From positions 1,506,590-1,570,589 of the forward strand of contig RPFO01000132.1 in the NCBI GenBank assembly GCA_009746045.1: 64,000 nucleotides of DNA. Direction: 5' to 3'. Below are positions 1 through 64,000 of this stretch, one piece after another; position 1 is the first letter of the stretch, and each line of letters starts with the position of its first letter. The position numbers and the translations under genes were made by a program. Under the pieces are notes generated by a model that saw nothing but the letters and a program-made list of their open reading frames with translations, searched no databases and was not told the origin of the DNA. This DNA is from Mesostigma viride (lineage: Eukaryota > Streptophyta > Mesostigmatophyceae > Mesostigmatales > Mesostigmataceae).

Positions 1-1049
1 GCGGTGGAACACGAGAGGAATGGTGCGGTGGAACACGAGAGGAATGGTGCGGTGGAACACGAGAGGAATGGTGCGGTGGAACACGTGAGGAATGGTGCGG
101 TGGAACACGAGAGGAATGGTGCGGTGGAACACGAGAGGAATGGTGCGGTGGAACACGAGAGGAATGGTGCGGTGGAACACGTGAGGAATGGTGCGGTGGA
201 ACACGAGAGGAATGGTGCGGTGGAACACGAGAGGAATGGTGCGGTGGAACACGAGAGGAATGGTGCGGTGGAACACGAGAGGAATGGTGCGGTGGAACAC
301 GTGAGGAATGGTGCGGTGGAACACGAGAGGAATGGTGCGGTGGAACACGAGAGGAATGGTGCGGTGGAACACGAGAGGAATGGTGCGGTGGAACACGAGA
401 GGAATGGTGCGGTGGAACACGAGAGGAATGGTGCGGTGGAACACGAGAGGAATGGTGCGGTGGAACACGAGAGGAATGGTGCGGTGGAACACGAGAGGAA
501 TGGTGCGGTGGAACACGTGAGGAATGGTGCGGTGGAACACGAGAGGAATGGTGCGGTGGAACACGAGAGGAATGGTGCGGTGGAACACGAGAGGAATGGT
601 GCGGTGGAACACGAGAGGAATGGTGCGGTGGAACACGAGAGGAATGGTGCGGTGGAACACGAGAGGAGAGGAATGGTGCGGTGGAACACGAGAGGAATGG
701 TGCGGTGGAACACGAGAGGAATGGTGCGGTGGAACACGAGAGGAATGGTGCGGTGGAACACGAGAGGAGAGGAATGGTGCGGTGGAACACGAGAGGAATG
801 GTGCGGTGGAACACGAGAGGAATGGTGCGGTGGAACACGAGAGGAATGGTGCGGTGGAACACGAGAGGAATGGTGCGGTGGAACACGTGAGGAATGGTGC
901 GGTGGAACACGAGAGGAATGGTGCGGTGGAACACGAGAGGAATGGTGCGGTGGAACACGAGAGGAATGGTGCGGTGGAACACGAGAGGAATGGTGCGGTG
1001 GAACACGAGAGGAATGGTGCGGTGGAACACGAGAGGAATGGTGCGGTGG
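1..1049. repeat. 24-bp minisatellite (intronic)
   Basis: About 43 head-to-tail copies of a 24-bp unit (gcggtggaacacgagaggaa tggt) start at the window edge. The only frequent variant is cgagag versus cgtgag. Two copies, near 661 and 766, carry a short extra gagag block. Because 24 is divisible by 3 all frames stay open and spell an eight-residue repeat, but a pyrimidine-rich tract and an AG acceptor follow at 1050-1129. The array is therefore best read as the 3' part of an intron of the HA-domain gene. The full array length is unknown because it runs off the window. Confidence 0.93.
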
Positions 1050-1129
1050 TCCCCTCGTTCCCTCGTCCTCTCATCCCCTCATCCCTTCATCCCCTCATCG
1101 CCTCATCTCCCGCCCTCGACCCCCCCCAG

Positions 1130-1251
1130 GCGGCGCACGGCCACACGATGGTGAAGAAGAAGCATGAGCCGCACCCGGCGCTCGGCTACTGGGTCAACGA
1201 GCAGCGCATCGCCGGGCGGGAGAATCGGCTCAGCGACGAGCGGCGTGCCAG
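1130..1251 (+). CDS. HA-domain protein gene, internal exon (5' part off-window)
   Basis: The exon encodes part of a helicase-associated (HA) domain: a His-Gly-His-Thr element, then PALGYWV, NEQR, and a basic Leu-Ser-x-Glu-Arg-Arg segment, all typical of this repeat. It is preceded by a long pyrimidine tract and AG (1128-1129) and followed by a GTGGGT donor at 1252. It ends two bases into a codon. The next exon (3282-3423) supplies the missing base, giving Arg and continuing the domain. HA domains are small DNA-binding-type helical repeats, often found in tandem in algal proteins or attached to helicases. The upstream exons lie outside the window, so it is unknown whether a helicase core is attached. 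Confidence 0.78.
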
Positions 1252-1405
1252 GTGGGTGGGATGGGGGGGTTGAGGGTGAAGGGAGGATGGGAGGGAGGAG
1301 TGGTAGAGGGTGGGCGAGGGTGGGGTGGAGGCTGGGGTGCAGGACGGGCAGAGGTTGGAGTGGAGTGGGGGGAGAGGAGGGGGAGGGGGAGGGGAGAGGG
1401 GGGTG

Positions 1406-1975
1406 CGCGAAGGCTGGGGTAGAGGCTGGGGTAGAGGGTGGGGTAGAGGGTGGGGAAGATGGGGGAGTAGAGGGTGGGGTAGAGGGTGGGGAAGATGGGG
1501 GAGTAGAGGGTGGGGTAGAGGGTAGGGAAGATGGGGAGTAGAGGGTGGGGTAGAGGGTGGGGAAGATGGGGGGGTAGAGGGTGGGGTAGAGGGTGGGGAA
1601 GATGGGGGAGTAGAGGGTGGGGAAGATGGGGGAGTAGAGGGTGGGGAAGATGGGGGGTAGAGGGTGGGGAAGATGGGGGAGTAGAGGGTGGGGTAGAGGG
1701 TGGGGAAGATGGGGGAGTAGGGGGTGGGGAAGATGGGGGAGTAGAGGGTGGGGAAGATGGGGGAGTAGAGGGTGGGGAAGATGGGGGAGTAGAGGGTGGG
1801 GAAGATGGGGGAGTAGAGGGTGGGGAAGATGGGGGAGTAGAGGGTGGGGAAGATGGGGGAGTAGAGGGTGGGAAGATGGGGGAGTAGAGAGTGGGGAAGA
1901 TGGGGGAGTAGAGGGTGGGGAAGATGGGGGAGTAGAGGGTGGGGAAGATGGGGGAGTAGAAGGTGGGCACACTGG
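1406..1975. repeat. G-rich minisatellite in intron (about 24-bp and 15-bp units)
   Basis: The array is built from gtagagggtgggg and aagatgggggagtagagggt g blocks, giving a dominant 24-bp period with 15-bp insert variants. The + strand is almost free of C and has long G runs, so it could form G-quadruplexes or R-loops when the host gene is transcribed. The complementary strand gives long Pro/Ser/Leu-rich open frames that are compositional artefacts. It lies in the intron between HA exons 1130-1251 and 3282-3423. Confidence 0.9.
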
Positions 1976-3281
1976 TAGATACAAAGTTGATCCGGGGGGG
2001 AGGCGCAGGTGGTGAAAGTGGGGTGAGGGGGCGGGGGGGCGGGGGGGGCGGAGATTTGGGCAGGTAGTGCCAGGGAGGGTGGTGCCAGTGGTAGGCAGGT
2101 AGGTAGGCAGGTGGGGAGGCGGGTGGCAAAGCTGTTGGCAGTCGGTCGGTCACGTTGTGGCTTCCCTTGGTTTGACTGGTGCCGTATTGCAGTAGGTATC
2201 ATCTGCAGCTGGGTAGCTTGAGAGTGGGAGCTGCCGCACGCGTGGACAACATAGCTGCAAGTCGAATATGGGCGCATGGATGCGCTGATCCATGGCTAAT
2301 AAGGCCCATGTCTAATAACGGGCGCCCGGATGCGCGTCGATTTGTGTGGGGTGGGTGCATGGGCCTGTTTGCGCGGTCCACCCACTTTATTTACTACGCA
2401 CCCCTTTATTTATTTCTTATCGGGGCCTTCTCTCTTCTTCGACCGTCACATTGTAGTATTTGTCGCTCTGATCCATGTCTCCCCATTATGACGCTGCTCT
2501 GTTGCCATCTAGACTTTCTGACATGTCGCCGTGCCGTGACATGATAATGCAAGCGCACAGCCATTTCTTGCCGCCAGTGCTGTCTCCACGTGGGCTTATC
2601 TTTCCCAAACCGCTTCCAGGGCCAAACGGCCTCCAGCAACAAAGTCTCTGTGCCTCTTCAGTTTTGCCTGGATGCTTTTTGTTCAACGCTATGTATTGCA
2701 GTGTTTGACTTGCCATGACCTACAACAAGGTGAAACGACGTGCTTGTGGCTGGGGGCAGAAGCCAGATGCTGTTTCATGGATGATTAGACCGTGTCCCTT
2801 TTCACGTATTGTGATCAGTGCCACAATTTTCTTTCTGGAGGCTGCCCTTGTGAATGGTGGCCCCCATGTGGCATGCCAGTAGTAGGTGCATTGTACTATC
2901 CTTCGATGCGATACTGCCATGTGAGGGACGTTGCACATTGGTGGTCCATGTTTGCCAGTCTAAGGCATGCCATGCATGGGAAGCGTGATGCTACTGTTTC
3001 GTCGCATGTACTTGCCTTTGGAAAGGCGCAGCTTTCCAGGGAAGCAGTTGTTCCAGTTGTGTAGGCGCCATTTTGTGTTGTTGTCCATTGGGATGTGTCA
3101 TCTGAGCAATGGCAGTAGCCCATGACTCATGTCTCCAACGAGCTTCTTTCATTCTCATTTTCTCTGGTCACCTGAAATTCTTTTGTCTGAAGCAACTCTG
3201 GATAAATTTACTGCCGAGTTGCACGTGGGCTTATGGCTCGCCCGCTCATCTCCCCCCCTTGCCGGCGGCATGAGTCATCAG
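1976..3281. other. Intron remainder, no gene seen
   Basis: This is intronic sequence between the G-rich array and the acceptor at 3280-3281. It has a poly-G/C patch at about 2030-2060. I see no coding frame with a recognisable domain and no element termini. Confidence 0.6.
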
Positions 3282-3423
3282 GTTGGACGCAGTTGGCTTC
3301 AGCTGGGTGGCGGAGAAGCAGTGTGGCAGCACCTTCATGGTCGGCTTCCGCGAGCTGTGCGCGTTCAGGGACGCGCACGGCCACCTGCAGGTGCCCAAGG
3401 ATGAACCTCTCGCGCGCTGGGTG
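3282..3423 (+). CDS. HA-domain protein gene, internal exon
   Basis: The exon begins after CAG at 3279-3281 with one base that completes the Arg codon from exon 1130-1251. It then has exactly 47 codons and ends in phase 0 before GTACGT at 3424. The peptide closes the first HA repeat (Gly-Phe-Ser-Trp) and opens the next (Phe-Arg-Glu-Leu, His-Gly-His, Val-Pro-Lys, Leu-Ala-Arg-Trp-Val). The last residues need an x-x-Gln-Arg continuation, which is what the exon at 22260 provides. The in-phase joins on both sides and conserved repeat spacing are the main reasons to accept this exon. Confidence 0.8.
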
Positions 3424-3424
3424 G

Positions 3425-4199
3425 TACGTATGGCACGCACCGTTGCTTTGCTATGACTCTATGGGTACGGTAAGTTCAGGTGTGCTTTCTCCGCATTGTT
3501 GTCCACATCTCCCTGGCCTAGAGTGTTCCCAGGTTCGGCAAAAGCCAGGTGTGCACTGTCAGGCACTTGTTAGTTACAGCCATCATGATCTTGTTGTGGA
3601 TACCTCAGCTAGCACAGGCACGAACCTTTTACCGTCAAACCTTGGATCCTTCAAGCCCCTTGGATGTTGGTGGCATGCAAGGAACGGCGCACGCGACTGT
3701 CTGTTTGCTCGTCTCGCGGTTTGAGCCGGACTCTTGTTCTGTTGGCTCTGGCAGCAAGGAAGGATGGTCACATTACCGATTTTAGAAACTTGGCATTTGC
3801 TGTAGTGATGGAAGCCTTTCAATGTGAATCCTAGGGTTGGATGGGCCAAGGTGTAGCTAGGCTTAGTAGTCGGCCTCTTGCACATACCGATTGAACTAAA
3901 ACTGGTCAGTTTTATTCCTGACAAGTAGAACCGGTGGGGGCCAAGCCCCCTATTATTTTAGACTCTACATAGGCCGGCCTCCTGACCCGTCACGCTGTGG
4001 CGGCCGTATCATGTGGTGCGCGGGTTCGGGCTCTAGGATTGGGGCGTGGTGCAGACGATCTTTGTTTTTGTCATGTCTTGTGGAATTCTTTTCTAATGAG
4101 ATTAGCATAGTACTTCGGCATGCCTCTGCGCATGACACGCAAGTACTTAATTTATTTATTTACTAATTAGTCTCGTATCCCCGTTGGGGGACCACTCAA
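3425..4199. other. Intron sequence, no gene seen
   Basis: I see no coding domain, repeat terminus or RNA gene in this stretch of the intron upstream of the microsatellite. Confidence 0.5.
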
Positions 4200-4499
<300 letters not shown>

Positions 4500-4500
<1 letters not shown>

Positions 4501-5229
4501 AGATCACCAAGCTCCCAAGAAGACCAGCATTTGATTAATACAATAAGTGGAGCCCTTCCACAAATGCAGCAGTTACAGTGGCCTTCAGGTTACTGAGTCC
4601 GCACGCGGAATCCAGAAGCCTCCAGGGTGGGAGGGAGGGAAAAACAACAATTGCAGATCATTGCCAGCCTAGCTTGCGTAAGGCATGGTCCGCCGGCACA
4701 CCAGCTGACATCATCCTAAATGAATTAACACCGGCATGCATCACGCGCCGGCCTGAACAGTGCTGAAAACACCGCTACAAACAACGTGGCCACGCACCCC
4801 CAGGCTAGTGCGTTAACCGCACAGGTAGTCGTACAAGGTTCTCAAAACTGACAGACATAAATCTCGCCCATCGACCCCTTGGGCCAGTCCGAGTCCACTG
4901 TACAGTAATTATCACGACACACTATAACAATCAGTCCAAGATTATTGAAGCAACCAGCCGACCCTACAGGTCCCTAGCTAATCACAGCCGGTGCAAACAA
5001 TTACGAAGCTTTGCAAACAAGTCGTATAAAACCTTTTTCGGACCACTAATTAATAGCCACCGACCCTTATAAACAACGGGGTCATCGAAGGAAAATTCAC
5101 TCAATCATGAAACCCTTTGTACAGAACCAATTAGTCAGCCCATGTCGCAGACAGCCTTCGCCATGCAGGCCAAGGCATAGCGGCCCTATCTTTCCCGCAT
5201 GCGTTAGTTAAACCATATACAGAAAATCA
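4500..5229. repeat. Left flanking repeat (X-Y), copy of 20546-22105
   Basis: Block X (4500-4640) matches 20546-20655, and block Y (about 4648-5225) matches about 21507-22100 with scattered differences. About 850 bp present between X and Y on the right (about 20656-21506) are absent here. No protein is recognisable. The block abuts the 3' end of the PAT-like element, so the retrotransposon appears to sit between two copies of an older repeat. Confidence 0.8.
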
Positions 5230-5232
5230 ATT

Positions 5233-5367
5233 CTATTAACCGTGGAACTCCAGGGTAAACAGACTCTTTATTAAAACAACGAGTGGAGCACATACAAAAG
5301 GCAGGCCACATCCCAGCGGCCGATGCTCATGGGAACACTTATTGCTTGGCAAAGGCTAGCCTTACCC
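5233..5367 (-). repeat. PAT element split repeat B2 (3' terminus)
   Basis: This 135-bp block starts ctattaaccgtgg and ends ccttaccc. It is nearly identical to B1 at 5827-5961 and to 50841-50975. It forms the outer 3' boundary of the element. Confidence 0.85.
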
Positions 5368-5393
5368 CCAAAACACGCAGGGAGGGTGGGCGG

Positions 5394-5826
5394 GAAAAGA
5401 AAAGAGGCCGACCTTAGCTAGGTGGGTTTGTTTTTGGCTTTTTTGCATGTCATGCGGCCTTGGCCCGGACGGCATTTTTTTGCCACGCAAATGTTGCGTC
5501 TGAACAAATGACGCAATGTGGCGTTCTAATTGCCGGCAGCTTACGTAAGGCTACAGGGGCTATTAGGTCACATATTGCGTGAGAGAAAAAATCTAGATCT
5601 AGTTAATCACTACGCCATTAGCCAAGAAACCTAGACAGTGGCAGGTTTATTTCTCAACGGAGCTCCTGCCACCCGGCCAAGAAAAACTGGCCAAAGCTTT
5701 GGCCACGACCGATCCGGATCAGGCCGCACCGGGCTCGAAAGGTATGTCACGTGAACCCTATAACCTAGCTATAGCGGCTACCCTTCCATCTCACTATAAG
5801 GAAACTATGTTCAGAGAACCACGATT
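5394..5826 (-). repeat. PAT element split repeat A2
   Basis: This block of about 433 bp matches A1 at 20124-20545, from gaaaagaaaagaggccgacc through cagagaaccacgatt. It lies between B2 and B1, as the PAT arrangement requires. A partial copy is at 50976-51238. Confidence 0.85.
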
Positions 5827-5961
5827 CTATTAACCATGGAACTCCAGGGTAACCAGACTCTTTATTAAAACAATGAGTGGAGCACATACAAAAGGCAGGC
5901 CACATCCCGGCCGCCGATGCTCATGGGAACACTTATTGCTTGGCAAAGGCCAACCTTACCC
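5827..5961 (-). repeat. PAT element split repeat B1
   Basis: This 135-bp block matches B2 with a handful of substitutions. It joins directly to the region downstream of the recombinase stop codon. Confidence 0.85.
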
Positions 5962-6036
5962 TTATATGCCTCCCTGGCGATCCATGCCAGGGGCAAAGAA
6001 CCTAGCATAATAATGACAGAGAAATGAACAACAAAA

Positions 6037-7035
6037 CTAGGTGGAGGGCAATTTCAAAAAAGCCCGCCATGCCCGAGGGGGGCAGGCGGCCATGCTCCAA
6101 AGAAGAACCTCATGAAGCTCCACCTCCAAACTGCGGGGTATGCCCACATAATGGGCAAACGTGGAGCTGCTAAGCCGGCGCCCCCGGCCCTGGATGTCCC
6201 CCATGCTGCGACCCTCGATGAAATCATGAGTGGCACCCCCATGCCGCAGCCCGTGAATGGTGAAAATCTGGGCGACCCCCAAGGCCTGAGTCGCATCCTG
6301 CCAAAGGCGCCTGAATTGCGGGTAGGTGAAAGGGAACACGGCCTCCCAAGCGTGCTTACCCACGATGCAGTGACGGAGGATGGTTTCAGACATCACATCT
6401 TCTACCACCACCGACTGAGTCTTGCCCTTAGAGGTCTTGGTAGACCTCAACAGCAGGGCACCCCGCTGAGCCAGCCCAAGCCGAACGTTAGGCTGGAGGC
6501 GCACATGGCCAACACGGAGGTTCGGCGCCTCCGAGATTGGCAGGTAATGGCGGAACACGATGACCACCAGCAGGCCCGCAAGGCGCTGACCTTGAATGAC
6601 CATCGTGCTGGCAAGTGCAAATGCCGCCTCCCATGGAATCGGAGGAGGGGCGCAGGGGGGCACAAGTGTTTTCCACCCAGCGACGACGCCACGGGCCAAG
6701 TCCCACCGCTTCACCATACCGGTATAGTAAAGTAGCAACCCCATCAAGGCATTGACACACGTCTGGCGGCTGTATTCCCGAAAGTGAGCCCAGGCGACAT
6801 ACGCACAAAATGTCTCCTCAAGGGTGTCAGCTCGTGACGATGACCTGTCCGCCCGCCCGCCAGCCTCCCACCAAGTCATTAGGGAATCAAGGCCACGACG
6901 GTAGACCAACAAGGTAGCCGGCTTTACTTTCCCCTCTAGCAATGGAAGGTAGCTAACAGTTGCAGGGGGCCCCGGGTTAGGATGGATGCCTTCCGCGGTC
7001 AGGTCGCGCACCCAGCCTGCCAAGAAAGTCGCCAT
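6037..7035 (-). CDS. Tyrosine recombinase of PAT-like element
   Basis: The 332-residue protein is an integrase of the tyrosine recombinase family that would insert the circular cDNA of the element. The catalytic signature is complete: the first Arg in a Pro-Asn-Leu-Arg context (about residue 174), His-Gly-Leu-Arg-His about 85 residues later, and the nucleophile in Thr-Phe-Ala-His-Tyr-Val about 30 residues further on. The ATG follows the stop of the RNase H frame by one codon in the same frame, so readthrough or reinitiation are both possible. Residues 15-23 contain an Ile-His-Pro-Asn-Pro-Gly-Pro stretch resembling 2A ribosome-skipping motifs. No frame break is visible in this gene, unlike the rest of the element. 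Confidence 0.88.
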   Translation of the reverse strand: MATFLAGWVRDLTAEGIHPNPGPPATVSYLPLLEGKVKPATLLVYRRGLDSLMTWWEAGGRADRSSSRADTLEETFCAYVAWAHFREYSRQTCVNALMGLLLYYTGMVKRWDLARGVVAGWKTLVPPCAPPPIPWEAAFALASTMVIQGQRLAGLLVVIVFRHYLPISEAPNLRVGHVRLQPNVRLGLAQRGALLLRSTKTSKGKTQSVVVEDVMSETILRHCIVGKHAWEAVFPFTYPQFRRLWQDATQALGVAQIFTIHGLRHGGATHDFIEGRSMGDIQGRGRRLSSSTFAHYVGIPRSLEVELHEVLLWSMAACPPRAWRAFLKLPST

Positions 7036-7038
7036 GGA

Positions 7039-7425
7039 TTAGCCGCGAGAAACGCCATGGGCTGGTTGACGTGCACTCGGCGTCCACACCCACTGGGAAC
7101 GACTCCCAGTGGCGAGGGTCAGCGCGCACAAGCGGCGGCACTGCTTGTTGAGCTTGTGGGATGATGACCGCCCCTTAGCCAAGCAGCCCAACGTCGCGGT
7201 GGAGTCCACCAACCTCACCACCCGCTTGCCTCGGTTTGCCAGAGTGCGCGCACTCCTCTCCACGCCCTTCACTGCAGCCCGCACCTCCTTCTCGTTGATG
7301 TGCATCCCCGGATCCCGCCAACGACTCCTGACCCCAACCCGCCATTGCTGACTAGTGATTGCTTGTTGCGCCCGCACGCTCAGTGGCCTAGGGCCAGCGT
7401 AGGCCACCACGGTTGGTTTGAGCAA
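7039..7425 (-). pseudogene. PAT-like element RNase H domain, C-terminal part
   Basis: This frame carries the middle and end of a retroelement RNase H: His-Ile-Asn-Glu-Lys-Glu with catalytic Glu, then an Asp-Ser-Thr motif for the third acidic residue, Ala-Lys-Gly-Arg-Ser-Ser, and a terminal Trp-x-Pro-Ser-x-Arg-Gln-Pro-Ala. It is out of frame with the RT part by one indel near 7426-7434. That frame break is why I call this piece a pseudogene. The tyrosine recombinase follows immediately. Confidence 0.8.
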
Positions 7426-7431
7426 AGTCGG

Positions 7432-8277
7432 TTACCCCCGCACCTCACGTGCTCGCGCCAGCTCCATCACATCGCCCGGCTCCATGGTAGCGTACACGAC
7501 ACCTTGCCCGTAGGTGGACGCGTCAGATGCAACCACCTCACGTGTCAAAGGTGCGCTTCGGTCAACCCTTAGCATAGGAGCCAAGGCCAGGGCACACTCT
7601 TCACTCCTCCCGCACCCCGGCCCACAGCACCCAGGACCGCTGCCCCCACGTCCTTGCAGGCTGATGAATTTGAAACATTGCTGCCAGATGGACAAGCAGC
7701 TGCGGCTTAACATCTGCAGCCACAAGCACCGCCCCAAGATGGCAGCCAGCCCCTCGGCCGTAGCTCGGCCGCGAGTGAGTATAGCCTGCGTGTGGGCGAT
7801 CACAAGGTTGAGCTGCTTGACCGTTGGTTCCAGCGCGCCGTTCCGTCGGTGCACCACCCCCAGGGCTTCTAGCGCGTCCCCTTTCAGGCTGGCCATCTTA
7901 GTCTTCTCCTTAGACGGCATAAGGTTGCTAGGAAGGTAGCCTTCCTCAATAGCGCGCGTGCTAAGCTGGTTCACCGCCTCGCAGGTCCGCCCGTTGCTGG
8001 CCACCAAGTCATCGATGGTGATGGACAGCATGGGGGCAGGGGGGTTTTCCAGGTCAATCTGAAGCTCCTCGACGCGCTCCTCCTTGTACTCGATGACCAA
8101 GCGCAGCGGCTTGCCACACTCGTCGCGCACCAAGGTGAGCTCACCTGCGCTTGAGAGGTAGTTGACCTGGCGCCTCGGATCCAGGGCACTGCTCATGTAG
8201 AGCACCATCTCATGAATGGCCTCCCCCAGCGCCTCCGCATGGGAATGTCCCATGGCCAGCACCTTGAGCACGGGCCA
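7432..8277 (-). pseudogene. PAT-like element reverse transcriptase C-terminal half plus start of RNase H
   Basis: The frame opens with Leu-Ala-Met-Gly-His-Ser-His-Ala, the conserved retroelement block before the catalytic loop. The active site follows as Thr-Ile-Asp-Asp-Leu (the x-x-Asp-Asp box), then thumb-like sequence. It ends in Ala-Ser-Asp-Ala-Ser-Thr-Tyr-Gly, the start of RNase H. The N-terminal RT half is on the same strand at 18120-18605. The two halves were separated by the viral insertion. A frame break near 7432 separates it from the rest of RNase H. Confidence 0.82.
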
Positions 8278-8281
8278 CTAG

Positions 8282-8476
8282 GCTCCGCGAGGGCGACCCC
8301 CCGTGCCGGTTGACAGTTGGCAGCAGTGGGCAGCAGTGGGCAGGGGTGGCGGGCGTCAGCAAAAAGTGTGGTGCATTAGTGAGGCAGCTATGCCGTTGAA
8401 ACTGTCCAAGGACGACTCTATCGTGCGGTCCCGTAACTACTGCGGCATTGGCCGGGCATTACACGAGTGGAGTGGA
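8282..8476. other. Viral insert left edge, no gene seen
   Basis: This is about 195 bp between the RT break and the inverted repeat. I see no recognisable coding frame. It contains a short ggcagcagtgggcagcagtg duplication near 8323-8342. Confidence 0.4.
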
Positions 8477-8617
8477 ATATTTATCGGGTGGATGAAACGT
8501 CGTTTGAGGTTGTTTAACCGAACCGTCTTGGTAAGCGGCTTTCTGCGAACGTAGCCATTTCGTCTAACATTTTTCGAGCGTGGCGGTCGCCCACACCTGT
8601 CTTTGCTTTTTTGCAGG

Positions 8618-10717
8618 ATGTGGCTGACGGACACAGTCTTAGCCATTGTGGGAGAAACTCTCGACCTCGAAACTTCTTCTCGTCTCAGCACAGTGGACAA
8701 GCATCTTCAGTCGACACTGAGGCCTTCAATACAGGCTAAGCTTGCGTTTTATGACACTGTGTTGTCGGGGCGTGTGGAGGGTGTTTGGAGTTTTTTGAGC
8801 TCCATTGCGATAGAGAATAGCTTTTTTCAGCCGGCGGTGGTCTTCCGTTATGACTTCATTAACCCATAGTCCGCTGACCCATTTTGGGCATTTTCATACC
8901 CCTAAAAATGAAAAAAATCATAACTCACAGGCCACATCTCCAAATACCCTCAACCAAGATGCCAAACATATCTACGCTTCAAGGGCTTTCAGAATATGCA
9001 ATAATACCATGGCTTTATCAAAGCATTTGGATGACAGCGCCAGCCAAAGTTGGCCAAAAGACGATCTTTTTTCCCCAAGAAAAAGTGTACCTACCCCTAA
9101 CTTCCCAGGGAGGGAAGGGAACCTCAAAACCAACATTGGACAACTTAGTTGGATAGTCCAATGGTGGTTTCCTTGGGTCAGACCACCCGGATAACCCATT
9201 AGACCAACAAAACGTGGTCGTATATGTGTGTGGGTTAGGCGCGCGTAAACAGCCATCCATGACATGCAATACAAGAATGCATTATAGCAAGCTATAAAAG
9301 ACTGTCAAAGGTGCTGGAATACAAACATGCTGCATACCTGCACTAACGGAATGATGTGCTCCAAAGAAATGCCATAAACTGGGCACTTTCAGGGCTAATA
9401 CCATTCTCTACAGCAGATATGGAAGCTTGCTAAACAGTGCACTAATAAGATCGTCAAATATAATGCATGGAAGACATATTCCGCTGCAAACAACACGCAA
9501 ACACGTTGTCGTACATTGCTCGTTCATGTCCTGCACGGACTCCGCTGGCCGGGACCCTCATATCTCACACATACCGTTGCTCTATAGGATAAGGCCGCCA
9601 TAGCCTCATCCTGCATGCATCCTCCATGATTACCAGATTGATGTTCCGTTCAAAGATGACCTATAAACGCGTCCGCATTCCCAGCTAATGCTGCAGCGGA
9701 CATCCCGTACCAAACCTGGATGCTTGGGCTGGCGCAGACTGCCCGGCCATAAGGAGAAAATCGACATATGATAAGCGATGACTCATCTGGCACTGACGAC
9801 CAAGAAGCACTATTTTCCTACCTGTATTTTCCCAATCCTATAAATCTGGCCATGCCTAACCTACGAAAATCACGCATCGACATTCTGAGCAACATTCTGA
9901 ACCATTTCCGGCCGCGAGACGCAAAATTTCCATGATAACGGCACGATGGCAGCCATATCTCGTCACGCGCGCGCGCGAGCGAAAATTTCCCGCCAAAGTC
10001 ACGTGATCCTGTCTCAAGGCACGTTGTAATTACCATGCTATGGCGAATATTACCCCCAAACCTATGCATCACCTTCGTCCCTAAGTGTTCCCGGACCCAC
10101 CGGACAACTTGCATCCGTCACGGGTGGCGCGGCGCTCACGGCGCGGCGCGAGTTAGGACCGTTGGTCAAACTACCCGAAATTTCGGGTGGTTTACGGACT
10201 AAGGGTTAATGGCACCAGTGACATATCTACAACGACGTGGTGTTCTATGTACATGGACAGGGCAGAGAGGGACATGAATGCCGTTAGTGACAGCACTTCG
10301 CACACCCTGCTTACAAGGCTGCTAGACAAGCTAGCGTCATTTTCAGGTCTGTCAGGCCGTCTTGTGCTCATGGAAGGCCACGTGGAGGCTGTCCTAGAAG
10401 TAAGCAAGGTCTTTGGCGACACGCGTTCTCAGCTGGTGCGCCTGTACACAGACACGCCCAAGACCGTGTTTGGTTTTGTACGCCTTGCGCATACCCTGAT
10501 GATGCGTATCACGGATAACAAGAGCTTTCGTGAGCTAGCTTGCCTGGTTGGCCTTGCGATTGCACACAGCTTTGACGCTGCTCTTGACAACGAAGAGCGC
10601 AGGATAATAATGTGCCTTCATGTTGTCGGCTTGTTGACATGGCGAGCTCAGTACAAGGGGTCTTGGCTGGGCATGGCCTGCGACCAGATTTTTTTTACCA
10701 TCGCACAGGGGCGCTGA
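8618..10717 (+). pseudogene. Duplicated viral gene, left copy, split by TTAA element
   Basis: Two coding parts (8618-8862 and 10210-10717) together match the intact 250-residue protein encoded at 15887-16639 on the - strand, with about four amino-acid differences. The first ATG is at 8618. A GT..AG pair (about 8533-8616) just upstream looks like a 5' UTR intron but cannot join an open upstream exon. The split is at Asp-Phe-Ile-Asn, where a 1343-bp element with TTAA duplication is inserted, introducing an early stop. Function is unknown. The N-terminus has an F-box-like Leu/Val pattern. Confidence 0.85.
8863..10205. mobile_element. piggyBac-like non-autonomous TTAA element
   Basis: The element is 1343 bp and flanked by TTAA on both sides (8859-8862 and 10206-10209). 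It has imperfect terminal inverted repeats, CCCATAGTCCG on the left and CCCTTAGTCCG on the right. TTAA target duplication with CCY-type ends is typical of piggyBac-like transposons. No transposase domain is visible inside, so it would need help in trans. The intact right arm of the inverted duplication gives the empty site directly. A CG dinucleotide run at about 9966-9976 lies inside. Confidence 0.9.
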
Positions 10718-11055
10718 TCGACTACGTGTTTGCGCTGAAAGAAAACATCATCATGAACCTCGAGAAGCTGTACAAGAATTTTTTTGGCATTGTGCCGACG
10801 TTTGAGGTGTTTTGCCACATCTTGAACGAATGCACGCAAAACTATGAATGCCTGGTGATCGACCACACCAGCGGTTCTAACAAACTTGAGGACGTGATTT
10901 TCTGGTACAAGGGTGAGATGCGTCCGCCATTCAAGGTCGGGTCAAGCAAGTTTTGGAAATACGGGCACGCGCGTCACGATCCCAACAAACATGACTCAGA
11001 CAGTGACGACGACAGGAAACGCGTGTCCACTCGCGTCGTCAAACACGACAACTAG
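10711..11055 (+). pseudogene. A32-like genome-packaging ATPase, C-terminal fragment
   Basis: This 114-residue fragment starts at the inner edge of the left inverted arm and runs to a TAG stop. The sequence Asp-Tyr-Val-Phe-Ala-Leu-Lys-Glu-Asn, then a Phe-Pro-type helix, then Cys-Leu-Val-Ile-Asp-His-Thr and Asp-Val-Ile-Phe-Trp-Tyr-Lys, matches the pattern I know from the C-terminal part of NCLDV A32-family (FtsK/HerA-type) packaging ATPases. The Walker motifs would lie in the missing N-terminal part. An acidic Asp/Ser-rich tail ends the protein. The alternative is an unrelated viral protein. A profile search would settle it. Confidence 0.65.
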
Positions 11056-11267
11056 ACAGCAATTGCGAACTGTCCTGCCCGCGCTCAGGTCAAAACGCGG
11101 ACGGAGCACAGGATAAAGCTCTATTTACTTGCAAGATCTGCGTGAGTATGCTAAATTAATGTAAGAAACAATATTCTTACTTATTTCTTATTTAATATCG
11201 CAAAGTTGTTATAAATATGAAGAGGGCCAAGCTAGAGCGATCTCGAGAAAAGCGCAAACTAGAGCGA

Positions 11268-12647
11268 CCAGGTTGTGAAATACGTGCGTATTGTCAAAAT
11301 AAATACGGCAATACGCGTTTTTTGGGCCCCGACGTATTATACGCGTATTTGGTCCCGAATACGTGATTTGGACTTGGGCAATTTTCGAGGTTCGAGCCGG
11401 GGCAGTGCTTGGCGCGAGGCCAGCCGGAACGTGGCGCGGCGCCTACCTCCCCCAAGATCTTCTACTATGCAAACTAGGCTCGATTACTACGAACTAGGCT
11501 TTTCGTCAGTCCTGAGTCAAGTCACTCCAGTTCATAATGACTTGTGCAAGAATAACCTTACTGACTGACTGACATAATGACTTGGCAGTTGGCAAGCTAA
11601 CTGAAATTTCCATACACGGAGAGAGTGCCAGCAATATGAAAATGCCAGCTGTGTTGGGAACGTGTGGCACGTAATATAGCATGTATGATGAATATTGCAT
11701 GGCGGTGTGCCATCGGATTTTGTGCTAGTTGTCAAACGTGTTTTCGCAGCCATGCCACACAAAGTGCCGGAGCATAACTTTGTAGAAAAAAAGACCGTCG
11801 CGGTGAAGGATGCTCTGGGGAATACGGTTTCGCAGGTCAAGTTTAGCTGCTCATTTTGCGGCCACAATTTTACCAGTGGCGATGGCAAGCAGATCAGTGC
11901 GACCAGGATGCGCGCACATTTTGCGAGCATCACAGGGCAGGGCATAGACGCCTGCCCTGACGCAAAGATTGGGCAGAAACGGAAGCTAGAATTCCAGGAG
12001 TTGTGGGCAAGAAGGCCGGGCTGAAGGCGAAGAAGCAGCGGCACCTGAGCTTCAGGGCAGTGGCGGAGAGCGGCCAGGGCCTTGCTTCGGGGTCGGCCAT
12101 TGCAGGTGATCCTCGCCAGCAGACAATCACGAGGTTTGTGAACCCCACAAACGAAGAGGAGTGCCAGCTCCTGGTGGCCAACTTCTTTGTTGAGAACGCA
12201 ATTTCCTTTCACGCGGCTCAGAGCCGCTCTTTCAAGGCGATGATTTCCGGCCTGAGTCAGTACAAAGGGCTGATCACTGCTCCCAGTCGGTGGCTGCTGG
12301 CAGGCAAACTTCTTCAGAAGCCGAAAAGACAAGGCAATTAGTTATTCATTCATGACCCATTTTGATATAGGATGATCAGATTTGATAGCTCGTTGTCTCA
12401 TTCATGCATGGTAATGGTTGTCAGTGTTCTGACTTGACTGCACCTTGCCATGAGTGGTAACCATATTGCATAACTATACCCTAAAGCCTCAAACCCAAAA
12501 GGCCCATTCATAACCATGCTCTAAAGGCCGAATTGCACACTGTCGTATTTTGCCGTATTCAAGCCGACGTATTCTGCCGGGGTCTACGTATATACCCGTG
12601 TTTTGGAGGCCGACGTATTTGACGTACCGACGTATTTCACAACCTGG
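11268..12647 (+). mobile_element. hAT transposon (N-terminal transposase part only)
   Basis: The element is 1380 bp with perfect 18-bp terminal inverted repeats (CCAGGTTGTGAAATACGT). It is flanked by an exact 8-bp target duplication, TAGAGCGA (11260-11267 and 12648-12655). Eight-base duplications are the hallmark of the hAT superfamily. Both ends are full of CGTATT/AATACG subterminal motifs, as expected for transposase binding sites. It encodes a BED-type zinc finger but no catalytic core, so it is a deletion derivative. Confidence 0.95.
11752..12024 (+). pseudogene. hAT transposase N-terminus with BED zinc finger
   Basis: From the ATG at 11752 the frame encodes a BED-like finger: Cys-Ser-Phe-Cys, then Arg-Met-Arg-Ala-His-Phe, then Gly-x-Asp-Ala-Cys. 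These residues spaced like Cys-x2-Cys ... His ... Cys are the DNA-binding module of hAT transposases. A second frame, 12003-12341, continues with a Gln-Thr-Ile-Thr-Arg-Phe segment and a helix (Leu-Val-Ala-Asn-Phe-Phe) that look like the region just before the hAT core. A frame shift or unseen intron near 12010 separates the two. The RNase H-like core and dimerisation domain are absent. Confidence 0.75.
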
Positions 12648-13487
12648 TAGAGCGACAAGAAATTCCAACAGGGTGGTCGCTATCAAACGAAGGGAGAAAG
12701 TATCCGTTAAACTTCGTAGTTGAGCCAAGTTATTTTGAAGGTGGTCTAAAGAACGTGTTTGTGGAGTTTCTTGATGGCTATAAAACTCCACTGAGCATGG
12801 GAAATTTGCACCTGGGTCAACTTATACCTTCAAAGACAAAAGATGGCGCTTTGTATTATGAAAAATTTTACATAAACGCGTCGCCACACGCGCGTCGACC
12901 ATTCGCCTCAGAGGAAGAAAGTACGTCCGTTAAAGGGTTGGGAAAAGAGATGTTTCGTTTCGGCACGGAGCTCAACCGGCTATCTTTGTCAGACCCCGTG
13001 AACGGTAAGGTCAGACTTACCGCATCCGGAGGAAATCCATACCCAATTTTTCCTGGAACAGATGATGAGGCGTTAGCCCTAATACGCAAATATCCAGTCA
13101 CGAGGGAGGGTTGGGAACAAGAGATGGTGCCGCGCCTACCCCAGAATGACAACAGACGTTTTCGAACCGAGATGATGATGCTTGCAAGCAGCATAAATAA
13201 CAATCAGAGACTTGTAGACTACTACAAGACCCTGAGGATGGAGGTGTCTGATCATTCCAATGGCATGCAGGTGGAAATGGAGTCAACTCCCGACAAAATC
13301 ATCAGGGCGTGCACAGGCCACAGGTGCACAAACCAACACTGCGTCCGCCCCAGGGGCCACTGCGGGGTATGGAACTTTAGGAATAAGCGGTGGTGCGCAA
13401 ACCCGTTGCAACCTAGATGCATAGGATACTGCACGAGGCATCTGCGCAAATAAATGGCGCGATCCATGCATGCGTAAGAGGGAAAAT

Positions 13488-14081
13488 TTATGCAGACCGC
13501 TCAAAGCCTGTCCTCGATGCCCGCTTCCGCTCCCTGTCCTTCTCGCGAAGCGCCTCCAAAGCAACCGTGGACAGGGATGCCCTCCAATCCCGTTTGCGCT
13601 TGTTGTCCTTCGCGCGGCGTTCCTCGGGAGTTTTGCGGATGGCAGCCATTGCCAGCTCTGCCTCGACAAGCTTCGCCTGCGCGGTGTCAGCCTCGATAAA
13701 TTTCTCCTTTTCGCGGATGCGGGCATCGATCAAAAGGCGTTCTTCGCGCATTGATAACAATCTGCACGCCTCGGCCTTGTGCCAAATTTCCGCGTATGCG
13801 CGCACCATTTCCGGTGTCTTGAGGCAGGTAGCAGACAGGACCATTTTAGTGAAGGATCCGAGGTCGGGGAATTCCACGCCACCGAAAAAGAAGCTCGAGC
13901 TGAGGCGAGGTTCACGATTGGCAGCCGAACCGCCTGACACCTTGTGGTGGACTGGACACGGACAGGAGGTGCCAAAGCCTGGGGGCAGGACGTCGGGCGT
14001 TAAGGCATCCTCGCGAGTTTCACCGCTGGTCTGTCGGGCAGCCATCATTGAACTCTCGGCGTCTGCAGAAGGGTTTTCCAT
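13488..14081 (-). CDS. Viral unknown protein, Lys/Arg/Glu-rich coiled coil
   Basis: About 197 residues from the first in-frame ATG at 14081; the frame is open further upstream without an ATG. The middle has Ser-Ser-Ser-Phe-Phe-Phe-Gly-Gly-Val-Glu-Phe-Pro-Asp. The second half is a strongly charged helix rich in Glu, Arg, Lys and Ala, with heptad-like spacing and a bZIP-like Lys-Arg-Lys-Arg cluster near the end. It is convergent with the gene ending at 13453, with only about 35 bp between stops, consistent with compact viral packing. I do not recognise the family. Confidence 0.6.
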   Translation of the reverse strand: MENPSADAESSMMAARQTSGETREDALTPDVLPPGFGTSCPCPVHHKVSGGSAANREPRLSSSFFFGGVEFPDLGSFTKMVLSATCLKTPEMVRAYAEIWHKAEACRLLSMREERLLIDARIREKEKFIEADTAQAKLVEAELAMAAIRKTPEERRAKDNKRKRDWRASLSTVALEALREKDRERKRASRTGFERSA

Positions 14082-14529
14082 GGTTCGCAAATGACCCGAG
14101 TCTTTTGTACAGAGGACAGGCGCGTTGCGGGAGGCGGAGTCGTTGATGCATAGTGCACGTGTTCGCGCGACTTTTGTGATCCTGTCTTCTGTCCGCTTGA
14201 CGCGCACACGTGTCAGTAGAAATCGACCTGACAAACCGGGCGTATAGTGTCAGCACTAGAAAAAAGTGGCGTCGCTATTTTTCCGTTAGAAATCTTGAAC
14301 CGTCAAAGCGTCCCACCGGCCGGTGGCACACGTGTCAGTGGAAGCCGCAAAAGTGTGTGACACGCGGCAGAGCCTCGACGGGAGGCGGAATTTTTGCACC
14401 GTGAGGGGAACGGCGCTCATATATCGCGGGGAACAAACAGTTTATTGAAGTATTTAGGAGGTTCATCGTCAAGCGCCATCACAACTCGCCCGACCCAGCA
14501 AAACATCTATTAGACATCCTAACTTTTCC

Positions 14530-15284
14530 ATGTCAGGCATCACTGATACGCTAGAGATTGACGGTCGACCGTGTTCCTGGTCTAAAAACGAGCCTGAGTC
14601 TGTTGAACCACGCAAGAACGCGCGCGACAACGCCGACCACTCGAAGATGGCGCCAGCGGGGTCGTGCCCCGCAAACCAGGCGAACGCGTCGAGCCGCCCG
14701 CCCAAAATCTCGACCGTGCTATCCAAGCGCGAAGAGGCATTCCAGAGCCTGATTTTGCGCCCTCTTGTCTATGTCCCAGGGCACATAATCGACCATGTGT
14801 CATCCAACTTGTATGAAAATGCCAACGAGTTTTCGAGGGGAGACAATGCTGCTACCTTCCTTGTCTCATACGCGGTGTACGAGCAGTCGCCATTGATCAG
14901 ACGCATGTTGGTGCAGACGGCATGCCCTTTCATTGTCGAAAGACAGGTTTCCACGTGCATGAAGACCTTTACGTCAGGCGCATTTTGCAAACTGTACAGA
15001 GCCCTTTTTCCAGCGACTGCTTTGAGTTCATCGTTTTCAAGAACGGAGAGCTGTGCATGGCGGATCACGTCCAACAGACGGTGGATCACGTCCAACAGAC
15101 ACTGATCTCATCATTCGGCAGCATTCGTGACACGGCCGACGGGTACTACTGGAACAATTTCGATGAACAACGGCTGAACCGGGAGACTGACACGTATGAT
15201 GAAGCCTTAAGCAAGGCGGCCTCCGCCGTTCTCGCGTACTGCGAGTTGTACTTTCCGCCCTCGCACCGTGTCAGGTTGACGTAG
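14530..15284 (+). pseudogene. Viral unknown gene with probable single frameshift
   Basis: The ATG at 14530 opens a frame running to 15105. A second frame, 14922-15284, overlaps it. The first frame has sensible composition up to about 15005. The second becomes sensible from there (Cys-Phe-Glu-Phe-Ile-Val-Phe, then an acidic Tyr-Tyr-Trp-Asn-Asn-Phe segment to the stop). A one-base change in the T run at 15004-15008 would join them into one protein of about 250 residues. A 21-bp tandem duplication at about 15060-15101 repeats an Asp-His-Val-Gln-Gln-Thr unit. No family is recognised. Confidence 0.6.
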
Positions 15285-15295
15285 TTTTAACACTA

Positions 15296-15884
15296 CTACG
15301 ATGCAAACCGTAGCCCACCCATCCCATTTGTGATTTTGAGGATGTTGAATGACCGGGCATAAATGGTGATCACGCCCTTTGGCAGGTTGGTGCCTATACC
15401 CTTTAATACCAATTTGACCGAATCCAATCGTGAAAAGTTGATCGAACCTGTCGGCTTCCAATCCTCTGGCTTCAAGGCAAACGGGATGACGTACACGTGC
15501 CTGTCACTCGGAATGCGCGTGTGCGCCTCAAGAGGCAAGTAGTAGGAGAAGTAGATAGGGCCGCGGCCTTCGCCGAACATCTGCTGCGAGTTCAGTGTCA
15601 GGTTGGCCGTGGAAAACAGGTGTCCGTCAGGGTTGTTCTTGTTGGTAAAGTTCCATACAGATTGCGTCGGGTCCGGTGACATGGCTGGGTCTGTCAGACG
15701 TTCGTCGGCTTTGTAGAAGAAAATTAGCTCCTTGACAGGGTGGGAAAAGGGCAGCGTGATGGTTTCTAGATCCGTTTTCTCGACAAAGTGATCGTACTGC
15801 TGCGTGGCAGTGATGAGGTACTCGTGCGCGCTCGTCGCAAACTGCCGGCGTTCAAAGTCATCCAGGTACACGTAGCGAACCCGT
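15296..15884 (-). pseudogene. NCLDV major capsid protein, C-terminal half
   Basis: About 195 residues. The Tyr-Val-Tyr-Leu-Asp-Asp-Phe-Glu-Arg-Arg start followed by His-Glu-Tyr-Leu-Ile is the conserved opening of the second jelly-roll of nucleocytovirus capsid proteins. The end has Asn-Phe-Ser-Arg-Leu-Asp, Tyr-Ala-Arg-Ser-Phe-Asn-Ile-Leu-Lys-Ile and Gly-Met-Gly-Gly-Leu, the typical C-terminal signature. The first jelly-roll is missing: the fragment begins right at the inner edge of the right inverted arm. It is therefore truncated by the same junction as the packaging ATPase on the other side. The host range suggested by the context is algal. Confidence 0.92.
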
Positions 15885-16780
15885 GATCAGCGCTCCTGTG
15901 CGATGGTAAAAAAAATTTGGTCGCAGGCCATGCCCAGCCAAGACCCCTTGTACTGAGCTCGCCATGTCAACAAGCCGACAACATGAAGGCACATTATTAT
16001 CCTGCGCTCTTCGTTGTCAAGAGCAGCGTCAAAGCTGTGTGCAATCGCAAGGCCAACCAGGCAAGCTAGCTCACGAAAGCTCTTGTTATCCGTGATACGC
16101 ATCATCAGGGTATGCGCAAGGCGTACAAAACCAAACACGGTCTTGGGCGTGTCTGTGTACAGGCGCACCAGCTGAGAACGCGTGTCGCCAAAGACCTTGC
16201 TGGCTTCTAGGACAGCCTCCACGTGGCCTTCCATGAGCACAAGACGGCCTGACAGACCTGAAAATGACGCTAGCTTGTCTAGCAGCCTTGTAAGCAGGGT
16301 GTGCGAAGTGCTGTCACTGACGGCATTCATGTCCCTCTCTGCCCTGTCCATGTACATAGAACACCACGTCGTTGTAGATATGTCACGGGTGCCATTAATG
16401 AAGTCATAACGGAAGACCACCGCCGGCTGAAAAAAGCTATTCTCTATCGCAATGGAGCTCAAAAAACTCCAAACACCCTCCGCACGCCCTGACAACACAG
16501 TGTCATAAAACGCAAGCTTAGCCTGTATTGAAGGCCTCAGTGTCGACTGAAGATGCTTGTCCACTGTGCTGAGACGAGAAGAAGTTTCGAGGTCGAGAGT
16601 TTCTCCCACAATGGCTAAGACTGTGTCCGTCAGCCACATCCTGCAAAAAAGCAAAGACAGGTGTGGGCGACCGCCACGCTCGAAAAATGTTAGACGAAAT
16701 GGCTACGTTCGCAGAAAGCCGCTTACCAAGACGGTTCGGTTAAACAACCTCAAACGACGTTTCATCCACCCGATAAATAT
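15885..16780 (-). repeat. Right arm of 896-bp inverted duplication
   Basis: This is an uninterrupted reverse-complement copy of 8477-8862 + 10210-10719. The inner edge is GATCAGCGC (15885-15893) and the outer edge is cgataaatat (16771-16780). The two arms enclose about 5.2 kb that carries the ATPase and capsid fragments at its ends. Confidence 0.93.
15887..16639 (-). CDS. Viral unknown protein, 250 residues (intact right copy)
   Basis: From the ATG at 16639 the protein is intact to TGA at 15887. The N-terminal 40 residues (Trp-Leu-Thr-Asp-Thr-Val-Leu-Ala-Ile-Val, then Leu-Asp-Leu-Glu-Thr, Arg-Leu-Ser-x-Val-Asp) follow the spacing of an F-box. The rest is helical with no motif I know. F-box proteins occur in large DNA viruses, where they redirect host ubiquitin ligases, but here that is inference. 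The gene is duplicated in inverted orientation; the other copy is broken by a transposon. Confidence 0.75.
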   Translation of the reverse strand: MWLTDTVLAIVGETLDLETSSRLSTVDKHLQSTLRPSIQAKLAFYDTVLSGRAEGVWSFLSSIAIENSFFQPAVVFRYDFINGTRDISTTTWCSMYMDRAERDMNAVSDSTSHTLLTRLLDKLASFSGLSGRLVLMEGHVEAVLEASKVFGDTRSQLVRLYTDTPKTVFGFVRLAHTLMMRITDNKSFRELACLVGLAIAHSFDAALDNEERRIIMCLHVVGLLTWRAQYKGSWLGMACDQIFFTIAQER

Positions 16781-17426
16781 CGCGTCACACCTGTCCCTTG
16801 AAAACAAATCAACAAAGGCTGTTCCTCTATAATAACAGTATGATAACGTAAGGCCGCGTGAATTGTTACTCGTGACATGTGGACTACGAGAACTCTTCAC
16901 TGACCTCTGCCTCCCGGATGCGCGCGTTTCCATTCGAGCAGTCATAAAGCCTTGCAAAAACGTTTCTGCCCGGCGAATAATAAATTATCACTTGCGATAA
17001 ATATTGTTGCAGCCAGCCCGAATTCGCATGAAATCCTACACCTTGCCAACACGCAAGGAATTATAAAAGATGCGTCGATCCCTCGTTTTTCTAACGCAAG
17101 ACTCTTTGCCCTCCTTGCGTGTAAAAAGCAAGTGCCGCAGCACCGAAATACCCGAAGTTGCGGGCGGATCCACGGAACTACGGTTTGGCGCCGCGCCGGG
17201 TCGCACAAATATCCAGTGTGGCGTACGGATCCACATGACTTTGTTTGGCGCCGCGCCAGTTGCTCAGGCGCGCGTCTCTTCATTTGGCGCCAGGCGTTGC
17301 GTCTAAAAATGCAGACGACGCGAGCTTCACCACCAAAACTCGGTAACGCATCCCGCTCTCCGTCTGACGAAATGCCTTCATAGCGTGCAGCACCCAAAAT
17401 CCGATGACGATGTCCTGACCCCGCGA
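16781..17426. promoter_or_regulatory. Intergenic region upstream of primase with three TTTGGCGCC boxes
   Basis: No protein is supported here. TTTGGCGCC occurs at 17184-17192, 17244-17252 and 17283-17291. The first two lie inside a direct repeat of 60-bp period that also shares CGGATCCAC and GTTTGGCGCCGCGCC. The motif equals the E2F/DP consensus core used for S-phase genes, and it lies 130-240 bp upstream of a DNA-replication gene. A regulatory or origin role is inference. Confidence 0.5.
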
Positions 17427-18086
17427 ATGGACAAGGAAAAGTGGCAGCCGCCTGGATATTCGGCAGCGACCAAGTGGCTCGCAAATCGAAGACAATTTGT
17501 GGGGAACGACGAGGAGTATTCGCATCTTTTGCTGGATGGATTCAGGGGTGGAAAAGCGTATGTGGACCGCGAGGACATGTGGGATTTTTACAAAGCGGTT
17601 TGCGAGGATGGGACGCGAAACACCAGAAATTTTATTGTAGAGCAGAAACCTCTTAATTCACCGTTCCCAATGTTTTTCGACCTTGATTGCGTGGACGACA
17701 AGGATCTGGGTGGTGTCATCATTGAATCGTGGCTGCCTGCGATTCAGGCAGCACTCTCAGAGTGCCTTCCTGGGAAGGAAAACTCTCTCATGGTTGTGTG
17801 CCGGGCCCCGAAAAAGGTTACCAAGACAGGAAAAGTCAAGACTGGCTTTCACATTCATTTCCCATCTCTTCCCGTCGACACAGAGCGAGCCATGCTCTTG
17901 CGGTCTGTGGTGGTGGAGAAACTGGAACAGCAGTTCGGACCCAGGGACGAGTCAAACCCCTGGGCAACAGTTCTGGACCCTTCGGTGCTGCTCGACAACG
18001 GTATTCGCGTCCCAAACACGGGCAAGGGGTGGGAAGGCTGTCTCGCCAGGGTGTGCCAGAATTATTGTAAATTTTTCAAAGTCTGA
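17427..18086 (+). pseudogene. AEP-type primase domain of a D5-like viral primase-helicase, truncated
   Basis: About 219 residues from the ATG at 17427; the frame is open from about 17385. It has the hallmarks of archaeo-eukaryotic primases: Phe-Phe-Asp-Leu-Asp with the metal-binding Asp-x-Asp, a Lys-Thr-Gly-Phe-His-Ile-His-Phe motif with the catalytic His, and Asp-Asn-Gly-Ile-Arg-Val-Pro-Asn-Thr-Gly-Lys-Gly, the nucleotide-binding Arg/Lys segment. In NCLDVs this domain starts the D5 primase-helicase. The helicase part is missing because the viral insert ends 33 bp after the stop. It could instead belong to a smaller viral or Maverick primase. Confidence 0.75.
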
Positions 18087-18119
18087 AAGGGCAACAAGGG
18101 GTCGGTTTGCTAGGATCTA

Positions 18120-18605
18120 GCACACCCTCCGCCTCGGCCCTGCCAGACCTACGCTAGTCGACCACACACTAGGAAGCCCTTGGTAGTCCCACCACCACTC
18201 GGGCACCTCGATGGAGTAGTATGACACGAGGTCGCTCTTGGCGCAGTAGCACCAGCCCTTGATGTAGACCTCCACGAGGATGCCCAGGTGGGGGAGCAGG
18301 ATCTTGGGGGGGTCCACCCACAGCAGGTTGCCCAGCTTCCTGTTGACGATGAACCGTAGCTCACCCACCCCCTTGGCCACTCCAAAGCAGCCATCCACCC
18401 ACTTGGGCCGCCTCTCCCGGAACGTCACCATGCCCACGCCCGCTGCCCGGGTGATGAGCTTGCCCCATTCAGCCATGGAGCATCCCCGGCTGGGCTTGGG
18501 CACATTCCAATACCTTGCGCTCGCCGCGACCGCTGACTTGATGCAGTTCTCTTCGCTGGCATATATATCCCGCCAGCTCGGCCGCATAGCCAACAGGTCG
18601 AGCAC
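18120..18605 (-). pseudogene. PAT-like element reverse transcriptase, N-terminal half
   Basis: About 160 residues of RT finger and palm. The fragment reads Arg-Phe-Ile-Val-Asn-Arg, then Pro-Pro-Lys-Ile-Leu-Leu-Pro, then Lys-Ser-Asp-Leu-Val-Ser-Tyr-Tyr (first catalytic Asp region) and Val-Pro-Glu-Trp followed by Gly-Leu-Pro-Ser-Val. The protein stops at the viral junction after Arg-Arg-Arg-Val-Cys. The continuation, beginning Trp-Pro-Val-Leu-Lys-Val-Leu-Ala-Met-Gly, is at 8277 on the same strand. Confidence 0.78.
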
Positions 18606-19000
18606 CGTGCCTTACCCGCCACCTCCGCCTTCGGCAAACTCACCGCGTCCGCGCGCAGTTGTCCATACTTATTCTGCTTCCCATATATTGCATCAGCACC
18701 TTCTGCTCCTGGCCTGTCGCAACGCCCCCTACGCGGCGACTGTGCCAGGTGCAGTGCTTCTTGACCCTCGCTAGGGCCTCCTCCCTCCCCTGAGAGCACG
18801 CCCCTCTAGGACTAGGAGGAGGGTCTGCCCCCCCCCCCACAGCCAACTAAGCCAACGCACTACCTTGCATTGCAGCGTGTACTCGCGGTGGCGGCGCGTG
18901 GCACGTTGTCGCTGGCGTGCCGATCTCACCCTGCCCCACGCGGTGTACGCTGGCCTAAGTGGGTATGGCAGCGGGAAAAGGGAGCGGTCCCGCTGGGATT
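18606..19000 (-). other. PAT element, RT upstream region with frame breaks
   Basis: This joins the gag-like frames to the RT start. Short overlapping - strand frames exist (for example within 18425-18799) but none carries a clear domain. I take it as decayed RT N-terminal or linker sequence. Confidence 0.4.
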
Positions 19001-19582
19001 CTATTTCCCTACTTGTTGGGCCTTGCTGAGCTTGTCCAAGAGGATCGCAGTTTGGAGAGCTGCCTTGACAGCCGGGGTGGCTGATAGTGCAGCCTCCTCC
19101 CCCACTGGCAGGAGGTGGCTGGCCACCTTCCACCCCCCCCGTCCTTGCCCCTCCACCTGCAGCAAGGCCTCCACCACCCTCATTAGGTACTCCATGCCCA
19201 CAAGCTCCCCGGCTGCTGAGCCCAGCTCCTTGAGAAGGATGTCCGTGGCCAATGCAATGTTCATGACAATTTTCCTGTTCTCCATGTTCCGCCAACTTCC
19301 AGGCTTGACTGTCATGACCCACGACCGGATTCCCATCCCATTGTCGCTAGCGTCCTCCAACACCCCCGGCAGCACCCACTCCAAAATCCGATATTTCACG
19401 CTCTTGGCTCGGCTCGGCAGCGCCACCCCTTTCGAGGCCTTGAAGTGGCTTCCCGCCCCCTCCATTCCTCCCAGCGCTGCCTTCAAATCTTGCATGAATT
19501 TCTCGGCTGCGACCTCCCCCTCCTCGTCCTCGTCGTCGTCCTGAATTTTGGTTACCGGAGGTGCCCCAACGAATGTCGCCAA
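19001..19582 (-). pseudogene. PAT-like element gag-like ORF, second part
   Basis: The 193-residue frame begins with an acidic Asp/Glu run and continues as helical sequence (Lys-Phe-Met-Gln-Asp-Leu, Val-Lys-Tyr-Arg-Ile-Leu, Ala-Leu-Leu-Gln-Val). It overlaps the upstream frame by 31 bp in another phase, so the two probably form one gag-like protein after a frameshift or decay. The assignment rests on position (5' of RT) and composition only. Confidence 0.5.
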
Positions 19583-20205
19583 CCTCGCTCTCGTTTCCTT
19601 TCCGACAGCCCCCCCACCTGCCGAACTTTTGGCCGTGCCTTCGGCTCGGCCATTTTTCGTTGCGCAGGTGTCGTTGGTGGCAGCGCCGCCGCCTCCTCGT
19701 CCGCCGCGAGATCTGCCACAGCCAGCAGTTTTGTCACCAACGCTTTGTTTGGGTCACGTGCGTCCAACACGTCGGCAATGTCAACGTGATCGGCCAGCAA
19801 CTGCACGACAGACTTCAGCTGGCTCGAGCTCCACGAGCTGGCGTCCGTCACCCAGTCATCGGCACCGAAGACCTGCTCGACTGCCCCCACAGCCTCTGCG
19901 GGGCTGGTGCACTTGACGAGCAGAGTGGCGAGCTGTTTCTTTTTGGCGCATGACTGGCGGCAGCAGCCCGCGGTGTGGGCGTCTCGTCCTCCCCACGCGC
20001 TGCCTGCCTTGCTGTAGCCTTGCGCCCCTTCGGCATTGCTGCTCAGGGCCCAAAATGGCTCCGACAGTAAAGGTTCGTCAAACCAGAGGTTCGTTTCCCC
20101 TGGCTTGCTGTCGCCGCCCTTGTGAAAAGAAAAGAGGCCGACCTTAGCTAGGTGGGTTTGTTTTTTTCCTTCGTGCGTGTCATGCGGCCTTGGCCTGGAC
20201 GGCAT
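19552..20205 (-). pseudogene. PAT-like element gag-like ORF, first part
   Basis: The 217-residue frame has its ATG inside the A1 repeat, so its first 30 residues are repeat-encoded; a variant is partly preserved at 50879-51124. It has a Cys-Cys-Arg-Gln-Ser-Cys patch around residue 80 and helical sequence after that, but no standard zinc knuckle. Gag identity is inferred from its place as the first ORF of the element. Confidence 0.5.
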
Positions 20206-20545
20206 TTTTTGCCACGCAAATGTTGCGTCTGAACAAATGACGCAATGTGGCGTTCTAATTGCTTACGTAAGGCTGCCGGGGCTATTAGGTCACATATTGT
20301 GTGAGAGAAAGAATCTAGATCTAGTTAATCACTACGCCATTCACAAAGCAACCTAGACAGTGGCAGGTTTATATCTCAACGGAGCTCCTGCCACCTGGCC
20401 AAGAAAAACTGGCCAAAGCTTTGGCCACGGCCGATCCGGATCAGGCCGCACCGGGCTCGAAAGGTATGTCACGTGAACCCAATAACCTAGCTATAGCGGC
20501 TACCCTTCCATCTCACTATGAAACTATGTTCAGAGAACCACGATT
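20124..20545 (-). repeat. PAT element split repeat A1 (5' terminus)
   Basis: It matches A2 (5394-5826), ending in cagagaaccacgatt, and forms the 5' boundary on the - strand. It contains the gag start codon. Confidence 0.85.
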
Positions 20546-22105
20546 AAGATCACTAAGCTCCCAAGAAGGCCAGCATTTGATTAGTACAATTAGTGGAGCC
20601 CCGCCAAAAATGCAGCGTTTGCAGTGGCCTTAAGGTTTCTCAGTCCGCATGCGGAAGCAAGAAGCCTCCACCCAATTACCCCCCTCTGTCGCCAACCCCA
20701 TCACACAGATTAATCTCGTGACCACCATGTGCAAACGAGCGTGTCGCAACATCTTAAACGGCGACGCAGCCCGCGCTAGGCTTTGATAACCCCCGCAGGG
20801 GCCTGCTGGTTACCATGCGACACAAGCCGGTGACCACCCCAAAAGCAAGGCCCCCAAAAGGAACCAGCATTCCGCAATTCCGGAATTATCCAAAAAGGAA
20901 AGAGGATTTACGACACCATAATAGACTGAGCCGCGCAGCAGGTGCTGAGACGAACAAAGGAACGACAAAGGTCTGGCGTTGCCGCGCCTTCCTAAAACGC
21001 CCTCCCCGACTCAAGACTCTCAATAGGGAATAATTTTTAGCTTCGGAGCGCAGCCCTTGCGCGGCTCCTGTAGTCCCCAACCGCCCCTTCTCGGCAGGGG
21101 CAACTGGACAACGGACCTGCCGCCACAAAAAATAATTCATGAAAACACGCCGTCTCTGACAGGAACCTGGGCCGTGAACTTTATTAGGGTCCAGGCCACG
21201 TCACACTCACCATCGCAAGGTGGCAAGCCTGCAATGTGACACTAGAGCTGTTTTAGAAACTTATGAACAGCTCCGCTGAAGCTGGTAAAACCGCCAAAGT
21301 AGCGCCCCATCCTTCGCCCATGTCAAAAAGACCCGCAGCCGGGGGAAACGACATGGGGGTTAACTTAAATTTTCTTTCCGCTTTACGACCAACTCTGCTA
21401 TGCTTGGTCGAACAACTTAGCGGCTGTGCCACCATCTGCCTCGGCTACAAGACAGATGCAACCCGCGCTAGGATGTGCAATTTTGCACAAGAGGCCATTG
21501 TGAAAGAAACAATTGCAGATCATTGCCAGCCTAGCTTGCGTAAGGCATGGTCCGCCGGCACACAAGTTGACATCATCCTAAATGAATTAACACCGGCATG
21601 CGTCACGCGCCGGCCTGAACAGTACTGGACGCCACTACAAAGAAGATGGCCACGCACCCCCAAGCTAGTGCGTTAACCACACGGGTAGTCGTACAAGGTT
21701 CTCAAAACTGACAGACATAATTCTCGCCCATCGACCCCTTGGGCTGGTCCGAGTCCACTATACAGTAATTAATCACGACTCACTAAAAAATCAGTCTGTC
21801 AAAGATGCTTGAAGCAACCAGCCGACCCTACAGGTCCCTAGCTAATCACAGCTGGTGCAAACAATTACGAATCATTGCAAGCAAGTTGTATAAAACCTAC
21901 TATAATTTTTTTTTCAGACCACTAATTAATAGCCACCGACCCTTATAAACAACCGGGTCATTCAAGGAAAATTCAGGCGAGCATGAAACCCTTTGTACAT
22001 AGCCAATTAGTCAGCCCATGTCGGAGACAGCCTTCAGCATGCAGGCCAAGGCATAGCGGCCCCATCTTTCCCGCATGCGTTAATTAAACCATATTCAGAG
22101 AAACC
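20546..22105. repeat. Right flanking repeat (X-U-Y), no gene recognised
   Basis: X (20546-20655) and Y (about 21507-22100) match the left flank at 4500-5229. The middle (about 20656-21506) is absent there. Open frames at 20815-21033 and 21263-21676 show no domain and are not conserved between the two flanks. It may be a remnant of another recombinase-type element. Confidence 0.65.
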
Positions 22106-22259
22106 CGACTACTTATGTGACGCGCGAGGCGCCCATTTCCCTGAAGACCACGATGCAAGTTGCAATTTTTGGTGTAATTAGTGTGTTTTCTGTGAGAGGG
22201 GTGGTCTAATTACCCAACTACCGTTTTGTTCGCATGCTCTTTGCTCACCACGCATGCAG

Positions 22260-22352
22260 GATGCGCAACGCAAAGCGCATCAGAAGGGCGCTCTCAGCGA
22301 GAAAAGGGTGGCCTATCTGGAGGGAATCGGCTTTAAGTGGCAGGACGAATGA
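22260..22352 (+). CDS. HA-domain protein gene, last exon
   Basis: The exon follows TGCAG (ends 22259) in phase 0. It has thirty codons plus TGA. The peptide starts Asp-Ala-Gln-Arg-Lys and has Gly-Ala-Leu-Ser-Glu-Lys-Arg and Leu-x-x-Ile-Gly-Phe-Lys-Trp, the second half of an HA repeat. It completes the repeat left open by exon 3282-3423, so I assign both to one gene across the 18.8-kb intron. A separate paralog gene is the alternative, but phase and motif fit argue against it. Confidence 0.78.
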   Translation, partial: DAQRKAHQKGALSEKRVAYLEGIGFKWQDE

Positions 22353-22560
22353 AATCCTTTTACAGCTGCCTTTTCTACTAGACATCTATGCAATTTTAGG
22401 TGTGTGACAATCATTCTTACGAATGAGGTTTGTGGGTGAACTCTGGGTATGTCCCTAAAATCCCTCAGGCTCTGGCTGGGCGAGGCCTTTCTATTCTCCC
22501 AAACCGGGCGCCGCAGATGATGAGTTCCAAGCCTATCTGTGGCCACTGGACCGTGCATGA
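22353..22560 (+). other. Probable 3' UTR of HA-domain gene
   Basis: This is sequence downstream of the stop codon. I see no clear TGTAA or AATAAA cleavage signal and no other gene. Confidence 0.35.
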
Positions 22561-22575
22561 GTCAGCCCTACTGCA

Positions 22576-22618
22576 TTAATTAATTAATTAATTGATTGAT
22601 TAATAGACTCACGACTGC
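22576..22618 (-). mobile_element. Ultra-short LINE-A insertion (43 bp) with 15-bp target duplication
   Basis: The exact duplication GTCAGCCCTACTGCA lies at 22561-22575 and 22619-22633. Between them are a TTAATTAA tail (read on the - strand as the 3' end) and the tctattaat/gtcgtgagtc stub that matches the LINE-A 3' ends at 39080 and 43104. It is a 5'-truncated product of target-primed reverse transcription. Confidence 0.85.
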
Positions 22619-22633
22619 GTCAGCCCTACTGCA

Positions 22634-22942
22634 TCCGCTGCGATTTTGCAGTGTCGAAGCTTTATTGCACTCACAGTAGTTGCTAGACTCTCCCAGTGAG
22701 CAGTTTAGTTGAACCTGTGGCCTGCCTGTCAAGGCAACGAGAGAAGGGGGGGATCCCATGCCCCCTTATTGCTGGGCATCAAACAGGGATAAACGTATAT
22801 ACCTACTCATAAAGTTGGTACCCCGTGACTCTCCCGACAGAGGCGCGTGAATGAATGAATAAATTCTTAAGAAAGACTCTGCTGCAAAAGCTCTGGATGG
22901 AGCCAAAACTCCATCGTAACTAAGCAAGCAAGTACTGGCGTG
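22634..22942. other. Intergenic, no gene seen
   Basis: No recognised coding frame, repeat terminus or RNA gene. Confidence 0.4.
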
Positions 22943-23072
22943 TATTGATTGATTGATTGATTAATTAATTAATTAATTAATTAATTAGAAACATAACTCC
23001 GTTGGGAGTACATGTAGCACATATTCCGGAGAAGGGGCATATGGCTAATTATACATTCTGGAACCGAATCCT
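22943..23072 (-). mobile_element. LINE-C 3' end fragment (inverted) with (ATTG)/(TTAA) tail
   Basis: The - strand reads ...catatgccccttctcc... ccaacggagttatgtttcta then attaattaatt. It matches the 3' end of the + strand LINE-C at about 38715-38810 in opposite orientation. It is a separate truncated copy or a rearranged end. Confidence 0.7.
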
Positions 23073-23280
23073 CCATCCGCTCACTCCTCAAGGAGGCCCT
23101 CGAGCAGCACGTGGCCCCCATGATCGCTGCAGATGTGGCGGCCCTGGGCAGCACGCTGGCTGCCGAGCTTCCCCTCCTCTCCACCATCTCCACCGCCACC
23201 TCCACCCTCCTCGCCTCCTCCACCGCCGCCACCCCCACTTCCGACGCCATCACCGCCCAGCTCCGCGACATCGACCAGCA
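23073..23280 (+). pseudogene. LINE-C ORF1, N-terminal helical part (split by T2)
   Basis: The frame encodes Ala/Leu/Thr/Ser-rich helical sequence (Glu-Ala-Leu-Glu-Gln-His ... Leu-Arg-Asp-Ile-Asp-Gln). It stops at the T2 element boundary. The frame can continue at 37699 with Glu-Asn-Ala-Ile-Ala-Ile-Glu-Val-Leu-Gln. Identity as ORF1 comes from the downstream half, which has the classic C-terminal part. Confidence 0.6.
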
Positions 23281-23332
23281 GGGGATGTGGCACCTCAAAA
23301 CCCTTAAAATTGACATATGCTAATATCACTTG

Positions 23333-24109
23333 TGTAACAAGCAAAAATGACTTTGTTGTTACATCCTTTGTTTTGTGAATGTTTGGCTTTTATTCGAGGA
23401 CTTTTGGATCAGTATTGAGAAAGTTATGAGGTTTCTAAGACGACGGTACTTGGAGCTGATACTTTGTCAGCCAACTGATAAGAACCCTCATTGGTCGTGG
23501 CCTGATCCACGTGGGGTTGTAGTTTGTTGGCTGATACTACTGATAGGAGCCCTCATTGGTCGTGGCCTGATCCACGTGGGGTTGTAGTTTGTTAGTTGGT
23601 ACTATTGAGTCTTAAATGCTCCTTTGGGACTTCAGTGCTCACGACATATTTAGGATCTCCTGGAAAGATTCTGCCAGGCTGTGTGTGGTGTTGTTCTGTT
23701 TTGTGTGACTAGGATGGATACGAAGATCTTGTATAGGATTCCATGGTTCTGATTGGTTCTCTTCAGGCTAAGGTTGGAGCAAGCTCGACAAGCACGTCGA
23801 TATCAAGGACGTGGGGTCGCCATTGTTGCTACGTTGGTTTTGATTCACCATGGTATAATAAAGCTTGGCTTTGTTGTCCATCATAAGAGCCCCTTGGCTA
23901 TAGACGTCCTTCAGTTCCACAGAGGTCGTCTATACACGAGCTTGTCTTTGTGTCTACAAGGGGTTGTGATTCCCTAAATCACGTGCTGTGGAATTTCCAT
24001 CTCAACGTTGCTCGGATACTTGAAGTTCTGCGACTCAGAAAGCAACCCAGGTAAAAGATCTTTCATATTGGACTGTGGATGATGTTGATGATCATTTTTA
24101 GTCGTTACA
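23333..24109 (+). repeat. gypsy-1 5' LTR
   Basis: 777 bp, TGTAAC...GTTACA ends. It contains a 65-bp tandem duplication (about 23465-23595), each unit carrying a CCACGTGG G-box (23507-23514 and 23572-23579). A TATAATAAA box lies at about 23854-23862. The promoter layout is inferred from motif order. Confidence 0.93.
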
Positions 24110-24110
24110 T

Positions 24111-24123
24111 TGGTATCGGAGGA
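24111..24123 (+). other. gypsy-1 primer-binding site
   Basis: TGGTATCGGAGGA starts two bases after the LTR. It resembles the TGGTATC-AGAG sequence complementary to the 3' end of initiator tRNA-Met, with one mismatch. Confidence 0.75.
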
Positions 24124-24337
24124 TCTCTACTTTGGTGTTTCTCTTGAAGTCGCAACCTTCCGGGTAGTACAACGTTGATCAGATGTCTGTCATCCGAGAA
24201 GATTCATAGAGTTGCGGAAAACTTACGGTGTTACAGACTGAGACACATCCTGATGTGACTGTCTTGCTCTGTAACACTAGAAGTCAGCCGTAACCGTTGT
24301 CTCTACTAGGCAGACGATCGCGACTCCATGTGGAAGT

Positions 24338-26088
24338 ATGAGTAGTTCGAAGACACAATCACCTTTACCCCCTACTAATCAAGGTTTGGGAGATCCGTCA
24401 TCATCTCTGGAACCCATTGCTAGGGAAGGTGCTGAGACAACTACTCGTACTCCACGGCGTCAACTTGATTTCAACCGTACTTCTATGTCTGAAGTGAGGC
24501 GGCCCTCGTTGTCCATAGGGCCCAAGTTTTCCGTCATTGCATCTGGTCTCCAACCAGGCGAGCCATCGCTGACAGGCGTGGGTCGAGGAGCGTCACTGTC
24601 GCCCAGGATTCCAAGCGCGCGAACAAGTCCTGTGCGGAGTGCATCTTCTTCATTTCTTTTCCCGCTAAATACCACGCCTGGAAGAGACGGGACCAGACTT
24701 GCAGCGGATCGCCTCTCAGCAGCTAAAATCAGATTATTACACGATGAACAACACGCAGCGATGTATAGAAAGATGGTGGAGGAGGTGGAACAGGATGTGG
24801 GAAGACTTCGTCAGAGAATTGAGGAGGAGGAGGCGGCCATGCGTGACATGGTTGCTGGATTGGGGAGAGAGGCTCCTCGGTTGGGTGACGGAAGGGTTTT
24901 ACCTAATAGTACCGCAGTTACTACGAGGAATGAGACGCAGGATAGCGATAGGCAGGATCCAGCGCAGACGACCTCGGTCACCTTCACCACCCCCGCCAGC
25001 GACGTCCCCGTGACCGTCACTATACCACCGCATCAAGGTTCCGCCCCGCCATTTCCAAAAATCGAATCCGTAGACAAGCTGTCGCTCACCAATCTAACCC
25101 ACCGCAGTTTCGATCATTTCTCTACTCGATTCCAGGATGTGTTCGCTATCCACTTTGCTAACTACGGCAAACGAGCGGAAGAACGACTTTCCCTGGACAT
25201 CCAGAAGAAGATGGTTCGACAGCGAATGAGCGACAGTGCAGCCGACAGGTTTGATGAGTTTTTACGATCCTCGGCAGGTAATACTTGCAAGGATTTGCCA
25301 TCTCTCATGCTTTCATTTCGACGTTTTCTCCTTCCCCAGGACCAGCTCCGTCTGGACCGGGACGCGTTGGCCAACTGTACTCAGTCTGGCCTGACACTAC
25401 CACAATACGTAGAGACGTTTACCAACCTGAGGGCCAAAATCCCCCAGTGCTCTGATTCTGAAGCTCTTCACAGGTTTCTGCATGGGCTTCCCCTCAAGTC
25501 AGGGTGGATATTGACAAGCATTTCTCCCCTTTCGACTATGTCGAGTGGAAGTGGGATACTGTGCTGTCTTATGCCCTCACGCTGTGCCGTGTCCCTGACT
25601 TTTCCCTCAAGTGGGAGCCTGCTGCAGGCAACCAGGCGCCTGCTGTTAAGAAGCCCCTGAACCAGCTGAACGCTGTGATGGAGGAGCTCAGTGCCATGGA
25701 GCAGTCCAAAGGAGCCTGTTTCACGTGTGGCCAGCTGGGACACTTTGCACGGGATTGCCCCAAGCGAGACCAGTTCCCAAGCGACACCAAGGGTCCTCAG
25801 GGGGTTCTTCCATTCACCAGACCACCCATCTTCCCTCCTGGGGTGAGCCAGAGCGACCACAGGGCACAGCCTGGGTTTAGACCCAACTTCCAGGCTTCGG
25901 GCAAGGGACCATTCCAGCCCAAGGGATTCAACAGGCAAGACAGGCGTCGGATGGTCAACGCCCTGTGGCACCTCCTAGCAGAGGAGGAGGAGGGAGAAGG
26001 GGAGGCAGACGGCATAGAGGATCAGCAGGTGCAGCCTTCAGTGGGGAGCTCGTCTTCAGATCATCCTCCTGAGCTGCCAAAAAACTAG
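24338..26088 (+). pseudogene. gypsy-1 gag (one frameshift near 25500)
   Basis: The ATG at 24338 opens a Ser/Pro/Thr-rich N-terminus, then a coiled coil (about residues 125-170), then the capsid-like retrotransposon gag domain. At about 25495-25505 (Leu-Pro-Leu-Lys-Ser) the frame shifts: the sensible continuation is in the frame from 25504, ending TAG 26086-26088. That part has the zinc knuckle Cys-Phe-Thr-Cys-Gly-Gln-Leu-Gly-His-Phe-Ala-Arg-Asp-Cys and an acidic tail. Gag forms the particle and the knuckle binds RNA. Without the break the protein would be about 580 residues. Confidence 0.88.
26079..26085 (+). promoter_or_regulatory. -1 frameshift slippery heptamer A-AAA-AAC
   Basis: In the gag frame the codons read CCA AAA AAC TAG, giving a canonical X-XXY-YYZ heptamer directly before the gag stop. 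A -1 shift continues straight into the protease-RT frame (CTA GTG GAG CCC). GC-rich sequence follows within 10 bases and could pair. Confidence 0.75.
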
Positions 26089-28520
26089 TGGAGCCCCCAG
26101 GACTACGTCCAGCGGTGGAGTTAACTGGTTTGCCTGCTGTGCATGTCCGTCCTGTGAACAACTTGTCTGCCTCTGATTCCACCACCCCATTGGGCCCTCC
26201 TATTCCCAGTCAACTCTTGAAGTTCCAGGCTAGGCTGTTGAACGTGCCAGTCCCTTTGGCTCAGCCTTTATGTCTCTTCATGATTGACTCAGGTGCAGGA
26301 AGTAACTACATTTCCACTTCCTTGGTGCAGGAGCTGCATCTACCAGTGCTCCCCCACCCTGTGCCTGTTAAGGTCCAATATTCTGATGGTAGGCAGAGTA
26401 ACTCACCTGGCTACGTGCAACTGCTTTTTCAAGTGTGCTCACGTCAAACCTTGTCTGTCACAGCAGATGTCATTCCACTCACTGCTGCTGATGTGATTCT
26501 GGGGATGCCATGGTTGGAGTCTGCTAATCCTGCCATCTTGTGGTCTGAGAAGGTGGTGCAGTTTCAGGATGGGTCAGTGTGGGACGCCACCACAGTGATT
26601 AAGGGGGGAGAAAGACCAGTCACAGAGTGCTGTTCTACTAATGAGGCTGTCAATGATGGGAGAGGGGTTGCAGGTGCCAAGGAGGACGTCAAGGTGCCTT
26701 CACTGGAAGAGAAACGTGCTGCATTACTTAAGCACGTATGGTCTGCCAATCACACCTTGTCTTACCTGGCTACTTACCCAGTGGAACACGTCTTTCTCTT
26801 ACAGTTGGTTCCTAACTCACCCTCTGATGAGACTCATGGCCACACGGTGAATGCTGTGAACCCAGTACCAGCTGTCACAGAGGAGGAGCAGAAGCTGCAT
26901 GATGCCCTTTTGGACAGGTTTGCTGCCATTTTTGAGGACAAAATGCCACAGTACCCTCCTGAAGGGCCAATCACTCATGTCATCAAGCTTGTGGATGGTG
27001 CCAGGCCTCCCTTTGTTCCCATGTACAGGATGGGGCCAGCTGAGATGGCAGAGCTGAAGGTGATCTTGACAGGCCTGTTGGAAGCTGGACTCATTCTTCC
27101 TGCCAATAGTCCTTTCAGCTCTGGGTGTTTGCTTGTCCCCAAGCATGATGGTGGATGGCGGTTGTGCATTGATCTGAGAGGCCTGAACAAGGTCACAGTG
27201 AAGTCCAAGTATCCCTTGCCACGGATTGATGAGCTGCTAGAGAGGACAGCTGGATCATCTTACTTCACCAAGTTTGACCTTAGACACGCGTTCTGGCAGA
27301 TCAGGATAGCTACTGAGGACATTCCAAAAACTGCATTCTCCACACCCTGGGGTCAGTTCCAGTGGACTGTGATGCCCATGGGGGCCTCCAACAGCCCAGC
27401 TACTATGCAGATGTTTGTGAATGCTATCTTTGGCCATCTGACAGGGAACTCTCTGCCTCAGATCTCCCCTGATCTCAGGAATCCCAGGTTCAAAGACATT
27501 GCCCACCTGTGTGACCCTGCAAGACCCGTGTTCAGGACCTGCGTGGTGGCCTACATGGACGACATCCTGGTGCACTCAAAGACGTTCAAGGAGCATCTGG
27601 AGAACGTGGAGGAGGTCCTGAAGGTCATCCAGCACTACCACTTGTCTGTCAAGAGGTCTAAGGTGGAGTGGGGGCATGAAGTGGGGTTCCTAGGGTACAA
27701 GTTGAGTTCCTTGGGTATGACACCTGACAATGCTAAGATTGCTGCCATCCTTGAGTGGCCTGTGTTGCAGTCTGCACATGATGTCAAGTCCTTCCTGGGC
27801 ATGGTGGGGTGGTACAGGCGTTTTATCCCTGACATGGCTGCCATCTCCACCCCCTTGCTTGAGTTAATCAAGAAGGATGTTCAGTTTGAGTGGACAGATA
27901 GGTGTCAGCAGGCCTTTGACCTGTTGAAGCAGAAGCTCACATCCACCCCTGTGCTAGTGGGTCCCAATCCAGATCTACCTTATCAGGTTAGGTCAGATGC
28001 CTCTCAAGGCGCCATAGGTGCTGTGCTGATGCAAGACCATGGCTATGGACCACAGCCAGTGGAGTACATGTCTAAAACCATGAGCTCAGCTGAACGTAAC
28101 TACCCTGTACACGAGCAGGAGTTGCTGGGTTTAGTGGTAGCATGTCACAAGTGGGAGCATCTGTTGAAGGGAGCTCAGTTTTCTGTGGCTAGCAGTGCTA
28201 CAGATGGGCTAGGGCAAGAGTCTATCACCCTGATGACTGACCACAGGCCCTTGGTGCACGTGCTAGAACAGAGTAGGATGAGTAAGAGGATGGCTGGGTG
28301 GATGGAGTACCTAGGGGGATTCTATCCTTTCTCTGTGCAGTATGTCCCAGGATCACAGAATGTGGTGCCAGACGCCCTCTCTAGAAGAAGGGATCTGATG
28401 GGAGCATTTCACGAGGATCTGGATATTTGTGCTGCCATGGTTTCTGTAGTAGAGTGTGGTGCTGTCACCAGGGCACAGGCAGCTAACCAGCAAACCTCCA
28501 AGCTGAGCCACCCCCTGTAG
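26088..28520 (+). CDS. gypsy-1 pol: protease, reverse transcriptase, RNase H
   Basis: The frame is open from the gag stop, with no need of its own start if -1 frameshifting is used; the first codon here is GTG. Aspartic protease: Asp-Ser-Gly-Ala at about residue 67. RT: Phe-Asp-Leu-Arg-His-Ala-Phe-Trp at about 398 and the Tyr-Met-Asp-Asp active site at about 489. RNase H: Arg-Ser-Asp-Ala-Ser, Glu in Glu-Gln-Glu-Leu-Leu, Thr-Asp-His-Arg and the closing Pro-Asp-Ala-Leu-Ser-Arg. All catalytic residues are present. It ends at a TAG near 28518, about 200 bp before the integrase frame, which is in another phase. Confidence 0.93.
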   Translation: MEPPGLRPAVELTGLPAVHVRPVNNLSASDSTTPLGPPIPSQLLKFQARLLNVPVPLAQPLCLFMIDSGAGSNYISTSLVQELHLPVLPHPVPVKVQYSDGRQSNSPGYVQLLFQVCSRQTLSVTADVIPLTAADVILGMPWLESANPAILWSEKVVQFQDGSVWDATTVIKGGERPVTECCSTNEAVNDGRGVAGAKEDVKVPSLEEKRAALLKHVWSANHTLSYLATYPVEHVFLLQLVPNSPSDETHGHTVNAVNPVPAVTEEEQKLHDALLDRFAAIFEDKMPQYPPEGPITHVIKLVDGARPPFVPMYRMGPAEMAELKVILTGLLEAGLILPANSPFSSGCLLVPKHDGGWRLCIDLRGLNKVTVKSKYPLPRIDELLERTAGSSYFTKFDLRHAFWQIRIATEDIPKTAFSTPWGQFQWTVMPMGASNSPATMQMFVNAIFGHLTGNSLPQISPDLRNPRFKDIAHLCDPARPVFRTCVVAYMDDILVHSKTFKEHLENVEEVLKVIQHYHLSVKRSKVEWGHEVGFLGYKLSSLGMTPDNAKIAAILEWPVLQSAHDVKSFLGMVGWYRRFIPDMAAISTPLLELIKKDVQFEWTDRCQQAFDLLKQKLTSTPVLVGPNPDLPYQVRSDASQGAIGAVLMQDHGYGPQPVEYMSKTMSSAERNYPVHEQELLGLVVACHKWEHLLKGAQFSVASSATDGLGQESITLMTDHRPLVHVLEQSRMSKRMAGWMEYLGGFYPFSVQYVPGSQNVVPDALSRRRDLMGAFHEDLDICAAMVSVVECGAVTRAQAANQQTSKLSHPL

Positions 28521-30290
28521 AGGCTAGCTTTAGTCACGAGATGCTCATTGACCAGGGCTCTGTCCCAGGGTCGACAGGCGTCCAGGGTGGGGGTCAGTCA
28601 CTGCAGAGCAGTCTTAGGGAGGGTTCTGCTGGTAGCCAGCCCACTCTCACAACACAACCAAGCACAGAGAATCCTAGGAGGGGAAGGGACGGCCCAGGAA
28701 GTGGATACTGGAGCCAGGGATGCTGACCAAGTCTAGAGGATTGGCAGCTGAGATCAAGGGGAAGTCACGTACACCTGTGGCTGATGTTCTGTCATCCAAG
28801 CATCTAGTCACTAGTCACCTGCAGGAGGGTGAGGTGCTGCAGCTGCAGCCTTTAGGACCTGGCAAACAGCTAGTCCTGCCTAACCCTATGAGTATAGCCC
28901 TGCTGGACGTGATTAAGGCCTTCACTAAAACTGAGGACCTGGCCACTAAGGCCATTCAGGAAGGAAGCTTTGGTAACAGACCTGTGGAGTACTGGGAGGG
29001 AGTCCTGTATGTCCACACCCAGGATGCAGATCATGTAGTGACCAGGAAGGTCTATGTGCCAGAAATGGCCATTCCCACTGTGTTGCATTGCTTCCATGAC
29101 GACGTGACTGCGTGTCATCCTGGGTATGCTAAGCTTCTCCATGAAGTACAAGAGAGGTTTTGGTGGCCTGGCATGTTTCGTGATATCAAAGCCTATGTGG
29201 CTTCCTGTGACTCATGCCAAAGGAATAAGGTTAGGACTCAGGCAGTGCCTATCTTTCCTATGGCCATGCCTATTCCCCTTCGACCCTGGATCAGTGTGAC
29301 CATGGACTTCATTTGTGGCTTGCCTGTTTCTGATGCTGGCAATGACAGGATACTAGTGGTGATGGACAGGCTGTCTAGAATGTGCCACCTCATCCCCTGC
29401 AATGCCCATCTCACAGCTGCCCAGTGTGTAGAGTTGTTCATGAAGGAGGTGTACAGATTGCATGGCATGCCACGTGTAATCATCACTGACCAGGATCCCT
29501 TGTGGATGTCTGGGTTTTGGAAGTCCTTCTTTGACATCCTAGACACTAAGTTGGCCTTTGGAGTAGCATACAGGTGTGCCAGCACGGGGGCTGTGGAGAG
29601 GCTGAACCGTATTGTACGGGAATGCCAGAAGCACTATTGTACCCATGATAACAAGGAATGGGACAAGAAACTTCCCTTCATAGAGTTTGCCATCAACAAC
29701 TCACCCCTGGCTCCTCACCAAATGTCTCCATTTGTCATTTGCCATGGCCAGTGCCCCTTGACTCCATTTGACCTGGAGTTACCTGATAGGGATGCTGAAG
29801 GCCCCTTCAGAAGACGCCTACTAACCTCTGTCCACCAGTTGATTGCATCCTTTCAGGAAGCTCACAGTATGGTGGCTGCTCAGATGTTGCATGCACAGGA
29901 CAAGTATTTAAACAATGCTTGGCAACAGATGTTGGCTACACACACCTTTGTGGCTCCTGGTGACCTGGTGCTCTTGGAGGCTAATCGTGTGCTACCTGAA
30001 AAGGAGCAATGCAGGAAACTGCAACCCTTGTGGTTGGGACCTTACCCTGTCCTGAATACCTTCCACTATGGGACTGTAGTTCAAGTCCAGGTGCCTTCCC
30101 ACTGGAGGCTTAAGACTAACGTGTTTCACCTGGCCCAGCTCAAACTGTATAAACGCAATACCTTGCAGGGACGCCTTTCTGCTCCATTACCATTTGAGCT
30201 GGATACTGAGGGGGAGAGGATATATGAAGTGGAGCAGCTGGTGGCTCACAGAGTCAAAGGAAAGGGTAGGACCAAGCAGCTGCAGTTTAA

Positions 30291-32946
30291 GGGGAGGTGT
30301 GCCACAAACCCCCCCCAAAACTGGAATACACTTGTTTCAATATGAATTCAATTGAATTATGCCCAGCCATGATTAGGGGCCCTAAATAACATGTTTAGTG
30401 AGTTATCCATGCATTCATTGATGGTTCTACCCCCAACCACGCGCCGGTATCGCGCTAAAAATAGAAAAAGACGCTAATTAGGGCACAGTATGCCCCAGCC
30501 AATGCACACATCAATTCAGGCCAGCCATGATATTTTCCAAGCAGGTCGTGGGTGGCCAAAAATTAGAGCCACTCACAACCCATATCTGACATGCTTTAGA
30601 ATTTTTATTCTCTTGCAAGTACAAAAACGCTGTTTTTCACACATGCCAAAAATAATAAAATACCAAACACATGTGAAATGGGCCAAACATGATATTTAAA
30701 ATTCCATTAGTCATCGACACACACGCTCGCAAAATCTGGCTGCATTTGGACAAGCGGTGTGGAAGTTATAGTCTTTGGCAGCATGCCACCTGGGCGTCCA
30801 TTATACTAGTCACTGTCACTATCACTGCCATCATCACAGTCTTCCCCGCAGCAAACTGGGCAGAACCAGTCCCCATCAGGTACGCTGGGCAGGAGAGGGA
30901 CCGTGCAGCTCAGGTGGAGCCCCCCATCGCACCCGGGTGTGCTGCACAGCAAGAAAGGGTCATCATCAGATGCATCGGTCTTAGAGCAGCGCAAGCAAGG
31001 GATGTGTGCAGTGTCACACTCATCCTCATCACCCTGCCCCCCAGTGGCAGCCCCCACCCACCCCATAGAACACCGCCTTGCTGTATGGGTGCTGGCCACG
31101 CTGCTTGTCCTTCTTGGCATCATCCCAGTGGTGGCCACGCTTTGTGCTATTGGCCTTTGCAGCCCCGGCCTTGAACTCTAGCGTCCGTTTCACCACCTGC
31201 TGGCGCTTCCTCTTGTTCCTCAGCTCATCCAGCTGTGCAAGGGCAGCGGGGGAGGTGTCTACACCCATAAGCAAACAGCTAGGCACCTCATCTGCCCTTA
31301 CCTGCCCTCGGCATGGCCAACCTTGCAAGCGCAAGCATAGCAACACGATCGCTAGGCATACATGCCAAGAGAGCATACACTATACTCAACCCAAGGTTAC
31401 CTTGTAAACTTCATGATTAGAACTCGGCAAATCTATGACCAAAAGCACATATAAATAACTCTTACACACTGATGACGACACATGCTCAAGGTTGGGGGTC
31501 ACTGTGACACGCACTGATGAGTTTCCTAGACGACCACCGGACAGGCGCTAAGGACCACTCAGTAACCAAGTATAAACACAATTACACTTTACATGCCATC
31601 CAACATGCATCAAATACATGCTGAATATGTTATGAAGTACACAGGGGTGGCCACACACCTCATACCCCTTAACCGTACCTCGAGCATGGCCAGACTTATA
31701 AGCATGTGAATAGCAATAATGATGATGGCACTAAAATGCCTTACCAGCATTTTCTATGTTTCTCCCAGGTTAGAGGGTAAGGTTTATGCCAACCAAGCTA
31801 ACCAAAACAGCAACAACTCCTGAATCGCCCTACCTGAGATGGGCAACAAACTGGAACTATGGAGGGCAAGGAACCAAGGAGATCATGGCATACAAAGCTT
31901 GCATGCAGTCAACCATGTCAACCATGGTTGGCTCAGCACATTGCAGTCTTTTCACATGATAATATCAAGGGAAAGCTCAAATAAACCAATGGTGGTAGCT
32001 ATCTACATGCAGTCACACAAATGCAATATCTCCAACATAATCGTCAATAAAACACTTCCTCCCCTGCACGATAAAATGGAAAGAAACCATTGGCGGCCCT
32101 CCAGCGCATGAGCGCTGTGATGCCGCTGCGAAGAGAGGGTGCGTCACTCTCAAACAACAAGAAGCGTCCATACGCATAACATCCTTGCCAGAACACGTTT
32201 TATGAAATGCCTTAAACCTTCCCGAAGAGCTATAGGTTGCGACTGAAGCGGCCCTGATCACGACATCGACGAGAACAATCTAAAGCTGCCAGGTATTCGA
32301 CAACACAACGGCAAGCGACGGCGAGCTAGCTGGCGGAAACTGCCCAAAAAGAACGCAAAAAAACTCGAACGATGAGCTCATAGAAGAAAGCACTGATAGC
32401 AGATAACATTCGCGACAAATCTGTACCTCGCCCTCGTAAATCCCTTGCCCAGGCGCGCAACAACAGCGGTTATTCCATGGACAGGTCAGACACGCACTGC
32501 GCAGGTCTAAACCCTTACTTACCGATAAAGGCCGAAAATCTGGCAAAAAGCACCAGCTCGGTTTAGAATTCGATGCAACCGATATTAACGCCTGCTTCGC
32601 GGTCAGAACGACCCCCAAAACTGCGAATTCACTGCCGCTATCACGAATTCTATTTTATTCCGCGCGACCAAAAAATGCAGTTTACCCCCCATGCCGATGG
32701 CAGTAAAAGAAAGCAGCGATATTGTAAACCAGCTACTTGCCGCCACAACCCAACATCATTAAATCATCGTCTTCGACATTCGAGCATTTTTTTTGCATTT
32801 CTCTAGCCCTACATTGCTAGTTTCGCCTAAACGCAGTCGCCATGGCCACTTCCGCAAGGGGTGCGTGCACCGTGCACCCACTTTTCACTTCACGGCGGTA
32901 CCGCGATTTTTTTTGGCGCCAAAAAATTCGGCGGGCGCACGTCCCC
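30291..32946 (+). mobile_element. TTAA-type DNA element T1 inserted in the gypsy-1 chromodomain
   Basis: 2656 bp, flanked by TTAA (30287-30290 and 32947-32950). Ends are GGGGAGGTGTG and ...GCACGTCCCC, giving short inverted repeats GGGGA(G/C)GTG. Removing it and one TTAA restores the host codons TTT AAG GTG CAC TGG. The internal sequence is largely non-coding apart from a basic/PHD-finger remnant on the - strand. Superfamily is uncertain: TTAA duplication occurs in piggyBac and Kolobok elements. Confidence 0.9.
30806..31310 (-). pseudogene. PHD-finger protein remnant in T1
   Basis: The - strand frame has a basic helix (Lys-Arg-Lys-Arg-Gln-Gln) at about 31130-31260. After one frame change near 31065 it has a PHD finger: Cys-Leu-Arg-Cys, Cys-x4-Cys, His-Leu-x-Cys, Cys-Pro-Val-Cys, then a Cys/Asp/Ser acidic end. 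PHD or similar Cys-rich fingers close several transposase types, so this could be the C-terminus of the source transposase. A captured host gene piece is the other option. T2 keeps only the basic upstream part of this segment, and T3 has none. Confidence 0.6.
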
Positions 32947-33157
32947 TTAAGGTGCACTGGAAAGGAGAGTTAGAGTCTACTGCCACATGGCTGTGGTTGT
33001 CTGACTTGACTCACTGCCATGAAGTGGTCCAGGAGTATTGCCAAAAGAAGGGGCTCACTCTTCCTTCTTGGTATACTGAGTTGGTGCAAACCACTGCTCC
33101 CCTTCCTATATCTCAGGACTAACGAATGGTTTCTTCGTGCATGCTGTGTGGTCCCAG

Positions 33158-34303
33158 ATGGAGGAGGAGTTCACGTACCCCAACTTGGGCCTGGGCGCCA
33201 CCACGGAGGAAGGGGTCACGGGTATGCATCCAGAAACCCCCAACCCCATGAGTTATGTGGAATCCCTGTTTGACAGTATTGTCAGGCGTGACCTTAGGAG
33301 GGGTCAGCAGATGGATACCATTAACAAGCTCTTGCATTCAGTGATCTCCAAGCAGGATAAGCTACAGGAGCTTCTCCAGGGGTTGTCCTTGTCCCAGCCC
33401 CAGATGGGGAGTGGTGTTAACATAGCTCTCAGCTCCAGCAGCACTCCCATCATTCAGATTCCTCGTCATGTGGTACCTGTCAAGAATGTGGTGGCCTATG
33501 TGGATCACAGGAAGTGCATGGGACCTTGTGAGCATTGTGAGACGCTGGCCAAGGCAGTGGCTGCCCTTAACAGGGAGGAGGGGGAAGTGAGCCCTGAGGG
33601 TTATGTGGAGGAGGTCTTGTCTCAGTTGCACACCAGCCTGTATGAGATTGGCTCTCCTTTTGTGGGCCACCTGTTGCACAGGATGTTTGCCTTGACTCCA
33701 GGACCTGAGATTGATATGAGACCTGCAGAGGGGCAGGATATGTTGACCACCTTGCCTGAGGCTTTGAAAGGAGCCTTCATGCAGTTCCAGCCAGTGAGCA
33801 TGGGTGAGGCTTCCTACATGGAGTTGTTGGAGTTTTCAGTGCAGCAGGGAGACTTTGACTTGGCTCCTTCTTCTTCCAGCTCGGTCAATGGGTGCTTCCC
33901 TTTGGAGACATCCAACCTTTTCTGCAGCCCAGGGTTGCCTAAGTTCACCATGGAGCTCAAGGTTCGTCTGACCCCATTGAGGGTGATGGTGCCTTTGACA
34001 GGTGCTAAGTGGTCAGTGGTCAAGACCTTTCTCCAGTTCTGGTGGGCGTACAGGTCATGGGTGAGCAGGCACAAGACGTCTTCTACTTGGGTGATGGATC
34101 CTGAGAGCCAGTCTGTGGTGCTTCTCTCCTACCCAGGGACATGCCTGCGTTATGTTGCCCAGATGGCAGCAGGGGCTGCAGAGACGTGCATGGTGCTGCA
34201 GGTCAGCAGGAACTGGCCAGACCTGGTTCACATGGTGGAGCAGTTTCCCTTGTTTGGGACCAGGGGCAAGGATGGTGTGAATGGGGATTGGTATAGCCTG
34301 TGA
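33158..34303 (+). CDS. gypsy-1 extra ORF in the env position (unknown, about 381 residues)
   Basis: The first ATG is at 33158, 36 bp after the integrase stop; the frame is intact to TGA 34303. No signal peptide, transmembrane segment or furin-like site is visible, so it does not look like an envelope protein. It has a Cys-x2-Cys-x2-Cys cluster (Met-Gly-Pro-Cys-Glu-His-Cys-Glu) near residue 130 and otherwise mixed helix and strand composition. The intact frame in an otherwise broken copy suggests recent selection. I do not recognise a family. Confidence 0.7.
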   Translation: MEEEFTYPNLGLGATTEEGVTGMHPETPNPMSYVESLFDSIVRRDLRRGQQMDTINKLLHSVISKQDKLQELLQGLSLSQPQMGSGVNIALSSSSTPIIQIPRHVVPVKNVVAYVDHRKCMGPCEHCETLAKAVAALNREEGEVSPEGYVEEVLSQLHTSLYEIGSPFVGHLLHRMFALTPGPEIDMRPAEGQDMLTTLPEALKGAFMQFQPVSMGEASYMELLEFSVQQGDFDLAPSSSSSVNGCFPLETSNLFCSPGLPKFTMELKVRLTPLRVMVPLTGAKWSVVKTFLQFWWAYRSWVSRHKTSSTWVMDPESQSVVLLSYPGTCLRYVAQMAAGAAETCMVLQVSRNWPDLVHMVEQFPLFGTRGKDGVNGDWYSL

Positions 34304-34680
34304 AGAACAGAGCTGTGCAGGAAGAGGATGGGGAAGGATGGGGGAAGAGTATGGAAGGTGCTTTGGATTGTGGTGTGAGGGGGGGATTCCAGGATGGATG
34401 ATGGGGGGGGGCTCCAGTCCAGTTCTGATGTTCCAGTCCAGAGTTCCAGGTTCCAGGATGCTGAATGGAAGACCTTGTATTATGAGAAGTGTTTATCTGG
34501 CTTTATAGTAGATAAGGTAGTGACTTGTTTGCTGTAGAGACCTGTGACTAGATGTTATGAGATAGGAGGCCCTGTTTTCAGGGATGTAAAAACCCATCTG
34601 CTTTTCCCAAGAGATGGTGGATTTCTGTTCAATGTTCCTCTGCCTTCAAGAGTTGGCTATTGGACCTGGGAGGTCCAGTT

Positions 34681-34694
34681 TTGAGGGGGAGATA
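34681..34694 (+). other. gypsy-1 polypurine tract
   Basis: ttgagggggagata lies immediately 5' of the 3' LTR, the expected position of the plus-strand primer. Confidence 0.75.
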
Positions 34695-35465
34695 TGTAAC
34701 AAGCAAAAATGACTTTGTTGTTACATCCTTTGTTTTGTGAATGTTTGGCTTTTATTCGAGGACTTTTGGATCAGTATTGAGAAAGTTATGAGGTTTCTAA
34801 GACGACGGTACTTGGAGCTGATACTTTGTCAGCCAACTGATAAGAACCCTCATTGGTCGTGGCCTGATCCACGTGGGGTTGTAGTTTGTTGGCTGATACT
34901 ACTGATAGGAGCCCTCATTGGTCGTGGCCTGATCCACGTGGGGTTGTAGTTTGTTAGTTGGTACTATTGAGTCTTAAATGCTCCTTTGGGACTCACGACA
35001 GATTTAGGATCTCCTGGAAAGATTCTGCCAGGCTGTGTGTGGTGTTGTTCTGTTTTGTGTGACTAGGATGGATACGAAGATCTTGTATAGGATTCCATGG
35101 TTCTGATTGGTTCTCTTCAGGCTAAGGTTGGAGCAAGCTCGACAAGCACGTCGATATCAAGGACGTGGGGTCGCCATTGTTGCTACGTTGGTTTTGATTC
35201 ACCATGGTATAATAAAGCTTGTCTTTGTTGTCCATTCATAAGAGCCCCTTGGCTATAGACGTCCTTCAGTTCCACAGAGGTCGTCTATACACGAGCTTGT
35301 CTTTGTGTCTACAAGGGGTTGTGATTCCCTAAATCACGTGCTGTGGAATTTCCATCTCAACGTTGCTCGGATACTTGAAGTTCTGCGACTCAAGAAAGCA
35401 ACCCAGGTAAAAGATCTTTCATATTGGACTGTGGATGATGTTGATGATCATTTTTAGTCGTTACA
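34695..35465 (+). repeat. gypsy-1 3' LTR
   Basis: 771 bp, nearly identical to the 5' LTR, including both G-box repeats and the TATA box. It is shorter by an 8-bp deletion near 34993. It is followed by target duplication ACTTG. Confidence 0.95.
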
Positions 35466-35470
35466 ACTTG

Positions 35471-37694
35471 AAATTCATTTGCACAATGCTAAGTTATGAT
35501 TGGGGGCACTAAATAACATCTCTAGTGAGTTGTCCATGCACTTTTTGGGGGTACTACCCCCATATATACGCCAATAATGCGCTATAAATAGCAAAAGACG
35601 CTAACTAGGGCTGGTTATGCCCCAGCCAATCCACAAAACAGGTTGACCCAAAAAGCACAAGCCGCGTAGTTGCTTCCAGGCACATCGCAAACAGCAACTT
35701 ACATGGGGCATACGGACACCGCCGTTCAAAAAATAGCCCGTGGCGCCAAAAACGCGATTTTTTTCACTTAAAAAAATAAAACAATTCATAAACTTGTCAG
35801 ATCAAGCCAAAAAGCACTATTAAATTTCGGCACGGGTGGTCCCAGCCACGGTCCAAGTTTGAGGTCAATCGGACAACCCTAGCTCAAGTTATTGCGTTTG
35901 GCAGATGCCACTCTCACGACCGCTAAAGAAGGTTTTTCTTTGTACAAGGCCACTTAGGCATGATGTTTTCCATCCAAAGAGCCTGAAAGCATGCCCTACT
36001 CGATCACAAAACATAAGCAAACGCCTAGGCACCTCATCTGCCCTCACCTGCCCTCGGCATGGCCAACCTTGCCAGCGCAAGCATAGCAACACGATCGCTA
36101 GGCATACATGCCAAGAGAGCATACACTATACTCAACCCAAGGTTACCTCGTAAACTTCATGCCAAGAACTCAGCAAATCTATGACCAAAAGCACCTCTAT
36201 AACTCTTGCTCACTGATGACGACACATGCTCAAGGTCGGGGGTCACTGTGGCACGCACTGATGGGTTTCCTAGACAACCACCTGACAAGGCCCTAATAAG
36301 GACCACTCAGTAACCAAGGAAACACAATTACACTTTGCATGCCATCCAACATGCATCAAATACATGCTGAATATGTTATGAAATACAAATAGGTGGCCAC
36401 ACGCCTCATACCCCTTCACCGTCCCTCGAGCATGGCCAGACTTATAAGCATGTGAATAGCAATAATGATGATGGCACTAAAATGCCTAATCAGCATTTTC
36501 TATGTTTCTCCCAGGGTAGAGTGTTAAGGTTTATGCCAACCAAGCTAATCAACACTGCAGCGACTCCTTAACTGCCCTACCTGAGATGGGCAACAAACTG
36601 GAACGATGGAGGGCAAGGAACCAAGGAGATCATGGCATACAAAGCTTGCATGCAGTCAACCATGTCAACCATGGTTGGCTCAGCACATTGCAGTCTTTTC
36701 ACATCATCATATCAAGGGAAAGCTCAAATAAACCAATGGTGGCAGCTATCTACATGCAGTCACACAAATGCAATATCTCCAACATGATCGTCAGTAAAAC
36801 ACTTCCTCCCCTGCATGATAAAATGGAAAGAAACCATTGGCGGGCCTCCAGCGCATGAGCGCTGTGATGCCGCTGTGAAGAGAGGGTGCGTCACTCTCAC
36901 ACAACTAGAAGCTTCCATAAGCACAACATCCTTGCCAGAACACGTATCATGAAATACCTGAAACCTTCCCGAGAAGCAATAGGCTTCGACTGAAGCGGCC
37001 TTGACCACGACATCAACGAAAACAATCTAAAGCTGCCAGGTATTCGACAACACCACGGCAAGCAACGGCGAGCTAGCTGGCGGAAACTGCCCAAAAAGAA
37101 CGGAAAAAACTTCGAACGATGAGCTAATAGAAGAAAGAACTGATAGCACAGAACATTCGCGACAAATATATACCTTGACTTCGCAGATCCCTCGCCCAGG
37201 CGCGCAACAACGGCCGTTCTTCCATGGAAGGTTCCGACATGCATTTGCGGAGGCCTGAAGAATTACTTACCGAGAATGGCCGAAAATGTAGCAAAAAGCA
37301 CCAGTTCGGTTTGGAATTCAATGCTACCGATACGAATTCATCCTTCGCGGTCAAAAAGCCCCCGAAAACTGCGAATTTACAGCTGCTATCACGAATTCTA
37401 TTTTATTCCGCGCGACGAAAAAATGCAGTTTACCCCCCATGCCGATGGCAGTAAAAGAAAGCAGCGATATTGTAAATCAGCTACTTGCCGCCACAAACCA
37501 ACATCATTAAATCATCGTCTTCAACATTCGAGCATTTTTTTGGCATTTCTCTAGCCTTACATTGCTAGTTTCGCCTAAACGCAGTCGCCATGGCCACTTC
37601 CGCAAGCGGTGCGCGCACCGTGCACCCACTTTTCACGGTACGGCTGGTACCGCGAATTTTTTGGCGCGGAAAAAATTCGGCGCGCCGCGTCCCC
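35471..37694 (+). repeat. T2 right part, non-coding
   Basis: This is parallel to T1 30330-32946 with a deletion of the PHD-encoding segment. Short shared frames (for example 36586-36858 and its T1 twin 31839-32111) show no domain and carry the same substitutions in all codon positions, so I treat them as non-coding. Confidence 0.7.
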
Positions 37695-37698
37695 TTAA

Positions 37699-38371
37699 GG
37701 AGAATGCCATCGCTATCGAGGTCCTGCAGAACACCGCAGGCCTCGATCACCGCCCAGGCGGTGAAGGACATTGCCGCCAAGCCAGCCCCTGCTGGCCTGG
37801 CCGGCGATGCTCCTCCCATCACGACCTGGGCGGACATGCTTAAGCAGCACACCTGACCTCCACCACCGCCGTCGCAGCCCAGCTCCAGCGGCAGACGCTT
37901 GACCTCCGCGAGGAGGCCGAGCTCGCCAAGCGCAGCCTCAACGCCATCCTCAAGAACTTCGCCATGGAGGAAGGTGAGAATTCCGAGAAGCTTGCACGTG
38001 TGTTTGAGAGCAAAATCCTTGCACACATGGGCCTCCTTGGTGAGATTAAGCTGACCGCCCACCGCCTCCCCCGCGCGCGGGGTAAGGCAGGGGCGCCTCC
38101 GCTTCTTCTGATCTTTGAGAGCCCAGCGGACAAGATTTCGTTTCTCAGACGCCGCAAGCGGCTCGAGAAGACTCCCTTCACCGTGGACGACGACTTGACC
38201 CTGGCGCAGCAACAACGGCGACGGAAGCTATGGCCGACCTACCTCCAGCTCCGGCAGACCAAGGCGGGCCAGCCGGTGTACTGGAAGGGGGCGGCCATCT
38301 ACGTCGGCCACAAGCCCTGGCACGCGACCCCCTCGACCACCGCGGCCCCAGCGACCCCAGCCCCGGCCTAG
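37699..38371 (+). pseudogene. LINE-C ORF1, coiled coil, RRM-like and C-terminal part
   Basis: The frame shifts at about 37730 and 37858, but the content is clear. A helix Leu-Arg-Glu-Glu-Ala-Glu-Leu-Ala-Lys-Arg leads to Glu-Lys-Leu-Ala-Arg-Val-Phe-Glu-Ser-Lys. From 37964 the frame is open: Pro-Pro-Leu-Leu-Leu-Ile-Phe-Glu-Ser with Lys-Ile-Ser-Phe-Leu-Arg-Arg-Arg, then Asp-Asp-Leu-Thr-Leu-Ala-Gln-Gln-Gln-Arg-Arg-Arg. These match the RRM-like and C-terminal nucleic-acid-binding segments of L1-type ORF1 proteins. No ORF2 follows: 3' UTR and tail start within about 430 bp, so this copy is ORF1-only. Confidence 0.72.
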
Positions 38372-38815
38372 GGGAATACAGTAGCAGTAGTGTAGAATAG
38401 TTAGACAGTGGCCTTGTACATGCCCGCTTACTACAGGCACTATACCAGCTGAGGCCTAGCCTTTTTAGTCATGTACATGTGTGCCTATGATGAGCCACCC
38501 TCCAGACGATGCCTAGCTTTATTTAATTATGCCGTGCCCATGCAGGGAGTAACTCTCTGCTGAGACGCCATGCCCTAGCTTTTGTATAGCTATGCTGATC
38601 TTTCCCCCCATGACAGGCTCCCCCTTAGCTGGGCATAGCTTGAAGATCATGGGGCTGCAAGTGCCCTGGTGCACCTAGAGCAAGGGTCGTTTACATTCCC
38701 ACCCTTGCAGGAAGTAGCTTAGAATGTATGATAGGCCATATGCCCCTTCTCTGGGCTATGTGCTACATATACTCCCAACGGAGTTATGTTCCTAATCAAT
38801 TAATTAATTAATACA
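38372..38815 (+). other. LINE-C 3' UTR and (TTAA)n tail
   Basis: Non-coding; ends ccaacggagttatgttccta then atcaattaattaattaat. The last 100 bp match the - strand of 22981-23072. Confidence 0.7.
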
Positions 38816-39068
38816 TTCTGGGCTACTTCCTGCAAGAGTGGAATGTAAGCAACACTTGCTCTAGGTGCCTCAAGGGCACCGGCACCACCATGCTGTCTCG
38901 GGTTCAACCCAACTAAGGGGATCCCGGCACGGCGGAGGAAGATCATCATGGCTATACAAGAGCTAGGGCATGGCTTCTCAACAGAGAGCATCTCTCTGCA
39001 TAGGCATAGCATGGCTGATGATCAGAATAGCATGGCTAAATTCTTAATGCAACATCCATGGGGGTCCC
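38816..39068 (-). repeat. Inverted LINE-C 3' UTR copy (tail-to-tail)
   Basis: This is approximately the reverse complement of 38515-38735, with moderate divergence, so the two UTR copies face each other across the TTAA tail. No gene. Confidence 0.65.
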
Positions 39069-39079
39069 ATTATAGGCAT

Positions 39080-41546
39080 TAATTAATTAATTAATAGACA
39101 CGTGACTGCGTCACGTGAGCATAAGTCCTCAGTGGGAGGGGAACATGGGATGGAATGGATGGTATAAGCTATCTAGGTCCTAGTTACAGGGGTGTGGGCA
39201 CCGCGGCCCGAATCGCTATGAATGCCATACTTGGTCACACGCGGAGCCCCCACAGGCTTGGGGGTGGTCTCCTTCATCACTACTTGCCATCTATCCTTGC
39301 GCACCATCTGCCTCCATATTACAGACAAACCAGGAGGCTGCCCGGGGGTGAGCCCGTCACGTCTAGTGTAGCACATGTCCATGCCGAGTCTATCACGAAA
39401 AGTCCACGGGTGGCGGCCCTGCCGCGCGCGGCCGGGGGCACGCCAGGTGAGGACATATCGCCCAGGCTGGGCGGGCTTGGTGCCAGCTAGTCTATCTGAT
39501 GTATCTACCTGATCTGTGCGGGCCAGGTGCCCGGCTAGGCCCAGGCGCCTGTGCCTAATAATGTGGGAAACATAGATAGGGCAAATCAGCGTACAAATCC
39601 TCATTACTAATGTGCAAACCAAAGGGGATGTTAAGGGCCTTGCGCAGCATCTTGGTGACGGCGCCGTCGAGTCGTTGCGCCAGCTCCTGCATCAGTGTCC
39701 ACGTCTCGGCGCCGTAGGTCAGGATCGTCAGAATGACGACCTTGAAGAGGTCACGCTTGACGATCCGGGGTAGGGCGGGGTTGCTCCACCAGCGGCGGTG
39801 GTCATGGAGGTGCGCCCACGCCATGCCGATCCGTGTCGTCATGTCGTCCTCGCAGTCGGGAAGCCAACTGCCGAGCAGCTTGAAGCGGCCTGAAGGATCG
39901 AGGGTAGTTGACCTCGGCATCGTCTAAGAGGCGGAGTGTGGGTGGGGGCCCTGCCATGCCGAGGGCCAGGGCCTCCGTTTTGGGGCTGATTTCTAGACCA
40001 ACCGCCCGAGCCTCGAGCGCCAGGCAGTCCAGCCAAAGTTGGGCAGACTCCGGCTTCTCGATGAGCGTGATGTCGTCGGCATAAATGAGGTCAGCTAGTA
40101 AATTCTGCTTGTTAGTCGGCCCCCCTTCCTCAAGCTCGTTCGTGATCGCTAGGCCAGGGGCACGGCCTGCAATGCTAGCAAAGCGAGCACGTGCCTGGCG
40201 CATAACATAATCCACTACAATAATAAACAGGTACGGCGACAGGACGCAACCCTGCCAGACGCCGGTCTGCAGTGGGCATGGCGGGGTAATGCCGTGTTGA
40301 GTGCGCACCGAAGTGGTCGACCCCTCATATACAGCGTGCGGATGACGGTAATCAGGGGAGTGGGGACGCGAGCGCGAGCAAGTACAGCCCATAGAGCGTC
40401 CCAGAGGACAGAATCAAAAGCCTTGATGAAGTCGACGAAGATCAGGATGGCGGGAAACTCACCAGGTTGCAGGAGAGCGATTTCCTCGAAGAGGCGACGC
40501 GCGACGAAGATGGCCATGACGGTGTTGCGCCCAGGACGGAAGCCCATTTGACTTTCCCCAAGGTGACAGTCGAGAGCAGAACGAAGGCGGTTGAGGATCA
40601 TGCGCATGAACAACTTAAGTGCGGCGCTCTGGATGCAGACTCCTCTGTAGTTGGCGGGGTCGTCAGGGGAACCTTTGTTTTTGTACAGCATAATACGGTA
40701 GCTGTGCTGCCACTCAGGAATCGGCGGCGCGTCGGCAGGCAGGATCCGGTTGCAGACGTCAAGCAGGAACCCCGTGAGCGCCGTCAGCTTAATCACCGGG
40801 GCTGGGAGCTGGTCAGGTCCAACGGCGGCATAGAAGCGGAGTTGCTTGGCGGCGGTGCTCAGCTCGAGCTCGGTGAACGGCGGGAGCTCGTTGGGGTCGG
40901 CCAGGGGTTCCGTCAGGGCTGGGTACGTGTAGTCCTGCTCAGCGGCGGGCGGCGTGGGCGGCAAAGGGACGTCCGCCGGTGCTACTGCCAGGCGTGCGGC
41001 CGCCAGAGGGCCAAGCGGCAGAGGCGGCGGGGGGGCGCCGAGCAGCCGGGACTGGGAGGAATACCACTGGTCGAGCTGCTGCTGCGGTGAGCCAGAGAGC
41101 GTCCGCGGCGCCGGCTGCGCGCCGCCGGCGGGCCGTTGGGCATGACGCAGGCGGGTCCAGGCGTACTTGCCGTGCTGGTCCTTGAGGTGGGCGAAGTACT
41201 CGCGGACATGAAGGTCCTCCTGCTCCTTGGTCGCCTGCCGGATGGCCGAGTGGTAATCGGCTTTGAGGCGGGCGTAGCGGGCGGGGTCGCTGTTGTCGCG
41301 CAGGGCTTGCCGGGCCTGGATGACGGCGGGGAGCCGGTGCAGGCTGGTGAAGCGGGGCGGGCGGCGGGGGGGCAGTAGTGCCCCGGCCGCGGGCAGCTTG
41401 GCATGCAGCGAGGTGCCGAAGGGCCGATGCCGGGCCGGCAGCGAGCAGCTGGGCGTGGCTGGCCGGGATGTCCAGCGCGTCGACGAACGCCTCTGCCGCG
41501 CGCTTGTGGGCGCGTTTTTCAGGGAAGTCCTCCAGAGCGTCGTCAG
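39080..41546 (-). mobile_element. LINE-A copy 1, 5'-truncated, 11-bp target duplication
   Basis: The - strand LINE ends at a TTAATTAA tail (39080-39096). The target duplication ATTATAGGCAT lies at 39069-39079 and 41547-41557. It begins inside the linker between endonuclease and RT, so the endonuclease is missing. Copies 43104-43909 and 49640-50615 share its 3' end. Confidence 0.92.
39173..41400 (-). pseudogene. LINE-A ORF2 reverse transcriptase (frameshifted)
   Basis: The RT reads through 40964-40215 (Leu-Tyr-Lys-Asn-Lys-Gly, Asn-Tyr-Arg-Gly-Val, Gly-Phe-Arg-Pro-Gly-Arg-Asn, Phe-Val-Asp-Phe-Ile-Lys-Ala-Phe-Asp with first catalytic Asp). It continues at 40392-39920 (Gly-Val-Trp-Gln-Gly-Cys-Val-Leu-Ser-Pro, and Tyr-Ala-Asp-Asp-Ile catalytic box), then 39920-39555 and 39622-39173 for the C-terminal domain. 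At least three frame changes make it non-functional. It copies its own RNA at nicked target DNA. Upstream linker sequence is in a third frame to about 41400. Confidence 0.88.
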
Positions 41547-41557
41547 ATTATAGGCAT

Positions 41558-42480
41558 GGCTTGGCTAAATTCTGAAGGCAACATCCATGGGGGCCATTAT
41601 GGGCGCACATGCGCGTGGGCCACATGCTAGGCTAAGCCTGACTAATCTACACTACGTACTGGTATGGATTCCCTATAGTCTGAGGTGGCAGGAGGGGGCT
41701 GCCAGGGCTTGTGGTCAACGTGGATGACCGCCCCCCATAAGATGATCAAAGGGCTCATTTCTAGAATGATTTTTTTTTTATCCTTCCCCTACTTGCCAGT
41801 TGTACCATGTAGTTCAGTGAATCGCCAGTGGGATTGCCAGTTGATTTCCAACCACTTCCAAATTTGTCGGGCGGCTATCATTAGGATTTCCTGTGATGGC
41901 TGTCCCTCCTGGTTGTGTCGTCCAGAGCCGGCCGCATTCCCTTATCGTACCTGTTTTTCAATTCTACTTCCATGCTGGTTGGATACCGTGTGTTGTTTAC
42001 CATAACCTTGTATGGGCTGTTTACCAGGGTGGACAACGGCAGAATCATGGGCGCATTTTTGGAGGGCGGCTCTGCCGATGCATGAGAACGCTGCCATGGA
42101 GAAGATTGCCAGGGACATGCCCGCTTGCACGGATGTGTCAACACTGAGGCACCAGTCAGTGTCAACTATAGCAAAGGTGTAGTGCTGCACATAGTGGGGC
42201 GTGGGCTGATTGAGTCAACGCTTTTCCAGGGCCCGGCATGAGAATGCTGAGATTGAAATAGCGCATATGGTGGGAGGTCATCCGTCATGTCCTGTACCAT
42301 TACCTGGTAGACCAACGAAGGGCCGGGCGGCGGGCTTTTTGGGTTACATATATATGCATGTAGTCATTAGTTAGTAGACTGCGCCATATGTGCATGGGTA
42401 CCAATAAGTGGACTTGTGACGTTTATACACAGCGAGAATGAGGGAGGGTGCCCCAGCCAGGTTGGCAAATAGTAACGGCG
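41558..42480. other. Between LINEs, no gene seen
   Basis: 41558-41610 repeats 39025-39068 (aacatccatggggg block). The rest shows no recognised domain, tail or inverted terminus. Confidence 0.4.
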
Positions 42481-42720
42481 TACTTAAGAATAAAGCACGT
42501 TAAACCACGTACTTTATGTTGCGGACAAAATACGCGTATTTTATTAAAAATACGCGACTTGGACTTAGAACTTTTCGGGGGTACCAGGCTTAGCACCGGG
42601 CAGCGCGGCGCCTAGGTTCTTTGGCGCTGCGTTTACTTCCCCGTCCGCGGATTTTTACCGGGAAAAATATAGCGGGGCTAGGAATCAGTTGGCGCGAAAA
42701 AATATAATGCATTATCATGG
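42481..42720. mobile_element. hAT terminal fragment related to 11268-12647
   Basis: Contains aatacgcgtattttatt, aaaaatacgcgacttggact and a ggcgcggcgcc-like stretch, in the same order as 11330-11440 in the hAT element. No second terminus or target duplication was found. Confidence 0.5.
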
Positions 42721-43103
42721 CAGCGTATGCCAGCTGTTTATTAGGGTTAGGTAGCGATGGTGATATTGCTGCAGAAAGCGACGACGAGGTCAGGCCTGAG
42801 TGAGACAGTTTGCAGCCATTAAATTAAATTTAAAAATTAAATTATAACATGCCTCCGTTGGGAGATCATGCATGTAGCACATATTCCATGATGGATGGGT
42901 GGAGTGGAGGAAGCCGCGTAATCGGACTAACCTAACTCTAAGCTATCTAGTCTAGAAAAGCCTAACTACACTACTCATCAAAACGCCTCCTCCTCTTGGG
43001 GGGAGGGGGCTTGCCCACAGGGTCTGGCGTGTGAGCCTTGACAATCTTCTGCCACCGCGTGATCCTCCTGCATGGCAGTCCAAAGACGGGAGAGAGAGTG
43101 GAT

Positions 43104-43909
43104 TAATTAATTAATTAATAGACACGTGACTGCGTCACGTGAGCATAAGTCCTCAGTGGGAGGGGAACATGGGATGGAATGGATGGTATAAGCTATCTAG
43201 GTCCTAGTTACAGGGGTGTGGGCACCGCGGCCCGAATCGCTATGAATGCCATACTTGGTCACACGCGGAGCCCCCACAGGCTTGGTGGTGGTCTCCGTCA
43301 TCACTACTTGCCATCTATCCTTGCGCACCATCTGCATCCATAGTACAGACAAACCAGGAGGCTGCCCGGGGGTGAGCCCGTCACGTCTAGTGTAGCACAT
43401 GTCCATGCCGAGTCTATCACGAAAAGTCCACGGGTGGCGGCCCTGCCGCGCGCGGCCGAGGGCACGCCAGGTGAGGACATATCGCCCAGGCTGGGCGGGC
43501 TTGGTGCCAGCTAGTCTATCTCAGTGATGTATCTACCTGATCTGTGCGGGCCAGGTGCCCGGCTAGGCCCAGGCGCCTGTGCCTAATAATGTGGGAAACA
43601 TAGATAGGGCAAATCAGCGTACAAATCCTCATTACTAATGTGCAAACCAAAGGGGATGTTAAGGGCCTTGCGCAGCATCTTGGTGACGGCGCCGTCGAGT
43701 CGTTGCGCCAGCTCCTGCATCAGTGTCCACGTCTCGGCGCCGTAGGTCAGGATCGTCAGAATGACGACCTTGAAGAGGTCACGCTTGACGATCCGGGGTA
43801 GGGCGGGGTTGCTCCACCAGCGGCGGTGGTCATGGAGGTGCGCCCACGCCATGCCGATCCGTGTCGTCATGTCGTCCTCGCAGTCGGGAAGCCAACGGCC
43901 GAGCATCTA
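43104..43909 (-). mobile_element. LINE-A copy 2, 5'-truncated, 13-bp target duplication
   Basis: Flanked by AGAGAGAGTGGAT (43091-43103 and 43910-43922). It is nearly identical to 39080-39888 and encodes the C-terminal part of LINE-A ORF2 in broken frames. Confidence 0.92.
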
Positions 43910-43949
43910 AGAGAGAGTGGATGCGGTGTTCAAACTGGGCTGGGACCAC

Positions 43950-44738
43950 TAGGTCGTCCAGCAACATCTGGATGTAGTTCATGACAGGTTTCCCTACCCT
44001 TTTGGGAATGCCCTTGGGGCCAGGCCAGGTCAGAATGTGCCGCCCTGGCTGGCCAAGCCGCTGGGGGCCTGCCAGACCAAGGGCGGTGTCGACCTGGCTG
44101 GTGCGAGCAAGGTGTCCTACAAATGCTATCCTACGCTGCCTAATCTCGTCCGAAATACGAGGCATACCATGATACAAAGACTCTAATGACGGGCGCTTGG
44201 AAAACCCTACGTTAAGGACCTGTCGGAGCATCCTGTAAACCGTGCCATTGAGCCTAGCTGCCAGTGTGGGTGTGAGTGTCCACGCCTCGGCGCCATACGT
44301 GAGCACCGTGAGGACGAGGACCTTGAAGAGCATGCGCTTGCGGTGCACTCGCCCAGGCCCTTCGAGCGCCAGTAGGTGTTGAGCGAACGGAGCCTGGCCC
44401 AGGCCAGGCCGATGCGGGTGTCCACATCGTCTGCAGTGTCAGGGAGCCAACTCCCCAACAGTTTGAAGCGATCGCGGAACGGGACCTCCGTCCCGTCGAG
44501 CAGGCGCGGCAGCGGTGGTGTACTGGAGGCCCCAACCACCATCGCCTCAGTTTTGACACTAATCTCCAACCCCACCGCCCTCGCCTCCAGGCCCAGACAG
44601 TCCAGCCAGGTCTGAATGTGCTCGGGGCTTGCGATGAGGGTGGTGTCATCCACATAAATCAGGCCGGCCAGGCGGTAGCCAGGTTTAACCCCGCCGTGCG
44701 CGCTCTCGTTAAGGATGTCCAAGCCTGGCTCGAACCCC
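43950..44738 (-). pseudogene. LINE-B ORF2, RT C-terminal part
   Basis: The - strand has Leu-Ile-Tyr-Val-Asp-Asp-Thr-Thr-Leu-Ile (catalytic box) at about 44650, Gly-Leu-Glu-Ile-Ser-Val-Lys-Thr-Glu, Lys-Leu-Leu-Gly-Ser-Trp-Leu, then the thumb region in a shifted frame (44348-43950). The RT N-terminal part is at 48336-48807. Confidence 0.85.
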
Positions 44739-44742
44739 TTAA

Positions 44743-46643
44743 GGGGACTCGGCGCGGCGAATATTTTCCGCGCCAAAAAAATTCCGCGGTACCCTCCGTA
44801 CCGTGAAAAGTGGGTGCACGGTGCGCGCACCCCTTGCGGAAGTGGCCATGGCGACTGCATTTAGACGAAACGTGACAAATCTGGCACGCGGAAAGCAGAA
44901 AAAATGCTCGATTGTTGGAGAAAATTAGCTACTGATTCTAATTTATGGTGGGATGGTTGCGATCTATAATGTCGCGGGCTTTTTTTCTTTGCCATCGGCA
45001 GGGGGGGTCCGGCCTGAATTTCTGTCGGGATGAATAAAGTATAATGGATGCCTGCCGGTGTGATTGTCGATTGTTGCCAGTTTTGATGGTCGTAAGGAAA
45101 GCTAGTTTAATGATGTTTCTAAAGCCGTAAAAATTCCCGCTGCTATCTTTACCTTTCCCGTCATTTTGCGGTAAGATAACATTAGGCCTGCGCGATGTGT
45201 GCCCAACCTCTCCATGCAAGGGTGGCCTTTCTTGTGCGCCTGGGCACGAATAAATGCCCGTTATGGTACGTTCTTGTATTAAACGTCTTAAGCTAGCGTT
45301 TTCCTGCTTTCTTAGCTCGTTGAGCGTAAGCTTTTGCCTTCTTTCCGGCCAGATGCAGCCAGGAAGTTGCGGGTCCTGGCGCTGCATCGCTGGATTCCTG
45401 GATGTCTTTTAGCAAGTTCGTCTGTGACATGGCTGGCTTTCTGCAGCGCGTGGCACGCAACCTGTCGGGAAGGTGTAATGCTTTTTTTTCCATGCTTCTC
45501 TGAAATTTCTTTTGCTTTATAGACAGTTGTGTTCGAGGAAATTCACGCGGTCTTCCTAACTAAGCAGCGGCATCATTTTCCCCAGACACTGACGAGCTGG
45601 CACCTGTCTCCTAAAGAAAGTGGCTCGTGCTTGTTAGAAAGGAGGCAGTGTGCATTTTGCGGGACACAATTCTTTGGTGGCACATGCGTCAGGTAGGTTG
45701 TTCCAATGGTCTCTTCACCTTTCCCACTGAGTAAATGATAGCCTTTGTCATGCTAACCAGAGCAGCTAGCCACAGGTTGGCTGGATAAAAAGTCAGCTTA
45801 TTTTCTCTTTATATACTGCGTGTGTGGTCCTCCACGTGTCCGGCTTGTTGGGCATTTTGGAAGAGTGTTGTTGGGTGAAACAACTTGGTTGTTGGCACAA
45901 AATCACACATTATTAGCCTGAGATAGGCATTACATATGCTGCTCAGGCGTGTCGTCCTACCAGCCTTGTTGTTAAGGGTCAGACTCACAAGGCTGGCTGT
46001 GCCGATGGAGGGGTGGGGCGTATGAGGCTCCGGAAATCCTCCTCACACTCCGTGATCAAAGTGGGCATGTTTTTGGGTGTCTAGGGTAGCAAAACAGATG
46101 TTATTTTGGCTCAGCACTAGCTCAATTCTCTTTTAGCGTCTACCCAGGTGGCATCACAGGAAAATCAATAACTTGAGCTACGCTTGTCAGAATGAGCTCA
46201 AACTTTGGGGTTGTGTTTCCCCCCACTCAGTGGAATTTCGCATGTATGGATGACCCCATTCGATGTGTTGATGATTTGATTTATTTTTTTTTGCTCAAAA
46301 AAGTACCCATTTTGCGGGGAAATTAATAACTCAAACAAATGTGATTATTTTGACCATGTGAATAGCCCAGATTTTTTAGAAGTGGGGAAACTTTGCAGGA
46401 ATGTATGGGCAGGTCATTTGGATAAGTGGTTTGTCTTGGGCAAAATATCTCATAAATAGCGTCTTTTTCTATTTTTAGCTCGCCACCGGTGCGTGGTTGG
46501 GGGTAGTACCCCCAACAAGTGGTGGCATGAATGTCCAAACATCATATTTATGGTTCTCAATCATCACTAGATGGTTCCCAAGTGCATTGGAACTGATATT
46601 CATTTAAAGTCAGTTTTTCAGGCTTTTGGACGTGCGAGTCCCC
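44743..46643 (-). mobile_element. TTAA-type DNA element T3
   Basis: 1901 bp between TTAA 44739-44742 and TTAA 46644-46647. Inverted ends are GGGGACTCG on both sides. 44755-44880 is the reverse complement of the right ends of T1 and T2, and 46440-46560 resembles their left ends. The middle differs from T1/T2, with no recognised protein. Confidence 0.88.
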
Positions 46644-46647
46644 TTAA

Positions 46648-48335
46648 CCCCTAAATGGTCTTGCTGCCGATTTTCCGCCAAAAATCGAGTTCCAGCCGAT
46701 GCATCGGCCCCTTCTCGGGGGACCAGATGCCGCGAAATCTATTGAGAATTAGGAAAAGTTTAGCTGAGAAGATCGAAAGTTTATAAAATTCTTCACAGCA
46801 TGGTACTAGGGTTTGCATACTTTTGACAAAGTTATAGAGGTGTTCTGGCCGGTCAAAGTACAAGGGGTCAGGGTACTTTTTCACGTACAACGTGCATTCC
46901 GGAAAACGACGACCTGGCCATGGCGGCTTGCGCCCACGCATGGCATTTACGTTTGCGTTCGAATTTTCTGGCCAAACTTAGGATATTGATTTTAAACGTC
47001 CTAAAGATCATACAGGCCAATTTTTGGTTCGCGGGAATGCCATTTGATAGGTGTTGGCAGCGTTCTTGCTGGAAAAAACTGCGATCAGGCCGGACGATAG
47101 AAACGTTGACAGCAATACCTTTCCGGCGTATTTTAAAGGATATATTGGTTTCTTTGTACTTTTTATGATACATAGTAGTCGTAAACGTGCAAGGGTGGCC
47201 AGAAATCGCCGAATCCAACGACCATGCTGCACAACTTTGGTGTGCCGAAATGCGCCATTTTGCGGCCACCGCCTGGGCCAAGGTAACGCCATCCATGCCT
47301 GGTAAAGCTTAATCCTCGTTTTCCTATCGATGTTTGACGTTTATATATACGTTCTAGCTTGTGTAGCACATTATTTTTGAACTATTCATGCTCTTTCTTG
47401 ACCCTGGCCTGGCCCCTTTCTAAAACACCCTTCTTAGATGCTTCCCTCAGTCAGTTGACCTGCCACAGGGTGATGGTGATAAGTTTTAGAGGCTGTATGG
47501 GTTTGAATACCTCCATATATGTTTGTTATACATTTCCCATACACATATTGCATGAGTGTGAGGCAGTTGGCTGGTCTCTGTGGCATCATCAAGCACGTAA
47601 CTGGTGAGTAAAAGCTTCCCATTGACAGCATGTGCCACCAGGTGTGCTGGCCATCACCTGGCAAGCTATAGCAGCTTAGGCCTAGTTTATCCTTGCTAGG
47701 GCAGGCTGAAATAGGCTCAACACCACTAGTTTGTTGGTGGCTGCCTCCTAGAATGCATGCCTTGCGTAGGGTGTCCGTACCACGTTACCTATGTGCATGG
47801 ACAAGGTGGCACCTGCACATAGGTGCCATGTAAGGGCAGTGTGATGATGCAGTTATGTTTCCCCATCATTGTGGAAGGGAAATGTATTGTGTGGCATGGT
47901 TGGTGGCCATATTAGGAGGTAGTATGCCCACCCCTACTCCCTTGGTTGCTTTTTACCAACGGTACCCCTATGGGCTGTACTGGGTGTAACTGCTGGTATA
48001 CCCACCCAAATGATGACCCCAATGGCTCAAACTGTTCAGCAACTAATTGTTTATCATCCCTGAAGTGGTAGGTGCCTAGGTCTTATAACATAATTCAAAA
48101 TGCACATTCTACCAAAAATGAAAACGCGCGTCTTGACCCCCCTGACTTTGACGGCAGTTAAACATGGCCTACCCTGCATATATGTGAGGTTGTGATGTAC
48201 CAACCCGAAGGGCAACTCATGGACATGCTTGGCCCCCAAGGACAGCCATTGGATATGGGTAGGTTGGATGGCATCTGGTTTGCAAAATTGTGAAGATCCA
48301 GCCGATTTATCGGCAGGATCTCAGACCATTTAGGG
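46648..48335. mobile_element. piggyBac-like element P2
   Basis: The left end CCCCTAAATGGTCTTG directly follows TTAA 46644-46647. The right end (reverse strand) is CCCTAAATGGTCTGAG at 48335. The inverted repeats continue as (n)CTGCCGAT. The TTAA expected after 48335 is missing. Open frames at 46651-47296 (- strand) show no transposase motif. Confidence 0.72.
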
Positions 48336-48807
48336 CAGTAAAGCGCGCACGTGCCCGACGCATGACGTGATCCACGACAATAATGAACAGGTATGGGGAC
48401 AGGACACAACCTTGCCACACCCCGTGGTGAAGGGGGAATGTTGGGGTGGTGCCTTCCGCAGTTCGCACTACTGCCTGTGAGCCCTCATACAGTCGACGAA
48501 TGGCAGCAATAAACGCTGCAGCGTTTACTGGTGGCACCCGATCCAGAGCTAGGATGGCCCAAAGAGCCTCCCAGAGGACCGTGTCAAAACCCTTGATATA
48601 GTCAACAAAAATGAAGACCAGCGGCAAACCATCATCAGGGCAAAGGCGACGCACCTCCTCCATCAACCGGCGCGCGACAAACACAGCCATGACAGCCGGT
48701 TACGACCACGACGGAAACCCATCTGAGACTCACCCAGGTGTGGGTCCAGCGCGGCGCGGAGCCTGTGCAGCATCATGCGCATGAAGACCTTCAGCGCGGG
48801 TTTGCAG
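48336..48807 (-). pseudogene. LINE-B ORF2, RT N-terminal part
   Basis: The - strand has Phe-Val-Asp-Tyr-Ile-Lys-Gly-Phe-Asp (first catalytic Asp block) and His-His-Gly-Val-Trp-Gln-Gly-Cys-Val-Leu-Ser-Pro-Tyr-Leu-Phe. Upstream, in another frame, is Gly-Phe-Arg-Arg-Gly-Arg-Asn-like sequence. It is cut by P2 at Phe-Thr. Confidence 0.85.
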
Positions 48808-48810
48808 CCA

Positions 48811-49270
48811 GGAAGCGATCAAAAGGTCCCGAGTGGGATTACGTGCAGGACAGAAAAGAAAAGGTTCAGGATCCTGTTACCGACCATGGAAGAGGTCTCT
48901 GTGAGTAAGCAGTAATGTGCATTCTGCAACCAGAGCTTACACTCCAAGGCTGGGGCAGTCAGCGTCTCTCGAGTTCGAGCACACTTTGCCGGCATCTCAA
49001 ATGGAGGGATCGCGGCTTGCGAGAATATTTCGAAGGAGTTACGGGACCTGTTTCTCAGGATCGTGAAGAAGAACACGGAGGAGGCGGCCTCCAAGAAGCA
49101 GCACGCTTTTTACAGGGCGGTGGCCGAGATGGGAAGGCCTTAATTCGACTGCCCCATCCTCGGTTCCTGTCAACAAAGGCCAGCAGCAGATCTCGAAGTG
49201 GCTGCATGGTTCCTATCGACGAGCTATCAGCTGCTCATTGCCGAGTTCATGGCAGCGGTGTATTTTGCCA
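48811..49270 (+). pseudogene. hAT transposase N-terminal fragment with BED finger
   Basis: In the frame from about 48917, Cys-Ala-Phe-Cys-Asn-Gln, then Arg-Val-Arg-Ala-His-Phe-Ala-Gly-Ile, then Ile-Ala-Ala-Cys make a BED finger very like the one at 11752-12024. It stops at TAA near 49142. A Gln-Gln-Gln-Ile-Ser-Lys-Trp-Leu segment and an Ile-Ala-Glu-Phe-Met-Ala-Ala-Val-Tyr-Phe helix follow in other frames. No termini or duplication were found. Confidence 0.65.
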
Positions 49271-49640
49271 ATAATGAATGTGTGTGCACATTTGTGTATG
49301 GGCATGGAGCTTGTTGTGGGATCCTTCATACTTGAGAGCAAGGACCTTGTGTCGTATTACTCTCTCATGCATTACATATAGTGCATGGCTTTCCTTGCTT
49401 GCCTTCGCAGCCCCCGCCTGCATTTAACGTTAAAATCTCTGAGATAGGAATGCAGGGCACAGATGGATGATGTTTATCATGAAGCATACACCAAATTTCA
49501 GTCAATAGCTGCATATTGTTGAACATCATCAATGAGCCGTGAGGCCGTGGTGCAGCACAACTGTCAATGTATTAGACGGCGACACATGTAAATCCACGAC
49601 GTGGTGCAAGTCCAGATTCTGAAAATGTTGAAAATAATTA
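49271..49640. other. No gene seen
   Basis: Non-coding stretch between the hAT fragment and a LINE-A 3' end. Confidence 0.4.
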
Positions 49641-49759
49641 AATAATGAACTGCGTCACGTGAGCATAAGTCCTCAGTGGGAGGGGAACATGGGATGGAAT
49701 GGATGGTGTAAGCTATCTAGGTCCTAGTTACAGGGGTGTGGGCACCGCGGCCCGAATCG

Positions 49760-50215
49760 CTATGAATGCCATACACGGTCACGTGCGGAGCCCCCACAGA
49801 CTTGGGGGTGGTCTCCTTCACTGACTGCGAGGCAGAGGTCAGCGTCGTCGGGGTCGTCGTGGAGAAAGTCCGACAGGTGGGTAACCTGTTGGTTGCAGTC
49901 CCGGATCTCGCACTTTTTCTCGGCAGCCAGGTGCAGGATGGTGAGGGCGGCAGCTCGGGACAGGCGCATGATGGCGTTAAGGCCTGGCCATTTGCCAGGT
50001 AAAAATGCGGCAGCTTCCTTGGCAGAAAAGGCCTCCTCGCGGGTATCCATGGCAGGGTCGCTGTTCGGCGGAGCGGTGGAGTGGAGCGGCTGGATGCTGA
50101 CAATGGCGTCCGGCATAGCGTGCAAGGGTGTTTCCAATGACGCCATGGCTTCATCAGCGAGTTGGTGCAGGGCCGCGGACGCTTGTGATTGCTGGGATGA
50201 GTCGTATTCCGCCAT
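49760..50215 (-). CDS. LINE-A first ORF fragment (unknown, 151 residues)
   Basis: From the ATG at 50215 the frame gives an Ala/Gln/Ser-rich helical protein with a Cys-x4-Asp-Cys pair and a very acidic His-Asp-Asp-Pro-Asp-Asp-Ala-Asp segment. The last 20 residues come from ORF2 tail sequence read in a different frame. By position it is the N-terminus of LINE-A ORF1, but no ORF1 domain is recognisable. Confidence 0.45.
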   Translation of the reverse strand: MAEYDSSQQSQASAALHQLADEAMASLETPLHAMPDAIVSIQPLHSTAPPNSDPAMDTREEAFSAKEAAAFLPGKWPGLNAIMRLSRAAALTILHLAAEKKCEIRDCNQQVTHLSDFLHDDPDDADLCLAVSEGDHPQVCGGSARDRVWHS

Positions 50216-50228
50216 ATCGAGCTGAAAA

Positions 50229-50615
50229 AAACAGCGATATTTGCTGGGCAGGGCGGTGCCGGTATCTTCGGAAATATTGAGCGATAGCTGTAGAAAATTA
50301 TATCAGCGTGTTCGTCTTCAAAAGACGAGTCTAATGCAACCAACCTGATGAAATTTCATTGCCGGAGTCAAAAGTTATGAGCATTCTCGTATATTGCAAC
50401 AGCGATATTTGTTGGGCAGGGCGGTGCCGGTATCTTCGGAAATATTGAGCGACAGCTGTAGAAAATTATATCAGCGTGTTCGTCTTCAAAAGACGAGTCT
50501 AATGCAACCAACCTGATGAAATTTCATGGCCGGAGTCAAAAGTTATGAGCATTCTCGTATATTGCAACTGCGATATTTGCTGGGCAGGGCGGTGCGGTAT
50601 CTTCGGAAAAAAAAA
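50229..50615 (-). repeat. Tandem 169-bp monomers at LINE-A 5' end
   Basis: Units start at 50230, 50399 and 50568 (a(c)agcgatatttgYtgggcagg). They are almost identical: two full units and one partial. They sit just upstream of the first LINE ORF, like the 5' UTR promoter monomers of some mammalian L1s. Confidence 0.85.
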
Positions 50616-50840
50616 GGCCTGATCAGAATATATTGTAACAAATAATAATAATTGTCTGGTGCCCTCAAGAATGCAAGTGAGCAAGCAAAAATATGCACAG
50701 GGATACAGGATAAGTCGGTTGGTACTTGCAACAGGGAACACATTACTGGAAAAAAATCAGATACTTACATGCAAGAATTTTATTAGACAACCGTTGACGT
50801 TGGGAAATCACCTTCCAAGATCAACATATATATATACTTT

Positions 50841-51238
50841 CTATTAACCGTGGAACTCCAGGGTAACCAGACTCTTTATTAAAACAACGAGTGGAGCACA
50901 TACCAAAGGCAGGCCACATCCCGGCCGCCGATGCTCATGGGAACACTTATTGCTTGGCCAAGGCTAGCCTTACCCCCAAACACGCAGGGAGGGTGGGCGG
51001 GAAAAGAAAAGAGGCCGACCTTAGCTAGGTGGGTTTGTTTTTGTCCTTTTTTGCGTGTCATGCGGCCTTGGCCCGGACGGCATTTTTTCGCCACGCAAAT
51101 GTTGCGTCTGAACAAATGACGCAATGTGGCGTTCTAATTGCCGGCAGCTTACGTAAGGCTACAGGGGCTATTAGGTCACATATTGCGTGAGAGAAAAAAT
51201 CTAGATCTAGTTAATCACTACGCCATTAGCCAAGAAAC
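50841..51238 (-). mobile_element. PAT element 3' fragment (B plus partial A)
   Basis: 50841-50975 equals repeat B (135 bp) and 50976-51238 equals the first part of A2. It is cut by the gypsy-2 LTR at 51239. It shows that the PAT family has more than one copy. Confidence 0.85.
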
Positions 51239-51351
51239 TGTTACGTCGCGTAATAATTCGTTGTAGTTACGGACGTAAATTAGGTCTTTTGCCTCGGTTG
51301 TCCCTAGGTTTACGTTTAGGCTCCTACCGGGACATTATTGTCCTCGTAACA
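51239..51351 (+). repeat. Candidate short LTR of gypsy-2 (113 bp)
   Basis: Begins TGTTACG and ends CGTAACA, a perfect 7-bp terminal inversion with TG...CA ends. No second LTR is visible, so the length is uncertain. Confidence 0.5.
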
Positions 51352-51657
51352 GCACTGTGGTACATTGGGTGCCGTTGGGCGCCGCGCCGCGTACTTTACT
51401 AGTGGTCCTGATCCTGTGGTAGAATGTAGTGGACCAGCGTGCATCAGTAGATGTAGTGGACCAGCGTGCATCTGTAGGCGAGGGCCATGTCGGCCCGAGC
51501 GTGTTGGACCGTTGGTGACCATTTATGTGCGTTCTACCCCTTGTGTGTGCACTCGGCGTGTGTTAAATGAATTAACACATTTAGGCTTGAGTCACGGCAG
51601 TGTAGTTGTGTTTCCTTCCTCTATTCCTGGAGTAAACGGGTTTTGGTAAATGGTTGT

Positions 51658-51960
51658 ATGGCGTATTATAGTAACACATACGTTAATGCATTGAGATCAG
51701 CTCCGTCACGTTCGTCTTTCGCCAGAGGTTTGAGTAGAGGAGGCCTGACCAGTTTAGGTAGTATCAGGCCCATTAGAGGTAGAGGTGGAGGTAGATATCC
51801 GCGGCGTAACAATGGTTCCGGAGGAACTTCAGTAGGTAGAGAACAAGACGACGATCCCTTGCCACATACGCCTTTTCAAGACCCCTTCCGCGTCCAGGAA
51901 TACGAAGCCGACACGTCCTTGATAGGTAATGGGCGGGTCGCCTTCAAGCTAGGAGAGTAG
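51658..51960 (+). CDS. gypsy-2 small basic ORF (unknown, 100 residues)
   Basis: The first ATG is at 51658 and the stop at 51958-51960. It is Arg/Gly/Ser-rich (Gly-Arg-Gly-Gly-Gly-Arg-Tyr-Pro-Arg-Arg) followed by an acidic C-terminal half. It could be an RNA-binding leader protein. Composition is the only evidence. Confidence 0.4.
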   Translation: MAYYSNTYVNALRSAPSRSSFARGLSRGGLTSLGSIRPIRGRGGGRYPRRNNGSGGTSVGREQDDDPLPHTPFQDPFRVQEYEADTSLIGNGRVAFKLGE

Positions 51961-52315
51961 TGCTGCCCGTTTCGGGACACGCTCTACCTAGATGCTAGAC
52001 CTGCTCGCAGCGGATAAACCCTTTCGTAGTTAGCCTGTCCTTCGCCTTGTTTTCCTGCTTACGGTTGTTTCCTGTCATAGATAGGGGAGTACTACTGTTC
52101 GGAGACGATTAGCGTCGCAGTACCTACACCTTTTCCTTCGTGTTGCTGCTCATTAGACGGCCGCACTCGCAGAAATTCACTGGGTCGCTGACTTTAGGAC
52201 TACGAGCGCTGGACCGTTGTAGCCCTCGTCATTTCGGTGATCCAGATAACCCAGCTAAGTCGACTCCTACCCCTTCCACTCCTATCGTGACTACTCAAGA
52301 ACAAGGTGCGTTACC

Positions 52316-52708
52316 ATGAGCCAGCGGCGATCTTTTACTGCTCCTTCCCATTCTTCTAGCGATAATAGTCTAGCTAAATATTACGTAGTGATTACGCCTC
52401 AATGGTCCTCCATTTTCCTTTCGTGGTCCGACGCTAGGAAGATCGTTCAGAATCGTGCATACAACGTAATTAGGTATAAGAAATTTATGTCCTTCGAAGA
52501 AGCTCAGCAGTTCCTTATAGATCATAGCCAAACAGATTTAGGTCTGCATGTACGCCCTATGCCTCATGGTCGTCCTCCAGTAGAAGCTCTAGTCTTTGCT
52601 ACCCCTCCTTCTTCTCCCCCTAAACGGGCTGCATCTGCACCTGCTTCAGATACTCCTCTCACCTTAGAGTTCGGTTCCCTATCCATTACTGTTGTTAAAA
52701 AGGATTGA
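52316..52708 (+). CDS. gypsy-2 ORF with viroplasmin / RNase H1 N-terminal-like domain
   Basis: 130 residues. Residues about 20-65 (Lys-Tyr-Tyr-Val-Val, Ile-Phe-Leu-Ser-Trp, Val-Gln-Asn, then Lys-Phe-Met-Ser-Phe-Glu-Glu-Ala-Gln-Gln-Phe-Leu) match the caulimovirus viroplasmin fold, also the hybrid-binding domain at the N-terminus of eukaryotic RNase H1. The domain binds RNA/DNA hybrids or RNA. A Pro-rich linker and short tail follow. It lies between the candidate LTR and gag, an unusual place for a gypsy element. Confidence 0.75.
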   Translation: MSQRRSFTAPSHSSSDNSLAKYYVVITPQWSSIFLSWSDARKIVQNRAYNVIRYKKFMSFEEAQQFLIDHSQTDLGLHVRPMPHGRPPVEALVFATPPSSPPKRAASAPASDTPLTLEFGSLSITVVKKD

Positions 52709-52832
52709 TTTAAATTGTTTCCTTCTTTTAAGCCATTAAAAGCTTTTTCTTTTCTTTCCTTGCCTTAAATTAGGCCTTGTCCTTTATCCTTGTTGCTTTC
52801 AGTTAGAATTCTGATCATTTATTTAATTAAAA

Positions 52833-54594
52833 ATGGATCCAGTGGGTGGTAACATGTCGCCTATACCTACCAATACTCCTACTATGAGTAATAATAATAA
52901 TAATACTAACAACCATAACAACAATCGTGGTAACCGACGGGACTCACTTGAAACGGTGCACCATCTCACTCCTCAAGGTAATCTTCGTACCTCACCTCCT
53001 TCTCCTATTGCTGGTGGTCGCCGTCGTCCCTCACTTACCCCTCCTACCTATGAACAACGTCAACGTATGCAGGTCAGATTTAGTGATGACCCTTCCCTTA
53101 CCCTGAACCAGGCCCCTGCCCCTCCTGCAACCTTGGCTCAACCCTCCAGCAGGTCCTCACTAACTAACAATGTCTCTAGGCCTCCTTCCCACCCTGTGCC
53201 TTCCATGCCTGCTCTTAACACGGGTCGTGCCTCTGCCCCTGTCGGTCCTTCTGGGCGCCCTAGTGCAGTTCCCTTTTACCCACCTGCTTCCTGGTCCTAC
53301 CCTGAGACGTCCTATGAGGCAGCCCAGGTCCCTACCCGTGCGGCTGATTTAGAAGTTAACAGTGATTTCAGCACCATGCCCCTAGATGATAGAAATTCTG
53401 ATCATTTTGCCTATTCCTCTCTTCGTGAGCAATATACTGTCCCCTTCTCTTATGGGCACCAGCCTGAAACGGTGGCCCCTTCTAGACCCCTACCCAAGAC
53501 TTTTCCTCTTCCTTCCTTCTATCCCGCTTATGTAGCAGTGGAAGATAGTGGCCCTATGGGAAAAACTGACTCTTCTAATCCCCCTAAGCCCCCTGCTCTT
53601 CCCCTCTTTGCTAACCTTCCCAAGCTGGATGTCAAGTCTACCCCTCAACAGTTTTTCACCTTTATTATGTTGCTTACCCAGCCAGAACACGGAGTCGTGG
53701 CAGAATCATAATAGATGGCGTCTTTCTGATGCTGTATTAGTTCCTCACTATCTTACAACCTGTATTACTCCTGAGCTTGCTAACCTCATTCAGTGTGAGT
53801 CTTTGGCCTCTCATGCCTACCCTAACTCTGTAGCAGAATTGTTTAAGCGTTTAGAGAACCATTTAGTCCCTCCTGATTCAGATTGGCAGGATAGATTAGC
53901 CTTTGGTACCTTGCAGCAGGGTACTAAATCATTTAAGGAGTATATGAAAGAGTTTGATGCTCAGATGGTACGAATTAGGGATTTGTCGGGTGCAGAAGTA
54001 CGTGCTCGCTTCCTCCAAGGCCTCAGTAGACCCTTATTACGTGAAGTCAAGCGCCAGTTCTCTGCCTACCGTTTTACTGATCTGCCCCTCAAGCATGTGC
54101 GCCAGCATCTCTTGCGTGTAGCAGATTTCTTCACCACCCCTTCTCTTCCTACCCGTTCCCGTATTAATAATATTATCCTTACCCCTGAGGAGGAGAACTC
54201 CTATGTAGAAGAATTAGATATCTGTGTTACTGACCTTTCAGCCCTTGATGTCTCTCATATCACATGCTATCATTGTAAGGAAGTAGGTCATCTTAAACGT
54301 GAGTGCCCCAAGTTCCTTTCGGGTGCTCCCCCTCATCCCGACGCTCGCCCTCCTCGTACCCCTCAGCGTGCTCCTATTCGTCCTACTTCAGGACGCATTC
54401 CCTCAGCTACCCCTAGTAGGCTGAATGCTGTGCAGGCAGGGCCCCCAGGGTTCCCCTATGATAATCAGGCTCCCGCACCCTCTTCGCTCCCTCGTGACCC
54501 TCCAGCAGTGGCTTTTTCGCCAGGGTCTTCTTCGGGGTTAGTTCCTATGGATTTGGGGGGGAGGGGGAACAGTAGGCCTGTCAGCCGGGGGTAA
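52833..54594 (+). pseudogene. gypsy-2 gag (one frameshift near 53700)
   Basis: The ATG at 52833 opens an Asn- and Pro-rich leader. The frame runs to 53711 and the sensible continuation is in the frame ending at 54594: capsid-like Trp-Arg-Leu-Ser-Asp-Ala, Phe-Lys-Arg-Leu-Glu-Asn, Phe-Leu-Gln-Gly-Leu. The zinc knuckle Cys-Tyr-His-Cys-Lys-Glu-Val-Gly-His-Leu-Lys-Arg-Glu-Cys follows at about 54268. A single indel around 53695-53705 would explain the shift. Confidence 0.82.
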
Positions 54595-54599
54595 CCTGG

Positions 54600-55256
54600 A
54601 CAGGTCCTTAGATAGTACCCCAGATAAAAATTTTTGCCTGCCTGTTTTTATAACCTCTGTAGGAGCTGAATCTTCCCTACCACTACGTGTGCGTCCTCTT
54701 ATGTTCTTGAATGGTGGTTTAACCGTCCCTCACACTGTTGTAGACCCCTTCTTGCATGCTGATGAACTCTTGAATGTCTCTGTGTTGGTAGATAGCGGTG
54801 CGGCTAGCTCCTTTGTGAGCGAGGCCCTAGTTAGGCGTTTAGGACTAGTCCCTACCCCTCACACCAAACCCGTCACTGTTCATTATGCTGATGGTCGCAC
54901 CAGTCATTCCCCGGGTACGGTGTCCCTTCCCATGGTTATACAAGGACGTACTGTCAACCTGACGGCCACTATAGGCCCTATCACTACCGCTGATGTATTA
55001 CTAGGATTAGATTGGCACCAGGATAATAAGATTACTATTAATTATGATACCATGGTCATCTGGTTTCCAGATAGCTCTTACTGGGTACCGGAACGTCATT
55101 ATAGATTGGAAAATTTATCCTTGGTAGATATTACTCCTCCTACACCTGTTGATCCTCCTGTAAGACCTATACCTGAAGTATTAATGTCCAATGATGAGTT
55201 GCGTTCTGAACTAAAGGAATATGGATATTTATTATGTATGTTCCTTCAGTTAGAAG
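54600..55256 (+). pseudogene. gypsy-2 protease, truncated pol
   Basis: Frame with Leu-Val-Asp-Ser-Gly-Ala-Ala-Ser-Ser-Phe (catalytic Asp at about 54790) and Val-Leu-Leu-Gly-Leu-Asp-Trp, the second protease signature. The first ATG is at 54689, but the frame probably continues from gag by frameshift. It stops at the Copia-like LTR at 55257 before any RT motif. Confidence 0.82.
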
Positions 55257-55359
55257 TGTCAGAAACCGGGGCTCGGAGGAAAGATCTTTTGCCTGTTATG
55301 ACCCAGATATTGCACAAGTGTATGGAAAAGACTTCTTGTATTAAAATACGTTTACTGAG

Positions 55360-55480
55360 AGTGGAAAACACGGTGCGGCCAACACTGGGCGCAGTCTACC
55401 ATAGCCAACACTGGGCCAGGGCAAATGACAATGCCAACACTGGGCAGGGTCACACGACCAACACTGGGTCGGGGCCACAC
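55360..55480. repeat. Interspersed CCAACACTGGG repeats
   Basis: Four copies of ccaacactggg(c/t) spaced 22-32 bp apart (about 55378-55468). No function is evident. Confidence 0.7.
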
Positions 55481-55519
55481 ACGGCTAGCAAGCAAAACAA
55501 CTCTAGGCACACAAAGTAG

Positions 55520-56030
55520 TGGCGGCTAATGCATTATGCACCGTTGATTTACATCTGACGGCACTGCAGCTTAGCGTCTCTACAACCACGGAAAGAACAC
55601 TAGATAATAACGACTTTGCAGCCTGTAATCTATTGTCCACATCATGGTACATTGTGTGTGTGGTCTGATAGGCTCAAAGTCCTATCGCCTCCAGGGCGGC
55701 ACCACAAACTGCGGACCTGATCTGATCCGGAGAGAGCCGATGTAAATTACGGCACCTGTAACGGTGCTGACAGGTAACGCTTGCTGTATTCCGAGCAACA
55801 TCATTCGGATTTTAGTACACTCAAACATTGTATATGATATTAAGTTAGTCAACGACCTGTGGGTGCAATTAATAGGGATGCAAACCCAACAACAAGTCGT
55901 GTAAATAAACACCTAGCTGACGGCGTCAATTTTCCCCGCATATAATGCGTGATACCATAATGCGTGACAAAAGTAGAGAAACATCGCTAGATATTTGACA
56001 CACCCCCATACTGCATGTCACGTATTCCGG
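55520..56030. other. copia-1 internal region without gene
   Basis: No pol domain is found in either strand; only short random frames. Confidence 0.5.
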
Positions 56031-56914
56031 CTACTCAATGAAAAAACCAGCAGGAACATCTGCCACGTCGTCAGCCAGTGGCTCGCCGTCCATGGTGAAG
56101 TGCGCCTCAGGTTTCTTGGACTTGTTCTCCGCCTTCTTGGACCAGCAGCGATCCTCAGTGTGGCCGGTACGGTGGCAGTGCTTGCAGGTCAGCACTTTCC
56201 CACCCTTGGTGAGGAAGACTGATTCGTCGATAGTACCCGCACAGTGGGGGCAGGCAGCAGTATGATACACTGGTGCACTGGAATCTGAGCTGCCAGCTTG
56301 GGCCGCGCGGTGCACACGCAGATGGTCGTCCACTTTCAGGACGGCGGTCTTGTAGTCTTTCCACGTCAAGTCGGGGGAAGGTTGTACGCCGCCAGGACGG
56401 GGCCATACTGGGCAGGAAGTCTGCGGCGGTGTGATGTCACCAGGATAGAATCATGGAGTTTAATGTTGCTTAATTTATTATATTCCAGGTACTTTCGTTC
56501 GGTGAGATTGATATTTGCAGGAACAGAATCCATGGGAATCTGCTCAGCTGACAGCAGTTTCTCAAGTGTCGCGGCCTGATGGGTGGATGTCGTTTCGTCA
56601 TGTCCATAGACGTCAACCAGGACGGTCCACGCCTCGTGCATATACTTGTTGGGGGCCGTAGCGGCATGCAGTAGCGCGTTGCCGTCGAGGCCAGCAATCA
56701 GGGCAGCGTAGCCAATTTTTTGCTGCTTTACCACGATCGGATCCTTTCCAGCTAGTACATCTGAATATCCAAGGGCGTCGAATTGCCCTTCCGCCTTGAT
56801 TCGGAATCCGGTGAATTTCTTGGGGTCGCTCCCATCGAAGTTGAGATTCTTGAGAGCACTAAGAACGCTGCTCTCCTTGACTTCTCGTGCCACAGCTGGC
56901 GCACCTCCCGACAT
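56031..56914 (-). pseudogene. copia-1 gag with CCHC knuckle
   Basis: Two overlapping frames (56914-56366 and 56369-56031) make a Copia-type gag: Leu-Asn-Phe-Asp-Gly-Ser-Asp, Phe-Arg-Ile-Lys-Ala-Glu-Gly, Ala-Trp-Thr-Val-Leu-Val-Asp-Val-Tyr, then Thr-Trp-Lys-Asp-Tyr. The knuckle is Cys-Lys-His-Cys-His-Arg-Thr-Gly-His-Thr-Glu-Asp-Arg-Cys. A second Cys-Pro-His-Cys ... pair precedes it. One frame change near 56369 breaks it. Confidence 0.8.
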
Positions 56915-57252
56915 GTTCTTGATTGCGTTGGAGATTTGTAATGTGAAGTAAAGTGTGATTTAATCTCTCCAGAGATACTGCGTTGTTGTCGAGCAGATCC
57001 TGTAGATTTCTGATTGAAAAGTCTGGAAGTTCGCTGAAACACACACAGTTGAAAAATTCTTGTCGAATGCCACGCAGGAGCCAGCGGCAGTAGGCAGATT
57101 CAGGAAACACGCCCGGGAAGATGTCTTCAACTTGGGCAAAAAGCAGATTTGCTCTTGCGAGGTAGTCTGGGCAAGATTCTTCGGGAAATTGAAAAAGCTC
57201 AATTCCAGATCTCAGGTTGCGGTCGTTGGGAATTGGAAAATATGGGTTCATA
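56859..57252 (-). CDS. copia-1 leader ORF (unknown)
   Basis: The frame follows the primer-binding site on the - strand (ATG near 57252) and encodes a Phe/Glu/Leu-rich segment with Glu-Glu-Ser-Cys-Pro-Asp-Tyr-Leu and Cys-Arg-Trp-Leu-Leu-Arg-Gly-Ile. This resembles the matrix/capsid part of some retroelement gags. It overlaps the Copia gag start in another frame. Confidence 0.4.
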
Positions 57253-57376
57253 GGCATCACTCGCTACTCGATACCATGTCAGAAACCGGGGCTCGGAGGA
57301 AAGATCTTTTGCCTGTTATGAACCAGATATTGCACAAGTGTATGGAAAAGACTTCTTGTATTAAAATACGTTTTCT

Positions 57377-58185
57377 ATTCCCACTATTACAGTTGGATGG
57401 AGACTAGGGACGACGAACAACTGCGAAAGCTGAGAGCGAATGATGATTGTATTACAATAATACAATGAGAGAGCAATGGAAGCTGAGAGCTCAGAATGGA
57501 ACGTCTGGGCAAACTCGGGTGCTGTGGCACTCCCCAGTGCTACGCCTATATGCCTATGGCGGTGCTACCTGCAGCACACGACCAGTGGACAACTGTACAC
57601 TGCAATGCCATGCGACCACGTCACTAGCATCAACTACACTCGGCCCGTCAGAACCGGATAACCCGGGTCTGGCGGGTCGAGCTAGTCTAGGCACAGTCTG
57701 GCACTAACCGCACATCGGTCCACATGACACCTCAGTACCGTACACCCTGCCGTACTGTACTGAGGTGTCCCGCTCAGCCGCGGTAGGCAATACGCGGCGC
57801 GCAGGCCGGAAATCCGTGTGTCAGCCTAAGCATCTCATCTAACTCCCATTATGTTTTCCTTTCAGGTTGAAGGCTAGCGACTTCAAGCCTGACCCTGCCC
57901 AGCTAGGAGACTGACTCCAAGCTGACTGAGGTGCTGAGCAACTGACACCCATACTGCAACATCTGGACTGAAAAAGATGGGCCCCAGAACTCGTGCAATA
58001 CTTGTGATGGCATCACGTTTAGCTCAACATGCCCGGGGAGTTCCTCCTCCTCGCGAGCTCACAAGGGAGATAGCTATGCCTGTCTGCCTATCCAGGGAGT
58101 GCATCACCAGCCAAGAGAGCCATTGTAAAAAAATGCCAAGGTAACCGTTTAAGAGGTTCCATGTTGTTCCATCATCATCGCCCAC
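57377..58185. other. Between LTR elements; contains a 13-bp hairpin
   Basis: No protein recognised. GACACCTCAGTAC (57726-57738) and its reverse complement GTACTGAGGTGTC (57756-57768) form a perfect stem with a loop of about 17 bases. Confidence 0.5.
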
Positions 58186-58908
58186 TCAGAGAAAAATACC
58201 CAGCCAGGCTGGGTCAACTGAGCTCAGGTTACCTGCAACCTGAGGAGTGACAGTGGACAGGTTTATTGCACCCTGCACTGTCCATGTTGTACCTGCACAA
58301 CATGTGAGGACCAGCCACCCCTGCCCTGCACAGAGGGGGCTGAAGTCCGAGTGACAGGTGACAGGACTATGACATCCTGGACCTGGCCACGTTGCACCTG
58401 CACAACGTGGGAGACCAGCCACCCCTGCCCTGCACATGGGTGACTGAAGTCCTGGTGACAGGTGACAGGAATATTTCATCCTGCACCTGTGCTGAGCACG
58501 TTGTACTAGACAACATGACAGCACCCATGCCTTACTGCCACTGAACAGTAAGGCCAGGTGGCCCAGGATATCCACAGTGAACTGGGGTCCTGGGTAACCA
58601 CCTGTCAAGGGAGCTTTGACCCTCCACTTGAATGGGGGCACCTGAGCCACTGAGCTCAAGGCCAATCCACCAAGGCATACGCCCTAGTGAATAAAGGTGT
58701 GAGATACATCCCATGCCCACCTATGAAGGTGTGCATAACGAAATTCCATGGTGTTGAGAAAATCAAAACAGATTTTATTGGGCATAGGGCACGCAGATGT
58801 ATGAAAAACAGACTCCAACCAACCCCCTTGCTGGAAGCCACAACCTACCCCTTGGACCTGCCCAAGGGGTACTGGGTGACCTAGGCGGCCCTGGTGAACA
58901 GGACCCTG
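58186..58908 (-). other. copia-2 3' non-coding region with tandem duplication
   Basis: Two diverged copies of a unit of about 120 bp (about 58245-58370 and 58371-58490) contain cagccacccctgccctgca and gacaggtgacagg. A polypurine-like gggggg run lies at 58918-58923. LTR borders could not be fixed. Confidence 0.5.
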
Positions 58909-60326
58909 CTAGGCGTCCCCCCTATGGGGCAGGGTTGCCTGCTTGCCATAGGGGTTCATCAAGTGGTACAACAGCTGGTATTGTTCAGCTGCCTGCTGAG
59001 GCACTTTAGTGAGTGCATCAGCAGCGTTGTGTTTGTCCTCCACGTGACGGGTGGACTCCCAGTAGGTGGACTCCTGTTTCAGGACCACCCAGTCAAGATC
59101 AGTGTGGACAGCATAGGGGTTAGCAAGGAAACTGAGGACTGACTGACTGTCAGTGAGCAAGTGTGCCACCACCCCAGCATTGCTGCCTGCTTGCATCTGC
59201 AACCAAACCAGCACATGATTCAAGTACCTGGCATGAAGCACTGCTGACACCACTGCCCTGCACTCAGCAGCATTGCTGCTGACAGCCTTGCGTCTATGCA
59301 ACCGGCTGTACCATGAAATGAGAGACAAGGGTGCATCATCATTCTGCACAAAATACAAGCCTGACTCCCTTGCCTGCAACTTGGTAATCTGCCTGGACTC
59401 CATGGAACTATCCATCATAGCTTGGATGTGAATGGTTTTGTGGAGATCCAAGGAGTGCAAGATAAGGGGAGGGCCTTCCTGGAGAGTTTTGGTGATGGCT
59501 TTGTGACCTACTTGCATCAAGACATCATCATCAACTCTGCTAACCACAGCCAGGTGAGGTGCACACGTTGAGCACAACCACCCCAGCTTGCCTCTAATGG
59601 TAGGACAGGCTCCAGGTTTGATTTTTGTTTGCAAAACCTCCAAGCAGCTGTGCATGTAATCATTGGGAGAGTAGAGTGCACACACCCACTGGTTTTGATG
59701 CTGCTGGAGTTGTAACATTGTGCCACAAAATTTTATGGCAGTGGTGCCCAGCTCTACTTGCTTGCCAATCTCAAAATGCTGTGACACTTGTTGAATAAAA
59801 TCATCCACAGCACGCCTTGGCCCAGCAATCAGCTGATCATCCCCATGCCACACAAAGGTGAGAATGCCATGAGGGTGTGGGACCACAAAGAAGCAAGGGT
59901 CTATGTCATCATATCTAGCCCCTAGCTTTTCAAACACAGCCTGAGCTGACATCCTGAAAATGCGAGGAGCTGATTGCAGCCCTTCAACACCTATGTTAGC
60001 TTTCAGGTACTGCTGAGGGATGTGTTTTGCCCAAACTCTGGGAGTGGAGACTACATACACCTGACCATGCCACACTTGTTGTGCTATCTCAGGTGAGCCT
60101 TTCAGGAAAGCCCTTTTAATGTCTGTAGCCTTACATACATAGTCATCCCCATCATTGAGATGACCCACAAAGACAGACAGCAAGATTTTTAGGGATGTTT
60201 GCTGAATGCCTGGCGTGTACAACTCTGCCTCTGTCAGATCAGTGGTGCCCTTGAACTCTGTCACACAAGGTCTAGCATGAAAATGACTGACCCATCTGCT
60301 GCTGGCTTATGTTTACACACAAACTT
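58909..60326 (-). pseudogene. copia-2 reverse transcriptase and RNase H
   Basis: - strand frame ending at TAG 58909. Asp-Ile-Lys-Arg-Ala-Phe-Leu-Lys-Gly is the Copia RT palm block with the first catalytic Asp. The active-site box is Trp-His-Gly-Asp-Asp-Gln rather than the usual Tyr-Val-Asp-Asp. Pro-Thr-Ile-Arg-Gly-Lys-Leu-Gly-Trp follows. RNase H has Ala-Val-Ser-Ser-Asn-Ala-Ala-Glu-Cys-Arg and Thr-Asp-Ser-Gln-Ser-Val, then His-Asn-Ala-Ala-Asp-Ala-Leu-Thr-Lys. The RT start (Phe-Val-Cys-Lys-His-Lys-Pro) lies upstream in another frame, so at least one indel near 60265-60330 breaks it. Confidence 0.85.
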
Positions 60327-60697
60327 CAGGCGCAAGTGCTTGCACCCTGCAGGCTTTTTGTCAATAGGTGTGACAGGGGAGTATGAGAAGGACTAAGAGG
60401 ATCTGGCACTACCCATTCTTCCCTGGCCTTGTTAAAGGCCTCCACCCATTTTAGGAATCCTATGTGTGTGCGACAGTCTTGCTCTATCTGTTCATAAGAA
60501 AGAGGAGACATTTTAGCCACATCATGCTTGCCCAATCCAAATGAGTTGGGATGAAGTTTTTGGTTGTGAACCAAGTCTGCCACACAGGGTTCTTGCCCTG
60601 GGGCATACTTGGGTGTAGCAAATTTTACAGAAGCAATGTTGGTGTTAAGAAGTTTTTCAAGAGAAATTTTGAAATGATTCAGATCAACACCACCCAT
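60326..60697 (-). CDS. copia-2 pol linker ORF (unknown)
   Basis: 123 residues from ATG 60697, overlapping the protease frame by 19 bp. No domain recognised. It has a Phe-Leu-Lys-Trp-Val-Glu-Ala-Phe-Asn-Lys-Ala-Arg-Glu-Glu-Trp-Val segment of the kind seen just before Copia RT domains. Confidence 0.5.
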   Translation of the reverse strand: MGGVDLNHFKISLEKLLNTNIASVKFATPKYAPGQEPCVADLVHNQKLHPNSFGLGKHDVAKMSPLSYEQIEQDCRTHIGFLKWVEAFNKAREEWVVPDPLSPSHTPLSHLLTKSLQGASTCA

Positions 60698-61377
60698 GTC
60701 CTGGATGGATAGTCTATCACTGGAGATGAGACACCAGGGTAACAGAGAAAAGGATCCCCCAATAAAGCATTCCCTTTATAACCTTCCAAGACCTGAAAAG
60801 GAGTGGGGATACCGAGTATAGTCAACATGACCTGACCTAATACCTTGAGGGATGACTGCCCTGAGAAATCAGCCACATGGTGCCAGGGTGAAGGTTCCAA
60901 AGGCAAATGGGGCACAGCCAGGGCACTGATAATGCTGACCTGGGCTTGTGTGTCCACTGCAACCATAAATGGGCTATTGTCATTCTGCCCAACCTTCCCC
61001 ACCTTAGCTGATCCTGCAGCAGTTTGAGCTTTGGCTCTATGAGCTGCTTGTAAAATGCGAACAGCGTCTGCTAGGCTGCGTTTGGAAGGTGCAGCTAGTG
61101 GCTGAGCTATGTTCACACTTGAAGAGGTGATAGGTTGCTGATCACCTGTTTTGCCAATGTGACCCTCTGCTGCAGGGGGCCAAGCCTGCAGTGACTGCCT
61201 GCAATCATCAAGGGTGACCTGGGTGTCACAGTGGGTGTGGCTCTCACACTCACCAGTGGGTGTTCCAAACAACCACTCACTGGGCAACGCTGGGATGCCA
61301 GGCAACTGTACAGGGCTGTCGGCCAACAGCTCTTCCTCCTCTGCCACGTCTGACACAGTTGGAAAATACAATTTCAT
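60679..61377 (-). CDS. copia-2 aspartic-protease-like ORF downstream of integrase
   Basis: 232 residues. The ATG (61375-61377) overlaps the integrase stop as ATGA. After a Ser/Gln-rich leader, Phe-Met-Val-Ala-Val-Asp-Thr-Gln-Ala-Gln-Val-Ser-Ile-Ile fits the retropepsin catalytic loop, except that Gly of Asp-Thr-Gly is Gln. The second signature, Ala-Leu-Leu-Gly-Asp-Pro-Phe-Leu, follows about 85 residues later. Position after the integrase is unlike Copia (PR-IN-RT) and gypsy (PR-RT-IN). Confidence 0.65.
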   Translation of the reverse strand: MKLYFPTVSDVAEEEELLADSPVQLPGIPALPSEWLFGTPTGECESHTHCDTQVTLDDCRQSLQAWPPAAEGHIGKTGDQQPITSSSVNIAQPLAAPSKRSLADAVRILQAAHRAKAQTAAGSAKVGKVGQNDNSPFMVAVDTQAQVSIISALAVPHLPLEPSPWHHVADFSGQSSLKVLGQVMLTILGIPTPFQVLEGYKGNALLGDPFLCYPGVSSPVIDYPSRTWVVLI

Positions 61378-62649
61378 CCTGTGAGGTGAACACCTGTGAA
61401 TTTTCCCGTGTCATTGTGTTTAACTAACACTGTCCTGCCAGTGGTGTTAAACTTTAGGATGGTGGCTGGCCCATGCCAGGTACCCACCTTGCCTAGTCCC
61501 GACTCCTTGTAGAATAGGACCTGATCCCCTTCTCTGAAGGTGGGACGTGGATGCTTTGCATCCTTGACAGCTAACCTGCTAGCTGTCTGTGCTCGCTGTG
61601 CGTTGTATAGGGCTAGTACCTCAGGTGGATAAATGCCTGCATGCAATCCATCTGGTGTAATGACCACCCCTTGTGGGGTTTTCATGAGTGGCCTCCTGTT
61701 GAGGACTTGGCACAACCTGGTGGACCACAGAGCTCTGTCAGCATATGACCCACTGTCAGCCAGCAGATTGCCATCTTCTTTGGCTACAAGGGTTTTAATG
61801 GACCTGATGGCCCTTTCAATAATGCCTTGCCTCTCATGATCTTCTAGCCCAGCCAGATCAATAGCCTCACACCCTGGTTCATTGGCAAGACACGTGAACT
61901 GCTGATCCAGTAACAATGCCTCCACAGGGTAGTACCTGGCCTGAGCAATCAAGAGAGCCCTGAGCAACTGTGTCTTGTCCATTCCAGGTAATGGTTCAAT
62001 GGTTGTGTACCTTGACCATGCATCTTTAAGTGCCAAGTAAGATTGTCCTTTGATATGAAAGACATCTCCTACCACCCTGCCCTTGCTCTTAGGTGGGGTA
62101 GCTACATGCCACTTAGGGGGTTTGGGTGCATTGAACTGACAATGCTGGCAGTGGGATCTGACCACCTGGCATGCACGTCTGAGTGCTGCCCCCCCTATTG
62201 CTGCTGCCACCACCTCTGCACTCACTTCATGCCCATAAAGGAAATGCAACTGCAAAGCAAGCTCCTGAAAACTGATCTGAGCATCCTCTGCTGGGGACAC
62301 TCTGCACACCTTGGGAACCATAGATGTGAAGGTTGGTTTAGAGACATAATCTTCTGAAACCAGCTGTAGCACCTTTCCAGAACTGCTCACTGCTCTGACA
62401 GTGGGGCATGCAGATGAAAGAGGTGAAGCAGGCACACTCAAGCCAGCATGAGAGGGAGACTCACACTTCTTGCCGTAAGGAGGCCGCTTGCAGTCCTTGG
62501 GGTCACCGTGGGGCGGCCCGTGGCACTTGTGGCACAGGACGTCCAAATGCCCCAGCTCGTCCACGTTCTTGCGGCAGGTGGGCCGCAGGTGGTACTTCAT
62601 GCCACAGCGGGTGCACCGCTGAGAAGACTTGTCCTCCTTGTCCTGCTTC

Positions 62650-62717
<68 letters not shown>

Positions 62718-63965
62718 GCTGTTGCTGTTGTTGTTGTTGTTGCTGGAGCTGCCCCCCTTGGAGGGAGACTGCCCCTTACCCTTGCCCTTGCCCCAGCCCC
62801 TGCCCTTGCCCTTGCCCTTGCCCTTGCCCTTGCCCTTGCCCTTAAACATTTGTCCCAGCAGGGACTTGACTTCTGCCATAGTGACAGGTCTCTTGCTCCT
62901 GTCTTCCCTCTCCCTATCCTCCTCCTCCCTCTCTTCCCCCCTGACCCTCTTTACAGAGGTGCCCATGGCCCCCTGGCTAAGGGGAGCCAAGGCCAGCTTG
63001 ATATAATCCAATGCCTCCTTCATGTCCTCCCAGTACTTTGCCATTCCTGTGGCAAGCATAGCGTAGGTGTTTTTGTCAAGTTTGAGTTTCTCAAGGAAGG
63101 AACGCAGCAAGAACTTGTGATCTAGCTGCTGGACATCAGGACGTGCTTTGATGGCTAGCTCATATTTCTTTGTCTCAGCCACATAGTCCACTGATGTGAC
63201 CCTGTATTCCTCTACCCACCTGAATGCCCCATAGATGTCCACAGATGAGGGGGTGGAGAGGAGGTCAGTTAGCTCCTTCATGAAAGCCTCCCAAACTGCC
63301 CTAGCCTGCGTGTCCTGCCACTTGGGATACCTACGCTGGAAGACAAGAATGAGATTCTGAATCTGAGAAGAGGACTGATGGTAGAAATCCCCCTGCATGA
63401 GAGATCCAAACCAATTCTTGACATTCAGTTCCTCCCTAGCCAGCTGCAGAGAGAGAAGTGCATGATTCCCCTGCTCCCTAGTATACCCCTCAGGCAGCCC
63501 CCTGACATTAATCCTATCCACAGGACGGTTTTCATTGTAAGTGGGCAACCTAGAGGGGGATGCAGGGGGAGAGGGAGAAGATGGTGTTGCTGCTGCAGCA
63601 TTCACAGGAGAGACCTGCTGAGAGGGAAGTGCTACTTGAGTGAGCTGAGCAGGATGGGCAAACATGGGCTGTGTAGGAGGGTTAGACAACATAGGGGTGG
63701 GCTGGGTGGGGGTGTGAGTGTGTGTCACTTCCCGCCTCCTGCTGCGGGCCTCCTCCCAATCATGGAAGGTGGGAGAGAGGGACACTTCATCGTCAGTAGG
63801 GTTAGTAAGATCATGATGCAACCAGGTAGGCAGAGTTAGCCACCTACCCGCCCCCTCAGGATGGCGTTGTGCAGGAGCTCCAGCAAACGCACCAGACGCA
63901 CCCTGCTGCCCTGCACCCTCCTCCCTGAGAGGAGAGCCTGCAGGGCAGGCAGCAGGTCGTCGCAC
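61374..63965 (-). CDS. copia-2 gag, zinc fingers and integrase polyprotein (5' end off-window)
   Basis: The frame is open across 863 codons and beyond a GTG at 63965. Order: Pro/Thr-rich leader; gag helical domain (about residues 160-330); Lys-Gly repeats from (CCCTTG)n; poly-Asn from (TTG)n at 62648-62745; Cys-x2-Cys and Cys-x2-Cys ... Cys finger pairs; then integrase. The integrase has a His-x3-His ... Cys-x2-Cys zinc module and catalytic Asp (Gly-Asp-Val-Phe-His-Ile), Asp (Leu-Leu-Leu-Asp-Gln-Gln) and Glu (Gly-Ile-Ile-Glu-Arg-Ala-Ile). A C-terminal Phe-Arg-Glu-Gly-Asp-Gln-Val-Leu-Phe segment is the SH3-like GKGY-type end. No break is seen. Confidence 0.85.
62648..62745. repeat. (TTG)n trinucleotide repeat coding poly-Asn
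   Basis: About 33 TTG/TTGCTG units on the + strand read as AAC (Asn) in the copia-2 polyprotein. It is in frame and probably length-variable. Confidence 0.9.
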
Positions 63966-64000
63966 ACCCTGCGTGTGCCCGCTTGGAGGTTGGGCAGGCC

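Follow-up and report, generated by a model that had tools for sequence, protein, structure and literature searches.

The joining of giant viruses to host chromosomes has already been described for phaeoviruses and punuiviruses (PMC12993054, PMC13236599). By mechanism, the closest systems to the one that we report here are the punuiviruses of Chlamydomonas and Teratorn. Punuiviruses, members of the Imitervirales, are described as giant viruses integrated in a green alga, with inverted terminal repeats, target-site duplications and a DDE/D-type enzyme, and in this they resemble the elements of Mesostigma viride; however, punuiviruses have large terminal repeats and a putative integrase akin to those of retroviruses (PMC13236599, PMC12993054), whereas Mesostigma has an IS630/Tc1-type candidate, short imperfect repeats with CTAG, a 2-bp duplication and miniature copies. 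In Teratorn, a piggyBac-herpesvirus fusion of medaka, a large DNA virus moves as a DNA transposon (PMC5601938, PMC10175614), as we propose for Mesostigma, where the partners would instead be a nucleocytovirus and an IS630-type protein.

Other systems share single traits. The phaeovirus elements of Ectocarpus also have defined virus-host junctions at dinucleotides, with a tyrosine recombinase acting at CC (PMC13236599), whereas the Mesostigma junctions keep to no fixed dinucleotide and their duplication fits a staggered cut. In Cafeteria burkhardae, EMALE03 likewise lies inside a tyrosine-recombinase retrotransposon, Ngaro4; however, EMALE03 is a virophage (PMC8547959), whereas the Mesostigma insert is a giant virus that splits an RT gene and whose empty site is known. 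The green alga Cymbomonas has more than 1,500 capsid genes (CtGEV and polinton-like viruses), and its viruses and retroelements interrupt each other; its polinton-like viruses, which measure 15-30 kb and for which the DDE-type gene is reported, encode either a DDE-type transposase or a tyrosine recombinase, and for CtGEV the sections of that account drawn on here give neither target duplication nor miniatures (PMC10675990). In Euglena and Amoebidium, too, giant endogenous viral elements occur as many degraded copies together with transposable elements and recombinases, and the term 'target site duplication' is absent from both main texts (PMC12455990, PMC11244446). The IS630-type enzyme, the CTAG ends and the miniature copies look new, and our searches of the open-access literature brought up no account of giant viruses endogenous to Mesostigma.

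Nested elements in a host intron

In the window, by which we mean the whole 64,000-nucleotide stretch of M. viride DNA that was analysed, five levels are nested: an HA-domain host gene, its intron, a DIRS-order (PAT/Ngaro-type) retrotransposon, a virus and two DNA transposons (Table 1). An earlier note on this DNA had proposed three of them, host intron, PAT-like element and NCLDV DNA, and the domains, repeats and RT halves bear it out. In fact, the two phase-matched exons that it named yield PF03457 at 1.1e-16 when joined, and the intron begins with GT after 3423 and ends with AG before 22260.

The PAT-like element is likewise present in the intron. Its split direct repeats are arranged as A1-[ORFs]-B1A2B2, as in the DIRS-order PAT/Ngaro type, with 19/422 mismatches between A1 (20124-20545) and A2 (5394-5826) and 11/147 between B1 (5815-5961) and B2 (5221-5367); as in that type, RT, RNase H and tyrosine recombinase are all found, on the minus strand. 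The RT, which is without a Pfam match of its own, was recognised by homology to P0002, a Mesostigma RT protein. The insert splits it exactly, as had been claimed: the two halves, ending at 18123 and starting at 8277, align to residues of P0002 that directly follow one another, 279 (V) and 280 (W). The resumption at Trp was also read correctly, Trp being what comes next in the element itself, but the 'Cys' of the preceding RRVC is an artefact of the junction, read from a codon that takes in the last base of the insert.

Table 1. Features of the locus, in window coordinates
Feature	Position	Strand	Basis
Host HA-domain gene, exon 5' of intron	3282..3423	+	frame from 3283; PF03457 when joined to second exon
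Host HA-domain gene, next exon	22260..22352	+	in phase, terminates in stop; PF03457 when joined
DIRS-order retrotransposon (PAT/Ngaro type)	5221..20545	-	split direct repeats
Tyrosine recombinase	6037..7038	-	91% to P0001, itself PF00589-bearing; own PF00589 0.012, below cut-off
RNase H part	7039..7431	-	same frame, after in-frame TAA
RT, second half, and start of RNase H	7432..8277	-	70% to P0002 residues 280-560
RT, first half	18123..18608	-	81% to P0002 residues 118-279
Target-site duplication CA, left copy	8276..8277	+	empty-site comparison
Target-site duplication CA, right copy	18121..18122	+	empty-site comparison
Whole inserted element, CTAG...CTAG	8278..18120	.	9843 bp; recurrent ends, duplication, empty site
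Left (L) end of element	8278..8457	+	97% to C1724:2116743-2116564; recurs from same first base
Right (R) end of element	18017..18120	+	16/16 genome matches (window included) reach same last base
Inverted duplication, left arm (interrupted by piggyBac-like element)	8477..10719	+	self-comparison, C1724 mapping
Inverted duplication, right arm, with 271-aa frame	15885..16780	-	self-comparison, C1724 mapping
piggyBac-like non-autonomous DNA transposon	8863..10205	.	TTAA duplication, CCCWTAGTCCG termini; single TTAA on C1724
Likely packaging-ATPase (A32-like) gene, 3' end	10717..11055	+	via C1724:2016835-2017707; weak, below cut-off
hAT-like DNA transposon	11268..12647	.	8-bp duplication TAGAGCGA, TIR CCAGGTTGTGAAATACG; empty site on C1724
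Viral stretch, frames without assigned function (12648-13453 +, 14246-13488 -, 14458-15105 +)	12648..15295	.	97% to C1724:2017813-2021061; without notable Pfam match
Major capsid protein, C-terminal 195 residues	15296..15883	-	PF04451 6.5e-35; 98% to 458-aa C1724 capsid frame; cut at arm boundary
Primase AEP domain piece (C962R family)	17307..18083	+	AEP_C962R 6.4e-16; cut near R end

Edges of the insert and the empty site

At the occupied site the window reads GGGCCA/CTAGG...GATCTAG/CACACC, that is, with a 2-bp target duplication. The earlier note had called for an uninterrupted copy of the retrotransposon elsewhere in the genome; with 40 copies scored from 545 candidates and five cut out besides the window, the site is unbroken at the DNA level (GGGCCACACC) in all five. 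By these empty sites, CTAG is part of the insert and not of the target. The size of about 9.8 kb and the left edge given earlier for the insert hold, and its right edge moves from 18119 to 18120.

A reduced nucleocytovirus

Without the two later transposons the insert measures 7108 bp. It maps piecewise, mostly at 94-99%, to an endogenous nucleocytovirus on contig C1724, relative to which both ends are kept, more than 90 kb of intervening DNA is absent and a 0.9-kb inverted duplication is present. The arms of this duplication differ at 8/900 bases; the 271-aa frame in its right arm found no relative (0/1967 candidates at E <= 0.001). The viral origin claimed for the 9.8 kb stands; the insert is a rearranged remnant holding two later DNA transposons and not a single unbroken length of viral DNA.

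Profile searches recovered the capsid and primase pieces that had been named. The packaging ATPase keeps a weak hold through its longer C1724 counterpart (Pox_A32 21.9 bits, cut-off 22.8; 1.3e-4; residues 47-186 of 291); the window retains about the last 112 residues, mostly outside the matching ones, and Pox_A32 matched none of the window frames scanned. On C1724 the virus has three capsid proteins, VLTF3 (3e-48), a primase, the weak A32-like ATPase and DDE_3. A double-jelly-roll major capsid protein, as judged by sequence families, VLTF3 (C1724) and an AEP primase (window and C1724) are features of Nucleocytoviricota, and the best capsid matches outside Mesostigma bear the same capsid domains. 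Capsid matches number at least 150 in the genome. Neither DNA polymerase B nor a retroviral-type integrase of the punuivirus kind was found in the 38 of 102 frames (at least 230 aa) scanned in the C1724 stretches. The capsid had no relative in IMG/VR, and a PHROGs search and a search of solved structures with the primase returned nothing useful.

The two DNA transposons in the viral DNA, the inverted duplication and the defined ends were all absent from the first reading. With its TTAA duplication and CCC... termini, one transposon has the traits of the piggyBac superfamily, and a second copy lies at C1724:2120561-2121839 (89%). In the hAT-like element, profile search found no transposase domain.

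Element ends across the genome

The L end has 28 matches genome-wide, 13 of which start at its first base (window included), and 11 distinct outer flanks were seen among 20 loci read. At the R end, the match on C2156 does not closely keep the last 17 bases (7 mismatches without gaps). Besides the window, five elements of 107-1437 bp have both ends, and four of them have exact 2-bp duplications. With the window this makes 5/6 (chance 5.4e-6 if the four bases were equally common), the exception being C1106, flanked by CA/AA. As a control, the register was varied over a 7x7 grid: of the 48 other settings, 47 yielded between 0 and 3 of 6, and the remaining one yielded 6 for the trivial reason that CTAG contains TA. 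A 2-bp duplication is expected of IS630/Tc1/mariner transposons. IS630/Tc1 elements normally duplicate TA, whereas the dinucleotides duplicated here are CA, TG, CT, GG and GT. Duplications of 4 bp (CTAG), 3 bp (CAC) and TA were rejected, since DNA empty sites and register control leave the 2-bp CA; CACTA-type ends were dropped by eye, the right end not being TAGTG.

How are these ends tied to the virus? In the window copy, 19 bp separate the L end from a viral arm, and the distance between the R end and primase DNA is 4 bp. Elsewhere, the same 1.68 kb (99.8-100%) is contiguous with the L end on C1835, C1522, C487, C1496 and C1724, and the outer flanks differ between C1835, C1522/C487 and C1724/C1496. 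Since this 1.68 kb contains no recognised viral gene and none of the seven frames scanned at C1724 2.084-2.114 Mb matched a family, it is contiguity that ties the L end to the virus core. What the L end faces on C1724, C1496 and C1597 is not plain host DNA but a common 52-bp spacer and R-end sequence, an arrangement that the insertion model favoured below does not predict in its simple form. On C1724 that R-end sequence forms a 2-kb R-R palindrome; C1724 and C1496 have different outermost R flanks, and on C1597 the far end of the palindrome was not found in the stretch read. Both ends occur together only in the window copy and the five small elements; the contigs read contain no virus of full length that has the two ends as well as a duplication.

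A candidate integrase

Outside the window, C1724 encodes a 1322-aa IS630/Tc1-type DDE protein (PF13358 3.6e-15), which the IS630 model NF033545 matches at 1.2e-18 and 67.6 bits, below its curated cut-off of 100 bits. By eye, D375, D920 and E997 would fit the DDE motif. Scans against IMG/VR found it no relative, and solved structures gave nothing useful. Of the six contigs with the best DDE matches, four (C487, C1724, C36 and C1835) also have the L end. At 17/35 DDE loci a capsid match lies within 40 kb, at 11-37 kb, with about 0.02 expected for each; the other 18 have no listed capsid match within that distance. We take the protein to be a candidate integrase.

Origin of the insert

An insert with exact and recurrent ends, a target duplication and an empty site, viral in nature, reduced relative to C1724 and holding nested transposons, was in our view probably made by a transposase-like reaction that joined virus ends to host DNA with a 2-bp stagger, a deleted form thus entering the RT gene. 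The source would be a nucleocytovirus family with many copies in the Mesostigma genome and with defined ends, CTAGGCTCCGCG... and ...GGTTTGCTAGGATCTAG, which are imperfect inverted repeats. An internally deleted, inverted-duplicated form of 7108 bp would have inserted at CA in the RT gene, within the HA-gene intron, and the hAT-like and piggyBac-like elements would have hopped into it later. We infer that the ends are the virus's own, that the DDE protein of C1724 acts on them and that the internal deletion preceded insertion. The retrotransposon 'capture' proposed earlier is right about the NCLDV origin, but recurrent ends and a 2-bp target duplication speak against passive capture.

The ends could instead belong to an ordinary IS630/Tc1-type DNA transposon with viral DNA as cargo, the virus being a passenger and not the driver. 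This would suit the existence of small elements that share these ends but contain little viral DNA, the DDE loci without a listed capsid match nearby and the frames near the L end without a recognised viral gene. We nevertheless consider it unlikely: the same flank is fused to the L end on five contigs, the DDE gene keeps close to a capsid match at nearly half of its loci, one contig holds DDE, three capsid genes, VLTF3, primase and both end types, and the loci read include no ordinary-size transposon in which such ends enclose just the DDE gene. That end joining patched broken viral DNA into a double-strand break of the retrotransposon is strongly disfavoured and very improbable: the insert is indeed rearranged and internally deleted, but both edges are recurrent ends to the base and the empty site reveals the 2-bp duplication.

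Least credible of all is an assembly chimera. Repeats flank both sides and the assembled sequence alone was examined, but a false join would not make a 2-bp target duplication at recurrent ends, and the hAT-like and piggyBac-like elements with their exact duplications indicate residence in the nucleus. A published NIES-296 assembly, which may be the one analysed here, used 113x PacBio (PMC6947507). A variant compatible with the transposase-like reaction is a serious if less favoured possibility, namely that a larger virus inserted in the same way and lost its interior in place. Post-insertion loss is common in endogenous viruses, and ends and duplication would outlast it; against this, both the R-R palindrome and the miniatures, which are 107-433 bp long and retain intact ends at different sites, resemble mobile defective forms, although the miniatures could also be deletion products.

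Returning to the transposase-like reaction, these results suggest that the virus family may spread through the genome like DNA transposons. By a narrow balance, we lean towards a giant-virus family whose integrase is an IS630/Tc1-type transposase and which has spread as a DNA transposon in a streptophyte alga, shedding MITE-like miniatures and palindromic mini-forms that would move on the viral ends alone; the window would then hold one such form that landed in another selfish element. The locus also offers a relative clock, as the retrotransposon's own repeats have diverged by 4.5-7.5% and the viral arms by 0.9%. Since junctions, empty site, miniatures and candidate enzyme are found within one genome, the reaction is directly testable. 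More broadly, the finding points to giant viruses as a potential source of MITE-like families in an early-branching member of the lineage that gave rise to land plants.

Insertion site

The viral insert splits the reverse transcriptase (RT) gene of a retrotransposon exactly, as the earlier note had claimed: the two halves match consecutive residues of P0002, a Mesostigma RT protein, the first stopping at V279 and the second starting at W280. Searching the genome (439.9 Mb, 2243 contigs) with 378 bp of RT half two, we scored 40 copies among 545 candidates and cut out six loci, one of them the window, which occupies 1506590-1570589 of contig C1956. Uninterrupted copies, which the note had suggested looking for, do exist: the site is an unbroken GGGCCACACCYTCC in all five other loci, whereas the window reads GGGCCA/CTAGG...GATCTAG/CACACC. 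The insert therefore spans 8278-18120, with its target CA duplicated; TA as the duplicated target is ruled out here by the empty sites. The final Cys that the note assigned to RT half one (Arg-Arg-Val-Cys) is not purely retrotransposon, its codon being partly insert sequence.

The proposed host exons (3282-3423 and 22260-22352) also hold: once joined, they match a helicase-associated (HA) domain (1.1e-16), and the 18.8-kb intron between them has GT and AG borders. The retrotransposon within this intron lies on the minus strand, with split direct repeats (A1-[ORFs]-B1A2B2), and protein comparison finds RT, RNase H and tyrosine recombinase in it; its sequence assigns it to the DIRS order, PAT/Ngaro type. 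The closest relatives of its protein are Mesostigma viride gene models (Mesvir1), the tyrosine recombinase P0001 matching 75% of the query at 90%. On either side of the retrotransposon stands a copy of a further repeat (4497-5226 and 20543-22110), the two being related and one of them having a 0.8-kb deletion; it is possible that the retrotransposon inserted into a relative.

Features of the window and of related loci (C1724, contig with the endogenous nucleocytovirus used for comparison; L and R, left and right ends of the insert)
Feature	Location	C1724 counterpart	Length	Identity or repeats	2-bp duplication
Satellite	1-1049			24-bp unit, 43 copies, 97% matches
L end	8278-8457	2116743-2116564		97%
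Insert segment	8477-8862 + 10206-10715	2072899-2072007, inverted		95%
Insert segment	10717-15881	2017372-2021061		97%, without 11081-11183 and a hAT-like element
Insert segment	15889-18012	2072007-2074256		94-99%
R end	18017-18120	2116912-2116796 or 2118751-2118867		83%, 14-base gap
Ty3-type LTR element (gag, RT/RNase H, integrase)	23474-34970			doubled 65-bp repeat near both ends
Terminal fragment of the same DIRS-order retrotransposon	50839-51238			97.5%
Two-ended element	window		9843 bp		CA
Two-ended element	C1591		433 bp		TG
Two-ended element	C113		161 bp		CT
Two-ended element	C1106		107 bp		none (CA/AA)
Two-ended element	C1813		1437 bp		GG
Two-ended element	C2067		171 bp		GT

More than 90 kb present on C1724 between 2017 and 2117 kb are absent from the insert. 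A 0.9-kb piece occurs twice in it, in inverted orientation. Since these arms show 8 differences in 900 bases, against 19/422 (A) and 11/147 (B) in the retrotransposon repeats, the duplication would postdate the arrival of the retrotransposon, provided that the arms were not kept similar by conversion. We sought a relative of the 271-aa viral frame in the arms (15887-16702) and found none. Two DNA transposons are nested in the viral DNA. One (8863-10205) has CCC termini and TTAA on both sides, with a single TTAA at the matching C1724 site and a second copy on C1724, 1.7 kb further out than the outermost R end. The other, the hAT-like element (11268-12647), has inverted repeats and an 8-bp duplication, TAGAGCGA; its matching site on C1724 is empty.

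Recurrent ends

The L end has 28 genome matches: 13, window included, start at its first base, one (C487) starts from base 4 with a flank identical to that on C1522, one is a secondary piece at C1468, and 13 are an internal 66-bp stretch only, not ends. The 20 loci that we read (the other eight are all of the internal kind) gave 11 distinct outer flanks. All 16 R-end matches genome-wide, window included, extend to its last base. Five of six two-ended elements carry a two-base duplication (chance 5.4e-6, assuming equal base frequencies). With the borders displaced in either direction by at most 3 bases (48 settings), the score is 0-3 of six, except in one register that scores 6/6 trivially, through the TA inside CTAG. 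Taken as a whole, the best explanation, and a likely one, is a nucleocytovirus family with defined ends, inserted by a transposase-like reaction with a 2-bp stagger.

On C1724, an exact 2072-bp palindrome (2116796-2118867; positions 2797-4868 of L028, a stretch cut from it) has R ends at both sides, 52 bp from the L end. C1496 likewise has an R end 52 bp from the L end, plus an outward-facing R end 2.07 kb off; on C1597 there is a roughly 89% similar version, and a search for its far end did not find it. The 52-bp joint is common to all three contigs, and our guess is a circle or concatemer junction of replicating virus. Beyond their outer R ends, C1724 and C1496 carry different flanks, so that other DNA there adjoins an R end and not an L end.

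Viral genes and a candidate enzyme

Fifteen stretches of C1724 contain 102 frames of 230 aa or more, and we scanned 38 different ones for families (reporting E <= 0.001). The hits were to nucleocytovirus families (three capsid proteins, VLTF3 at 3e-48, primase AEP and UL52), together with DUF5906, KilA-N, class V aminotransferase and DDE_3; Pox_A32 (1.3e-4) fell just under cut-off, and DUF5764, OTU and Rab11-FIP3 were graded below it. Ten scanned frames at 1.99-2.00 and 2.084-2.114 Mb matched no family, so part of the stretch may not be virus. A capsid fragment has at least 150 genome matches (150 scored among 562 candidates), many within open frames of at least 450 aa; several share a contig in some cases, and many are near-identical and on short contigs. 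In the protein database 3586 of 3842 candidates match the capsid, the five best among 120 listed being from Mesostigma viride (Mesvir1). The endogenous giant-virus load of this genome thus appears very large.

A 1322-aa frame (C1724:2005324-2009289) matches DDE_3 (3.6e-15) and an IS630 model (1.2e-18, under that model's curated cut-off). Its D375, D920 and E997 sit in what we take to be IS630/Tc1 motifs. The frame has 74 matches, at no fewer than 35 loci (35 candidates scored among 302). Measured against 96 places condensed from 150 listed capsid matches, 17 of the 35 have a capsid place within 40 kb (at 11-37 kb; expectation 0.02 each) and 18 have none. Of the six contigs with the best DDE matches, four carry an L end as well. 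From such co-residence we infer that the protein may act as the virus's integrase. IS630/Tc1 enzymes make 2-bp duplications and choose TA as target; the protein's presumed type would agree with the former and disagree with the latter. On C1724 some 107 kb separate the DDE gene from the L end; C36 and C432 are rearranged relative to that contig, and a piece of the L-end region adjoins the gene on both.

Alternatively, the ends would belong to an ordinary IS630/Tc1-type DNA transposon, with the viral DNA as its cargo. Because no recognised viral gene lies near the L end among the scanned C1724 frames, we give this cargo explanation more weight, and the readings in which the ends are the virus's own less; even so weighted, it seems unlikely. 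We lean, by a little, towards a giant-virus family with an IS630/Tc1-type transposase as integrase, spreading as a DNA transposon with miniatures.

Relation to known systems

According to passages of the respective reports, punuiviruses make target duplications with a retroviral-type integrase (PMC13236599, PMC12993054), phaeoviruses integrate through a tyrosine recombinase (PMC13236599), Cymbomonas polinton-like viruses carry a DDE-type transposase or recombinase (PMC10675990), and in Cafeteria an EMALE has been recorded within an Ngaro4 element (PMC8547959). As far as those passages go, punuiviruses and the Mesostigma insert have target duplication in common but differ in enzyme type (here a candidate IS630/Tc1), end sequence and miniatures. 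The Mesostigma viral insert behaves like a DNA transposon.
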